DNA from: Closterium sp. NIES-65
Taxonomy: Eukaryota; Streptophyta; Zygnematophyceae; Desmidiales; Closteriaceae
Assembly (NCBI GenBank): GCA_948144175.1
Contig: CANXME010002496.1
Span: 144,141 to 208,140, forward strand
Length of the DNA stretch: 64,000 nt
Reading direction: 5' to 3'
Within the stretch, counting starts at the first letter, position 1. The number at the start of each line of letters is the position of its first letter. Positions 1-64,000 of this stretch are shown in pieces. The notes beneath the pieces were generated by a model. The model ran no database searches. It worked only from the letters and a program-made list of their open reading frames with translations, and was not told the origin of the DNA. The position numbers and the translations under genes are program-made.

Positions 1-867
1 ACTCTCCCCCTCCCCTTCTCCCTCCCCCTCCCCCTCCCCTTCCGCCTCCCCATCCCCCTGTGCTTCACTATAATCCGCCCCTTCCCTCCTATCCGCCAAT
101 CTCAACCCCTCACTCCCGTCAACCTCAAGCATCACTCTCGCCGCCGTGACATCCGCTCCCCTTCGACTCAATAGTATTTGTACTTCGGAGGAGACTTCCT
201 GCGGCTCTAGCTCTGCCGAAACTGAACTTCCAGCCCCAGAACCTGCCGCGCCTCCTTCAGATCCCGACGTCGAGCAAGGCCCGGATTGCGTATCTGCTGC
301 AATGTTGTAACCCGACTCGGCAAAAATCGCCCTTGCGAACTCACTACCGAAGAGCGACTTTGGCCCGCTTCGTTCCTCGATAGAGCTTGTTGGTTTAAGG
401 CTGACGGTCTGGAGGAAAAAACACAGGAGAAACAGAAAACAAAACATCGAGACACTTAAGCGAAGCTGCACAGATATGTAACAGCAGAGGGCAATAACGA
501 TAAAGAAGCAACTAAATAGACAGACGCGGGAAATGGGGAAGGGACGGAGCTGAACGGGGGACAGATTCGGTATGAACCTTCGCGTGCTTACGTGGTGTGT
601 AGTCGGGATGGCGTTGAATGAGAAGGCGACCATGGTGAAACCGATGACGATGAGAAACACGGAAGCGCGGAAACTCAACAGCGCCACGCGCCGCCCTTCT
701 TGCCATTTCCGCGAAAACCATTTACTCGCTTCTGGTATCGAGCTCGGCGTTAGCAACCCCCGGGCTTTCCCCGAATGTAGCTTCCTCGCTTGCCGTTTAC
801 AGTCAGGCGTTACTGGGCTATCGGGGCATGGTAGTAGCGGCGTCAGGTTATCAGGAGATTTCGTCAT
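1..867 (-). CDS. N-terminal part of a single-pass (type II-like) membrane protein, truncated by window edge
   Basis: Two exons were read on the minus strand. Exon 1 is 592-867 (92 codons from the ATG at 867, donor GTAAGC). Exon 2 starts at 408 after a pyrimidine-rich tract ending TCCAG and stays open to base 1 (136 codons). Exon 1 ends and exon 2 begins in phase 0. Residues 1-60 are polar and basic. They are followed by one hydrophobic segment containing VFLIVIGFTMVAF (about residues 70-82), then a luminal-looking stem rich in Ser, Gly and Glu that becomes a Glu-Gly run near the window edge. This is the layout of a Golgi type II enzyme or another signal-anchored protein, but no catalytic domain is visible, so no function is assigned. 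The exon 2 part has no ATG of its own and is easily missed. Confidence 0.55.
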   Translation of the reverse strand, partial: MTKSPDNLTPLLPCPDSPVTPDCKRQARKLHSGKARGLLTPSSIPEASKWFSRKWQEGRRVALLSFRASVFLIVIGFTMVAFSFNAIPTTHHVSTRRFIPNLSPVQLRPFPISRVCLFSCFFIVIALCCYISVQLRLSVSMFCFLFLLCFFLQTVSLKPTSSIEERSGPKSLFGSEFARAIFAESGYNIAADTQSGPCSTSGSEGGAAGSGAGSSVSAELEPQEVSSEVQILLSRRGADVTAARVMLEVDGSEGLRLADRREGADYSEAQGDGEAEGEGEGEGEGEGES

Positions 868-2980
868 CGGCCCGGGGCTCTGCCGACATGTCATAAAGAA
901 AACGGCTTTCGGAGTGTCTCTGTCGCACGGTTTCGCACACGCGGGTAACTTTTCGTACGCGGGGAGCTCGGCGAGCGGCGAGCGTTCTGTAGTGTGGTAG
1001 TGGCGATGCGTGAGGAAAGGAGGGGGAGATGCCTGCAAGTGGATGTTCACGGATGGGTGATCGACCATAACTCCGCCACCGCGACGACGAGACGGACCAG
1101 CTAAGTACAGACGGGATGAATCAAGCTATGAAGGAGATGGGTGGCTGGCGGAATGTTGAGCGCGAGACAAGGAAGGGAAATGCAATTGATGGAGCGCTTT
1201 CGTCGTCTGGAGTATTTCCCTTTTCAACTTTGCCTGAGAAGTAAGTGCTGCTGATTGTAGATCTTGTGCTGTTCAAGTCGGCCGCGAGCTGATGCTGATT
1301 TCCTAGCGACACACACCAATCTTATTCTACATCCATAGTCGAGCCAACCTTTGCAAACATTGGTCTATGTCCCTCCTCCCATTGATCCCAAGCGACAGTA
1401 TCCCACCGAACTGCCGACGAGCAATTAACCAGACACAGACATGAAAGCTCGACAAAGCAGCCACCGCTCCAATCCCACGACAACTAGCTTTCTCCGCGTG
1501 AGGAAATGAAAAAGATCGGTCTGTTTCGCATGCCTCTCCGCACCCTAGGCCGAGTTGCTGACGGTCTTGTTTGTGTTCGTCATCCAACTCTCGCTCTCAG
1601 TCGCTCATTCCTACACTTTCACTCGCACTCTGTCGCATAAGGTCGCAAGGTGCCGGGTGGGGCGGGGCGAAATGGAAAGCGCGTGGAGGGGAGGAACCGG
1701 GCAGGAGCGTCCAGCCCAGCCACCCACTGGAGACGTTCACTTCGAATTCTTTTGTTGTGATTCGTTCTGCTGCCCGTCGCCAAGCTTCTCCCCTCGCGTC
1801 GCGTCGCCTACCCTCACATGCTTCCGTGAAGCCCCAATTTATTTCATTTTGCCCCTCCTCCAGGCTAAACCTGCCTTCGCCCTCCGCCATGTCTTCCCCA
1901 AAGCATCTGCGCGCCTGCTCACTGCGGAAACCAGCTGCGTATGCGGTCTTTTGCGGAGAAACGAATTGTGCAAGCTTGAGGTGAGGGCAGAGCGGATAGG
2001 TTGATGGATGTGAGGGGTGTCCATTTTGCGGACTTGCGGGCGGGGAGACCATCGTTTGACGGGAGGACAGCGCTGCTGGTGGCGGGAGCTCAAGCGGAGA
2101 TCGCACTGTAGTATAGCTCGACAACCGGAGCTGTCACCGAATTTCGAACTGCTTACCAAACCGAGCTAGGGTGGTGGTGGTGGTGACATGCCGAGGACGT
2201 GGGGGGCTACACGAGAACAGTAGGGAGGCAAGACGCTGCCGCCTTGGGAGAAGCGTAAGTTTTACCAGACCGCGTAGAGCGAGAAGGTTCGGGAGAGGCG
2301 AAGGCCAAACATGCCCAGCCGAAAAAATCCGAAGCTAGTGAGAGGTTTGTGATGTGCCCCATTGGATGCCTAAACCAAAGCCTAGAGCTACTGTTTCCAA
2401 GTCGCATTCTGGGGCTACTCACGATGGATGTGACACGAGCAGCTCGTCACTTCGTGGGGGTTTTGGGAGTCGCGGATGATTGATGGGAATGGCGGGAACC
2501 AATTACAACCGTTTCGCGACAATCAAACAACGGTAGGCTCCCCACCATGGCGTTTCCGACACCTATGCCCCACCGAACCTACGGCTTTGCCGTACATTCT
2601 GAAGAACCCGTTACTAGCCGCATATAGAGAACGTAGCTCACAATGATATACAGGTTAAAGTACATACAGACCAGTACAGATCACATCTTTTGTAGCAGAG
2701 TTACACTGGAAGAAAGCAAAATTTGCGAGCACGGAATGATGTCGATAAGTTACACCATATCAATTTCACAATATCATCAGCCGTCTATCAGCCGTCTTTC
2801 TGATCAACCGACTACCAATTGTTAGAAGATAGGTTCTTTGGCCTATAAGTTTTTTTACTGGTAATATATGCAGATTGACAACAATCACGATTGTAGAAAA
2901 CGAGTTTCTGCTTTAGCTTGAGAGAGGACCCGCCACCACGTGCCCCGGTCAGCGGCCGACTATTCCCCCATCGTGCAATG
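868..2980. other. Intergenic stretch, no convincing gene
   Basis: This holds the promoter side of the minus-strand gene ending at 867 and unassigned DNA. Several short overlapping open frames occur on both strands at 1555-2160. One plus-strand frame from 1555 starts with a hydrophobic, signal-like stretch (LTVLFVFVIQLSLSVAHS). A start at about 1889 is followed by a possible donor (GAG|GTGAGG) near 1981. I could not join either to a second exon with plausible protein sequence, so neither is called. Confidence 0.4.
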
Positions 2981-2984
2981 CTTC

Positions 2985-3691
2985 ACCAACGCTCGGCAGA
3001 ACACCAAGCATGACTCGGCGTCTACACACGTAAGCTCAGCCCAGCCAGGCAGCGCAGCAGCATGATAGATGTGACTAGTAAGGTAAGTCATCTGCTTGAT
3101 GTGGGATGAAGGCTCTACGTTCTGCCCGAATGAGAATCGAAAACCTTGCTTGCTCAATCGTAAGAAGCCATTGATGAGTTGAGAGTGAAAGATTTTCTTC
3201 AGCTGTAAGATGCCGAGTATCTCAGCTGCTTGCCGTAAGTGGCTTGGCCAAAAACATTTATTATTTGCATTCAAGTATATTCACGAGTCTGCGAGTCCAG
3301 GCTGGAATTCTTTTGTGGCACCACCTGCAATACGCAGTGCAATTCCCACATCGCGCAAACGTGGCGCATGCCATTTCCGTATGATGAACTTCTTTCCTGC
3401 CGTATTGCATTCTTTGGCGCGGCTCGAGCCGCCAAAGACGTGTCCGGGAAATTGGGCCGCGGCTGAGCCGATTCTTGGCTCGTCGCGGAAAAAAGCAAGA
3501 TTGCACTTTCCGCTCCGTATCTTTATTCTTGAATATTCCCGCAACACACGCTGGAAACAATCAACCATCGAGTTGAGGTTTCTCATCTTATGTGCAAGAT
3601 AGTTCTCCATTCTGCTGGACACACGTATGTTGGCGCACCCCTCCCTTTTTCAACGCTACACACGATATAATATTATCCGAAATTGCTTCCC
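2985..3691 (+). promoter_or_regulatory. Duplicated 5' flank of LRR gene A
   Basis: About 700 bp upstream of the LRR gene at 3692 is recognisably related to the flank of the second LRR gene (about 17500-18400). Shared blocks include CAGCATGACTCAGCG-type sequence followed by an ACACACGTAAGC block, GTTCTGCCCGAA, TTCACGAGT, GCTGGAATTCTTT, GGCACCACCT, ATACGCAGTGC and CGAGCCGCCAAAGA. The paralogues were therefore duplicated together with their upstream regions. No individual element was identified. Confidence 0.6.
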
Positions 3692-6076
3692 ATGGCTGCT
3701 TTTGAACCAGTCTGGTTGAATTCAACACCCCGTACGCGCCTCCTCCTCCTTTTCCTGTCTCTCCTCTTCCCTCCCTCAACCCTCTCTGCACGCCACCTCT
3801 TTCCCCAAGCCAGCAGCGAGTTTCTTCCGCAAGTTGCCACCACCCTTTCGCAAGCCAGCGCAGCCCTTCCGCAAGCGGGCGCCGCAAAGATTCTCCCCCA
3901 GGCAACCGAGGTCGACGCCGTGCGCAAGTTCCTCACAGCAGCGGGAGTCACCAACCCCGTCCCAGGCGCTCCTGCAAGCGCATGCAGCGTGGCCGGCATC
4001 GGCTGTGACGCTAATGAATTCGTCACGTCGCTCAACTTCTCCCCGTGCTTCGCCTACCCGACTCTCCTCACCGGCTCCATTTCGACCGACATCAAGAGTC
4101 TCGTGCATCTCACTCATGTCGACTTTTCGTGCAACGACCTGGGGGGTTCCCTGCCGACGGTTCTTGGGCTGCTGACGAATCTGCGGCGGGTGAACATGAG
4201 CGGAAACAGGCAACTTGGGGGGAGCATTCCCGCCTCAATTTTTGCGCTAAAGTCGCTTTCGGTGATAGATTTTCGCGGAGCGGATTTGTACGGTGCTCTT
4301 CCGACCAGTTCGGTAGCGTTTTCAACGGCACTTAGGCACGTGGACCTATCATACAACCGGCTCTACAATCCGATTCCATCGTCGATTTCTCGTTCGTACC
4401 GTCTGCAGCGGCTGGATTTAAGCTTCAACAATCTCAACGGCTACATACCGAAGCAGCTGAGTAACCTCAACTGGCTCACTTATCTTAATCTGCGCTGGAA
4501 CAAGCTCACCGGAAGTGTTCCGACAGAAATATCCGGAGCGATGCTGCTGGAAAGGCTGCATTTGGACGGAAATAAGCTGACGGGAACGCTTCCCTCTCAA
4601 TTGAACCAGCTTTCGTATTTGGAGCATCTGAGCCTGAACTATAACTACTTGTCTGGTGGTGTCCACCCTGCGATTTTCCGCATGTCTGCCCTGCGGAGGT
4701 TGGAACTTCGCCGCAACTATTTGAATGGGACGATCCCCAGGTGGAGATCGGGTTATCAAATGAGCTCCCTCGAGCATCTTGACCTCGCGAAGAATCGCTT
4801 TTATGGAAACTTGCCACCTGGGCTTGATGGTGTCGTGAAGCTCACCCATCTCGATCTGAGCGAAAACAAGTTTTACGGCTGGATTTCGTCACGGTTGGGC
4901 AGATTGACGGCCCTCCAGTTCCTGAATCTCGCATGGAACCAGCTAGGCGGAAAGCTTCCTGGATATTTCAGTTCCCTTCGCAATCTTAACTCCCTTTCCG
5001 TCGCACACAACAAACTGACTCGCGTGCGTCCCAACTTCCAGCTCAACGGAGACAAGTCGCCGCAAGCTGTTCTGGACCTGAGTTACAACCGCATAGGTGG
5101 AACTCTCCTTCGCTTCTCGTATCTGGCGAGAGTTGCGAACCTCGACCTGTCGCACAACCGACTGACGGGGGGCATACCTGCCGGGTTTCTGACTGGATCG
5201 ACGGTTCTCAAGCGAGTCAACATCAGCTCGAACTACATCCAAGGCACCTTAGATCCGTTCACCCGCCTGACCAATCTCGCTTCCCTGGATGCGTCGCACA
5301 ACCGACTGCGCGGGTCAATTCCGTCGGGGCTGGTATCGCTGGCTCATCTTTCGCACCTCAATCTGCACGACAACGACATTGTAGACCGGCTGCCCGATGC
5401 CACCTTTGGAAACCCCGCTCTACGCTTCATTGACATTAGCTACAACGAGATCAACAGTGAGTGCCTCCTATTACCTGGTAAGGCTTGTTGTTCTTGTTCT
5501 TTACCCGTAACTTTAGAAGAGACCGACGCGAGGGAATTTTGGAATACAGTTTTACGCAGTTTACCAAATTAATATATTTTCCTCTATCACCCCTTCCTCT
5601 TTCGCATATTACCAGGTAGCCTTCCAGAGTTTGTGGAATGCCCACGATTGATCTACCTTGGTGGAAACCACCTCTCCGGCTCCATCCCAGCCTCTTTATC
5701 CTCCTGTGGTACCTCCCTGGTCAAACTCGACCTTACTAATAACCGCATTGATGGAGCACTTCCAGGCACAGCCCTTGCCGAGCTCTCCTACCTTAGCTAC
5801 TTGAACCTTCCTAGGAATCTTTTCACTGGCAGCATACCTGAAGAACTGACCGGGCTGTGTGTTCTAACCTCTCTCAATCTCGCCTGGAATCGGCTCACGG
5901 GCAGCATTCCAGAAGGTCTGGGAGATTTTGCCCATGGTGGTGCGAAGCTTGAGATGCTTCGACTGGCGGGTAACGATTTGGAGGGCTCTATACCAGGGCA
6001 GCTTTCAGGATTTCCTGTGTGGTCGTTTCTGCCCGGCAATCCGAATTTGTGTGGCCACCCTTTGGGCAGCTGCTGA
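3692..6076 (+). CDS. Secreted leucine-rich-repeat protein (gene A), two exons
   Basis: Exons are 3692-5456 and 5616-6076. The intron begins GTGAGT and ends ACCAG, in phase 1, giving 741 residues. I chose ATG 3692 (MAAFEP) because it aligns with the paralogue's start; an in-frame ATG lies 9 bp upstream. The signal peptide has a leucine core (LLLLFLSLLF). A Cys-containing N-cap (ACSVAGIGC, then SPC) precedes more than 20 plant-type repeats (LxxLxLxxNxLxGxIP). The protein ends in a C-cap, NPNLCGHPLGSC, immediately before the stop. There is no membrane span, juxtamembrane segment or kinase, so this is an apoplastic or wall LRR protein rather than a receptor kinase. If the intron is retained, reading runs to a stop at about 5572 and loses the last four to five repeats and the C-cap. 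Ligand or partner is unknown. Confidence 0.9.
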
Positions 6077-6434
6077 AGGGGGTCATATTCTGGAAGCTGA
6101 ATTGAGAAGCCGGTTAACAACACACACACCTATGGCTAGAGTGTAGATGGTCAGGAGGAACGTGCTTAATTATGATGCTTCTAGGTTAATTGTCTATACA
6201 TAGATATGCCGAATGCCGGCTAGCGGTTATTAGGGTCATGGGGATAGGTGCATTTCTAGGATACACCCAGCTGGTTTGGCATCAATCCGTTCATTTTGTA
6301 CAGTGTACAGGTGTGGTGAATGGGTGCCGTATGCGGGGTGTGCGCACGTACTGGGCATAGTGAGTAGATATGTTATGTGGTACCAATGGCACATTGATGT
6401 GGCATGGCTTCTTGTCAAACTATGTTTAAAGTTC
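6077..6434. other. 3' flank of LRR gene A, related to the flank of gene B
   Basis: This AT-richer sequence shares words with 20790-21070: ACACCTATGG, a CCCAGCTGGTTTGG block, and TGTACAGGTGTG. The duplication unit therefore included the 3' flank. No gene was seen. Confidence 0.6.
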
Positions 6435-6532
6435 TGTTAGGCTACAGAGGGTGACATATTAGGGTTCCTACTTGTATCTCTTCCTACCTAGTTCACTCAT
6501 CATTCCACTAGCCTATATTTGAGATGGAATCA
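6435..6532 (+). repeat. Possible short copia LTR (tentative)
   Basis: The segment is bounded by TGTTAG and ATCA. It contains TTAGGGTTCCTACTTGTAT, which resembles TTAGGGTTTCCTATATGTAT in the LTR-like block at 9746-9871 and TTAGGGTTTCATACTTGTA in the block at 16671-16858. It is followed by GC-rich leader-like DNA, but there is no good tRNA-Met primer site directly after it. It could be the 5' LTR of the plus-strand copia remnant or a decayed solo fragment. Confidence 0.35.
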
Positions 6533-6589
6533 TGATTAGGAACACGTTCCTAGCCCAGTCTAGAACCCCTTCACTAACCAGCCGCCCCT

Positions 6590-7900
6590 TAGCAGGCCGC
6601 GCCCCGCCCGTAAGCAGGCCACCCCTTAGAGCACTAGCGCGGCATGCTGCCCTGCCTGTCCCGTCCCGTCGCGCGCGCTGCTCTGCCCTGCGCACAGCCC
6701 GTCCCACGCTGTGCCCGTTGCGCCCCGTTTCGCTCTCTGCTCTGCCCCGTCCCGTCCTGCGCGCTGCCCCACCCCGCGCGCTGCCCCGCCCCATCCCATC
6801 CTGCGTGCTGCCTTGCCCAGCCGCGAACGCAGAGCCGCGCAGAGCCGCTACACGCGCAGCGACATCTGCACCTGCAGCAACTACAGCACCTGCCGTTGCA
6901 GCTACACACGCTCTCCCCTCCCCCCCCCCCCCCTTCACATTCACCTACCCTCGTGCCCCAACGTCCATGCTCTTGGTGACACTGTCAACGGGAGCTGTAT
7001 TAGGCCCCGTCCTTGCTTGGGCAGAGCCGACTTCGTGGTCGGGTGTGAGGGGAGCAGCCGACCTACAACAATGGGCGAGCTTTTCGACGCGGTTGGTCGA
7101 CCTGCACGAGGGCTACTGCAAGGGCGCCGACTTCGGGAGGGCGCCATCTTCGAGGAGGTCGACTTGGGAGGTCGACCTGTATAGGGCGTCGACTTGGTGA
7201 CGCCGACCTGGAGAAGCGGACTTGGGTGGTCGGATACAACTGTGCTGGTCGACGTGGAGCTGGTCAACCAGGAGTGACGTCGACCTGGAGCTGGTCGACC
7301 AAGGGTGTGGTGAACCTGGCGAGGTCGACTAGAGGTGGCCGTTGACTTGGGAGGTCGACGGGCACATGTAGGAGCAGCTGGTCGACGTGGTTTCCCGGTC
7401 GACCAGGTTACCTGGGTGACGAGAATCTGCGGAGGTACGCGACAGTCGCCCAAGTGATATTGGCGAGGTCGACCTCGGGAGTGGTATCCCGAGGTCGACG
7501 TGGCTGGTGGGCGCAGTCGCTGGCGTGGAGTCGACATGGGCGCCTGCGCTGTGCACGTGATGAGGAGTGGCGCACCAACCAGCTGCACGCACCTGCGAAG
7601 CAGGTGCACCGTTGTCCTGAGGGTGCAACGCTGTCCAGCCGACTTGCTGCAGCGTTGGCACACCATAGACTTGCAACGTTGGCAAGCCGCGACTTTGCTC
7701 TGCTTGAGCGCGGTCAACCAAGTCATGCTGGCACGCGGTCGACCGTGATGCGCTGGAAGTCGGCCAACAACTTTGCTAGGTCTGATGTAGTCTTGCATGC
7801 CAATTTTGTTGCGATCATTCTGGACCATTGTTGTCATCTTTTCCTAGTGAAACTCTTTCCAGTTCTCCCCGTGAACTAACAAGTAGTGTGAGCACTTGGA
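6590..7900 (+). mobile_element. GC-rich leader and gag-side remnant of plus-strand copia element
   Basis: Low-complexity CCCGTCCCGTCGCGC-type sequence (6590-6900) and a C-run are followed by a stretch dense in GTCGAC (about 7085-7745). No intact gag frame was recognised. The layout of GC-rich leader and then coding region matches the minus-strand copia element at 11.4-16.9 kb. Some word sharing with 17010-17300 suggests related debris there. Confidence 0.45.
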
Positions 7901-7979
7901 AACGACTAAAAAACGAACGAACGCAGAGATCACACGAGCATCTGTGCCTAGCCCATAGTCTAGCTCCCGTTGTAGTAGT

Positions 7980-9745
7980 TATCTCCGCACCCATCCCCAA
8001 TATGCTCTACGTCCCGGGCGTGCGGGCGAACCTGCTCTCGGCCGGCCAGCTAAAGGAGAACGGCATGAAACTGCAGGAGGACGGAGACGGGATGTTGCTC
8101 GTCTCGGCGGCGGGAGACGTCCTCGGTTGGGCGTCCTACACCGGGCGAGTCCTCTGCACCGACCTGCGTCCCTGCTCGACGAGGTCGCCAACACCCCCGA
8201 CGGAGGTCCTGGCCTTACGGGCGATCGTCTCGACACAAAGGCAACGCCGGACAGGCTGCACGCGAAGCTTGCACACGTCGGCATGGACACCATACAGAGC
8301 TCGGCGAAGCACGAGGTCGCCACTGGGCTGGACCTCAAGTCGGCGTCGGCCGCCGACTCACCGTGTGTCTCTTGTGTTGGCGGGAAGCTGGCATGGCACA
8401 CCTTCCCCGACAAGGGCTCCAACGCCGATGACGTGCTGGCCGTCATGCAAATCGACTTGTGCGGGCCATTCCGCGAGGTTGCCAAGGACAGCAGCCTGTA
8501 CTTCTTGCTGCTGAAGGACCGCGAGACTTGCTCCGTGTGGGTAAGGCCGGTCGCAAGGAAGTCGGATGCCCTGCAGGAGTTTGTGCAGTGGCTGGAGGTG
8601 GTTGAGCGACAGACGAAGAAGTCTGTGTTGATGCTGCGCTCTGCCCGGGGAGGGGAGTTCCTCGGGAAGCAGTTCACCGACTTTGTCAACGGCAAGGGGA
8701 TCCTCCACGACCTGACCTGCTCGTACACCCCGCAGCAGAACGGCATGGCGGAGCGGGAGATGAGGACGCTGGTGGAGTCGGCGCGGACAATGCTGTTGCA
8801 CATGGGCATGAAGCACCACTAGTGGCACCTCGCTCTGTTGTAGGCCGTCTGGGTCCGCAACTGCCTTGAGCGGTCGACGCTGCCGCCGGGGACTACACCG
8901 TACCGGCTGCTGACCGGGAAGAAGCCCGAATTGTCACTGGCGCGAGTGTGGGGCTGCATGGCACAATTCTTGGTCCCCAAGCGGCAGCGTGGTGGGAAGC
9001 TGAAGCCGAAGGCCAAGTGGGGCCTTCATCTTGGTCTGTCGGAGGAGAGCAAGGGCTCAGAGCTACTCGACATCGTCGACAACCAAGTGGTCACCACGTC
9101 GGACGTGGTGTTCTACGATAACATGTCGCTAAAGGTGTGGAATTCGGAGCATGGGCCGGCGTCGGGACGGACGCCGACCACCCCGCCGACAGACACCTTG
9201 ACGGCGACGCTCCCTTTGCTCGCCGAGGTCGGTGAGCCTGCTGCTGAGGACGTCGAGGATGTCCCCTCTCCCTCCACCTCCCCTGCTCCTCCTGCCCCTC
9301 CCCTTGTAGCCGACCTGCGTGGGCTGACCCCGGTGTCGGCCTCCGGCGATGAGGGGAGACGTAGGGCGTCACCTGTGGCGCCGGCCAAGAGCATCGCCGG
9401 TGGCCGACGTGACGTCCAGCAAGTCGACAGGAGAGTGAAGTCGACGCCGGCAGGGGAGGCGCAGGCCGAGGAAGTGCAACGGACAATGGTGAAGTCGGCC
9501 AAGGGGGTAGCGGCAAGGCAGCAGCTGACAGGGGAGCAGGCAGAAGCGAAGGCGACCATGGATCGGTCGGCAACCGGGCAGTCGACAGGGGAGCCGACCG
9601 AAGGGGAGAAGTTGGCTGGGATGCCGACCATGGTGCAGCAGGACGCTGAGGGTAGCAAATCCGGTGACGAAGGAGGGAACACCGAGGCGTCCACCGACAG
9701 CGACGTGGTGGAAGTCCCGGGTGGACCACGACATACGTGTCAGAA
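7980..9745 (+). pseudogene. Ty1/copia integrase region, degenerate
   Basis: Frame-interrupted copia polyprotein. From about 7997 it reads MLYVPGVRANLLSAGQL, the segment before integrase. From 8240 it reads the integrase zinc region (HAKLAHVG, then CVSCVGGK) and the catalytic core: IDLCGPF with the first Asp, LRSARGGEF where the family has LRSDRGGEF, and QQNGMAERE with the catalytic Glu. The second catalytic Asp is therefore Ala. Stops occur at 8821 and shortly after, then the frame resumes with NCLERSTLPPGTTPYRLLTGKKP and runs to about 9760 through a low-complexity linker. No reverse transcriptase or RNase H follows. This is a dead, 3'-truncated element. Confidence 0.8.
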
Positions 9746-9871
9746 TGTTATAATTGTCTAGCCTGCAGTGGGGTACTCTATAGCGAGTACAACCCAATTA
9801 GGGTTTCCTATATGTATGCCAACTGCTGCTAGTGCAACCCCTCCTCTCTTCTTCATTCACATTCTTCACAT
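9746..9871 (+). repeat. Copia LTR-like block with adjoining primer-binding site
   Basis: A 126-bp block bounded by TGTTAT and TTCACA. It is followed at once by TGCTATCAGAGCAT, close to the TGGTATCAGAGC primer site complementary to initiator tRNA-Met. That makes it a 5' LTR of a plus-strand element, of which only the leader to about 11.0 kb remains. It contains the TTAGGGTTTC core shared with the block at 16671-16858. Confidence 0.6.
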
Positions 9872-9949
9872 GCTATCAGAGCATCTACGCTCCTGGCCTG
9901 TGGGCCCACCTAACTGCTTCCGCTACTACTCTGTGTGCTGCACGCCCGG

Positions 9950-10610
9950 TGGCGTGCCCCTCGCGCGACCCTTAGCGGCCCCGTCGCCACCCCTCGCGGC
10001 CCCGTCGCCGCCCTTCCAGGCCCCTCGCGGCCCCTTTGCGGCCCTGTCGCCGCCCCTAACGGCCCCGTCGCCGACCTTTGAGGCCCCTCGCAGCCCCCTT
10101 CGCGGCCGCGTCGCCGCCCCTAGCGGCCCGTCGCCGCCCTTCCAGGCCCCTCGCCGCCCCTTGCGGCCCCGTCGCCGCCCCTAGCGGCCCGTCGCCGCCC
10201 TTCCAGGCCCCTCGCGGCCCCTTTGCGGCCCCGTCGCAACCCCTATCGGCCCCGTCGCCGCCTCCAGCGGCCCCGTCGCCGCCCCTTGCGGCCCCGTCGC
10301 CGCCCCTAGCGGCCCGTCGCCGCCCTTCCAGGCCCCTCGCGGCCCCTTCGCGGCCCCGTCGCAACCCTTCACGGCCCCGTCGCCGCCTCCAATGGCCCCG
10401 TCGCCGCCTCCAATGGCCCCGTCGCCGCCCCTTGCGGCCCCGTCGCCGCCCCTAGCGGCTCGTCGCCGCCCTTCCAGGCCCCTCGCGGCCCCTTCGCGGC
10501 CCCGTCGCAACCCCAATCGGCCCCGTCGCCGCCTCCAGCGGCCCCGTCGCCGCCCCTTGCGGCCCCGTCGCCGCCCCTTTCGGCCCTACCTCGACCCTGC
10601 CCCAGCCCCG
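9950..10610. repeat. GC-rich CCCCGTCGCCGCC tandem repeat (retroelement leader)
   Basis: Irregular tandem repetition of GGCCCCGTCGCCGCCCCT and related words with CTTCCAGGCCCCTCGCGG blocks. Long open frames on both strands here are composition artefacts, with Ala/Pro/Arg-only translations. A similar leader repeat sits in the minus-strand element at 15660-16500. Confidence 0.7.
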
Positions 10611-11400
10611 CCCTGGCCATGCTCAGTCGCCTGTCGCGGCGCACCGGGGGCACGTGCACCGCCTCCCCTCTTTTTCCGTCGCCCGTCGCGGCTCCCTGGG
10701 GGGCCTACCTGGGGGGGGGGGGGGAGGCGACGCCTTCCATCCATTCCGCGCCGGCATCCTGCCAGATCCCACGGATCGCTGGTCGCGGGCCGCCTCCCGG
10801 GCTCCGATCTGACGTGCAGATCCGCTCCGCGTCCTCCAGCGCGCACGCCCACTGGCGTCACCAGATCTACGCGATACGGCGCCCTCCTTGGCGAGCGCGT
10901 CGGCGACCTCCCTCGCTCCCTTGAGCACCTTCCCCGCGACGGAGAACGTTCCCGCCGCGAATACGTTCGCTGCATGCGCAGCTCATGGCGATCCATGCCG
11001 CCGGCTCCTTCTCTCGTTTGTGAGAAATCCTGACTCCCACACAATGGCTACCCTGAGTGGCCTTGTCACCTAGCAGCAGTAGCTTAGAACGGTAACTTGC
11101 ATCCACTATAACAGGTAGACAAACGAGAGAACAAGTCTGGCTCTGCTAGGCTAGACTACTAGTACTTGCTTTCCCTGTCGCGAATTATTCAGGGGCTGGG
11201 CTTGCACTGGAGTCGCCTGGGCTCTAGTTGGCCCTCGCCGATTTCCTGTCTCCCTAGGCCTCAAATTCTCCCAACATGCGCTTCGCAATCTTATGAGTCA
11301 CCAACTTCGCGTGATTCCCCAAGTCCTCAACTACCACTCCAATACCCTGCATAACAACTTGTACACCACCTACACCCCCCATAGCTCTGAACGAAATATG
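10611..11400. other. Remnant between two copia fragments, no gene
   Basis: This is the end of the plus-strand leader and unassigned sequence up to the point where the minus-strand reverse transcriptase fragment stops. I found no LTR here that would match 16671-16858, so the minus-strand element lacks a recognisable 3' LTR. Confidence 0.4.
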
Positions 11401-11429
11401 CTGCAACTTACCAATATGTTTCGTGACAG

Positions 11430-14400
11430 ACCGTAGACCAGCCCCCGGAGGCTCCACTAGGTACCAGGAGGAAACGACCCAGTGAAGCCAGGCGGGCGGC
11501 GCATCCAGATCTCCTCGTGCAGGCTACCCTGCAAGAAAGCTGTGCTGAAGTCAAGAGAGTGAAGCTCCTAGTCACGCTGAGCGGCAACGTGCAGCAACAC
11601 CCAAAGAGTGGTCATCTTCAGGGTGGGGGAGAAGGTCTGGAAGAAGTCAACTCCCTCTCGCTGACTGAAACCTCGAGCAACGTAACGAGCCTTGAAGACA
11701 GGCGGAGAACCTAGCGGCCACTTCACCCTGAAAATCCACATGCCACTGACGATGTTCGCCCTAGGAGGGGGAACCTCGTCAACGTAAGTGCTTGTGGACT
11801 TCTAGGATGCCATCTCTGAGTCCATGGCTGTCTGCCACTGAGAGGAGTACTCACTCGCGATCGCCTCAGCGTAAGAGCGTGGAGTCGGGATGTCTGGAGC
11901 ATCCGGGTCTCCCTCAGGGGCAAGCAGCATGGACACGAGATGAGGCGCAGCGGCTGCAAGGCACTCAAGGTCCTCGTGCTTGTCCTCAAGGACGTCTGTG
12001 CCAAGAGCACAATCACCCCCGACGGACGGAGGACAGACAGACTCAGACTCAGCAACAAGACTAGCGGCGTAGTCTAGACGACAGGCAGCAACAAAGTCAA
12101 CAAGCTCAGCGACTAAGGCAGACGCAGTAGCAGACCTAAACGACGGGTCAGTGACAACTGTGGCTAGCAAACGTGTGACAGTAGGGTGAGCAGCACAGGT
12201 GCGGTCAGACTCAGGCTCAGGAACGGTAGGCAGAGAAGACGCAGGAGGGGACGGTAGGGGAACATGCTGCGGAGGAGAGAAAGGACGACGGACTACAAGG
12301 TGGGTGCCGGGGACAGCCGGCTGACGCGAACGAGGAACACGACGACTGGGACGACCAGAACGGACAGGCAAGACAGGACGCTATGCAGGCTCACGACGCT
12401 CTGTAAGACCCCCTGTCTACTCAGTGTAAGGAGAAGGAGCAGGCAGCTGTGAGCCAAGCTATAACGGAAGACCAGTAGATGAAGGGAGACTAAGAACCTG
12501 GCGAAGCACAAAGTCGGACGGTGGCTGAGACGACGGAGACGGTGGAGCAAAGAACATGCGCGGCTGTGCAGTGCCACCAGCACCAGCAGCTCCAGCACTG
12601 CCAGCAGCTCCTGCACCTCCAGTAGCTCCAGAACCCTCAGCGCTAGCTCCTCCTGGACCAGCTCCACCAGCAGCAGCACCCCCAGAACCGGCACCTCCAG
12701 TCCTAGGGTCTCCAGCCGCAGTGTCTCTAGCAGCAGCACCCCCAGACCCAGGGTCTCCAGCAGTAGCACCCTCAGGCTCAGCACCTCCAGCCCCAGCAGC
12801 TCCAGTACCTCCAGTACGAGCACCTCCGGGACCAGCACCTCTCCCAGCTCTAGTGACGTCAGCAGAAGTACCTCCAGCGGCAGAGCCCCGAGCTCCAGAA
12901 GCGCGACCCTGACGGCGACCGTACCAGTCGTGCATCTGCTTTGAGGTGAGAGGCACACACGGACGAAGGCGGCTACTCCAAGGAGACCGCCCAATAGCAG
13001 ACTCATAACCCTGCAGGGCCTCCAGCTCCAGCGCCTCCCGCTACAGGGCCCCTAGCTCCAGCAGCGCGACCCTGACGGCCAACGTACCACTCACGCAGCT
13101 GCTGTGGGGAGAGAGGGAGTCTACGTCGAGAGTGGAGCGGCGAGGAGCCAGCGGAGCGACTACGGAGACGGCCGCTCTAGGGAGACTGCTCACCAGACAC
13201 CTCAGTGTCCTTAGGTGCAGCACCCCCAGACTCAGTACCCCCAGGCTCAGCACCCCCAGACTCCTCACGCCCAGGCTCAGCACCTCCAGTTTCCGCACCC
13301 CCAGGCTCCGCACCTCTAGGCTCCGCACCCCCAGGCTCAGCACTCCCAGAAGCAGCACCCCGAGGAGGACCACCCTCAGCAGGACCTGAGTCACCAGTGA
13401 CCTCAACCGGCGCAGTCAAGGGAGGAGGGTCTACCTGAGACACACCTGAAGGAGCAGGACCGAGAGCGGAAAGGGGGTCTACTTGGGGAGCACCTAGAGC
13501 GAGGAAGAGCGGGGGGGGGGGGGGGGGAGAGGGGCAGTGCGGTAGGGGAAGAGACGGTAAAAGGGAACCGACTCGTCGAATGTGACGTCCTGAGAGGGGA
13601 AGACACGGCGCGAGGTGGGGTGGTAAAATTGCCAAACAGGCGCGCCAGGGACAAAGCCAAGGAAGACACAGGGAACAGCACGAGCGGAGAGCTTGTCCGT
13701 GGTCGTATCGCGGACAAAGGCACGAGCACCCCAGACCCGGAAACGCGACGCATCGCCAACCTTCCCTGTCCACAGCAGTGTGGGCGAGGTCTCCGGCAAG
13801 GAGAGACGGGGCCAGAGGTTGAGCTGATGCGCGGCGTAGCGGACCGCAAACGGCCACAGAAAATGGGGGGCAGCCGCATGGATCATGGAGGTACGAGCGA
13901 CCTCCATGACTAAGCCAATGCGGCGCTCAGCAACCCCATTCTGCTGCAGAGAGGCCGGAAGCGTGAACATCTGGCGGATGCTGTGCTCCGCATAGAAGGC
14001 TGCCAAGACGTCTGAGGAGAACACACCACCTCTGTCAAAGTGCAGACGCAGGACAGGAAAGTCCGACTGGAACCGCTCACGGAGCTGGAGACGAACATCA
14101 CGGATCTAGGGGATCAAAACATCAGGGACCTCCCCCTTGCGCTACAAGGGGAAGACCGTGGTGTAACGCGTGTAGTCGTCGACAACCAGCAGGAAGTACC
14201 GCTCGTGGCTCTGTCCACGGACGCGGGCTGGGCCCCACACGTCCAGGTGGAGAGTGTGCAGGGGAGCCTCTGTGGGAGGGAACGAGGAGGAGTGAGGAGC
14301 GGCGCGCTGCCGCCCCTCGACACAGGGAAGACAGGGAGGAGCAGGCAAGGGTGGGAGGGGAGGGTGAACCCTGGGAAGACCAAAGATAAGGACACAGCGG

Positions 14401-16670
14401 TGCATGCTACGAAGGTGCTGCACCGAGGGGTGACCAAGGCGGTGGTGCCAAAGGAGGGTCTGGTGCGACAAAGCGCGACACGAGCAGGGGGTCGCTAGCT
14501 GACCTGACGCAGACGCAGACACTGCGACCTGAGGGGACATAGTAGTCAGTGTATACAGACTCGAGCCAGTCACACGGGTAAACGTGGCCAGGTGCCAGCC
14601 CGTCCGGGAGCACGTACAGTGGGTCACGCGCTGACCTCCGGGAGTGAACTGGTTAACCCACTGGTCCTGGAGGTCAGCACCACTCACCAAGTTTGTAGAG
14701 AACGAGGGGAGGTGAAGACCTGACAAGGAGCCAGACGGGACCGTCGGACACGGTAGGACCGTGGAGGAGTGTGCAAGGACTGGACCCCCAGAGGGGTCTG
14801 CCAGGGAGACTGCAACCGGCCGGCTGAGCGGCGTGAGGGTGGTGCTGTCGCAAAAGAAGGAGCTGGAAGCATCTGAGTCAAGTGTGAAGGTGTACAAGGC
14901 CTCAGCAGGCGCAGTACCAGAGAGAGCGGACTCACCAGCACCTGGAGCAGCAGCCTCACCAACACCTAGAGCAAGAGACGCACTAGCACCTAGAGCAGCA
15001 GCCTCACCAGCACGTAGAGCAGGAGACGCACGAGCACCTAGAGCAGCAGCCTCAACACTACCAAGAGCAGCAGGCTCTATACCTGGGTTAGGCGGTACGC
15101 ACAGGTAACAGGCACGGTCAGCACTAGTATGCAATGCATACATGACAGTGAGAATAGCATCATAGTCAATAGAAAATATATCTACCCTATGCCCAAGCAG
15201 CTCCAGCCAGGTGGGGAGCTCAGCCTCGTCGCCAAACTCGGTACGCCAGGCGTCGCTCATACGGGCGAAGCAGCAGGACTGTGCGTGACTAAGGATCCCG
15301 CAAGCCTGACCAGCCCGATCACCTGTGCGAATGACGTTCGGGCAGCGAACGGTACTCAAAGACCCTCTACTCTGAGCGTACCACTTACGAAGCTGCTGGG
15401 GCGTAAGAGACTCGCACGGACGTCGCTGGAGTTGCATCTGGCCACCGCCAGTAGCAGCAGCAGTGCGGGCAGGGTAGGCGCGGCAGTCAGGCAGGCAGGC
15501 AGAGGGCGCGGCAGCGCGCGAACAAGGCAGGTGCTCACTAGTGGCGGGAAGGGCAGGCGCTCGCCGGGCGAGCAGGGCCGGCGCTCGGTGGGCGGCGGCA
15601 GGGTAGGCGCACAACGGCGGCGACGGTGGGGCTGCAACTACGGTTGCAGAGTAGGGCCGCGGTAGCTGCAAGGCGGGGCCGCATCAGCGCCAGGTCAGGG
15701 CCGCGTCAGCTGCAGGGTGGGGCCGCGTCAGCAGCAGGTCGGGGCCGCGACAGCATCCTGGCGGGGCCGCATCGGTGGCAGGGCGGGGCCGCGACCTGGC
15801 GGGGCTGCGTCGGCGGCAGGGTGGGGCCGCGACCGCGGCAGGGTGGCGTCGCGTCAGTGGCCTGGCGGGGCCGTGTCGGCGGCCAGGCGGGGCCGCGTCG
15901 GCGGCAGGGCGCGACCGCGTCAGAGGCAGGGCGAGGCCGCGTTGGCGGTAGGGCGCGGCCGCGTCAGAGGCAGGGCCGGGCCGCGTCGGCGGCAGGGCGC
16001 GGCCGCGTCAGAGGCAGGGCGGGGCCGCGTCGTCGGCAGGGCACGACCGCTTCAGAGGCGGGGCGGGGCCGCGGCAGGGGCAGGGCGGGCCGCGGCAGCG
16101 ACCTGGCGGGGCCGCGTCGGCGGCAGGCCGCGTCAGAGGCAGGGCGGGGCCGCGTCAGCGGCAGGGCGGGCCGCGACAGCGACCTAGCAGGGCCGCTACA
16201 GCAACCTGGCATGGCCGCGTCGGCGGCAGGGCGGGGCCGTGTTGGCGGCAGGGCGGGGCCGCAACAACGGCAGGGCGGGGCCGCGTCGGCGGCAGGGTGG
16301 GGCCGCGACCGCGGCAGGGCGGGGCCGCGTCAGCGCCAGGGCGAGGCTGCGTCAGCGACCTGGCGGGGCGGCGCTCTGGCCTGACGGGCCTGCAAGGGCG
16401 GCTCGCGGGCCTGACGGGCCTGCAGGGACGGCTCGCGGGCCTGACGGGCCTGCAGGGGCGGCGCACGGGCCTTACGGGCCTGCAGGGGCGGCGCGCTGGC
16501 CTAGGGCAGCAGGAGGCAGCGCGAGGGCTGCAGGACGGCGCGCGCAGCGCAGCACGTCACAAGGCAAGGCAGGCAGGCAGGGTAACACGTAGGGTAGCGC
16601 GGTAACCGCAACGGTTGGTGGGCCCGAAAAAAAAAAAGGACGGTCCTACGGACCTAGTGCCCTGAAACCA
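11430..16670 (-). pseudogene. Ty1/copia polyprotein, minus strand, interrupted and 3'-truncated
   Basis: Read from high to low coordinates: a GC-rich leader; a gag-like frame (LTPQQLRKWYAQSRG, about 15380); protease with LDSDASSSFF where the family has DSGA (about 14860); and the integrase zinc region (HHRLGHPS, CLPCVEGR). The integrase core follows with LDVWGP, LHFDRGGVF and QQNGVAERR, interrupted by at least two in-frame TAGs at about 14110-14145. Next comes a Gly/Ala/Glu-rich linker (12460-13400), then the start of reverse transcriptase (GMWIFRVK, KARYVARGFSQREG, LDFSTAFLQGSLHEE, RRPPGF). It ends near RGLVYGL at about 11430, before the YVDD catalytic box. RNase H and the 3' LTR are missing. 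The element is dead. Confidence 0.85.
15660..16500. repeat. GC-rich tandem repeat in copia leader
   Basis: Short imperfect units built on GGCGGGGCCGCGTCGGCGG and, toward 16380-16500, CTGACGGGCCTGCAGGGGCGGC. The long plus-strand open frames over it are composition artefacts. Confidence 0.75.
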
Positions 16671-16858
16671 TGTTAGAATCTAGCAGCAGGAATGGAATGC
16701 ACTATGGAAGAGTAGGGTACAAGTATGAAACCCTAAACAGTGCTGTACCCCATATTGGCTACCCCAGTACAGCCTACACATATATAGCATGCATATACTT
16801 TGACAATACCTACTCTACAATAACTGTAGGATTACGTGGGAGGCTACGGGGTTGTACA
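16671..16858 (-). repeat. 5' LTR of minus-strand copia element, with primer-binding site
   Basis: On the minus strand the block starts TGTACAACC at 16858 and ends TTCTAACA at 16671. It is followed immediately by TGGTTTCAGGGCAC, which differs from the TGGTATCAGAGC tRNA-Met primer site at two positions. Length is about 188 bp. The TTAGGGTTTCATACTTGTA core links it to the other two LTR-like blocks. Confidence 0.65.
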
Positions 16859-17470
16859 GGGTGACCGGAGCATTGTTTGCGTTCTCACTATTTGCTGTGT
16901 TTGCAAGTGAAGTTGGCAAAAGTTCCACCAAGAAAACAACACTGACCACAATGGTATGACAAAGTTGATATAACAAGAATTAAACATACCTATCAACCCA
17001 GCAACTTGGCCTCTGGCACGACACAAAGCCAGCTTGCCAAAGCCGCAAGATGGCGGCGTGCCAACGCAGCTGGAAGGCGGCTTGCCAGCACTACAGGATG
17101 GTAGCCTGCCCGCGTTGCACCCAGGGCGGCTGAGTCAACGCCAACCGTTGTAGGTCGGCGTCTGTAGGCCGGCGCCATTTCGACAATCACCTTCGTCAAC
17201 CTTCAAGGCTCAAGGCCGTCCGCCGACCTCACCTCGTCGACTAACGTCTCGTTGGCTTCGCTGAAGCTGGCTGCACCGAAGTCGGCTTCGTTGTCGTCCA
17301 TTGCATGATTATTTCAACCATTTTTGCAGCTTTTAGACACTCGTAAACTGTTTGACAAACGTGAATGAGGCCCAGGTCGTCTTCAAACGTTATGTTTTTG
17401 TAGTGTATAAGCAAACTGACAAATATTTTAAAACGCAAATAAACGCGTCTGTTTTACATTTCGAACGGAA
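16859..17470. other. Intergenic DNA with retroelement debris
   Basis: Contains words such as GGCTTGCCA and GCCGACCTCACCTCGTCGAC that echo the plus-strand remnant near 7560-7770. No gene was seen. Confidence 0.35.
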
Positions 17471-17489
17471 CACCTATTAAAGGAGGGTC

Positions 17490-18400
17490 CAGCAGCGCAG
17501 TGACTCAGTGGTCCCAATCAGCAGCCAGCCAATGCCCAGCGGAAACGCAACCAAACCAGCATGACTCAGCGTGTGCACACACGTAAGCACAGCCATACCC
17601 AGCCCAGGCAGGCAGAACAAGAGCGTGTGACCCACAAGCACGTCATCCGCCTGACGCAGGATGAATGCACAATGTTCTGCCCGAACTGTTGCCAGCAAAC
17701 CCTCCTTGCTCTAAGGGCGTGTCATGGGGAGGGAAGCTTACTGCTCATGAATCCCTGTTAAGGCTGGTATGTAGCGGTTCAGAGCGGTGAAGAGTACAGA
17801 CTGCTTTAGAAAACACAATATCGTAGTGAACAGCTTAGAATGAACCGAAAGTTCACCAAGCATGACACGCCCTAATCAAGCCATTGAGTTGAGGGAGTCC
17901 TGTTATCGCCATTGAGTTGCGAGAGTTCTGTAATCGCCATTGAGTTGAGAAATGCCGAGTGTTCAGTTGCTTGCTTGCCCAAAACATGAATCACGTGCAT
18001 CTCAAGTCTGTTCACGAGTATACAAGTCATAGCTGGAATTCTTTGTTGGCACCACCTCTAATACGCAGTGCGATTCCCACATCGCAAATGTGGCGCCTGC
18101 TGCAATGCTGTATTTGGCGCGGTTCGAGCCGCCAAAGATGTGTTGTCCAGGAAAACGGGCTGCGGCTGAGCCAATTCTTGGCTCGTCGCCGCAAAACAGC
18201 AAGATTGAGTGTTTCGCTCCGTACGTACCTTGAATCTTAGATATTCCAGCAACACGCAGTTGAAGCAAGTCAGCTACTTCGAGTTGAGGATTCACAATTA
18301 CGTGCCAGATAGTTCTCCGCTCGGCTGGATACTCGTACGTTGACGCACCTTCCCTTTCTCAAACGCTATACGCGAAACAGATTACCCAATACTGCTTTTC
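17490..18400 (+). promoter_or_regulatory. Duplicated 5' flank of LRR gene B
   Basis: Counterpart of 2985-3691. It has the same order of conserved blocks with scattered substitutions and indels, ending about the same distance from the start codon. No individual element was identified. Confidence 0.6.
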
Positions 18401-20786
18401 ATGGCTGCCTCTGAATCATTCTGGTCGCATTCCACACCGCGCACGCGCCTCCTCCTCCTACTCCTCCTGTCTCTCCTCTTCCCTCCTTCCACCCTCTCTG
18501 CACGCCACCTCTTTCCCCAAGCCACCAGCGAGGTTCTTCCGCAAGTCGCCACCCTTCCGCAATCCGGAGCCACCCTTACGCCGGCCGCCAAGGTTCTCCC
18601 CCAAGCAACCGAGGTTGACGCTGTGCGCAAGTTCCTCCTAGCGGCGGGGGTCACCAACCCCGTCCCGGGCGCTCCCGCGACCGCATGCAGCGTCGCCGGC
18701 ATTGGCTGCGACGCCAACGACTTCGTCACGTCGCTCAAGTTCTCCCCGTGCACCGCCTACCCGACTCTCCTCACCGGCTCCATTTCGACCGACATCAGGA
18801 GTCTCGTGCATCTCACGCATGTCGACTTTTCGTGCAACAACCTGGGGGGTTCCCTGCCAACGGTTCTCGGGCTGCTGACGAATCTGCGGCTGGTGAACAT
18901 GAGCGGAAATCGGCAACTTTATGGGTCCATTCCTTCATCGATTTTTGGACTGGGGTGGCTCTCGGTGATGGATTTTCGCGGGGCGGATTTGTACAGTGCT
19001 CTTCCGACTGGTTCGACGGCGTTTTCAGCGTCGCTAAGGCACTTGGACCTGTCATATAACCGGCTCTACAACTCAATTCCGTCAGCGCTTTCTCGTGCGA
19101 CACGCCTGGAGCGGCTGGATTTAAGCTTCAACAATCTCAACGGCAACATACCGAAGCAGCTGAGTAACCTCAAGCGGCTCACCTATCTTAATCTGCGATG
19201 GAACAAGCTCGGTGGAAGTGTTCCCACGGAAATATCCAAGGCGTGGCGGCTGGAAAGGCTGCACTTGGAGGGGAATAGGCTGACGGGAAACATTCCCGCT
19301 CAATTGAACCAGCTTTTGTATTTGGAGCATCTGAGCCTGAGTTATAACTACTTGTCTGGTGGTGTCCACCCTGCGATTTTCCGCATGCCTAACCTGCGGA
19401 AGTTGAGTCTTCGTCGCAATTATTTCAATGGCACGATTCCCAAGTGGAAATCGGGTTACCAGACAGACACGCTGGAGCATCTTGACCTCGCGAAGAATCG
19501 TTTCAATGGAACCGTGCCATCTGGGCTTGGTGGTGTTGTGACGCTCACCCATCTCGATTTGAGCGAGAACAAGTTTGACAATAGCATTCCATCAGTGTTG
19601 GGCGAGTTGACAGCCCTCCAGTTCCTGAATCTCGCGTGGAACAAGCTGAACGGTTCGCTTCCTGGGTATCTCAGTCACCTTCGCAGCCTTCGCTCACTTT
19701 CCGTCGCACACAACAAACTGACTGGAGTAAGTTCTAACTTCCACAACAACGGACACGAGTCGCCGCGAGTCGTTCTGGATCTGAGTTACAACTACATCGG
19801 TGGAAGTCTGGTCCCCTTCCAAAATCTGGAGAGGGTTGCGAATCTCGACCTTTCGCACAACCGACTGACGGGGAGCATACCCGTCAGTTTTTTGACTGGA
19901 TCGACAGTTCTCAAGCGAGTCAACATCAGCTCGAACTACATCAACAGCACACTCGATCCGCTCACCACCCTGACGAATCTCGCTTCCCTGGATGCGTCGC
20001 ACAACCGACTGCGAGGGTCGATTCCGTCGCGGCTGGTATCGCTGGCTCAGCTTTCGCACCTCGATCTGCACGATAATGACATTGTCAACCACATCCCGGA
20101 CCCCACATTTGAGAACTCCGCTTTACGCTTCATCGACATCAGCTACAATGAGATCAACAGTGAGTGCATTTGCTCAAGTGCTGTCTGTGTTCTGTTCAAG
20201 ATTCGTCTGGTTTATCTTCGTTGGAAGAGATGGAGCAGAGTTAATAGAGGTATGAAATAAAAAATGTTAATTGATGTTTATTTTCTGTCTTATTACGCCC
20301 CTCCTTCCTCTTTTGCAACTTTCAGGTCACCTTCCTGAATTTGTGGAATGCCCACGAGTGATCAACTTTGCTGGAAACCACCTTTCTGGCACCATTCCAG
20401 CCTCCATATCCTCCTGTGGTGCCTCTCTGATCAAACTCGACCTCGCTAATAACCGGATCGGAGGAGCACTTCCAGCGGCAGCTCTCGGTGATCTCTCTTA
20501 CCTCCGCTACTTAAACCTTCCTCGAAATCGTTTCACGGGCAGCATACCAGAAGAATTGACTGGGCTGCGTGCCCTGACCTCACTCAATCTGGCCTGGAAC
20601 CGGCTCACGGGCAGCATTCCAGAAAATTTGGGAGATGCTTCTAATGGTGGTGCGAAACTCGAGGTGCTTCGACTCGCGGGTAATGATCTGGGGGGCTCTG
20701 TTCCACAGCAGCTCTCGGAATTTCCTCTGTGGTCGTTTCTGCCTGGCAATCAGAACTTGTGTGGCCATCCTGTGGGCAGCTGCTGA
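18401..20786 (+). CDS. Secreted leucine-rich-repeat protein (gene B), paralogue of gene A
   Basis: Exons are 18401-20159 and 20326-20786. The intron runs GTGAGT to TTCAG in phase 1, at the same codon (EIN|S) as in gene A, giving 739 residues. It has a signal peptide with a leucine core (LLLLLLLSLLF), then RHLFPQ, a Cys N-cap (ACSVAGIGC), more than 20 plant-type LRRs and the terminal cap NQNLCGHPVGSC directly before the stop. There is no transmembrane or kinase part. It differs from gene A mainly by substitutions within repeats (for example KFDNSIPSVLG against KFYGWISSRLG) and by a short deletion in the N-terminal Gln/Ala-rich segment. An extracellular binding or inhibitor-like role is typical of such proteins; the ligand is unknown. 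Confidence 0.9.
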
Positions 20787-22847
20787 ATGACTCGTGTGCT
20801 GGACTGGAGACTCAATGGGGAGGCTGGATGAGAATACACCTATGGGTAGATTGTACATGGTACGGGGAAATGGTGCTCACTGCTCAGCAACAAGGGTGCT
20901 CAGCATCGACAGTCAAGCACATGCGAAATAATTGCCGGCGTATATATTGGGGGGAACGGCATGCCGTAGTTACATTTTGAAGATAAACCCAGCTGGTTTG
21001 GTGTACAGGTGTGCTGGGTAGGTAGTTATTTATTCTGGGTGTACATGTCACGAGCAGTGAGTGGTAGGATCATGTTGTACCAGTGGCATACCGTATGTAT
21101 GTAGTTCAGGAATATTATGAAGTATACTGTATTTATTACTGTACTGTGACGGTACAGTACACTGTAGACACCTCGCTCGTTGCATGTAGAAAGAAACTTC
21201 TGATGAAAATGATAAGCAACAATAACACTCTGGACTTATCTCCAATTTCACAGCACTACACAACGTACGTACACCGTAGTCAAGGGATGGCATGGCAATA
21301 ACATGTCCATCGACCACTACTGTAATAAAACCATGTTCCTTATTTCACAAATAAATAAAGACGCAAACACGCATTTCAGCTCGCAATATCCTTCCGAACG
21401 ATATGGCGAGCGCAGGAAGGACCCACTGTCCACTCCACACTTCCTCTTCGCACAAGCATGGCAGCACCCACATTCATTTAGCGTGATTCCCCTGCCAAGG
21501 TCTCTCAGAACGAACAGCTGGTCTTAGAATTGCGGCTGCCCTGCTGATGCATAATGCTGCCACAGTGCCACCGGTACCATCCTCCTCCCTGTTGAGAATT
21601 CCCAGATTGGCACCAGTACCTAGCAGGCTAGTAGCCCTTCGGACGCAGCAGACAGCCGCAGTTGGAACTTGAAAAGCCACTCCAAAATTCCAGCCTCTGC
21701 CAGTGTGTGCTCTGATGCCTCTGCCAGATCCCCGACCCCTTTTTGCAGACACCCCAGCCTCCCAACCCCCCTTTAGACGCCATAGCCATACGGTGAGTCC
21801 TCCTGTGACGCTTCTGCCAGAGTGTGCTCTGATGCCTCTGCTAGATAGTCCTTGCTGCAGCGATGCACAGGGAGTGACACGTGAGAGTGGCACACACAGG
21901 GAGACACACAGAAGCAGAGAGGCCAATCAGGAGGAATTTAATGGCATCACCTGTTACTCACTGCCTCGTCCTGGTCTCTCTGCCGTTCCACACCGCTATG
22001 CCGCTTCTCCCATCGCCCTCACCTTCTCACATCGCCCTCACCTTGCTGCTGCCGCTTTGCGAGTGGTGTTGGCCTTGCCCTGAAACGCCACAACCATCCA
22101 CACTCACTGCCTCGTCTGGATATGCCTGCCCTGCCATGCTCCTATGGCGCTTCTCACGTTGCTCACACATCCCTCCCATCGCCCTCACCTTGCTGCTGCC
22201 ACTTTGCGGGTGGTGTTGGCCTTGCCCTGGAACGCCACCCCGGGCACACTCACTGCCTAGTGGCGGCTGTCCCACTGTCCTTCCACACCCCTATGGCACT
22301 TGTCACATCGCCCCCAACTTGCCCCACCTTCTCCCATCGCCCTCACCTTGCTGCTGCCACTTTGCGGGTGGTGTTGGCCTTGCCCTGGAACGCCACCACG
22401 AGACACTTGCTCCAACGCGGGCCGCCCGCATCCTCCACTGTCGCCGCCCGCACAGCCGCTAGCAGACGAACAAACAAGGCTCGGTCGGCAGTGGTGCTGC
22501 AGGCAGGGGCGAAAAGTGGGGCGAAGAGGGAGGAGGAAGGGGGACGAAGGAAGAGAATGGATGGAGAGTGAGGAAGTGAGGGGACAAAATGCTACGTGAA
22601 AGAAGGAAGATACAGTCAAAGACAGAGAGGGGAGAACAGCGAGAGAAGGAAGGGGCTAAAAATAAAGAGAGCGAAAAAAAAGTCACAGAAGCATTACGTG
22701 AGGGCATGAGAGCAGTCAATGGCAATAATGAGGCTCACCATAAGGGGGACGAGAGCCAGCTGAGGATGTCTGGAATCTTTGAGATGTTTCAAAGCACGAT
22801 TTTGAAACGTCCCAAAACTTGATCTTGAGACGTCTCAAGGCAAGGAC
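20787..22847. other. Convergent intergenic region with a local GC repeat
   Basis: 20790-21070 is the 3' flank shared with gene A. 21700-22460 carries three degenerate copies (about 22030, 22190, 22340) of a block with CATCGCCCTCACCTTGCTGC and TGGTGTTGGCCTTGCCCTGG. A near-palindrome, CTTGAGACGTCTCAAG, lies at 22824-22839 just past the stop of the minus-strand gene. The long open frames here translate to compositionally odd protein on several frames and are not called. Confidence 0.5.
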
Positions 22848-25800
22848 TCACCACAGGGGGGACGAGAGCCAACCGAGGATGTCTGGAAGCTTCACGGACG
22901 TGAGCAGGCGGCGAAGCGACTGGGGCTTCCTCTTCTTCTCCACCAGAGTCAGCTGGGAGAAACTCTGCTGAAACGCCAGGGAGATCCCCATGCTATCCAG
23001 CCATGCCTCCAGGTACTCCCCTTCCTCCTCCTCTTCTTCCTCCTCCTCGTCCTCCTCATCCTCCACGCCCTCTCCGTTCGCGTCCCCTCCACTCGCACCA
23101 GCAGCAGCAGCGCCGTTCAATTTCTCTGACCCGCCGTTCGCATACCCAGCTGGGGCACCGGCCATTTCTTCCTTTGCTCCCTCGTCTTCCTCCTCTTCCT
23201 CCTCCTCCCTCCCCTCCGCCACTGCAGCATCTCTCTCCATCTGAGCCGCCTGCTGTCGGCCAATCACGTGCGCCCACGTGGCGCACTCCTCCAGGGGCGG
23301 CGGCCACAGGTCCTGAGGCAGCGGCTGGGGCGGCTTGGGCGGACGAAGATTCTTGATTGAGATATTCTTCGAGCGGACCAGCGCCGGGCGGTCTGTCTTG
23401 GCGTTTTCCCGCATTGCCTTGCTGATGAATCGCGAGGACGCGAGAATGTCATGCACGCGGGTGCTTGCGCCGCCCGGCCCGCTGCCCGCTCCAACATAAA
23501 AGCTAGTACTGCCATACCCATACCGAGAACTCAGCGCTCCCCCAGAAGCAATATCCCTCCCCTCGCTCTCCTGCGCTCCCACCCCTCCGCTGCTAGTGGT
23601 GGGAACGGCACCCATACCAGCGATAACAACCCCTCCGGACGTGGTCCAGATAGCCGGCACGTCGCGGGCATCAAAGGGCACGCGGGCAACAGGGCGCCTC
23701 CCTACGGCCGCACCCAGCACAATCTGATGCAGAGCGGCAAAGCGCTGCGACTTGTTCAGGTCCTTGATCCAGGAGGTGTCTCCGAATTCCGGTGCGGGAA
23801 CCAGGGCCGTGGAGGAGGAGGAGGAGGCGGCAGCACTAGCAGCAGCAGCACCAGCAGCAGCGGTGGTGTCGGCTGCAGTGGCGGAAGCGGCGGAGTTGAG
23901 GGGGTAGCAGCAGGCCTCGTACGCCCGCCGGACCTTCATAAGCAGCCTCCGCTCCTCCTCCCGGCCCGGGAGCAGGATGATAGCTGCAATGTGCGGGCGG
24001 AACCAGTCGAGCACGTCACTAGGTGACACCTCCACTGCCCCCTCCCTCACATGCTTCGGCGGTTTGTTACTAGCTGCCCCTGCTCCGGGTTTCCCTGTCG
24101 CTCCGTCTCCTCCGTCCCCGCCTTCCCCCTCGTCGTCTAAAGCCCAGAGGCTTTTCGCTGCGCCGTGGACTTTCCAGACTAGGAGATGGTTGGCTGATTC
24201 GTAGGAGAAGACGAGGAGGGTGGGGACGCAGAAGGCGACGATGACCAGCGCGAAACCGATCTTAGGGAGCGTTTCGAGCTGCACGAAGTTGAACCCCATG
24301 GTGGCGATGATGAAGATCATCTCGGCGACGATTAGGGTCGCTGCGAACGCGTCGTGGGTCGAGGCGACGAACGGGGAGGCGGCGAGCTGGAGGCCGATGA
24401 GAATGACTTGCACGGGGAAGAGCACAGTCATCTGGTCGGGGGGCGGGGGGGGGGTGGGGAGAAGAGGAGGGGAGTTGGGAGGAGAGGAGGGGAGTTGGGA
24501 GGAGAGGAGGGGAGTTGGGGGGAAAAGAGAGGTGTTGTGGTTGAGGTGAGGAATGGGGAGGCGGCGAGCTGGAGGCCGATGAGGATGACTTGCACGGGGA
24601 AGAGCACAGTCATCTGGTCGGGGGGCGGGGGGGGGTGGGGAGAAGAGGAGGGGAGTTGGGAGGAGAGGAGGGGAGTTGGGAGGAGAGGAGGGGAGTTGGG
24701 GGGAAAAGAGAGGTGTTGTGGTTGAGGTGAGGAATGGGGAGGCGGCGAGCTGGAGGCCGATGAGGATGACTTGCACGGGGAAGAGCACAGTCATCTGTGG
24801 TGGTGGGGGGGAAGGGGGGAGGGGTTGGGAGGAAGAAGAGGGGCACAGAGGCAGAGAGCGGAGAAAGTGAGGGCGAGTCGATGAGAATCCTCCTGGCGAA
24901 CAGCACGAGGTGCCAGTAGAAATAGCGCTACTCGTATCGTATCGCATCACCATCCACCCTCCCGCACACCCTGTCCCCATCCTGCCTACAACACATATCA
25001 CCACCTCCCCCCCCGTTCGTAGTGCACGCGCATACCTGGACTGGCGGCGAGTCAATGAGGAGGACAAACAGCGCCGCGACGAGAATCCGCCTGGCGAACA
25101 GCATGAGGTGCCAGTAGAAGTATCGGTATTCGTATCGCGTCACCATCCAACCCCATCCCACCCACCCTGCTCCCTCTATGAGACACACATGCATACCTGA
25201 ACCGGGGGAGAGTCAATGAGGAAGACAAAGAGAGCCGCGACGAGAATCCTCCTGGCGAACAGCATGAGGTGCCAGTAGAAATAGCGGTATTCGTATCGCG
25301 TGACCATCCACCCCCAGCGCGCGCGGAACGCCTGCGTGTCGAGCAGCTTCTGCTTCTTCCCGTAGAGCATGGTGAGCGCGTAGTAGATGGGCGCGCCCTT
25401 CCCCTCCCCCTCCCCCTCACCCCTCACCCTCGCCCTTCCTCTCCTTCTCTCCCTACAAACACACATACCTGAACCGGAGGCGAGTCGATGAGGAAAACAA
25501 ACAGCGCCACGGCGAGAATCCACCTGGCGAACAGCATGAGGTGCCAGTAGAAGTATCGGTACTCGTATCGCGTGACCATCCACCCCCAGCGCGCGCGGAA
25601 CGCCTGCGTGTCGTGCAGCTTCTGCTTCTTGCCGTAGAGCATGGTGAGCGCGTAGAAGATGGGTGCGCCCTTCCCCCTCCCCCTCCCCTATCCCCTATCC
25701 CCCTCAACCACACCCTTCCCCGCACCCTCACCCTTCCTCCCCTTCGCTACCCACAAGCACGCATACCTGAACCGGGGGCGAGTCGATGAGGAAGACAAAC

Positions 25801-28800
25801 AGCGCCGCGACCAGAATTCTCCGGGCGAACAGCATGAGGTGCCAGTAGAAATAGCGGTACTCGTATCGCGTGACCATCTAGCCCCAGCGTGCGCGGAACG
25901 CCTGCGTGTCGAGCAGCTTCTGCTTCTTGCCGTAGAGCATGGTGAGCGCGTAGAAGATGGGTGCGCCCTTCCCCCTCCCCCTACCTTCCCCTCCATCCCC
26001 CTAACCCTCTCCCTAGAGAGCACACATACCTGAACCGGAGGCGAGTCAATGAGGAACACAAACAGCGCCGCGACCAGAATCCTCCTCGCGAACAACATAA
26101 GATGCCAGTAGAAATAACGATATTCATATCGCGTGACCATCCACCCCCAGCGCGCGCGGAACGCTTGCGTGTCGAGCAGCTTCTGCTTCTTGCCGTAGAG
26201 CATGGTGAGCGCGTAGTAGATGGGCGCGCCCGCCACAAAGACGATGGTGACGGCGATGGCGATCGCAAACAGCGTGATGCGCGCACTGCTGCTCCACAGG
26301 TCCGTGGGGGAGAATGTCATGACAGTCACATCGTACGTGCTCTTGGAAAAGGCCTGGAGGGGAGGGAGTGGGGGAGAGAGGGAGAGAGGGAGGGAGGGAG
26401 GGAGGGAGGGAGGGAGGGAGGGAGGGAGGGAGGGAGGGAGGGAGGGAGGGAGGGAGGGAGTGAGGGAGGGAGGGAGGGAGGGAGGGAGGGAGGGAGGGAG
26501 GGAGGGAGGGAGGGAGGGAGGGAGTGAGGGTGGGAGGGAGGGAGGGAGGGGAAGGAGGAGAGGGGTGAGAGCGCGGTTGAGTGTGGAGCATGGTGAGCGC
26601 ATAGTAGATGGGCGCACCCGCCACAAAGACGATGGTGACGGCGATGGCGATCGCAAACAGCGTGATGCGCGCACTGCTGCTCCACAGGTCCGTGGGGGAG
26701 AATGTCATGACAGTCACATCGTACGTGCTCTTGGAAAAGGCCTGGAGGGGAGGAGGGGGAGGGGTGGGAGGGCTTACCTGGAAGGGGAGGGCTCACCTGG
26801 AAGCAGCGCACGGTGACGGGCAGATAGCAAACGTCCAGCCAGTTGGCCGCGCCGTGAATATAAATATCCTCCAGAGGTGGTCTCACACAGTGCAGGTCTC
26901 ACCTGGAAGGGAAGGGCTCACCCAGTGCAGGGCTCACCTGTTAGCGCAAGGCTAACCTGGAAGCAGCGCACGGTGACGGGCAGATAGCACACGTCCAGCC
27001 AGTTGGCCGCGCCGTGAATATAAATATCCTCCAGAGGGGCCGGCGGGTTCGCCGACGGCTTGTCTTCTCCAACCCCCCCTCCCTTCTCCCCGCCCTTCTC
27101 CCCTCCCTTCTCCCCTCCCTTCTCCCCTCCCTTCTCCCCTTTCCCTATTTGGCCTTGCGAGTGGGAGGAGTGCGCGGGTGAGGGGAAGAAGCGGCGGAGG
27201 GTGCCTTGCACGGCGAAGAGGAGGGCATAGGCGGCGAGACCCACAGCAGCGACTATCATGGTGAGCGCCCAGCGAGAGGTGAAGGGGAAGGAGACCTTGC
27301 AGTCCGGTCCCAGAATGTCCTGAGAGAGGGGATGGGGGGGGAGGGAGGGGTGGGGACAGGGGGGTTGCACACATAGGGTAGGAGGAGCAAGCAGGTGACT
27401 CTAGGCCCCACGGCAGCAACGACCATGGTGAGCGCCCAGCAGGACGTGAAGGGGAAGGAGACCTTGCAGTCAGGGCCTAGGATGTCCTGATCGGGAGAGG
27501 AGGTGGAAGGGAGAAAGGGCGGAAGGTGGGGTGGGAGGGAGGGAGCGGAGGAATAAGAGGTGGAAGGTTCCTTGAGCACTGCCGGGACCTGCAGCTCACT
27601 GTTCATCATTGATACCCACCCACCTCCCTCATGCCAAGCCATGTGGGCTGCTCTCCGTGAACCAACCACCAATGAGTGAGTGAGCGAGTGAGCAAGCGAG
27701 GGAGTGAGCGAGGGAGTGAGTGAGTGAGTGAGAAAGCGAGTGAGTGGGGGGCTCAGTGGCCCAGCCAGCTACCACGGAGAAGAGGCTGAGAGTGGAGAGC
27801 TCGACGGCCTTCCTGGCCCAGTCGGGGAACTGGAGGTCAACGGAGCCCAGCACTGCCAGGATCTGCAGCTCACTGTTCATCACCCACACCCCACCTCTCT
27901 GTGTGACCCTCCCAGGCACGTACCACAGAGAAGAGACTGAGTGTTGAGAGCTCCACGACTTTTCTCGCCCAGTCGGGGAACTGCAGATCCACAGAGCCCA
28001 GCACTGCCAGGATCTGCAGCTCACTGTTCATCATAGACACCGAGTGGAAGCGGTCAGAAAAGGCGGCCGTCGCCACCCACAGCAGGATCACGAGCACGAA
28101 GAAGAACCAGAAGAGCTGCGGAAGGGATGAAAGGGAAAGGGGGGGGGGGGGAGAGAAGAGAGTTGGGGAAGGAAGAAGGGGAATTTCGAGTCAACTCAAA
28201 ACTCAGCACGTCGCCACCCACAGCAGGATGACGAGCACAAAGAAGAACCAGAAGAGCTGCGCAAGGGACAAAACGGGGGGTGTTCGGGATGGGAAGAGTT
28301 GGTAGAGAGGGGAGAAATAGGTGAGATTGGATGAGCGCACGTGACCAGCTGAGCGCACGTGACCAGCGGAGCGCACATGACCAGCGGAGCACGTGCAGCC
28401 GAGAGTGGAGCATGAGCAGCAGGAGCAGAGCAAGGTCGCCAATTCCCAAGGCACTCACCGTTTCCATCCAGGAGGTGCACTGGTAGCACGTGCCGATGAC
28501 TGAGTAGTAGCCGGAGGAAGGGGGAACAGAGGAGGAGGAGCAGAGCAGCGAGAGCAGAGCAGGGAGAGCAGGGGGGAGAGCAGAGCAGGGGCGGCAGAGC
28601 AATGGTCCCGACCCAACCCTCTAGGCACTCACGGTTTCCATCCAGGAGGTGCACTGGTAGCACGTGCCAATGACTGAGTAGTAGCCGGGGGCGCACATGG
28701 AGCAGAGGCGGTTCTGATTGTACCCCTCCGCGCACTGCGAGTCGTTGGGGGATGTGTACTCGTAGCCTGCACAGCCGTCTGGCGGAGGGGGAAAGGAAGG

Positions 28801-31800
28801 GTGAAGAGTGGGAGAGTCAGCGGACAGAGAGATACGTGGGAAGGGGCATGAGGCTGAGAGCTGCAGCACGTGGAGCAGAGGCGGTTCTGATTGTACCCCT
28901 CTGCACACTGCGAGTCATTGGGGGATGTATACTCGTAGCCCGCAAAGCTGTCTGGGATGGGGTTAAAGGGGGGGAAAAGGGCAGTGGAAGAGGGTGTATG
29001 GAAGTGGAGGGAGTAGAAAAGGGGCAGAAGAAGAGGGGGCGGCAGAGGAGGGGGGGGAAGAGGAGGGGGGGGAGCAGAGGAGGGGGGGGCAGAGGAGGGG
29101 GGGGCGGAAAAGGGGGTGGCAGAAGAGGAGGGGGCAGAGGAGGGAGGAGGCAGAGAACATGTGAGGAGGAAGAATGAGTTGTGGGCATATGGAGTGGAAG
29201 CAATTTTTTAGACTCGTCAGAAATTGCTCACAAGGGCGAGGTGTGGAAAAGAGGGGCGTGGCAAACGAGCGAAAGGTTAAGTGCGTGACACAAAAGTGAG
29301 TGAGGAAGGTATTACTCGACACATCTTGATACAAGATAGACGCGAAAGAGGCAACACGTACTTGACACGTCGCAGTAGTACACCGCGGGGTTGTCAGTGT
29401 AAACGCTCCCCGGGTTCAACCAGAAATCCGCAGCAATCGTACACGTCCCATTGGTGCAATCCATTGCGTTATCCCCGTGAATCGTGACTGTATCAGCACA
29501 AGTCGCACACTCGCTCGCAGCCGGAAGAAAGCTGAACGTCCCGTCCTCGCACATCACTGACCCCTGCCCCGCAGGGCACATGAAGCCCACCTCGCAAGGC
29601 AGGCAAGCCAGATCATCCAGGGAGAAATAGCTCCCAGGATCGCACAACCCGAATTCGAGCTCGCGGGTGATTGGCGGGTAAGCGTCGGTCGGGCTGCTGA
29701 CGGTGATCGGGAGGGTGAAATTCGCGGCCTCTTCGGGCGGCAGGACGAGGGAAACGGGCGGCAGGACCGCCCGGCCGCGGAGCGCGGTGGCGCGGAGGAG
29801 GCCGGAGATTCTTGGGTCGGGCTGGATGGCGATGATAGAAGAGAAGTCGTCGGTGGCGACGTTGCCGTAGGCATCTAGAATGGTGACGGTGATGTTGACG
29901 ATGGGCGTCTGCGTGTCGCCCATCACTGTGAACGGGACAGAGGCATCACTGCCGTTTCCCCCTTCCATCACATTCTTCTCCCACCTGCGGATGTGGTCGT
30001 GGGGAGGCAGGGAAGGGAGGGAAGCGCAGGAAGGGAAGGGAAGGGGAGGGAAGAGCAGGAAGGGAAGGAAGAGGGAGAGTGAGGATGGCGATGGTGGAAG
30101 AGAAGTCGTCGGTGGCGACGTTGCCGTAGGCGTCTAGAATGGTGACGGTGATGTTGACGATGGGCGTCTGCGTGTCGCCCATCACTGTGAACGGGACAGA
30201 GGCATCACTGCCGTTTCCCCCTTCCAGTACATTCTTCTCCCATCTGTGGGTGGGTTGGTGGGGGGAAGGGAAGGGGAGCATAGGGGTTTGAGTGTCTCCC
30301 TATGACACTGACCAGTGATCAGGGACGAGGGTTGTACTGCACGCTGTCTGTCTGTGGCATGAGACAGGTGCATAGGAAGCAAACCAGGGCACGTACATGA
30401 GAGAGAAGGACGTGGGAGGGGTGCCGATGGTGTCCCGCTTGCTACTATCAGCGTCAGCACATGTGATCCTGACCCCCGGCCAGAAGGACGTGTCGAAGAA
30501 TGCCACGCCCTGGCTGGGCACGGCTGCGTTGCCTTCAAACACCACATTCGTGCACGTCAGCTTGTTGCTCAGTGCCACAGCCGGCGGGAGAGAGGGCACC
30601 GATGACCCGCTGCCACTGCCACTGCTGCTGCTGCTGCTGTCGCCGCTGCCACTGCCACTGCTGCTGTCAGTCATCTCCCCGAGAGGGTTCTTTCGGAGAA
30701 GCTCACGATCCACATACACAGCCGCGCCGCCCTTCTTGGCATCGTTCCCCACAAACGAGCAGTTCAATATGCTTCCCTGCGAGTTGCCCTCGTAAAACAA
30801 CCCGCCTCCGCCAAACGACGCTGCGTTTGAAGTGAAGTTGGAGAGGAAGACGGAGAGAGACGAATTCCCTGTGGCGAGGGCTCCTGCTCCCTTGCTGGCA
30901 GCGTTTGAGGCGAAATCGCAGCCGTTGATCGAGACGGTCGCGAGCGAATCGGAGAAGATGGCGCCGCCGCTGCTCCCGGTGTTGCCGGCGAGAGTGGAGC
31001 TGTTGATAACGAGGACGGCGGAGTCGGTGACGTGGAGCGCGCCACCGTCGCCCACAGGGCTCGCCACTCCAGTTGCTGCTGCTCCTGTTGCTGCTGTTGC
31101 TCCAGCTGCCGTGCTGTTACCGCCTTGGCCGGTGGTAACATTCCCAGCTACACCGGCAGCAGCAGGAGCAGAAGGAGAAGCAGCAGCAAGGATTCTGGCA
31201 GTAAGGCCCTTGGTGGTTAAGCTAGCCGATTCGATAGAGGAGGTGACTGCAGCTGCAAAGGCAGCAGCCATGCGGATAGAAGGCGAGAAAGGATAGGCGG
31301 AGTCAGAAAATCCGGTAGCAGTGGCAGCGGCGGTGGCGGTGGCAGTGGTGGTCGGAATGGTTGAAACAGCAGCAGAAGCAGAGGAGGAAGAGGAGGAAGA
31401 GGAGGAAGAGGAGGAAGAGGACGGGATGCTGGCAGCAGTGTTGTTGTTGAAACTACCACCAATAATGGTTGCCACTGCCTGGCCTCTCACCATCACTGCA
31501 TGGACGGCATTCTCAGAGAACGTCGAGTTGAAAGAGGACAAAACCGCCCGCCCCTCGATCAGCGCCGCGCCGCCCAAATCCGCGCTGTTCGCAATCAGAT
31601 CAGATCCTGTGAGAGCGACGCTGGCCGAATGGACGGCGTAGATCACTCCGCCGTAAAACCGGGCAGAATTGTTTCGAAACGTGGTGCCCGATGCGTTCAC
31701 CTGAGAGTCCATTTCTGCCCAGACAAACCCCCCACCCCCTTGCGCACTGTTCCCCTCTACAATCACCCCCGATACACTCAACTTTGCCGACCCACTCGCA

Positions 31801-34800
31801 CGAACCCCCCCTCCCTCGCTCCCGCCCTCGTTCCCCTTCACCTCCCCCTTTACAATCACGCCGGACGTAGAGTCAATCAGCGCCAAACACCCTCCCCCGG
31901 ATATCGCCTTGTTGCCGTCACACACCGTCCTCTGCATGTCCAGCACACTGTACTCCTCCAGTGCCACCCCGCCACCTGTCGTCGCGTCGTTCTGCGACAG
32001 CTGGCAGTCGGTGATTCGCGCGTCGCCGGTCATGGCGGCGTAAACCGCGCCGCCCGCCAGGTCAGCGTGGTTGAGGGAGAACGAGGAGGAGGTGACCGTA
32101 GCGACGGTGGACACAGAGGGAGTGGCAGGAGCGGCGGGAGCGGCGGGATCGGAGGGAGAGGAAGAGGAGGAGGAGAGGACAGAGCCAACGATTGCGAGTG
32201 CGCCGCCCTTAGCAGCAGAGTTGCTTTTGAAGGAGGTGGAGAGGAGGGAGAGGGCGGTCCCACTGTGGAACACACCCCCTCCTCGCGCTGCCATGGCCTT
32301 GTTCTGCGAGAACCGGGTGTTGCTGATTGTCACGTCTGTGGCTTCACCCTGAGGGGGAGGGGAAGGGCAACGAAGGGAGCAGGAAGGGCAGAGAAGGGAA
32401 CAAAGAGTGGTTCTGAGTCGTCTCAACGATGCTGCCCCCTCTTCCTCGTGCTGCCATGGCCTTGTTCTGCGAGAACTGGCAGTTGCTGATTGCCACGTCT
32501 GTTGCTTCCCCCTGAGGGGAGGGAGTGGCAGAGAACGGAACAGGAAGGGTGTTTGTGTCAACACGGGGAGGAGGGAGAGGAGGAGTGGATAGAACCGACG
32601 ATGGTGAGTGCACCGCTCCTGGTGAGAAAAATAGTTGCTTATGCTCACAACAACTAAAAAACGTGAGAGACAGCCTTACCTCCGTTATAAGCACGCCTCC
32701 GCCCTCCCCAGTGGTGGCCTCGTTAGCAACAAAGTCACAATCGTCCACAGTGATGGGGTTGATGGTGTTGACTGCCATGCCGCCCCCCCCCATGTCCCCC
32801 ACGTTGCCCTCCACTCTGCTCTTCGCCATGCTGCCACCATCCAGCCAGTAGACTGCGCAGGGGAGGAAGGGGGGTTGAGGAGTGCAAAGAGAGGGAATGC
32901 GGTAAAGAGGGGTTGCACGGAGTGCAGCAACTCTCATCCCCCCATGTCCCCCGCGTTGCCCTCCACTCGGCTCTTCGCCATCGTGCCGCCATCCAGCCAG
33001 TAGACTGCATCCGTGGGGGGGAGTGCCGAGACCTCAAGATTCAATGAAACTCGCGGGACCTCAAGATTCAATGAAACTCGCGGGACCTCAAGATTCAATG
33101 AAACTCGCGGGACCTCGAGATTCAATGAAACTCGCGGGACCTCGAGATTCAATGAAACTCGCGGGACCTCAAGATTCAATGAAACTCGCGGGACCTCAAG
33201 ATTCAATGAAACTCGCGGGACCTCAAGATTCAATGAAACTCGCGGGACCTCAAGATTCAATGAAACTCGCGGGACCTCGAGATTCAATGAAACTCGCGGG
33301 ACCTCAAGATTCAATGAAACTCGCGGGACCTCAAGATTCAATGAAACTCGCGGGACCTCGAGATTCAATGAAACTCGCGGGACCTCGAGATTCAATGAAA
33401 CTCGCGGGACCTCAAGATTCAATGAAACTCGCGGGACCTCGAGATTCAATGAAACTCGCGGGACCTCGAGATTCAATGAAACTCGCGGGACCTCGAGATT
33501 CAATGAAACTCGCGGGACCTCGAGATTCAATGAAACTCGCGGGACCTCGAGATTCAATGAAACTCGCGGGACCTCAAGATTCAATGAAACTCGCGGGACC
33601 TCGAGATTCAATGAAACTCGCGGGACCTCAAGATTCAATGAAACTCGCGGGACCTCGAGATTCAATGAAACTCGCGGGACCTCGAGATTCAATGAAACTC
33701 GCGGGACCTCGAGATTCAATGAAACTCGCGGGACCTCAAGATTCAATGAAACTCGCGGGACCTCAAGATTCAATGAAACTCGCGGGACCTCAAGATTCAA
33801 TGAAACTCGCGGGACCTCAAGATTCAATGAAACTCGCGGGACCTCGAGATTCAATGAAACTCGCGGGACCTCAAGATTCAATGAAACTCGCGGGACCTCA
33901 AGATTCAATGAAACTCGCGGGACCTCAAGATTCAATGAAACTCGCGGGACCTCAAGATTCAATGAAACTCGCGGGACCTCGAGATTCAATGAAACTCGCG
34001 GGACCTCAAGATTCAATGAAACTCGCGGGACCTCAAGATTCAATGAAACTCGCGGGACCTCGAGATTCAATGAAACTCGCGGGACCTCGAGATTCAATGA
34101 AACTCGCGGGACCTCAAGATTCAATGAAACTCGCGGGACCTCGAGATTCAATGAAACTCGCGGGACCTCGAGATTCAATGAAACTCGCGGGACCTCGAGA
34201 TTCAATGAAACTCGCGGGACCTCGAGATTCAATGAAACTCGCGGGACCTCGAGATTCAATGAAACTCGCGGGACCTCAAGATTCAATGAAACTCGCGGGA
34301 CCTCGAGATTCAATGAAACTCGCGGGACCTCAAGATTCAATGAAACTCGCGGGACCTCGAGATTCAATGAAACTCGCGGGACCTCGAGATTCAATGAAAC
34401 TCGCGGGACCTCGAGATTCAATGAAACTCGCGGGACCTCAAGATTCAATGAAACTCGCGGGACCTCAAGATTCAATGAAACTCGCGGGACCTCAAGATTC
34501 AATGAAACTCGCGGGACCTCAAGATTCAATGAAACTCGCGGGACCTCGAGATTCAATGAAACTCGCGGGACCTCAAGATTCAATGAAACTCGCGGGACCT
34601 CAAGATTCAATGAAACTCGCGGGACCTCGAGATTCAATGAAACTCGCGGGACCTCGAGATTCAATGAAACTCGCGGGACCTCAAGATTCAATGAAACTCG
34701 CGGGACCTCGAGATTCAATGAAACTCGCGGGACCTCGAGATTCAATGAAACTCGCGGGACCTCGAGATTCAATGAAACTCGCGGGACCTCGAGATTCAAT

Positions 34801-37800
34801 GAAACTCGCGGGACCTCGAGATTCAATGAACTCCCGGGACCTCGAAACTCGCGGGACCTCAAGATTCAATGAAACTCGCGGGACCTCGAGATTCAATGAA
34901 ACTCGCGGGACCTCAAGATTCAATGAAACTCGCGGGACCTCGAGATTCAATGAAACTCGCGGGACCTCAAGATTCAATGAAACTCGCGGGACCTCAAGAT
35001 TCAATGAAACTCGCGGGACCTCGAGATTCAATGAAACTCGCGGGACCTCGAGATTCAATGAAACTCGCGGGACCTCAAGTATCAATGAAACTCGCGGGAC
35101 CTCGAGATTCAATGAAACTCGCGGGACCTCGAGATTCAATGAAACTCGCGGGACCTCGAGATTCAATGAAACTCGCGGGACCTCGAGATTCAATGAAACT
35201 CGCGGGACCTCGAGATTCAATGAAACTCGCGGGACCTCAAGATTCAATGAAACTCGCGGGACCTCGAGATTCAATGAAACTCGCGGGACCTCGAGATTCA
35301 ATGAAACTCGCGGGACCTCGAGATTCAATGAAACTCGCGGGACCTCAAGATTCAATGAAACTCGCGGGACCTCGAGATTCAATGAAACTCGCGGGACCTC
35401 GAGATTCAATGAAACTCGCGGGACCTCGAGATTCAATGAAACTCGCGGGACCTCGAGATTCAATGAAACTCGCGGGACCTCGAGATTCAATGAAACTCGC
35501 GGGACCTCGAGATTCAATGAAACTCGCGGGACCTCGAGATTCAATGAAACTCGCGGGACCTCGAGATTCAATGAAACTCGCGGGACCTCAAGATTCAATG
35601 AAACTCGCGGGACCTCGAGATTCAATGAAACTCGCGGGACCTCGAGATTCAATGAAACTCGCGGGACCTCAAGATTCAATGAAACTCGCGGGACCTCGAG
35701 ATTCAATGAAACTCGCGGGACCTCGAGATTCAATGAAACTCGCGGGACCTCGAGATTCAATGAAACTCGCGGGACCTCGAGATTCAATGAAACTCGCGGG
35801 ACCTCGAGATTCAATGAAACTCGCGGGACCTCGAGATTCAATGAAACTCGCGGGACCTCGAGATTCAATGAAACTCGCGGGACCTCAAGATTCAATGAAA
35901 CTCGCGGGACCTCAAGATTCAATGAAACTCGCGGGACCTCAAGATTCAATGAAACTCGCGGGACCTCAAGATTCAATGAAACTCGCGGGACCTCAAGATT
36001 CAATGAAACTCGCGGGACCTCAAGATTCAATGAAACTCGCGGGACCTCAAGATTCAATGAAACTCGCGGGACCTCGAGATTCGATGAAACTCGCGGGACC
36101 TCGAGATTCAATGAAACTCGCGGGACCTCAAGATTCAATGAAACTCGCGGGACCTCGAGATTCAATGAAACTCGCGGGACCTCGAGATTCAATGAAACTC
36201 GCGGGACCTCAAGATTCAATGAAACTCGCGGGACCTCGAGATTCAATGAAACTCGCGGGACCTCGAGATTCAATGAAACTCGCGGGACCTCGAGATTCAA
36301 TGAAACTCGCGGGACCTCGAGATTCAATGAAACTCGCGGGACCTCGAGATTCAATGAAACTCGCGGGACCTCAAGATTCAATGAAACTCGCGGGACCTCG
36401 AGATTCAATGAAACTCGCGGGACCTCGAGATTCAATGAAACTCGCGGGACCTCGAGATTCAATGAAACTCGCGGGACCTCAAGATTCAATGAAACTCGCG
36501 GGACCTCGAGATTCAATGAAACTCGCGGGACCTCGAGATTCAATGAAACTCGCGGGACCTCGAGATTCAATGAAACTCGCGGGACCTCGAGATTCAATGA
36601 AACTCGCGGGACCTCGAGATTCAATGAAACTCGCGGGACCTCGAGATTCAATGAAACTCGCGGGACCTCGAGATTCAATGAAACTCGCGGGACCTCGAGA
36701 TTCAATGAAACTCGCGGGACCTCAAGATTCAATGAAACTCGCGGGACCTCGAGATTCAATGAAACTCGCGGGACCTCGAGATTCAATGAAACTCGCGGGA
36801 CCTCAAGATTCAATGAAACTCGCGGGACCTCGAGATTCAATGAAACTCGCGGGACCTCGAGATTCAATGAAACTCGCGGGACCTCGAGATTCAATGAAAC
36901 TCGCGGGACCTCGAGATTCAATGAAACTCGCGGGACCTCGAGATTCAATGAAACTCGCGGGACCTCGAGATTCAATGAAACTCGCGGGACCTCGAGATTC
37001 AATGAAACTCGCGGGACCTCAAGATTCAATGAAACTCGCGGGACCTCGAGATTCAATGAAACTCGCGGGACCTCAAGATTCAATGAAACTCGCGGGACCT
37101 CAAGATTCAATGAAACTCGCGGGACCTCAAGATTCAATGAAACTCGCGGGACCTCGAGATTCAATGAAACTCGCGGGACCTCGAGATTCAATGAAACTCG
37201 CGGGACCTCAAGATTCAATGAAACTCGCGGGACCTCAAGATTCAATGAAACTCGCGGGACCTCGAGATTCAATGAAACTCGCGGGACCTCGAGATTCAAT
37301 GGAAAAATAAGCCTTGGCAAGAACTCGGGGGTGGTGAGCAGAGAGACTCACCTCCGCCACCTGAAGCCACTGCATAGTTGTAGCCGAACGTGACGTTGCT
37401 GATGGTGGCTGCCGGCTGACTGCTGCCTTGGAGTGAGTGCTGCCCTGGCATGCACTCACTCTCGGGTGTTGAGCAGAGAGACTCACCTCAGCCTCCTGAA
37501 GCCACTGCATAGTTGTAGCCAAAGGTGACGTTGCTGATGGTGGCTGCGGACATCTCTGTTTTGGAGTGAGCCACCTCAAAACCGGATCTAGTTCTCAAGC
37601 CTGGAGCAGAGAGACTCACCTCAGCCTCCTGAAGCCACTGCATAGTTGTAGCCAAAGGTAACGTTGCTGATGGTGGCTGCGGACATCTCTGTTTTGGAGT
37701 GAGCCACCTCAAAACCGGATCTAGTTCTCAAGCCTGGAGCAGAGAGACTCACCTCAGCCTCCTGAAGCCACTGCATAGTTGTAGCCAAAGGTGACGTTGC

Positions 37801-40800
37801 TGATGGTGGCTGCGGACATCTCTGTTTTGGAGTGAGCCACCTCAAAACCGGATCTAGTTCTCAAGCCTGGAGCAGAGAGACTCACCTCCGCCTCCTGAAG
37901 CCACTGCATAGTTGTAGCCAAAGGTGACGTTGCTAATGGTGGCTGCAGGTGATGCGATGTAGAGACCCCCGCCCATGTACGCCTGTGGGAAGGGAGAGAG
38001 AGAGGGAGGGGGGAGCAGAGAGGGGAAGGGGAAGGAGAGGGAGGAGGGGGAAAGCCTGAAGCGACGGCATAGTTGTAGCCAAAGGTGATTTTGCTAATGG
38101 TGGCTGCAGGTGATGCGATGTAGAGCCCCCCGCCCATGTACGCCTGTGGGAAGGGAGAGAGAGAGGGAGGGGGGAGCAGAGAGGGGAAGGGGAAGGAGAG
38201 GGAGGAGGGGGAAAGCCTGAAGCGACGGCATAGTTGTAGCCAAAGGTGATTTTGCTAATGGTGGCTGCAGGTGATGCGATGTAGAGCCCCCCGCCCATGT
38301 ACGCCTGTGGGAAGGGAGAGAGAGAGGGAGGGGGGAGCAGAGAGGGGAAGGGGAAGGAGAGGGAGGAGGGGGAAAGCCTGAAGCGACGGCATAGTTGTAG
38401 CCAAAGGTGATTTTGCTAATGGTGGCTGCAGGTGATGCGATGTAGAGCCCCCCGCCCATGTACGCCTGTGGGAAGGGAGAGAGAGAGGGAGGGGGGAGCA
38501 GAGAGGGGAAGGGGAAGGAGAGGGAGGAGGGGGAAAGCCTGAAGCGACGGCATAGTTGTAGCCAAAGGTGATTTTGCTAATGGTGGCTGCAGGTGATGCG
38601 ATGTAGAGCCCCCCGCCCATGTACGCCTGTGGGAAGGGAGAGAGAGAGGGAGGGGGGAGCAGAGAGGGGAAGGGGAAGGAGAGGGAGGAGGGGGAAAGCC
38701 TGAAGCGACGGCATAGTTGTAGCCAAAGGTGATTTTGCTAATGGTGGCTGCAGGTGATGCGATGTAGAGCCCCCCGCCCATGTACGCCTGTGGGAAGGGA
38801 GAGAGGAGAGTGGGGGGAGCAGAGAGGGGAAGCAAAAATCATCACCACCAACGCCACCATTACCTGCCATTACCACCCCACCTCACCACAACCAACAGCA
38901 TCGCACCGCACTGTACCACACCACACCGTACCGCACTGCACTCACCCAGTTGTTGCTGACGGTGGAGTTGGAGAGCTCAAACGTCACGTCCAGCTTGTTA
39001 TCCACGTTTGTGCTGATCCCTCCTCCCTGGGCTTTAAGCCCCTCCGTCATCAGCCCGTTGTTCCCCGAGATATTGCAACCGCGCACCACCGCATTGACAT
39101 CCGATAAATACACCCCGACACCCAGGTTAACCGCGGCATACCCTGTATTATCCAGGATATTACTATCGATTAACTCCACGCTTCCAGTTGTTTCCAGGCT
39201 CCAGCAATCCACACCAATCCCCGTCCCGCTCTCCATGTAATTCGTGCAGCGGGTGATTGTGGACCGTTGGATCGAGATCGAGCTCGTGCCCATGGCGTAG
39301 ATCCCTCCTCCGCCATAGACAGACGTGGTAGAGTCTATAGTGGAGTCTAGAACTACAGTAGACACTGTTCCGTTAAGGAAAAATCCGCCACCGTACGACG
39401 GGTCGTCGCTATAAGGGGCGTAATCCCGGGCCGATGCAGCGAAACACCCGAAAAAAGTGGAGGACTGGACAGAAAGAGAGGGAGAGGAGGCGTCGGATAA
39501 GCACCCCCCGGAGCTGCCATTGGTGCTTGTGATTTGGACGGATTTGAGTGTGAGAGTGGAGGAGGAGGAGGCGAGACCGCCGCCCAGGAAGCGAGAGGAG
39601 CACTCGGAGATGGAGGAGGAGGAGAGGGAGAGGGTGGTAGAGTAGATGGCGATTCCGCCCCCCACGCTCTCGTCCGCGTGGCATGACTGAATGTCCAGAC
39701 CCGAGAGTGTTGCCTTGGACGCTGAGTGGTGGGGGGGAGGGGGAGGGGAGGTATGGGGGAGGGGGGAGCGGGGGAGAGTGAGGGAGTTGCAGGAGGGGGT
39801 ATGGGTGACAATGCCGCCCCCCATGCTCTCGTCCGCATGGCATGACTGAATGTCCAGACCCGAGAGTGTTGCCTTGGATGTTGGGGTTGGGGGAAGTATG
39901 GGGGGGGAGACGGGGAGAGGGACAGGTTGCAGGATGGGGAAAGGGGTGGCAGCACAACGTTGATGCGGGAGGAGGGAGAGGGGAGGGGGAGAGGGGAGGA
40001 GGAGAGGGGAGGAGGAGAGGGGAGGAGGAGAGGGGAGAAGGAGAGGGGAGGAGGAGAGGGGAGGAGGAGAGGGAGAGGGAACAGAGGCTGACTGGAACTG
40101 GAAGGGCGGCATGAGAGAAACTCACAGAAGATGGCAATGCCGCCGCCACCACCATCGATGCCCCCTTGGGTGACCTTTGAGTCGAACACAGTCACACCCG
40201 CCATAGTCACATCCTTGGATGACGTTATGGAGACAGCGCCACCGTTCAGGTACGCGATGCAGCTCGCGAAATCGACGCTCGTTAGAGTCACCTTCTGGTT
40301 CGCCGCTTCCAAGCAACCCCCTCCGGCTTGCCTGTTCAGCCCGCTCATTACAGCGACCCCCTGTATAGTCACACTCGCCTGCGCGCACGGCACAGCAGGA
40401 GCACCACCTCCAGCAGCACCCCCGTTAGTAGCACAAACGGCGCTCAGGCAGGGCCCGTTCTTGCAGTTGATAAGAGGCTTGGATGTGATTTTACCGGGGG
40501 GCGTGGGGGAGGGGGAGGAGAGCGAGCCTGCGGCTATGGTGAGGGAGTAACCGCCGAGCGCGAGGGGCGCGGAGAGTGCGGAGAAGGAGACGGGGATGGT
40601 GCCGTTGACCAATAGGATCGTCGCTCCTTTGAGATTCGCACTGGGGTGGGGAGAAAGGGGGACGATTGAGGGAGTGGGGGAAGGGGGAGGGAAGAACGGG
40701 GAGAAGGAGATGGGGAAGATGCTGTTAAGATTTACGCTAGTGGGGGCGCGGAGGCGTGGGGAGGGAGTCGGGGGAAGGGGAAGGAGAGTGGGGTGGGGTG

Positions 40801-42157
40801 GGTCGGGGGGGAAAGGGGGGAGGGGAGAACGAGCAGCGGGAGGCGGGGGAGGGGGAGGAGAGGTATGGGGAGAGCTACAAGCTGCGGAAAGGTATAGTCA
40901 TATGAACACGGCGCAAAGCAAGTGGTTGCTAGCGGCGAGCAACTTAGGTCAAGTCAAATCAAGGAGGGTAAGACACTCACTTGGTAAGGGCGAGGTCGAG
41001 AGAGCCTGCGAAAAACGACCGACGAGGCGAGGCGGAACCCGGCCGAATAACCCCATGGAAAAAAAAGGGGGGAAGGGGGGAGGTGGGGGAGGCGGAAAGC
41101 GGGGGGAAGTGGGGGCGAGAAGGGTGAGGCGGGGGAGAGCATGGGGAAAGGGGGGAGGGGGGGTAAGAGGAGGGTGGGAAGTGAGGCGGGAGTGTGGGAG
41201 AGGAGGGGGGAGACGGTTAGAAAGCAGGATACGACTGGAAGCAAGAGCACACGATGAGCACGGGAAGAGCAGGCGTTGACTAGCGCATTCGAGTGGACTT
41301 AGCAGACGGCCGACGACGCCACGTGCTCACTCACGAAGGTGGGATGTAAAGAACCTCGCGACTCACCGGACGGCCGCTGCGCTACAACCCCTTCCCCCTC
41401 CTACCCCCCCTCCTCGCTCCCACCCTTTCCCCCTCTCCACCCACCTCGCCTCCCCTTTTCCCCCTTCCGCCAGAGCGCCCCTCATGACTCGCCGCACGGC
41501 CTCTGCGCTACTCCCCCTCCCGTTCCTTCCCCCTTCCCCTCCACCATTCCCCCTTGCCTTCCCCCTTCCCTTCTTCCCCCTTCCCTTCATCCTTCCTCCA
41601 TCCGCTTACCCTCCACGGTTTTTCCCCTTTCCGCCGTGCCTTGCTCTCACGACTCACCGCATGGCCTCTGCGCGGTTCCGCAGCAACCGGTAGCGGTGCC
41701 GGTCTCTGTCACGTACACGACGGCTTGCCGGTTACAGACTGATAAGGACACACGGGGAACGCACGGCGCAAAGAAAACGGCGGTAGACGCAGTGGATGGG
41801 AAGGGAATGGCGGAAGGCAGGCGCATTGGCGGAACGAAATGGCGGCGGAAAGAGACGACCGAGGAAAGAAACATGGCAGAAGGACGTGCAGAATGCGAAG
41901 AACACACGGAAAGGGAAGCAAGCGATGGTGCATGAACCGTGCGTGCGAAGTTGATACTTAAGTGAAAGCGACTGAGGAGGAGAGAATGAGCGGACGAGGG
42001 AAGAAACGCATTGAAAGGAAGACGGGGACCGCTTCAGCTGTTAGCCGCTTTGGAATGTGACATTTACGGTCGAAACCTGCAGGTACGAACCTGATTGCGA
42101 GCGCGTTAAGGGTGAACTCGACAACAGAACAAACGTCACAACGGCGAGGCGGAGCAT
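22848..42157 (-). CDS. Giant beta-helix (PMP-like) multi-pass membrane protein, 14 exons
   Basis: Exons in transcript order: 42157-42091, 41738-41658, 41005-40981, 40643-40126, 39721-38946, 37982-37886, 32852-32680, 32348-30397, 29984-29362, 28778-28633, 28115-27924, 27319-26957, 26353-26030, 24431-22848. All junctions are GT-AG and phases agree, giving 2306 residues. Signal peptide MLRLAVVTFVLLSSSPLTRS; then VYVTETGTAT, a typical start of algal beta-helix proteins. Residues about 60-1230 are parallel beta-helix repeats (GGA/GGG with NxS/T sites) including Ser/Ala-rich linkers. Residues 1230-1490 hold a beta-rich module and Cys-rich GCC2/GCC3-like modules (CAPGYYSVIGTCYQC). About seven hydrophobic spans follow (for example FFFVLVILLWVATAAF, LFAIAIAVTIVFVAGAP), then an acidic tail of about 350 residues. 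Likely a cell-surface adhesion or sensing protein; this is inference. Confidence 0.85.
24432..24870 (-). repeat. Intronic partial copies of the first 60-90 bp of exon 14
   Basis: Two extra copies (about 24550-24613 and 24731-24796) of the start of exon 14, encoding MTVLFPVQVILIGLQLAASP. Each has an acceptor-like AG in front and is separated from the next by GAGGGGAGTTGGGA-type repeats. Only the most downstream copy continues into the full exon. Confidence 0.8.
24880..26030 (-). repeat. Five tandem partial copies of membrane-spanning exon 13
   Basis: Downstream of the full exon 13 (26030-26353) lie copies ending near 25768, 25472, 25199, 25037 and about 24870. Most keep the 3' end (FLIDSPPVQ or a close variant) and a GTATG donor; the last two are increasingly 5'-truncated. 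The copy at 25768-25960 has an in-frame TAG in RARWG-stop-MVTRY. The copies could be intron filler or alternative exons. Confidence 0.75.
26360..26560. repeat. GGGA/GGAG microsatellite in intron 12
   Basis: Nearly uninterrupted AGGGAGGG repetition of about 190 bp on the plus strand, which is CCCT on the transcribed strand. A second partial copy of the start of exon 13 (about 26590-26745) lies just upstream in the same intron. Confidence 0.9.
33030..37300. repeat. 27-bp minisatellite, about 157 units, inside intron 6
   Basis: A tandem array whose unit reads VSLNLEVPR on the minus strand and PQDSMKLAG or PRDSMKLAG on the plus strand. Units differ almost only at one A/G position (CTCAAG or CTCGAG). 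The array is broken once near 34828-34860 by a shortened unit. Because 27 is divisible by 3, long open frames appear on both strands. Proper splice sites flank it (donor GTGAGT near 37352, acceptor GATGCAG near 33003 and the used one at 32853), so I treat it as intronic. Confidence 0.95.
37480..37886 (-). repeat. 133-bp tandem array of exon 6 ends with donors
   Basis: Three 133-bp units follow exon 6, each with ATISNVTFGYNYAVASGG, a GTGAGT donor and an AAAACAG acceptor-like site. These copies read GGCTGAG, an in-frame TGA, where exon 6 reads GGCGGAG. A further copy near 37355-37405 lacks that stop. Confidence 0.8.
37981..38830 (-). repeat. 161-bp tandem array of exon 6 copies with acceptors
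   Basis: Five full 161-bp units and one partial, nearly identical. Each carries a CACAG acceptor and a frame starting AYMGGGLYIASPAATISK and ending NYAVASG, then purine-rich spacer. None has a GT donor at the exon end; only the last copy, exon 6 itself, does. Confidence 0.85.
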
Positions 42158-44100
42158 TTGACTCGTCTCGAATCTCCATGAATCTAGTCTCTGGGCTCTA
42201 CACGTTTTGCTTTGATGTCGGTACTTTACACTGCTAGCGGGACGACGCATCGCGACAATTGTATCGCACGACGAAATTTTCGTATCCCGGCCGTCGTCCG
42301 CGAAAGATACGCGGAGCCTCGATAGCGAGGCCGACGACTCCTGAGCTACACCTTTTTTTATTCAATATGTCACTGTAAAAACGGGTCGGAGTGGTGGCCG
42401 ATGCCCTAATCGCGACAAACGCGCGGGAGAGTTAAGAACGTGATACTGCTACCGTGAGACGAGGCTATGTCGCCGCTTTGCAAATATGAGGTTTACGCAT
42501 GGTGTCTTTCTGAAAGAGCTCCACGCCGAATCTAGGGACAATGCTGAGCGTGATGAGTCGAGCACAGTGAGGCCCTACACTGATTAACCGTTGGGCTTAT
42601 CCAAAATGTCTCTATTCGTCCGTAACCCAATCCCGTTTTCGTGTTAAGCCTTGGACTAGGTTCGCGAGAGTCGATGACAGTCTTGGTATTGGTATCTTTA
42701 CTCGCTACTTGCTAGAATCCGTTTCTCGCCAAAATGCAGGTGAGAGGATAGCAAGCATTACAACACAACCTTGCTCCAACTCATGTATCAACAGCCAGTC
42801 ACACACACCCCTGCACAATTTGGTTTGGTCGTCACTCGAAACTTCGAGGATGCGTTTGGAAACAGTGATCGAAACTAGTGGAGCTCCCAAGTTGTTCCTT
42901 GGGAACACCACGAGCATCCCAGCGTTGTCACGTACATTTTTCTCGCTCTGTACGATACATCAAGTACAGAACAGCTCAGGACTACACACCTGACAGAACA
43001 ACGCGGAATTGCTGCATTTGCTTTCTTCAGCCCGATTTCATGCAAATCGAAAAGGTTGACGCTTTTCGGAGTTCTGTATACAGCATACCAGGGCAGGTGG
43101 TGAAAACACGCTGGTCCCTGTTTTGACCAACACGGGCAGGGGAATGTGTCGTCCTTCTTCTGTTGGGAATGGGAACGTGGTTCGACGGGCAGCCGAGCGA
43201 CGAATCGACGAGATATTATTTTCACCGTTCTCTTCACACACTCGCACACACACCACCATTCCAGTGACCCCACCCGGGACCCCTTCACCCCGCCCTCTCC
43301 ACCCCCACCACTGACCCGATGGGCAGATGGGCAAATGGCGACAAACCTCGCAGTTTTGTGGGGCGCCTGAAACCGCGTTTCCATAACCAGCCCGCACTGT
43401 GCAATCTCACCAACTAACAAGACCACCTGAAGGTCCTTATCCTCGGTAACAGCTCGTCGGGATGCAGCACAACCTATAGCACCCGTTTTCTGCACGAGAC
43501 CATGAATGGTACTGTAAGGAATTTTCTCGGCATTCCTTACGGAGCCCGACTACATCGCGTACAACAGCCATTGTTCGCCCGTTACTGCTAACGGGACTTC
43601 TCCAACTTCGCGCGCACTGTTTTGCCAAACCTCGCACTGCTGGCCTGGCCGTGTCGGCCTACGCTTCGGGACTAGCCCGAGCCTCGCTGCCAGCATAGCA
43701 CTAGCTAGCTCGCACGCACCGCGTTACCGTTTGCATGTTTCGCGTATAAATGTTCGCTCATGCCCTCGCTCACATCTTTGTACTCGTTTGACACCTTAGT
43801 GCAATTCTCGCTACTTCGATCCATTGCACCCGTAACAGGTACCCTGCTTACACAGAGGTAACGGGTGCTCCATCCACAATGCATACACACGTTTATTCAA
43901 TGCGCATGCATTGCTTCATACAAAGTGTTGAGAAGATGGGGGATACTATTTCGCTGCGAAACGACCACCACACATAGAGTAGATCGAGTGGTTCACAATA
44001 AAATTCCGTTACAATATGCCGCAGTCAGTGCATCCCCTTGCAACCCTCGTCTTTCTTCTCTCGTGTTTTCCTGCTCCTTGCGACCTCCTCTGTCTGCCGT
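42158..44100. other. Intergenic region, no recognised gene
   Basis: 5' side of the beta-helix gene and unassigned DNA. A 206-codon minus-strand open frame (42875-43495) has no recognisable domain, no hydrophobic leader, and Cys- and Arg-rich composition. I cannot support it as a gene. Confidence 0.35.
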
Positions 44101-44733
44101 ATGACAGCATATCCATAACGAGACCTAGGCTTTTCCCCTTCCCCTACCCACATCCGAAGGCCCACGGGAGAATTACCAAACTCCGTACAACCAATAAGCG
44201 AATTCATGCCGTTCTTCTCTACCCTGATGCATGCCCCCACCCCATCTATCTACGACAGCATAGCATACCTCTTACCCGACCTACAAGCATCGCTCCCCCC
44301 AACCTCCCCATCCATAGGCCCTTAAGAAGAAGCATAGGAGGCCCTGCTTGGTTCTAGCATCTCGCTACTTTATCTTCTACCCCTTCCCCTACACCTACTC
44401 CCAACCCATCTGTCTGCCACAGCACAGCATACCTCTCCCCCTATTTAGGAGCATCGTTCTCCCCAGCCCCCCCATCCATCGGTCCATATGAGGACACAAG
44501 GAGGGGGGGCTGCTTGACTCTACCATTAAGCTACATTTTCTACTGCCCCTGCCCCTGCCCCTGCCCCTGCCCCTGCCCCTGCCCCTGCCCCTGCCCCTAC
44601 CTCTACTCCCACCCCATCTGTCTGCCACAGCACAGCATACCTCTCAACTACCCCAGGAGCATCGCTCTCCCCAGGACCCCTATCCACCGGCCCGTAGGAG
44701 GACACAAGGAGAGGCGGCTGCTTGACTCTACGA
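44100..44733 (-). repeat. Decayed tandem copies of the last exon of the downstream-most repeat-protein gene
   Basis: Three copies spaced roughly 190-220 bp apart, beyond the stop codon at 44734. They carry relics of SYGPMDGG and RYAVLWQTDGVG (for example at 44620-44720, 44400-44510, 44220-44340) with CCCCTG repeats between them. Copies become more degenerate with distance from the gene. Confidence 0.65.
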
Positions 44734-47700
44734 TTAAGCTACACTCTCTCCTGCTGCTGCCCCTCCTGCTGCATCTGCCCCTGTCCCTGCCCCTGCCCCT
44801 GCTTCTCCCATCCCGTCCGTCTGCCACAGCGCAGCATACCTTTCCCCTGACCCAGGAGCATCGCTCTCCCCAGCCCCCCCATCCATTGGGCCATAAGAGG
44901 ACACAAGGAGGGGCGGCTGTTTCAGGGAACGAGCTAGCAGCTCAAAAGCACTGCGGCTGACGTCCGTTGTGAGGGTGGAGCGGGGAGGTGTTGATGGGCT
45001 GGCCCGAGCAATGTATGCATAGAAGACCTGTGAAGAAAAACGGAACAATAAGAGCAGGAGGGGAGAGAAGGAGAGGTGGGTGCTTGAGCGAGCGAGAGAG
45101 CAGGTCAATGGCGCCGCGGCTGACGTCCGTTGTGAGGGTGGAGCGGGGAGGCGAGGAGGATGCAGCCCGGGCGATGTATGCATAGAAGACCTGTCGAGGC
45201 GGGAAGAGGACACGGTAGAAGCAGGAGGTGAGGGAAAGAGGGGCGGGTGCTTGCGTTCCGAGGAGCGTCAAGAAGCTCCCCCATGCACTAGCCTAAAGGA
45301 GGAAAAAATGTCGTGTGCCATAGTAACGAGGTGACTTCTGAGTTGACTCAAAAGTCACAAAGTCACCTCTTTTGAGTCGACTCAAAAGTCACCTCAGAAT
45401 TCACCTCGTTCTGAGGAGCCTCAAGGAGCTTCTCCATCCACCAGCCTATAGGAGGACACAAGGTGAGGCGCCTGCTTGAGGGAGTCAGCAGCTCAAATGC
45501 GCTGCAGCTGACATCGGTCGTGAGAGTAGAATGGGGAGGTGAGGAGGGGGCAACCCAGGCAATGTATGCATAGACGCATGTTGACAGAGGCGAGGGTGGA
45601 GGGACAAGTGGGGAAAGGCTTGAGTCCAGGAAGTGAATGCATAGAAGACCTTATACGGCAGGGGAAGATTTAACATGTGAGTCGACTGAGAGGTCAGCTC
45701 GGAACGTGGAGGAAAGGAAGGTGGCATACAGTAACCACCTCATCCTCTCATTCTCACCTGATAGCCAACGGTGTACGCCTTGAGGAAGGTGGGAACGAGG
45801 GGAGGCAGCAACTGGGTCAGCGCCTGCTGCAGCTGCGCCTGTGTCTTGGCCACCCCGCCCTGCCAGCCCCCCCTGCTGGGCGCATCGTTCCACACATCGG
45901 CCACGTATACTCTCTGAGAGGAAGGGTCTTCTGTGAACGATACACTCAAAGGAGTGTAGCCCTGCAGAATGAAGGGGGAGGGGGATTGGCATAGGTGGGA
46001 ACGAGGGGAGGGAGTTTGGTATAGGTCGGAACGAGGGGAGGCAGCAGCTGAAGCAGCGTTTTTTTAGGCAACTCAAAGCCGAGACAGCGCCTGCTGCAGC
46101 TGCGCCTGTGTCTTGGCCACCCTGCCCTGCCAGCCCCCTCGGCTGGGAGCATCGTTCCACACATCCGCCACGAACACTCTTTGGGCCGAAGGGACCTCAG
46201 TAAATGACAGACTCAGAGGGGTGTAACCCTGCAAATGGGAGGAGAAGAGGGGGGGGAGAGAGGGGCGTCTTGGCCACCCTCCCCTGCCAGCCCCTCTGCT
46301 GGGAGCATCGTTCCACACATCCGCCACAAACACTCAACGGGGTGTAGCCCTGTGGAAGGGGGAAAGCAGGAAGAAAAGGAAGATGGAAGGAACAGGAGAA
46401 TCGTTCCACACATCCGCCACAAACACAAGGAGGGAGGAAGGGTCCTCTGTGAGCGACACACACTCAACAGGGTGAAGCTCTGGAGCAGGGAGGGGGGAGG
46501 GGGGAGGGGAGGGTAAAATTTAGAAGCAGGCATTGAATTTCGAGACATCTCAGAACCGTCACCCGTTTCCCATCACTCTCCACAACCACTCCAACCCCTC
46601 CACCATCCCTCCTGCACCCTCCGACCATTCCCTCCACCTGTCGCTGTAACTGCGGCCACCGGGAGGAGGGCCCGCAGCAGTAGGAGGCGTCATGAGGGAC
46701 GCCGAACACCGCTTCCACCCTGTAAACTCCCACCTCTCCCACCCCCCCCACTCTCCCTCCCCATCCCCACTCACCTGTCGCTGCAGCTGCAGCCATCTTG
46801 AGGAGGGCCCACAGCAGTAGGAGGAGTCGTGAGGGACGCCGAACACCGCCTCCACCCGTGTGCTGCTGCCAGCTGGCCATGCCACGTCAGCAAGGAATAT
46901 GGAGGCGTAGTACAGCCCGTGGTGGTCCGCCACATAGTAGCTCTCCACCTGTTGGGGGCGGCAGATTAGTGGGCGGCAGATTAGTGGGCAGCAGAGTGGT
47001 GGGCGGCAGAGTGGTGGGCGGCAGAGTGGTGGGCGGCAGAGTGGTGGGCGGCAGAGTGGTGGGCAGCAGAGTGGTGGGCGGCAACAGAGAGGTGGGCAGC
47101 AGAGTGATTGCACCTGAGAGGGGCCTTTGTGGAGACTTCAGAGTTACCTCAAGAGTCACACAAGCATGCGCCGAAGAGATAAGCACACCTGAGCACACCT
47201 GGGCACACCTGAGCACACCTGGGCACACCTGAGCACACCTGAGCACACCTGAGCACACCTGAGCACACCTGGGCACACCTGAGCACACCTGGGCACACCT
47301 GAGCACACCTGAGCGCACCTGAGAGGGCTTATAGCCCGAGGAGATGTCATGGTGTAGGGCATCCTGATACTGCTGGCCTTTGAGGCAAGATGGATGGGTA
47401 AGATGGACATACGCTCCTGAGCGGAGTGGAGAGATACGCACCTGAGAGGGCTTGTAGCCCGAGGAGATGTAATGGCGCAGAGCATCCTGGTACTGCTGGC
47501 CGTTGAGGTTGAACACCATCACCCACCCCAACTGTTTGGGGAGCAGGTGTGCAGAGGGGTACGGGGAGGTACAGGAGGGTACAGGGGGGTACAAGGGGGC
47601 GTGCTGGTGGGTGTTGAGTCATACTGCAGAGCGTCCTGGTACTGCTGGCCGTTGAGGGGTTGGACACCATCGCCCACCCCAGCTGTCAATAGAGAACAAG

Positions 47701-48629
47701 GGGTACAGCGGGGTACAGGGGAGTGTGCAGGGGCGTGCAGGGGGGTGTTGAGTCATACTGCAGAGCGTCCTGGTACTGCTGGCCGTTGAGGGGTTGAACA
47801 CCATTGCCCACCCCAGCTGTTGGGTGGCGGAAAGAACAGTGATGGAGGTGAGGAGAGAGGAGCAACGGGGATTGAAGGAGCATCAAAAGGACCTGAAGGG
47901 AAGCTTATATATCTAGTGAGCAAGTGATGAAAGGATATTTTGGGTGCAAGGATAGGAGCGTACGGATTTCGAGTTGGGTTGCCAGAGTATCGAGAAGAAG
48001 ACGAGTGCGCGAGGGGACGCGACGGCATATGCGCTGACAAAGGCCGGCACATGGGAGCGCGTGCGCGAGGAGAGAAGAGCCGGCAAGTCGGACGACTCGA
48101 CCCGTGAGTCAAGGATCGGGCCGGCGGTTAGCCAGCCGCCCGGGTATTTGCGCTCGAAGTAAGCTGGCTGTAGTAAGGAAGAGAGCGGGGGGGATGGGAG
48201 GAGCAAGCGAGTGAGGAGAGTAAAGTCGGCAGGTCGAACGAGAGTGAAGGGCGGAGAGTGTAGGGAAGCAAGAATAAGCGGGCAAACATTTACCTCAGCT
48301 CCGGAGATTTCTGGCTGCGCGCGTTCCGCAGAACTACTCGTGCGGAACTTCCGGATTCTTAGGCGACTCGGCGCGCTGTGGTTTCCCTGCGACGAAAATA
48401 CCAGCGGTGTTACACGCGGTGTTACCGCACCCCCGTCGGATACGTTCCTTCGCGGAAAGTTCTCGTCACGGAATGCCCCGTCAGCGGCGGCGACGGGGCC
48501 TCCGAGGTGGAAATCCGCGCCGAACCCGCCGCGGAACGCGAGGGATGAGGACACCTGCCAAGGAAGGACCGCCGCGAGGAGCGTAAGAGAGAAGAGCGCT
48601 GCGAGAATGTTGGCGGCGCGGGAATCCAT
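44734..48629 (-). CDS. Secreted tandem-repeat protein 1 (BTRD1-like repeats), six exons
   Basis: Exons: 48629-48294, 48167-47964, 47531-47442, 46948-46775, 45961-45758, 45027-44734; all junctions phase 0; 433 residues. Signal peptide with core ILAALFSLTLLAAVLP, then an AFRGGFGADF motif and a poorly conserved spacer. From residue 113 there are repeats of one pattern: an aromatic block, then GYxP or PAF, then Y/F, then YAxIW. Examples are HVPAFVSAYAVASP..FFSILW, GYKPSQVESYYVAD..YYASIF, GYTPLSVSFTED..VYVADVW, PPLVPTFLKAYTVGYQVFYAYI and RYAALWQTDG. This resembles the bacterial tandem repeat domain 1 (polyglycine-hydrolase structural repeat) family. A conserved CC pair (SYCCGP) may be structural. 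No catalytic domain was recognised. Exon 5 is one piece here but split in both paralogues. Confidence 0.8.
45030..47820 (-). repeat. Intronic partial exon copies in repeat-protein gene 1
   Basis: Extra fragments of the gene's own exons: VFYAYIA starts at about 45090-45200 and 45560-45660; exon 5 pieces at 46080-46230, 46262-46345 and 46395-46480; the exon 4 end at 46630-46720; exon 3 middles at 47345-47390, 47635-47680 and 47765-47815. Most keep one splice site. Also present are a 15-bp GGTGGGCGGCAGAGT repeat (46980-47090) and a 10-bp CACACCTGAG/GGG repeat (47183-47330). Confidence 0.75.
45371..45388. repeat. Perfect 18-bp palindrome, TCGA core
   Basis: TTTTGAGTCGACTCAAAA in the last intron of repeat-protein gene 1. 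A one-sided variant with core TTGA lies 30 bp upstream at about 45337-45356. Confidence 0.95.
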
Positions 48630-49334
48630 CGAAACCGGCGCGCGAGAAACGGAGCGCGAAGGGAAAAGACTAGAAACTGACCACAACGAAGGACAAAGAA
48701 GGTCGGATGATGCTTTATGAAGCAAACAAAAATCAGCTGAGGTGAAATGCTGATGCGAGGTGAATTCGGGGGGAAATTCGACGTCCTCGCCATTAGCACG
48801 CTCGACATGAGTTTGGCTCCCTATTCGAAGCACTGAAGCTACTATCATGCTTTGGAAAAGCCCCTCGGTATCCTTTCTGGAAAGAAAATAATACAAAATT
48901 GTGCTAATATGTAACCTCCTTTTCGTTTTTTTGAAAAATGTACAAAACACTATTTACAAGGATATATGCTACACCATATCATCACAATGCAATGCATCTA
49001 ATGCTTTTCAAACCTTATACCTCTGCTTTGCCCTTTTCCCCAAGCTCCCCTCTTGTGTCTACCTTCCTTCCACATTTTCCACTCCCTCAACTGCCCACCT
49101 TCCCATGCTCCCCTCCCCTCCAACCTCCCCCCAACCCCATCAGTCTGCCACAGCACAGTGTATCTTTCCCATGATCCCCTCTCCCCCACCACCCCAACAT
49201 CATCAGTTGCGCTTTTCCCTTGCTCCCCACACTTGGGCGGCACAAACTAGGCGACAAACAGGGGGGGGGTGCTGGAGGGAGCGAGCGAGCACCATCAGCA
49301 ACTCCCCCCTCCCCCCCCCTCCCCCCCCCGAATA
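48630..49334. other. Intergenic: 5' flank of gene 1 and decayed last-exon copies of gene 2
   Basis: 48630-48900 is upstream sequence of gene 1. 49000-49330 holds a relic of the last exon of gene 2 (ERYTVLWQTDGVGG on the minus strand near 49140) beyond that gene's stop. No separate gene. Confidence 0.5.
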
Positions 49335-52300
49335 TCACTCTTGCCACAGAACAGTGTATCGTTCTGTTGCGCTTTTCCCCTGCTCCCCGCACTTGGGCGG
49401 CACGAAAGAAGCGACAAACAAGGGCGGGTACCTGAGGGAGCGAGCGAGTAGCTCGAAGCCACTATGGCTGATGTCAGCAGTGAGGGTGAGGTGGGGAGCA
49501 GAAGCGGAGGGCGGGCGGGCCACATATGCATAGAAGACCTGCTTGGGAGGAAGAGAAGGGAAAGAGGGGTAGAAGAGGCGGATTCAGACAAGCTATGAAC
49601 ATCGCATCTCATCCAGTGCGCCTCAGCATGTCCATAGCAAGCTCTGAGGGGAAGAGAGGTGAAACTCTCACCTTCTCCCCTTCTCACACTCTCACCCTCT
49701 CACACTCTCACCTTCTCCCCTTCTCACACTCTCACCCTCTCACACTCTCACCTTCTCACCTGCTAGCTCTGTCACTCCCATCCTCTCCTGCAATTTTAAC
49801 CCTCTCATCCCCACCTGCATCCCAACCGTGTACGCCTTGAGGAAGGTGGGAACCAGGGGAGGCGGCAACTGCGCCAGTGCCTGCTGTAGCTCTGCCTCTG
49901 TCATTGCAACTCCGCCCAGCCACCTGGGAGTAAACAGGGAAAGGGAAACAGGGGGCCTTATGATTAGGCTCAAGAAAAGCAGCTGCACTAGAGCCTGCTA
50001 CACTCTGTTACAGATATTGCCTTTTGAGTGTGAGAGAAGTAACAGCCACACTCACCCGCCAGACGAGGGAGGGCTGCTCCACACGTCCGCCACATACACG
50101 GTGAGAGCAGCCGGGTCCTCTGTGAGGGATACGCTGAGGGGGCTGAATCCCTGTGGGAGGTGAGGGGAAGATGAGAGGGGACGAGGAGATGCAAAGAGGG
50201 GAAATAAGGGAAGTTCTTGAGTTCACGGATAGACCGTGAGAGCAGCTGGGTCCTCTGTGAGAGATACGCTGAGGGGGCTGAAGCCTTGTGGGTGATACAG
50301 GGAAGGTGAAGTGAGGTGGAGTCAGCACTCTATTCCCTGAAAGCACTCCCCACCCAGTCTTCCTCCCACACCTGCCGCTGCAGCCGCCACCACCCCGATG
50401 TGGGACCACAGCAGTAGCTCGTGTCGTGTGGCTGCTCCCCATGCCCTCTTTACCGTCCTTGTTGACCAAATACCTTTACCTCTCTGCTGCATACACCCAC
50501 CCCACCCCCCCCCCTCCCTCCCACACCCACCTGTCGCTGCAGGCGCCACCACCGGGAGGTGGGACCACAGCAGTAGCTCGCGTCGTGCGGCATGCCAAAC
50601 GCCGCCTCCACCCACATGGAGCTGCCAGCTGGCCACGCCACGTCAGCAAGGAAGATGGCAGAGTAGTAGATCTCGTGGTAGTACGGCCTCACGTCGTCCG
50701 ACACGTAGTAGCTCTCCACCTGAATTCCGGGCGGCAGGGATGGGCGGCAGGATGGGTGACAGAGATGCACGGCAAGGAAGAAGGCAGCACATTATGAGCA
50801 GAGCTCTTGGTAGTACGGCATGAGCTGCTGACTTTTGGGTGGAACCAGAATTCAACCAGATGGCGGCGCAATGAAGCCTAGGCTCCAGATGGATTAGAGC
50901 TCGTGGTAGTACGGCCTCACCTCGTCCGCCACGTAGTAGCTCTCCACCTGCACACCGGGTGGCACAGTGGTGGGCGACAGAGATGGGCGGCAGAGATGGG
51001 CGGCAGGGATGGGCGGCAGGGTGGGTAGCAGGAGTGGCCGGCAGGTATCAATGATGGGCGGCATGGGCGGCAGTGGCAACAAGGGTGATGATGAGACCGC
51101 GTGCGAGTTGACTTTTGAGTCGACTCAAAAGTCAAGTCGACTCAAAAGTCAAGTCGACTCAAAAGTCAAGTCGACTCAAAAGTCAAGTCGACTCAAAAGT
51201 CAAGTCGACTCAAAAGTCAAGTCGACTCAAAAGTAAAGTCGACTCAAAAGTCAAGTCGACTCAAAAGTCAACGCAGTGGCAACAAGCATGATGATGAGAC
51301 AGCGTGCTAGTTGACTTTTGAGTCAACTCAGTGGCAACAAGGGTGATGATGAGACGGCGTGCTAGCGAGTTGAAAACACTAACCCAGCCGTGTCATTGAT
51401 GTAAGAGAACTTTTGAGACGTCTCTAAAAACACTAACCCAGCCGTGTCATTGATGTAAGAGAACTTTTGAGACGTCTCTAAAAACACTAACCCAGCCGTG
51501 TCATTGATGTAAGAGAACTTTTGAGACGTCTCTAAAAACACTAACCCAGCCGTGTCATTGATGTAAGAGAACTTTTGAGACGTCTCTAAAAACACTAACC
51601 CAGCCGTGTCATTGATGTAAGAGAACTTTTGAGACGTCTCTAAAAACACTAACCCAGCCGTGTCATTGATGTAAGAGAACTTTTGAGACGTCTCTAAAAA
51701 CACTAACCCAGCCGTGTCATTGATGTAAGAGAACTTTTGAGACGTCTCTAAAAACACTAACCCAGCCGTGTCATTGATGTAAGAGAAAGTGACGCACCCC
51801 CCCCTCATTGTGCACCTGTGCAGGTTTAAAGCCCGAGGCGATCCGACGGTGCAGAGAATCCTGGAACATTTGACCGTCGAGATTGAACACCACCACCCAG
51901 CCGACCTGTTGAGAGCAAAAGGAGCGGGAGGGGATAAAGGAGGGACGGAGGGAGAGAGGGAGAATACGGGAGCAAGAGAAGATCAGAGGAGAGACGTTTG
52001 CCAAAGGAGGCTGCGAGGAAGATCAAAACGGGAGGAGACGAGCATACATGGAAAGATACTGTTAAAGGATTGAAGGAGCTTACGGATTTGGAGTTGGGTT
52101 GCCAGAGGATGGAGAAGTAAACAAGCGGGCGAGGGGACGCGACGGCGTATGCGGTGATGAAGGCCGGCATGTGGTTGCGCTCTCGCGAGGAGATTAAAGC
52201 CGGCAGGTCGGACGCCTCGACGCGCGAGTCGAGGATAGCGCCATACGTGAACCAGCCGCCAGGATATGAACGCTCGAAATAATCTGTATGCGGGGAAGAG

Positions 52301-52776
52301 ATACCGGGGCGCATCGATGGGAGAAAAAGAGGAAAAAATATTTTGTAAAAATATAAAGAACGAGAACGGGATTTCCTGGATGCGACGCGAGTTCAACCCA
52401 CCGGAGCTTCGTCACTTTCTTGTGTAACGCTTTGCGAGCGCGAATTCGACGCGCTGGGACTTCCTGTAAACGAAAACTCATGCGGTTCCATGCCGAGCTT
52501 GCCGCGTCGCACGAGAGCTGCCTTCTTCTCTCGGCGCGGCGCCTCTCTCGTAAATGAGAACTCAAGCGGTTCCATGCGGCCTCGCGCGGAACCGCGAATA
52601 GACTCTTCTCTGCTTGTACTGTTCTCGCCGCGACGCGAGATTCCGTGTTGGGTGAAAAGAGATTCTGCGCCCCATCCGCCGCGAAACGCGGGGGCAGATG
52701 ATACACTTCGAGGAAGGGCCGCGACGAGAAGTGTTAGCGGCAAAAATACTAGAACGCAGGCAGAGTGTAAATTCAT
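49335..52776 (-). CDS. Secreted tandem-repeat protein 2, seven exons
   Basis: Exons: 52776-52398, 52283-52084, 51905-51816, 50719-50531, 50150-50056, 49923-49815, 49538-49335; GT-AG junctions, phases agree; 421 residues. I took ATG 52776 because it places MNLHSACVLVFLPL as signal peptide, matching paralogue 3. AFRGGWGAES follows the leader, then a spacer containing two PLEFSFT/PHEFSFT-like motifs, then the repeat region: DYFERSYPGGW, DSRVEASDLPAL, GFKPAQVESYYVSDD, SSMWVEAAFGMPHD, SYCCGP, GFSPLSVSLTED, VYVADVW, LKAYTVG, VFYAYVAR, and the end ERYTVLWQE. Compared with paralogue 1 it has a five-residue insertion in exon 4 (RPYYHEIYYS region) and an extra intron inside the GYxP..VYVADVW block. Probably extracellular; biochemical role unknown. 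Confidence 0.8.
51110..51270. repeat. Array of TCGA-centred palindromes (17-bp unit)
   Basis: Starts with a perfect 24-bp palindrome (half-site GACTTTTGAG, core TCGA). It continues as about nine direct copies of AAGTCGACTCAAAAGTC. Lies in the intron between exons 3 and 4 of repeat-protein gene 2. Confidence 0.95.
51377..51790. repeat. 54-bp tandem repeat with ACGT-centred palindrome
   Basis: About seven and a half nearly identical 54-bp units, each containing TTTTGAGACGTCTCTAAAAA. The minus-strand frame repeats FSYINDTAGLVF; this is a by-product of the unit length. It sits in the same intron as the array at 51110, directly next to exon 3. Confidence 0.95.
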
Positions 52777-53343
52777 CTGAGACAGGTATCTTGGGAGCGC
52801 ACGGCTCACGCCTTCAGGCTAGGAACTCTTCGGACTACGGCGGAGAAGCTGCGGAGAGGGTGTGAAATGTGAAAAATGGGGGCGATATTTGGATGGATGT
52901 GAATTTGCAGAAAATGCAAACACTCGAGACAAACAGACAATGTGAAAGAGATAGGGAGCTACACTGTATATTAGTTGGATGGCTAAGATTTAACAATAGC
53001 GGTAGTGGTGAGTTACAAAAAGGCAACACCTCTAACATCCCAAGGCACCAAACCATCCGCTTTCAAAGCTTTATCCAATCATTGTCTGACATATCCCTGC
53101 CGAAGCGGGGTACTCGGCTCGTACGTAAGTTGAGGAGGTGCTTGCATGCCTGACATAATCCGATATTGAACTACGGTAGTAGAATATACAAGGAATTATA
53201 TACAAGGTCAGTTACATGTTACAAAGAATTCTTCTACAACTTGTGCAGTAATGCTCTCTATACTTGTGCTATGCGACTTTCACCCAACTTCCCGTCTGGC
53301 ATTGTCCTTCCTTCCACCTCCTCTCCCTCCACCTCCCATACTC
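52777..53343. other. 5' flank of gene 2 and 3' end of gene 3
   Basis: 53030-53155 is homologous to 56565-56690 upstream of gene 3 (AAGGCACCAAACCATCCGCT, CCTGCCGAAGC, TCGGCTCGTACGT, GCTTGCAT). The tandem duplication therefore carried along upstream sequence. No other gene. Confidence 0.5.
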
Positions 53344-56092
53344 CTAAACCCCCCTCTCCTCCAACCCCCCCCCCCCAACACCATCAGTCTGCCACAGAAC
53401 AGTGTACCTTTCCCTGGCACTTTTCCCATGGCCCTCGAACTTGGGGGGCAGGAACGAAGCGACAAGGAGAGGGGGGTGCTTGAGGGAGAGAGCCAGCAGC
53501 TCAAAGCCGCTGCGGCTGATGTCGGGAGTGAGGATGCGGTGGGGGGCGGTGGGGGAGGTGGGGGGCCGGGCAACGTACGCATAGAAGACCTGCTCGGGAG
53601 GGGAGGAAGGGAGGGGAGAGGGGGGTGCTTGAGGGAGAGAGCCAGCAGCTCAAAGCCACTGCGGCTGATGTCGGGAGTGAGGATGCGGTGGGGAGCGGTG
53701 GGGAGCGGTGGGGAGCGGTGGGGAGCGGTGGGAGGGCGGGCCACGTACGCATAGAAGACCTGCTTGGTAGGGGGAGGAGGATGAGAGGGGAGGCAGGGAG
53801 AAGAGGTGAAGGGGCAAGAAGAGTGTGTTACGCTGCGGCCGATGTTGGGCATGAGGATGTGGTGGGGAGTGGAGGGGGGGAGTGGAGGGGGCGGGCTAGA
53901 TATGCATAGAAGACCTGCTTGAGGGGGGAAGGTGAGGTAGAGCGAGAGCAGAATGTTATTCATTATATGGTATCGGGTACTACAGTGTACCACAGTGTAC
54001 CGCAGTGTACCGCAGTGTACCGCAGTGTACTGCAGTGTACCGCAGTGTGCTGCGGTGAACCCCAGTGTACCGCATTGAACCGCAATGTGCCTCTCCTCCC
54101 CTCATCCCCCCATCCTCACCTTCAGCCCAACAGTGTACGCCTTGAGGTAGGTGGGAACTAGGGGATGCGGCAACTGCGCCAGTTCCTGCTGCAACTGCTC
54201 CTCCGTCCTCGCCACCCCGGTGTGCCATCTAGGGAGTGAAGAACACAAGGGGAGGGCAAAAGGGGGCAGAGGGTAAGTCTTGAGTCGACTCAAAGTCGTC
54301 GAGTCACCAGGCAGTCGGCAGCTGGGAGTACAGAGGAACTCAGGGGGGAGGGGAAAACAACGCTCGACACTCGACATGCTCCTGCATAGTGATGTCCTTT
54401 GAGATGCCTCACGGAGATGGCTTTTGAGGCGCCTCATAAGTCAGACTCACCCAGCGGGGGTGGGGGCGTTGCTCCACACGTCCGCCACATAGACGGTGAG
54501 GGCAATGGGGTCCTCTGTGAGGGCGATGCTCAGAGGGCTGAAACCCTGTGGGGGAGGCAAGGAAGATGCGAAGAGATGAGGGGAGCTGAGGGAGAATAGC
54601 TGAGTTGACTCGAGTCAAAGGACATAGACGGTGAGGGCAATGGGGTTCTCTGTGAGAGAGATGCTGAGGGGACTGAAACTGTGTAGGGGTTGAAGGGAGA
54701 GAGCAAGGAAGCAGTGGGAAAGGAATACTGCCTAGCGTTCCGTAAGGTGAAATGAGGTGAGGTGAGGTGAGGTGAGGTGAAGTGAGGTGAGGTAAGAGGG
54801 GTCTCAAAAACCCCTATCTGACACCCTCTTCAAACCCTCTCTAAACCCTCTACAGCCCATCTGCCCGCCACACCTGTCGCTGCAGCCGCCACCATCTGGA
54901 GGCGGGGCCACAGCAGTAGCTCTTGTCGTGTGGCATGCCGAATGCTGCCTCCACCCGTGTGTCGCTGCCAGCTGGCCATGCCATGTCAGCAAGGAAGAAG
55001 GCTGCGTAGTAGATCTCGTGGTAGTACGGCCTGCCCTCGTCCGACACGTAGTAGCTCTCCACCTGGACCGGGCGGTAGGGATGGGCGGCAGGGATGGGCC
55101 GGATGGTCGGCAGGTGTCGATGACACGACGCCGGCGCTGAGACATAAGAAAATGCCAGCATCATGGACAATCAAATTACAACGTAACACTGCACTAAATG
55201 GTGACGCACCCCCATCCTTTGTGCACCTGCACAGGCTTAAAGCCCGACGCGATCTGACGGTGGAGAGCATCTTGGAACATTGGACCGTCGAGATTGAATA
55301 GCACCGCCCAGCCAAACTGTCGATAGCAAGAGGGGGAGAGAGAGGCAGGACGTGAGGGAGAGAAGGTCAGAGGAGAAGCGTTGGAGTAGAAGTCCGCGAG
55401 GCAAGATGAAAAGGGGAGGAGAAAAGCTTTCCATACATACATGGAAAGCTGTGAGCGAGTAGAAAGAGCTTACGGATTTGGAGTTGGGTTGCCAGAGGAT
55501 GGAGAAGAAGACGAGCGGGCGAGGGGACGTGACGGCGTACGCGCTTATGAAAGCCGGCGCGTGGGTGCCCGTGCGCGAGGAGATTAAAGACGGCAGATCG
55601 GACGCTTCTACGCGCGAGTCGAAAATAGCTCCGTAGGTGAACCAGCCTCCAGGGTAGGAGCGTTCGAAATAATCTGGCTGTAAGGAAGATATATTGGGAC
55701 ACACAGGCAGAAAAAGGAAGAAACGGAAAGCAAATGAAACTTAAAAGGACAAGTTAGTAATTTTTTGGATGCGACATGCGACGCGACGCGAGTCCACCCA
55801 CCGGAGCTCCGTCTCTCTCGTGCGCAGTGCGTTGCGCACGTGAATTCGACGCGGTGGGCCTTCCCGTAAACGAGAACTCAAGAGGTTCCAGGCGGCCTCG
55901 CACGCAACCGCTTGAATAAGCGTCTCTTATCGTACGGTTCTCGACGCGACGCGAGATTCCGTGCTGGGTCAAGAAAGTTTTTGCGCCCCATCCGCCGCGG
56001 AACGCGGAGGCAGATGACACGCTTCGAGGAAGGGTCACGACGAGCAGAGTTAGCGGCAGAAACACTACAGCGCAGGCAGAGAGTAAATTCAT
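53344..56092 (-). CDS. Secreted tandem-repeat protein 3, seven exons
   Basis: Exons: 56092-55798, 55673-55474, 55316-55227, 55062-54874, 54545-54451, 54228-54120, 53589-53344; GT-AG, phases agree; 407 residues. Signal peptide MNLLSACAVVFLPLTLL, then AFRGGWGAKTF. The repeat region follows paralogue 2 closely: DYFERSYPGGW, GFKPVQVESYYVSDEG, DTRVEAAFGMPHD, SYCCGP, GFSPLSIALTED, VYVADVW, LKAYTVG, VFYAYVARPP, ERYTVLWQTDG. The C-terminus passes through a 12-bp G run (four Gly codons), so the exact stop is sensitive to sequencing error. Exon 1 is shorter than in paralogue 2, having one EFSFTG motif instead of two. One complete extra copy of most of the last exon lies upstream at about 53640-53765. 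Confidence 0.8.
53590..54100 (-). repeat. Intronic copies of the last exon of gene 3, and a 10-bp repeat
   Basis: VFYAYVARPP...LTPDISRSGFELLALSLKHPPL is repeated at about 53640-53765, with a shorter relic at 53850-53915; both retain the AGCAG or similar acceptor side. 53985-54080 is a run of a 10-bp unit, AGTGTACCGC. Confidence 0.75.
54422..54439. repeat. Near-perfect palindrome, GCGC core
   Basis: TTTTGAGGCGCCTCATAA, about 12 bp inside the intron after the donor of exon 5 of repeat-protein gene 3. A related TCGA version (CTTGAGTCGACTCAAAG) lies at 54279-54295 in the same intron. Confidence 0.9.
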
Positions 56093-57434
56093 AGGAGACG
56101 GGTATATCGGGAGTGCGAACATAAATGACAGCTCACGCCTTACAGGCTAGGAACTTCTCAAATATGGCGCAGAACCGCTGAGACGACGAAAAATGGGCGC
56201 AAATTTGGGTGAAAGTGGATTTGTAGCAAATGAAAAAAAACGCGATAATAGCAGTCACCGTACAACAATGTAAAATGTTGCTACATTTTCTATAAGCTGG
56301 ATGGTTAACATCTAGCCAGGAGTGGCATGACTTTGAAGGGTGGCACTGTTCTGGTTGGCGACTGTTGGGCATGTTGGAGTAGCAGTGATGTCTGTCGTTG
56401 ACTCGTTGGCGAAATTCGTGCACGCTAGCATCTTCCAAAGAGGCTTGTCAGGAATCCTTTCTCGCTAATCGCAGACATCGCACGTCGCTAGTCCCGACGG
56501 AGAAATCACTCTGACCCCCAACCACGTCAGCAGCACATCACAAACATCACTCGAAAAACCCAAGGCACCGAAACCACCCGCTTTCACATCTGTAGCCAAT
56601 CATAGTTCGAAATACACCTGCCGAAGCAGGGTCCTCGGCTCGTACGTGAGATGGGGTGGTGAGGAGCTTGCATTACGTCCGCCGTGCTTGGCGCTCATGT
56701 AGAGAATCGAGTTTCAGCGAGGCTCCGCGCCGCCTCTGTGCCAGCGTCGACATTTCCAGTTTCGGAATAGCCAATGAGTTCCGAGCCGCTTCTCCCGTGC
56801 GAAATGTAGCCGAATTTCTCTGCACCAGCCCCCTTCTCCCTTCTAACCCCCTCCTTTCCCAATGTACAAGCTGGCTGGGGTTACGCTGCTCAGAATCTTG
56901 ATCAGACTGTCGAGTCAAACGATAAGGCAGACATAAACTGTTTTGAGTTGTCAGGGTATCAAGGCAGTTTTATCAAAGCAGTCGACAAGAACAGTCACCA
57001 TACTATAGTCTACGAATCTCGCGCAAACATTACGCAGGCTAGCGCCGAAAATCAAAATCCATACCACATTCAGTCGGTGTCAGGTACGCCAGCCATTTTA
57101 CCGCTTGCGTGCGAGACAATAGATTCTCAGCGGACGCAAGTCTCTGCCTTCAATTAGTGACATAACACAGGGCACAGAACGTTACGAGCTCACGGTTGAA
57201 AATCCCGACTATCGACTAACAAGTCGCGCACCAACGACTCGTCCAAAGCTCCTAATCGCACTCAGCGCTAGCTCCTTACCGTAACCACTTCTCTCCGTCA
57301 CTTACCCTCATCACCAGCGCTAGACCCTTACCGCCTGCGGCGCTCGTTTTATCTTACAGTCGTGCGCTCAATAACGAGTATCTTCGTTAAAGGAAGTTCT
57401 CCGTAACACATTTGAGAATTCTCAAACATCCGCT
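56093..57434. promoter_or_regulatory. Divergent intergenic region
   Basis: Lies between the starts of repeat-protein gene 3 (minus) and the small gene at 57435 (plus). It contains the duplicated flank 56565-56690 and, at 57411-57426, the palindrome TTTGAGAATTCTCAAA, 8 bp before the ATG of the plus-strand gene. No other gene was recognised. Confidence 0.5.
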
Positions 57435-58167
57435 ATGGCTATGTATGCGGCGAATCTCTGCCTCCTGCCGCCCTTCCTCGCCCTGCCGTCACTCCTACAG
57501 CACCGCTCCGCCACCCTCGCCCACCTCCGCGACGGCGACGACGGTGACGGCGCCGGCGACGAAACGTGTCGCACGAGCGACGGAAGCCGCTGCGACGAGT
57601 CCGGCGCGCATGTATGGATTACAAACCCCCTGACAAATCCCCTGAAGAATCCCCTGATGATGCCGATGCTGGAGCGAGAACCGTCCATGACTCACACGAT
57701 CGAGTGCCTGCACGTGCATGGGACGGCTGAGAGGAAGGGCCGGCGAGTGCGGTGGGGTGACGAGGCGGGGTTGTCGCTTACGGCTATTCGAGAGTACGAG
57801 CCAAGGTGCGTGGTGTAACTCGGTTACTCATGAGCTGACTCAAAAAGGTGTGTGGTATCTATTGTGACTCCGAAAACACGTGGTAACTCCCATTGTGGAT
57901 GCCCAAGTGTGTGGGCAACTCTGGTAACTCCCAAGATTCTTAACATCCCTCCACCACCCACCTCCACCCCCTCCCCCCCCCCTTCTCCTCCCCTCCTCCT
58001 CCCCCCCCCCCCCAAAATCCCCACGCCCCCTCCTCCCTTTTCCCCCCCTCCCCTCTTGCCCATCTGCAAACTTGTATGAATGCAGCGAGACGAGACATCC
58101 GGATGACCTGGCGTGGTGGGAGATGGAGGACGACGATGATGACGTGTGCAGCTGCGCCATGCAGTGA
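57435..58167 (+). CDS. Small protein with RVRW (possible PP1-docking) motif, two exons
   Basis: Exons 57435-57805 and 58086-58167; the intron begins GTGCGT and ends AATGCAG, and the split codon restores Ser. The predicted protein has 150 residues. The N-terminal 50 residues are hydrophobic, then Arg/Thr/Ala-rich, and could be a targeting segment. The C-terminal third is more characteristic: GRRVRWGDEAGLSLTAIREYEPSE, spanning the junction, then TRHPDDLAWWEMEDDDDD and CSCAMQ at the end. The core RVRW followed by DExGxxLxxIRE resembles the RVxF-type docking site of protein phosphatase 1 regulators, where basic-V-x-F/W is followed by D-x-G-x-x-L. That reading is inference. The splice prediction is supported because joining turns a weak open frame into a conserved-looking acidic tail. 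Confidence 0.6.
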
Positions 58168-58783
58168 CGGCGGAGCTGCGCCGAGGGTGGAGCTGTGCCG
58201 ACGGCGGAGCTGCGCCATGCAGTGAGGGCGGAACTGTGCCGAGGGCGAGTTGACTTTTGAGTCGACTCAAAAGTCCACGAGGGCGGAGCTGCGCTGAGGC
58301 CGAAATTGCGACGAAGGCGAGGCAATGCCCTAAGCGGAGCTGCACCATGCATTGGGGCCGGAGCCGTGCGTTGTGCCCTGCGGGTTGTCGTTCAGAGCGG
58401 ATAAACAGGTTCTAAACAATAGACTGCACTTAATATACTGTTACAACTGTGCATTAAGCAAAGCATGAGGTGTGCATTATGCACTCAATACATTCACACT
58501 GCACGCGCCTTGACTACTCTTGGCGAATGGAGTGTAATAATGGTATACTGAGCACGTTGGCTCAAATATCTTAGATCTGCTGTGGGTATTCTCTGACAAG
58601 AAGTGGTTTATGAAGTAGGATAATTCTCATCCTGGAACCTATGTGATTCAGGCCTTGCCAATAAAGTAGCTGCTGGTGTATATCGCTCTGAAGATTGTAG
58701 CAACTGACTTGGAGTGTACAATTTTGTTAGAAAAAGTTCTCTTGCATTGAGACACTCAGTGTCAGGTGCTTTTCACCCTATGT
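58168..58783. other. Convergent intergenic DNA
   Basis: 58170-58370 is an imperfect GGCGGAGCTGCGCC repeat interrupted by a perfect 24-bp TCGA palindrome (58252-58275). The rest is AT-richer 3' flank. No gene. Confidence 0.6.
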
Positions 58784-61700
58784 TCAAACAATCCTAGCAC
58801 CGTCGCTTATATCACACCCCACCACCATGCTATCTTTCTGACACGCTGCAGCCAGCTCAGGCTGTCTCCGCGAATACTCTTCCGCCACGTGGCGCGCCAC
58901 ATCAGCAACCTTCTCTCGCTCCACGAGCGCCACACAGCACCCCCTAAAGCCTGCACCACTGAACCTGGCCCCGAGCACACCCTGGTGTGGCCAGGAGTAT
59001 GGATCGGAGCTCTATGAGGGGCGGGCTGCCTGTGGTTGAAAAGGATGAGAGGGACGGAGGGATGGGAGTGGTGGGAGAGAGGGAAGAGGGGAGAGAGGAT
59101 GAGAGAAAGATGAGGATTGAGCAGAGCTCTATGAGGGGTGGGCTGCCTGTGGAGGCAGGAGGATTGAGCAGAACTCTATGAGGGGTTTATTGCAACTTAG
59201 CGCAACGTAGCGCCCTGCTGCAACTTAGCACCCTGCTGCAGCACCTCAGGTCCCTGCAGCATTCCACCCACACTGACCGCACTCCACCCGCCAGCACCGC
59301 ACCCCACCTCACACTAACCGCACTCCACCACCAGCACCACACCCCCACCCCACACTGACCGCACTCATAGAGGTCGATGGAGCTCTGCCCCGACTCCGAC
59401 ATCAGGCGCCCAAACAGCTGCCAGTCGCCTTGCTGCAGAGCCTCAGCGCCCTGCAGCACTCGCGCGCTCTCTGAGAAGAAGTGTGTGTGCGGCGGCGCAG
59501 CGCCTCAGGTAGGTGGTCCTGCCAGTGGCAAGGCAGAGGGAAGGAAGTGACATATGAGCCAACTAAAAGAAGTCGCTCTCTGAGAAGAAGTGTGCGGCGC
59601 GGCGGCACAGTGCCTCAGGTAGATGGTGCCTCTGGTAGATGGTGCCTCCGGTAGATGGTGCTGCCAGTGGCAAGGCAGAGGGAAGGAAGTGACATATGAG
59701 TCGACTAAAAGAAGTCGCTCTCTGAGAAGAAGTGTGCGGCGCGGCGACACAGCGCCTCCGGTAGATGGTGCTGCCAGAGGCGACAAGAAAAGAGAAGGAA
59801 GGAATGAAGCCTCCTCCCATGTGGCTCTTAAGGACGTGGATAAGAATCGCAAAAGTATTTTCCGGAAGTGCTCAAAGGCGACTGAGAATGAGGAAGAAAG
59901 GATCAGTGTTATCACCTTGTGGACCTCCAAGACGAGGGTGACTTTTGAGTCGACTCAAAAGTCAAGGCGACTGAGAATCAGGAAGAAATGATCAATATTA
60001 TTACCTTGTGGGCCTCCAAGACGTGAAGAGGCACTGCAAGAGGAGGACGAGAAGACACAGGTTCATGTCAGTGACACAGGGTAAGAAGAAACCAGCACAC
60101 GGAGTTTGAGACTTTTGAGACGTCTCAAAAACACGCGGGTAAGAAGAAACCAGCACACGGAGTTTGAGACGCCTCCAAAACCGTCAGGCACACGGTGTAC
60201 GAAAACAGCAAGTGGAATAGTTTTGCGGCGCCTTTAAAAAGACGACTTTTGAGGCCTCAAAAGGACACACGGGTAAGAAACCAGCACCACGGAGTTGAGA
60301 CGCCTCAAAGCTGTCAGGCACACGTGTATGAAAACAGCAAGTGGAATAGACGATACTGCAGTCAACGTCTGCCACAAGGCTCAAAACACAGTCACGTCTG
60401 CCACAAGGCTCAAATGTGCCAACCCGCGCCGCTCGATATATTTAACCAGGCCTAACCCTACCCGCCTCATGCCACAGACCTTGCCATATGGGACAGGTCA
60501 TTCCAGGTGCGTAGAAAAGGCCGACTTTGAGTCGACCTCAAAAGGTGACTTTTGAGGTGACTTTTAAGTCGACTCAAAAGTCGCCTCATGCCACAGACCT
60601 TGCCATATGGGACAGGGTCATTCAAGGTGCGTAGAAAAAGCCCTCCCCCCCCCCCTTTCCTCACGACTCTCAGGACCTTGCGAAAGAACAGGAGCGGAGG
60701 GCACGTGAAGTCCCACGCTACTCAATATGTACAACCCAGCCCACCTCATGCCTCACACCCTGCCATCACACCCTGCCTCGAAAAGAAGGCCCCCCTTTCC
60801 TCACGACTCTCCAGACCTTGCGATATAAAACAGGAGACGTGGGCACATCCAGTCCTGCTTTTGAGGCGCCTCGTAAAAAGGCGCCTCGAAAAGAAAGCCC
60901 CCCCCCCCCCCTTTCCTCACGACTCTCAGACCTTGCGAACAAGAACAGGAGCGGAGGGCACATCCAGTCCTGCTGCAACGAGAAGCATCCTGGCAAGCTC
61001 CTGGCACTCCTGCACACGGTTGTTGTAGCCCGAGGAGGAAGCGAGGGCCGCCTGCATGCCTGAGAAGGCCAAGATGAAGGCGACTGTGGGGAGGGGAGCT
61101 GGGAGGGTACACGGTAGGGGAAAGGGAAGGCGAATTTTTTAGCAGACTGAAAAGCACCTCTGGTAGTAGTAGCCCGAGGAGGAAGTGAGGGCCGCCTGCA
61201 TGCCTGCAGAAGGCCAAGATGAAGGCGACTGGGGGAAGGGGGTCTGGGAGGTGCATGGAAGGGGGGAAGGGAAGGCGTTTCTGTGGCAAGCCTAAAAAAC
61301 ACATCCACTTGTTGTAGCCCGAGGAGGAAGTGAGGGCCGCCTGCATGCCTGAGAAGGCCAGCATGAAGGCGACTGTGGGAAGGGGGTCTGGGAGGCACAG
61401 GGGAGGGATGGAGAGAAAAAGAGAGAAGTGATGAGTGGAGTAAAACCCAGGATGAAGTCAGATGAAAGAGGTAATTGATCACCTCGGATTGTTGCAGCCC
61501 GACGATTGAACGATAGCCGCCTGCATGCCTGAGACAGCCAAGATGAAGGCGACTGGGGGAAGGGGGTCTGGGAGGCACAGGGGAGGGGAGGAGAGAAAGA
61601 GAGAAGGTGATGAGTGGAGTAAAACCCAGGATGAAGTCAGATGAAAGAGGTAATTGATCACCTCGGATTGTTGCAGCCCGACGATTGAACGATAGCCGCC

Positions 61701-64000
61701 TGCATGCCTGAGACAGCCAAGATGAAGGCGACTGGGGGAAGGGGGTCTGGGAGGCACAGGGGAGGGGAGGATGCCTCGTTTGATTCATCAGCACCCTGCT
61801 TATTGAAGTCAGATGGTGATTCGTTAGGGCATGCGTGTATCACTTCTGAAGAATCTCACAACCTGAGCGTACAAGGATACTGACTGACTCATACGCACCT
61901 TGTTCATTGGGGTCAGATGGTGTCCCCGCAGGGAGTGGAATGAAGTCGTGTCGACGATCCTGAGGAAGAGGGGATTGGAATTCGGGAGAGGGACAAGCAA
62001 GGAGAGGGACAAGCGAGGAGAGGGACAAGCAAGGAGAGGGACAACCAAGGAGAGGTGGTCAGGCTGTCCAAGGATCAAGATTTGCTGCTACCCGACATGT
62101 TTTTTGAGAATTCTCAAAAAACACGCTCGGGGAGTAGCAGGATCAAGATTTGCTGCTACCCCGACATGAATCTTTGATCCTTGAATTTGGGACAACCAAG
62201 GAGAGGTGGTCAGGCTGTCATGCATTTAGGAATGAGGCGCAGTGTGAAAGGAGGGGCAGGTGTAGTGTCGGATGGGAGACAGAGAGGGAACTGGAAGCAA
62301 CAGTGGATGATCGTGGGGAGCATAAAGAACGGAAAAGTGCGGTTCTGTTAGGTGATTCAGCTGACCTGGCACCAGATGCGAGTGAGGTGGCCGGATTTTG
62401 AAAGGACGATTGCTGATTGGTCCAACACTCCGTTCCTCAAACCAAGGAAACCGTTCTCTATAAGCCTGAGAGAAGTATGCAAGAGGAGCGAATGGAGGGA
62501 GAGAGGATTGCAGCAGGATGGAAAGGCAGAGGAGGAGACCAAGGGAATCGTTTTTGAACTGAGCCTGATGGCAGAATGCAAGAGGAATGCCTCTAAGAGT
62601 CACCTTGACTCATTCAACCACTGCAGCCCTTCGAACATGAGTCAAGGTGGCCTGACGGCAGAATGCAAGAGGAATGCCTCTAAGAGTCACCTTGACTCAT
62701 TCAACCACTGCAGCCCTTCGAACATGAGTCAAGGTGGCCTGACGGCAGAATGCAAGAGGAATGCCTCTAAGAGTCACCTTGACTCATTCAACCACTGCAG
62801 CCCTTCGAACATGAGTCAAGGTGGCCTGACGGCAGAATGCAAGAGGAATGCCTCTAAGAGTCACCTTGACTCATTCAACCACTGCAGCCCTTCGAACATG
62901 AGTCAAGGTGGCCTGACGGCAGAATGCAAGAGGAATGCCTCTAAGAGTCACCTTGACTCATTCAACCACTGCAGCCCTTCGAACATGAGTCAAGGTGGCC
63001 TGACGGCAGAATGCAAGAGGAATGCCTCTAAGAGTCACCTTGACTCATTCAACCACTGCAGCCCTTCGAACATGAGTCAAGGTGGCCTGACGGCAGAATG
63101 CAAGAGGAATGCCTCTAAGAGTCACCTTGACTCATTCAACCACTGCAGCCCTTCGAACATGAGTCAAGGTGCCTGACGGCAGAATGCAAGAGGAATGCCT
63201 CTAAGAGTCACCTTGACTCATTCAACCACTGCAGCCTTCGAACATGAGTCAAGGTGGCCTGACGGCAGAATGCAAGAGGAATGCTCTAAGAGTCACCTTG
63301 ACTCATTCAACCACTGCAGCCCTTCGAACATGAGTCAAGGTGGCCTGACGGCAGAATGCAAGAGGAATGCCTCTAAGAGGAAGACAACGAATGAATGAAA
63401 GATCACAGCAACTGAAACAAAGGTAGACGAATTGCATGAGGATTGGAGTGGGCATGGAGGAAGAGTCGGAGATAAAGAGTAAGCACTGCATGCAAGCGAG
63501 GCAGCCAAAGAGTGATTGGAATAAGGTGCAGAGCGGTGCAATGAGGTGTACCTGTCCAGCTCAATGAGCTCCGCTGGAGAGAGCGAAAGGTTGTTGGCAT
63601 CGGCGAGGGCCAATAGAATGCGACACCTGTCTGCCTGTGCAGATGGCATGGCACAGCGGAAGAGATAGGAGCCAAGGTTGAACAAGACGATTTCAAACCC
63701 ATGAGACATGGGTAAATCTCACAAAGCATGTAAGGGCGTTGCAAGTGGATGGAGATAAACCCAGGAGCAGCGAGGTTAGGCAAAGCAGGGGGTTATGGTT
63801 GCGGGGTTATGGTGCGACGATTTCAACGCAGCGAGGTTAAGGTTGCGGAATGCAGGGAAAATAGACAGGGGTGGGCGCATAGGTTATCTTCGAGGCGCCT
63901 AAAGAAAAGGTGAACGTATTGCAAGGTGCATGGGTATATCCTAAAGCAGCAGAGGAGCTAACGCCAGCACTGTCCATTCCTGGCTGCCCGCACATCACTC
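58784..64000 (-). CDS. GALAK: Galacturonokinase (GHMP kinase), 3' part; 5' end outside window
   Basis: Phosphorylates D-galacturonate at C1 in sugar salvage. Exons recognised by match to the plant enzyme: about 64000-63939 (GMDSAGVSSSAALG, the GHMP ATP-binding loop), 63626-63552 (LLALADANNLSLSPAELIEL), 62465-62366 (RLIENGFLGLRNGVLDQSA), 61959-61899, 61083-60932 (VAFILAFSGMQAAL, then RVQECQELARMLL), 60033-60005 (PLHVLEAHK), 59518-59360 (HFFSESARVLQG, GRLMSESGQSSIDLYECG) and 59029-58784 (PPLIELRSILL, GARFSGAGFRGCCVALVE, stop). Junctions between the second and fifth listed exons are in phase. Three places do not join cleanly: the donor after SSSAALG, the 60932/60033 phase, and single-base frame breaks in the last two exons. 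It is either a decaying gene or carries assembly indels. Confidence 0.8.
59570..59770 (-). repeat. Copies of the start of the HFFSES exon
   Basis: Two extra copies (about 59570-59660 and 59705-59775) read LPEALCRRAAHFFSES and then DFF and a stop. They preserve the intact frame that is broken by one base in the full-length exon at 59480-59518. Confidence 0.75.
59940..59963. repeat. Perfect 24-bp palindrome, TCGA core
   Basis: Half-site GACTTTTGAG, core TCGA, inverted half-site. Identical copies lie at 58252-58275 and 51110-51133. Intronic in the galacturonokinase gene. Confidence 0.95.
60113..60130. repeat. Perfect 18-bp palindrome, ACGT core
   Basis: TTTTGAGACGTCTCAAAA; intronic in the galacturonokinase gene. 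Same arms as the TCGA, GCGC and AATT versions. Confidence 0.95.
60440..61770 (-). repeat. Intronic copies of a galacturonokinase exon
   Basis: The start of the exon at 61083-60932 (VAFILAxSGMQAA) recurs upstream in the transcript at about 61680-61740, 61500-61560, 61320-61375 and 61165-61235, each with an acceptor side. Its tail (GLDVPxSPVLxRK plus a GTC donor) recurs downstream at about 60830-60860 and 60690-60720, with weaker relics at 60600-60640 and 60480-60510. Only one copy is full length. Confidence 0.75.
62100..62121. repeat. Perfect 22-bp palindrome, AATT core
   Basis: TTTTTTGAG, core AATT, then the inverted arm. Intronic in the galacturonokinase gene. A shorter AATT version lies at 57411-57426. 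Confidence 0.95.
62571..63380. repeat. 87-bp tandem repeat with internal inverted repeat
   Basis: About nine units in the intron between the galacturonokinase exons at 62465 and 63552. Each unit has CACCTTGACTCAT and, 23 bp later, its exact reverse complement ATGAGTCAAGGTG, so each can form a 13-bp stem. The last three units carry single-base deletions. The 29-residue repeating open frame is a by-product of unit length. Confidence 0.95.

Follow-up and report, generated by a model that had tools for sequence, protein, structure and literature searches.

Palindromes of one short family usually lie between direct repeats in sampled DNA of the alga Closterium and may be inserted during break repair

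The stretch of Closterium sp. NIES-65 DNA considered here, 64,000 nucleotides long and termed the window below, contains many short palindromes that share the arms TTTTGAG and CTCAAAA around a four-nucleotide centre of several kinds, and thereby raises the question of how both halves of a dispersed sequence come to mirror each other. The window occupies positions 144141-208140 of contig 2198 in an assembly of 874 Mb and 2400 contigs, on which the genome-wide counts were made; genome sizes given in PMC10407611 for the Closterium p.s.l. complex range from 454 to 1,188 Mb. Its reading frames include a Copia-type frame (14142-15671, minus strand), for which Closterium strains make up the 120 best matches listed at 45-90% identity, and an LRR protein, for which the matches are mostly land-plant receptor proteins at 26-40% identity. 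No RNA family was found in the window at gathering score.

The main sample comprises 244 kb, namely the window and 180 kb more, mostly from copy-dense contigs, and a second sample comprises three 8-kb stretches chosen around copies with mixed cores, and hence selected for mixtures. A direct repeat on either side of a palindrome is designated D, and a palindrome was counted as flanked at an alignment score of at least 15; the aligner at times chose a longer, older repeat over the nearest one (e.g. at position 106805 of contig C6). All statistics on D refer to 268 kb of the 874 Mb, largely copy-dense DNA. Perfect-arm copies were absent from four 10-kb stretches taken elsewhere in the assembly, on other contigs (L143-L146), so that the density of the palindromes is uneven.

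A large family with four kinds of core

The palindrome family TTTTGAG-N4-CTCAAAA is real and large. The pattern occurs at 30,327 places genome-wide as against 4 for the reversed control pattern, so that a copy number no higher than expected, which the initial annotation had named as grounds for dropping the family, is not what the genome contains. The number of independent events must be lower than 30,327 because arrays are counted several times. In unrelated DNA, namely viral contigs, the core was symmetric in 2 of 120 pattern matches among the matches listed.

Within the window, perfect palindromes with arms of at least 9 bp number 7 as against 0.25 expected from 20 first-order Markov shuffles, and those with arms of at least 8 bp number 9 as against 1.05 in such shuffles. 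Near copies with one arm mismatch number 15 (0.2 in shuffles) and those with two number 13 (1.8 in shuffles), in a count that allowed gaps of 0-10 between the arms and scored overlapping frames and array units individually. All 14 places listed in the initial annotation carry a perfect or near-perfect palindrome. Its statement that a dozen copies share the same arms holds only if mismatches are allowed; exact 7-bp arms around a 4-bp core are found at six sites (core TCGA at 45370, 51113, 58255 and 59943, ACGT at 60113 and AATT at 62102), beside one palindrome with a 2-bp core (GGCC centre) at 60247. The sites at 22824, 51411 and its array, 54279, 54422, 57411, 60559 and 60859 have one to three arm mismatches. 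The features of the window are as follows, with the strand where one was assigned:

22777-22842: three decayed tandem palindromes (CTTTGAGATGTTTCAAAG, TTTTGAAACGTCCCAAAA, TCTTGAGACGTCTCAAGG), lying in the spacer of two direct repeats, the left one at 22734-22779
28184-28201: decayed copy TTTCGAGTCAACTCAAAA, its core TCAA being asymmetric, flanked by long direct repeats
45336-45388: two adjacent copies, one decayed with core TTGA and one perfect with core TCGA (45369-45388)
51070-51108, plus strand: first copy of D, left of the palindrome at 51108, D score 31
51108-51135: 28-bp perfect palindrome, core TCGA
51118-51271: 17-bp tandem array of 9.1 units, overlapping the right half of the palindrome at 51108
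51273-51311, plus strand: second copy of D, followed by a palindrome at 51316 and then another copy of D
51373-51787, plus strand: 54-bp tandem array in which D alternates with a near-palindrome of core ACGT
54279-54296: core TCGA with two mismatches in the arms and at most a weak flanking repeat
54422-54440: core GCGC, one arm mismatch, clear flanking repeat absent
54605-54618: related palindrome TTGACTCGAGTCAA, located at the junction of direct repeats
57411-57426: core AATT, clear flanking repeat absent
58252-58275: 24-bp perfect palindrome, core TCGA
59875-59934, plus strand: left copy of D
59939-59964: 26-bp perfect palindrome, core TCGA
59964-60023, plus strand: right copy of D, about 90% identical
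60079-60112, plus strand: left copy of D, 34/34 identical to the right copy
60113-60130: 18-bp perfect palindrome, core ACGT
60137-60170, plus strand: right copy of D of the palindrome at 60113
60246-60263: palindrome whose core is 2 bp long (GGCC centre), flanked by direct repeats, the left one at 60144-60220
60523-60581: compound insert of two family palindromes between direct repeats, the left one at 60463-60522
60859-60882: insert with core GCGC between direct repeats, the left one at 60775-60859
62071-62099, plus strand: left copy of D of the palindrome at 62098
62098-62123: 26-bp perfect palindrome, core AATT
62139-62168, plus strand: right copy of D of the palindrome at 62098

The spacing of the arms is nearly invariant in the 244 kb: a gap of 4 is found in 53 copies, a gap of 2 in one, and gaps of 11, 16 and 18 in single matches, with no copies at gaps of 0, 1, 3 or 5-10. 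The same DNA contains 59 perfect palindromes of at least 16 bp, 51 of which include the inner 8-mer of the family, and the half motif lacks its mirror in 27 of 169 matches, 8 of these 27 being units of a single 17-bp array.

The 53 perfect-arm copies have the core TCGA (24), ACGT (11), GCGC (10) or AATT (3), and five are asymmetric (ACAT twice, TTGA, TCAA and AATC), each a single transition away from a symmetric core. The earlier claim that the core is always self-complementary was thus too strong, given the asymmetric cores TTGA at 45336 and TCAA at 28184 and 51316 within the window itself. At 5/53 in the sample, asymmetric cores are nevertheless far from being as common as symmetric ones, the outcome that the initial annotation had regarded as fatal to its proposal, and genome-wide the core TCGA alone accounts for 13,080 of the 30,327 places.

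Mixtures of the types are rare. With no more than one arm mismatch allowed there are 80 copies, of which 72 are homotypic, 8 are unclassified and none combines two types, where independent halves would yield 69% mixed cores. If up to three arm mismatches are admitted, 6 mixed cores appear among 144 copies, a possible product of decay, and the two mixtures that were counted genome-wide, TC/AC and TC/GC, total 246. The three stretches selected for mixtures show 5 mixed cores among 18 perfect-arm copies (ACGA twice, TCGT twice and GCGA once), all of them a single substitution away from a homotypic one. In 71 perfect-arm copies the symmetric cores are limited to four, and the twelve further symmetric ones are absent. 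The core thus comes in four homotypic types. The rarity of mixed cores also leads us to reject, at least in a simple form, the independent addition of tails to the two ends of a break.

Direct repeats around the palindromes and their number

The principal new result concerns the flanks, as most palindromes are enclosed by two copies of D. Within the main sample, this is the case for 47 of the 53 perfect copies as against 59 of 300 random positions, and for 34/39 if one copy is taken per 150-bp cluster; a second draw of random positions in the same DNA gave 95/400 D calls. The three mixed-core stretches agree, with 16/18 copies flanked (8/10 clusters) as against 119/300 random positions. These proportions are to be read against the background of tandem-rich DNA, in which random positions alone give 20-40% D calls. 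Flanking declines as the palindromes decay, being found in 21/27 copies that have a single arm mismatch, in 17/32 that have two and in 15/32 that have three. If close adjacency is required, 11 of the 16 loci in the window are flanked, compared with 17% and 15.5% of 200 random positions each from 45-62.5 kb and from the whole window. The loci failing this tight adjacency are those at 45336, 54278, 54422, 57410 and 62102, three of which pass under a looser one. Two of seven other perfect palindromes in the window are flanked by D, one of them being the family relative TTGACTCGAGTCAA.

The repeats are about 16-150 bp long. Of the 112 copies in which no more than two arm positions mismatch, 85 gave an alignment of D, with a median length of 62 and 5-95% quantiles of 21-138; these values include array members, and repeats shorter than a floor of about 14 bp are missed. 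Identity between the two copies can be complete, as in the 34/34 of the palindrome at 60113 or the 60/60 and 23/23 at positions 109299 and 123337 of contig C6, and at position 119827 of contig C9 a 44-bp D surrounds a palindrome of 32 bp. A search of 284 kb that was blind to the motif recovered 251 arrangements of D, spacer and D, in which strongly palindromic spacers number 43 as against 4 when the spacers are shuffled. The family word is present in 38 of these 43 and a shortened family core in two more. Palindromic filler of a general kind was considered and set aside, as only 3 of the 43 strongly palindromic spacers fall outside the family.

The relative numbers of D and of palindromes were determined at 36 sites (no more than one arm mismatch, D identity of at least 0.8, spacing of at least 200 bp), a set which three arrays enter twice. 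A further palindrome outside D is present on neither side at 26/36 sites, on one side at 10/36 and on both sides at none; nearly all of the ten sites with an extra palindrome are array members. Read by eye, the 54-bp array at 51373-51787 consists of 8 copies of D and 7 palindromes, and the arrays at positions 107990 and 131439 of contig C6 of 6 copies of D and 5 palindromes each. Hence, D is usually one more in number than the palindromes (26/36 sites). Insertion with target duplication, followed by slippage between copies of D, leads to n+1 copies of D for n palindromes, while duplication of a palindrome-bearing unit leads to equal numbers, and tandem duplication of such a unit is accordingly disfavoured.

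The same count bears on the possibility that the palindromes were there first and are not inserts, and that by breaking or stalling replication they cause their neighbourhood to be duplicated in tandem. Short palindromes have been proposed as breakage hotspots in green-algal plastid DNA (PMC7043297), which lends this idea some plausibility, but it predicts as many copies of D as palindromes, in conflict with the surplus at the 26 sites and in the three arrays, and it leaves unexplained why a single sequence family should occur at unrelated sites. We therefore regard it as very improbable.

Mirroring and decay of the arms

The symmetry extends beyond the 18 bp of the core and arms. The first and second outer positions are complementary at 47 and 41 of 76 loci, as against 27.1 and 26.4 upon shuffling of the right flanks over all loci and 31.8 and 26.9 upon shuffling within core types (summed over the four); the mirroring is clear in the TCGA and ACGT types and not in the GCGC type. 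A permissive pattern for long arms returned 22 places, including several array units. In six long-armed loci each half consists of a CCACGTG-like end, about 11 nt and TTTTGAGNC, with 24/25, 26/28, 25/28, 25/28, 20/27 and 20/27 positions mirrored per locus, and the middle stretch of about 11 nt varies between loci and is mirrored inside each. At position 43844 of contig C6 and position 378176 of contig C10, one arm is long and the other side retains the inner 9 bp or slightly more. As most outer ends are uneven between sides and loci, the family appears to have a constant centre and ragged outer ends. Symmetric arm variants, namely TTTGGGAC, TTCAAGAC and CTTGAGAC, are also found among the 59 perfect palindromes.

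The principal idea of the initial annotation was that standing palindromes retain their symmetry through continuing correction, templated by a hairpin or cruciform. The existence of several different symmetric cores, the mirrored outer arms and the few symmetric arm variants are in keeping with it, as are the 5 complementary arm pairs among 32 copies with three mismatches (2.46 expected), at most a slight excess. However, among the 32 copies with two mismatches such pairs are at chance (1, with 0.82 expected), the asymmetric cores between perfect arms are single steps from the four types, the twelve other symmetric cores that drift could reach are absent from the 71 perfect-arm copies, and the palindromes decay much as neutrality predicts except in the youngest bin described below. 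The lack of a clear excess of compensating changes in the arms suggests that the symmetry is made at birth, and we consider continuing correction quite unlikely. The proposal that both halves are rewritten together consequently survives for the making of a copy, in view of the absence of mixed cores among the 80 copies and of the mirrored outer arms, but receives no clear support for later evolution, where repair of standing copies through hairpins or cruciforms was envisaged; insertion, another option that the initial annotation had left room for, is favoured by the flanking duplications. Thus, the two halves seem to be made together from one template. A freely drifting core subject to correction is likewise disfavoured, there being only four symmetric cores and no clear excess of compensation.

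The subsequent fate of the palindromes was followed in 54 loci binned by the divergence of D (n = 7, 9, 10, 10 and 17, with one locus outside the bins). From the youngest bin to the oldest, the mean mismatches of the palindrome to the nearest type are 1.14, 0.67, 0.90, 1.00 and 1.94, compared with 0.07, 0.37, 0.70, 1.05 and 1.88 under a neutral expectation of half the divergence between the copies of D. The fit is good save in the youngest bin, where the excess suggests that some inserts were perhaps non-consensus when made, or that some pairs of D have been homogenised. Rank correlations are weak, with rho 0.20 (p 0.15) between palindrome decay and the age of D for copies with at most three arm mismatches, and rho -0.21 (p 0.049) between palindrome decay and D identity, in a set where array members are not independent. 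The palindrome and D thus seem to decay like unselected DNA after insertion. Selection for binding by a dimeric protein would account for the dyad symmetry and the fixed 4-bp spacer, but not for the position at duplication junctions and inside minisatellites, and the mismatches lie near the prediction without selection in 4/5 bins, making this the least plausible of the explanations considered, with hardly any claim to acceptance.

Proposed insertion at repaired breaks and comparison with known elements

Given the above observations, the family is probably a very small palindromic element that is inserted in nuclear DNA during the repair of staggered breaks, both of its halves coming from one template. 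In the sampled DNA the insert measures 18 to about 56 bp, and its shared centre consists of TTTTGAG and one of four 2-nt ends, followed by the mirror of both. A staggered double-strand break with long overhangs would arise, fill-in of both sides would duplicate D, and the joining of the ends would give two adjacent copies of D, with the palindrome put in at the joining step. Its two halves could be taken from one template in three ways: a strand of half length (9-28 nt) might fold back and copy itself, one template, an RNA, might be copied onto both ends of the break, or a ready-made hairpin or duplex palindrome might be captured whole. That the variable middle is mirrored and mixtures are rare speaks for the first two of these over capture of a duplex. 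Later, some sites would grow into minisatellites through slippage between the copies of D. Vaughn and Bennetzen are said to have described in 2014 a "patch-mediated" repair in which tandem duplications result from fill-in at staggered breaks. Tandem duplication by fill-in of 3' overhangs, involving CST and Pol alpha-primase, is an experimentally supported outcome of repair (PMC8355091), and the same paper refers to tandem duplications that occur naturally in humans and in plants and to those at paired nicks.

In queries with joined flanks no empty site was found at four loci, where near-identical copies were filled and weaker matches did not span the site. A larger parent ending in TTTTGAG or CTCAAAA was also considered and rejected, the half motifs seldom standing alone (27/169 in the 244 kb).

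If the proposed insertion during repair is right, a single genome would document break repair at a very large number of places (30,327), with D preserving the earlier state of each and the divergence of D its age; a sequence of 18-56 bp free of genes could spread through a nuclear genome by way of repair; the insertion of a palindrome could act as the seed of a minisatellite; and the source of filler DNA at breaks in the plant lineage would become a testable question in Closterium. A more specific and tentative suggestion is that each insertion is newly made on a half template of 9-28 nt, be it an RNA or a folded strand, with a copy added to either end of the staggered break, a fixed stop at the centre and a variable start. 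Were that so, the family would represent a minimal mobile palindrome with neither genes nor fixed ends, spread by break repair, and the nucleus of a member of the plant lineage would harbour such palindromes at tens of thousands of places.

MITEs and fold-back elements are likewise built of inverted repeats, lack coding sequence and reach high copy number; they have constant ends and short target duplications of fixed length, the latter being general among known DNA transposons. The Closterium family shares the inverted repeats and the high copy number, but combines a constant centre with ragged ends and long, variable duplications. It could still be a miniature transposon of this kind, consisting of two terminal inverted repeats with an empty middle, derived from a few palindromic masters and moved as double-stranded DNA by a transposase encoded elsewhere. 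The four discrete core types do resemble subfamilies, and the longest copies, about six in number, have an outer CCACGTG-like end in common. However, a constant centre with ragged ends, as found in most copies, is the reverse of a transposon, the duplications of about 16 to 150 bp are neither short nor fixed, and the 11 nt in the middle vary from one long copy to another and are nonetheless mirrored in each, so that either re-symmetrising or many palindromic masters would be needed. A transposon of this type is therefore unlikely. Target duplications of variable length are also a mark of non-LTR retroposons (LINEs and SINEs) and are present here, but the insert is mirror-symmetric about a constant centre in place of being asymmetric with a constant 3' end or tail. 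With neither a fixed short duplication nor a one-sided tail, the family is placed under neither class. The direct duplication on both sides of the junction (47/53; 16/18) is what a filled-in staggered break would leave behind.

The duplications of PMC8355091 resemble those described here in being direct, tens of bp long and located at an end-joined break, and would thereby explain the two adjacent copies of D and their variable length; the account given there does not describe a recurrent palindromic insert. Dispersed short palindromes with conserved stems also characterise the palindromic and hairpin elements of organelles, and the family shares this feature but not the location, the assembly being of 874 Mb and the window bearing LRR and Copia-like frames. 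Palindromes for which spread by repair has been proposed occur in green-algal plastids, and hairpin elements occur in mitochondria; among the entries listed by a literature search, mostly of open-access papers, there was no nuclear palindrome family of this size that is loop-less and lies between long duplications.

The closest parallel is with the palindromic repeats of green-algal plastids, such as those of Chlamydomonas eremi, which are likewise very short, conserved and present in many copies, and for which spread through ectopic templating in double-strand-break repair has been proposed (PMC7043297). These are organellar, number hundreds of copies and have an AT-rich stem with a 3-nt loop, and flanking direct duplications go unmentioned in the description of the repeats in that paper, whereas the Closterium family has 30,327 perfect-arm copies in an assembly of nuclear size, lacks a loop and lies mostly between long duplications. 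The repetitive hairpin-forming elements of mitochondria, known from sponges and from Allomyces and yeast, are similarly tiny, with conserved stems and tandem insertions, but have loops that vary, and the elements of Allomyces are described as lacking flanking duplications (PMC2800124). The LIMP and HyLIMP elements of Lobosphaera mitochondria also form a palindrome family, in which the changes in HyLIMP stems are usually complementary; the LIMPs differ in consisting of pentamer repeats with a 7-nt loop and in being mitochondrial, with 19 copies (PMC4524435).

Palindrome sites in the host assembly and its near-identical contigs

In contig C6 of the 874-Mb Closterium-like assembly that holds the window (G000), two core types of the palindrome family, GCGC followed by ACGT, occur in one tandem run at the same boundary of the flanking direct repeat (C6:104156-104232), and this suggests repeated palindrome insertion at one place. 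C6 and two other contigs of the assembly, C1658 and C347, are near-identical copies of one region and are perhaps haplotypes. Matches across palindrome sites were recovered at four sites in C1658 and three in C347, with lengths implying that the insert is present. Among the four 10-kb stretches from other contigs that lack a perfect-arm copy, L146 (G000:C2210:50001-60000) has a GC content of 0.306, as against 0.546-0.636 in L143-L145, and is perhaps derived from a contaminant or organelle contig.

Exon-like sequence in repeats

In the region 28068-28210, a palindrome-flanking direct repeat includes sequence that appears exonic by eye; hence, palindrome insertions may duplicate exon-intron borders, and a link between these insertions and intron change is possible. 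In the region 61020-61771, an exon-like stretch on the minus strand, read by eye as VAFILAFSGMQAALTSSSGYNN, is present in several tandem copies. Their periods are 145 and 179 bp, and the pattern resembles repeated duplication of parts of exons.

Other repeats and Copia-like sequences in the window

A minisatellite spanning 33030-37301 comprises about 158 copies of the 27-bp unit GACCTCGAGATTCAATGAAACTCGCGG, which by eye is itself a weak inverted repeat. Each 87-bp unit of a further array (62563-63379; 9.4 units) contains the 13-bp inverted repeat CACCTTGACTCAT...ATGAGTCAAGGTG, a palindrome word distinct from the TTTTGAG-N4-CTCAAAA family. Copia-like sequences are found at two places:

8931-9761, stretch that appears Copia-like, judged by eye only
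14142-15671, minus strand, Copia-like reading frame with close relatives in Closterium strains
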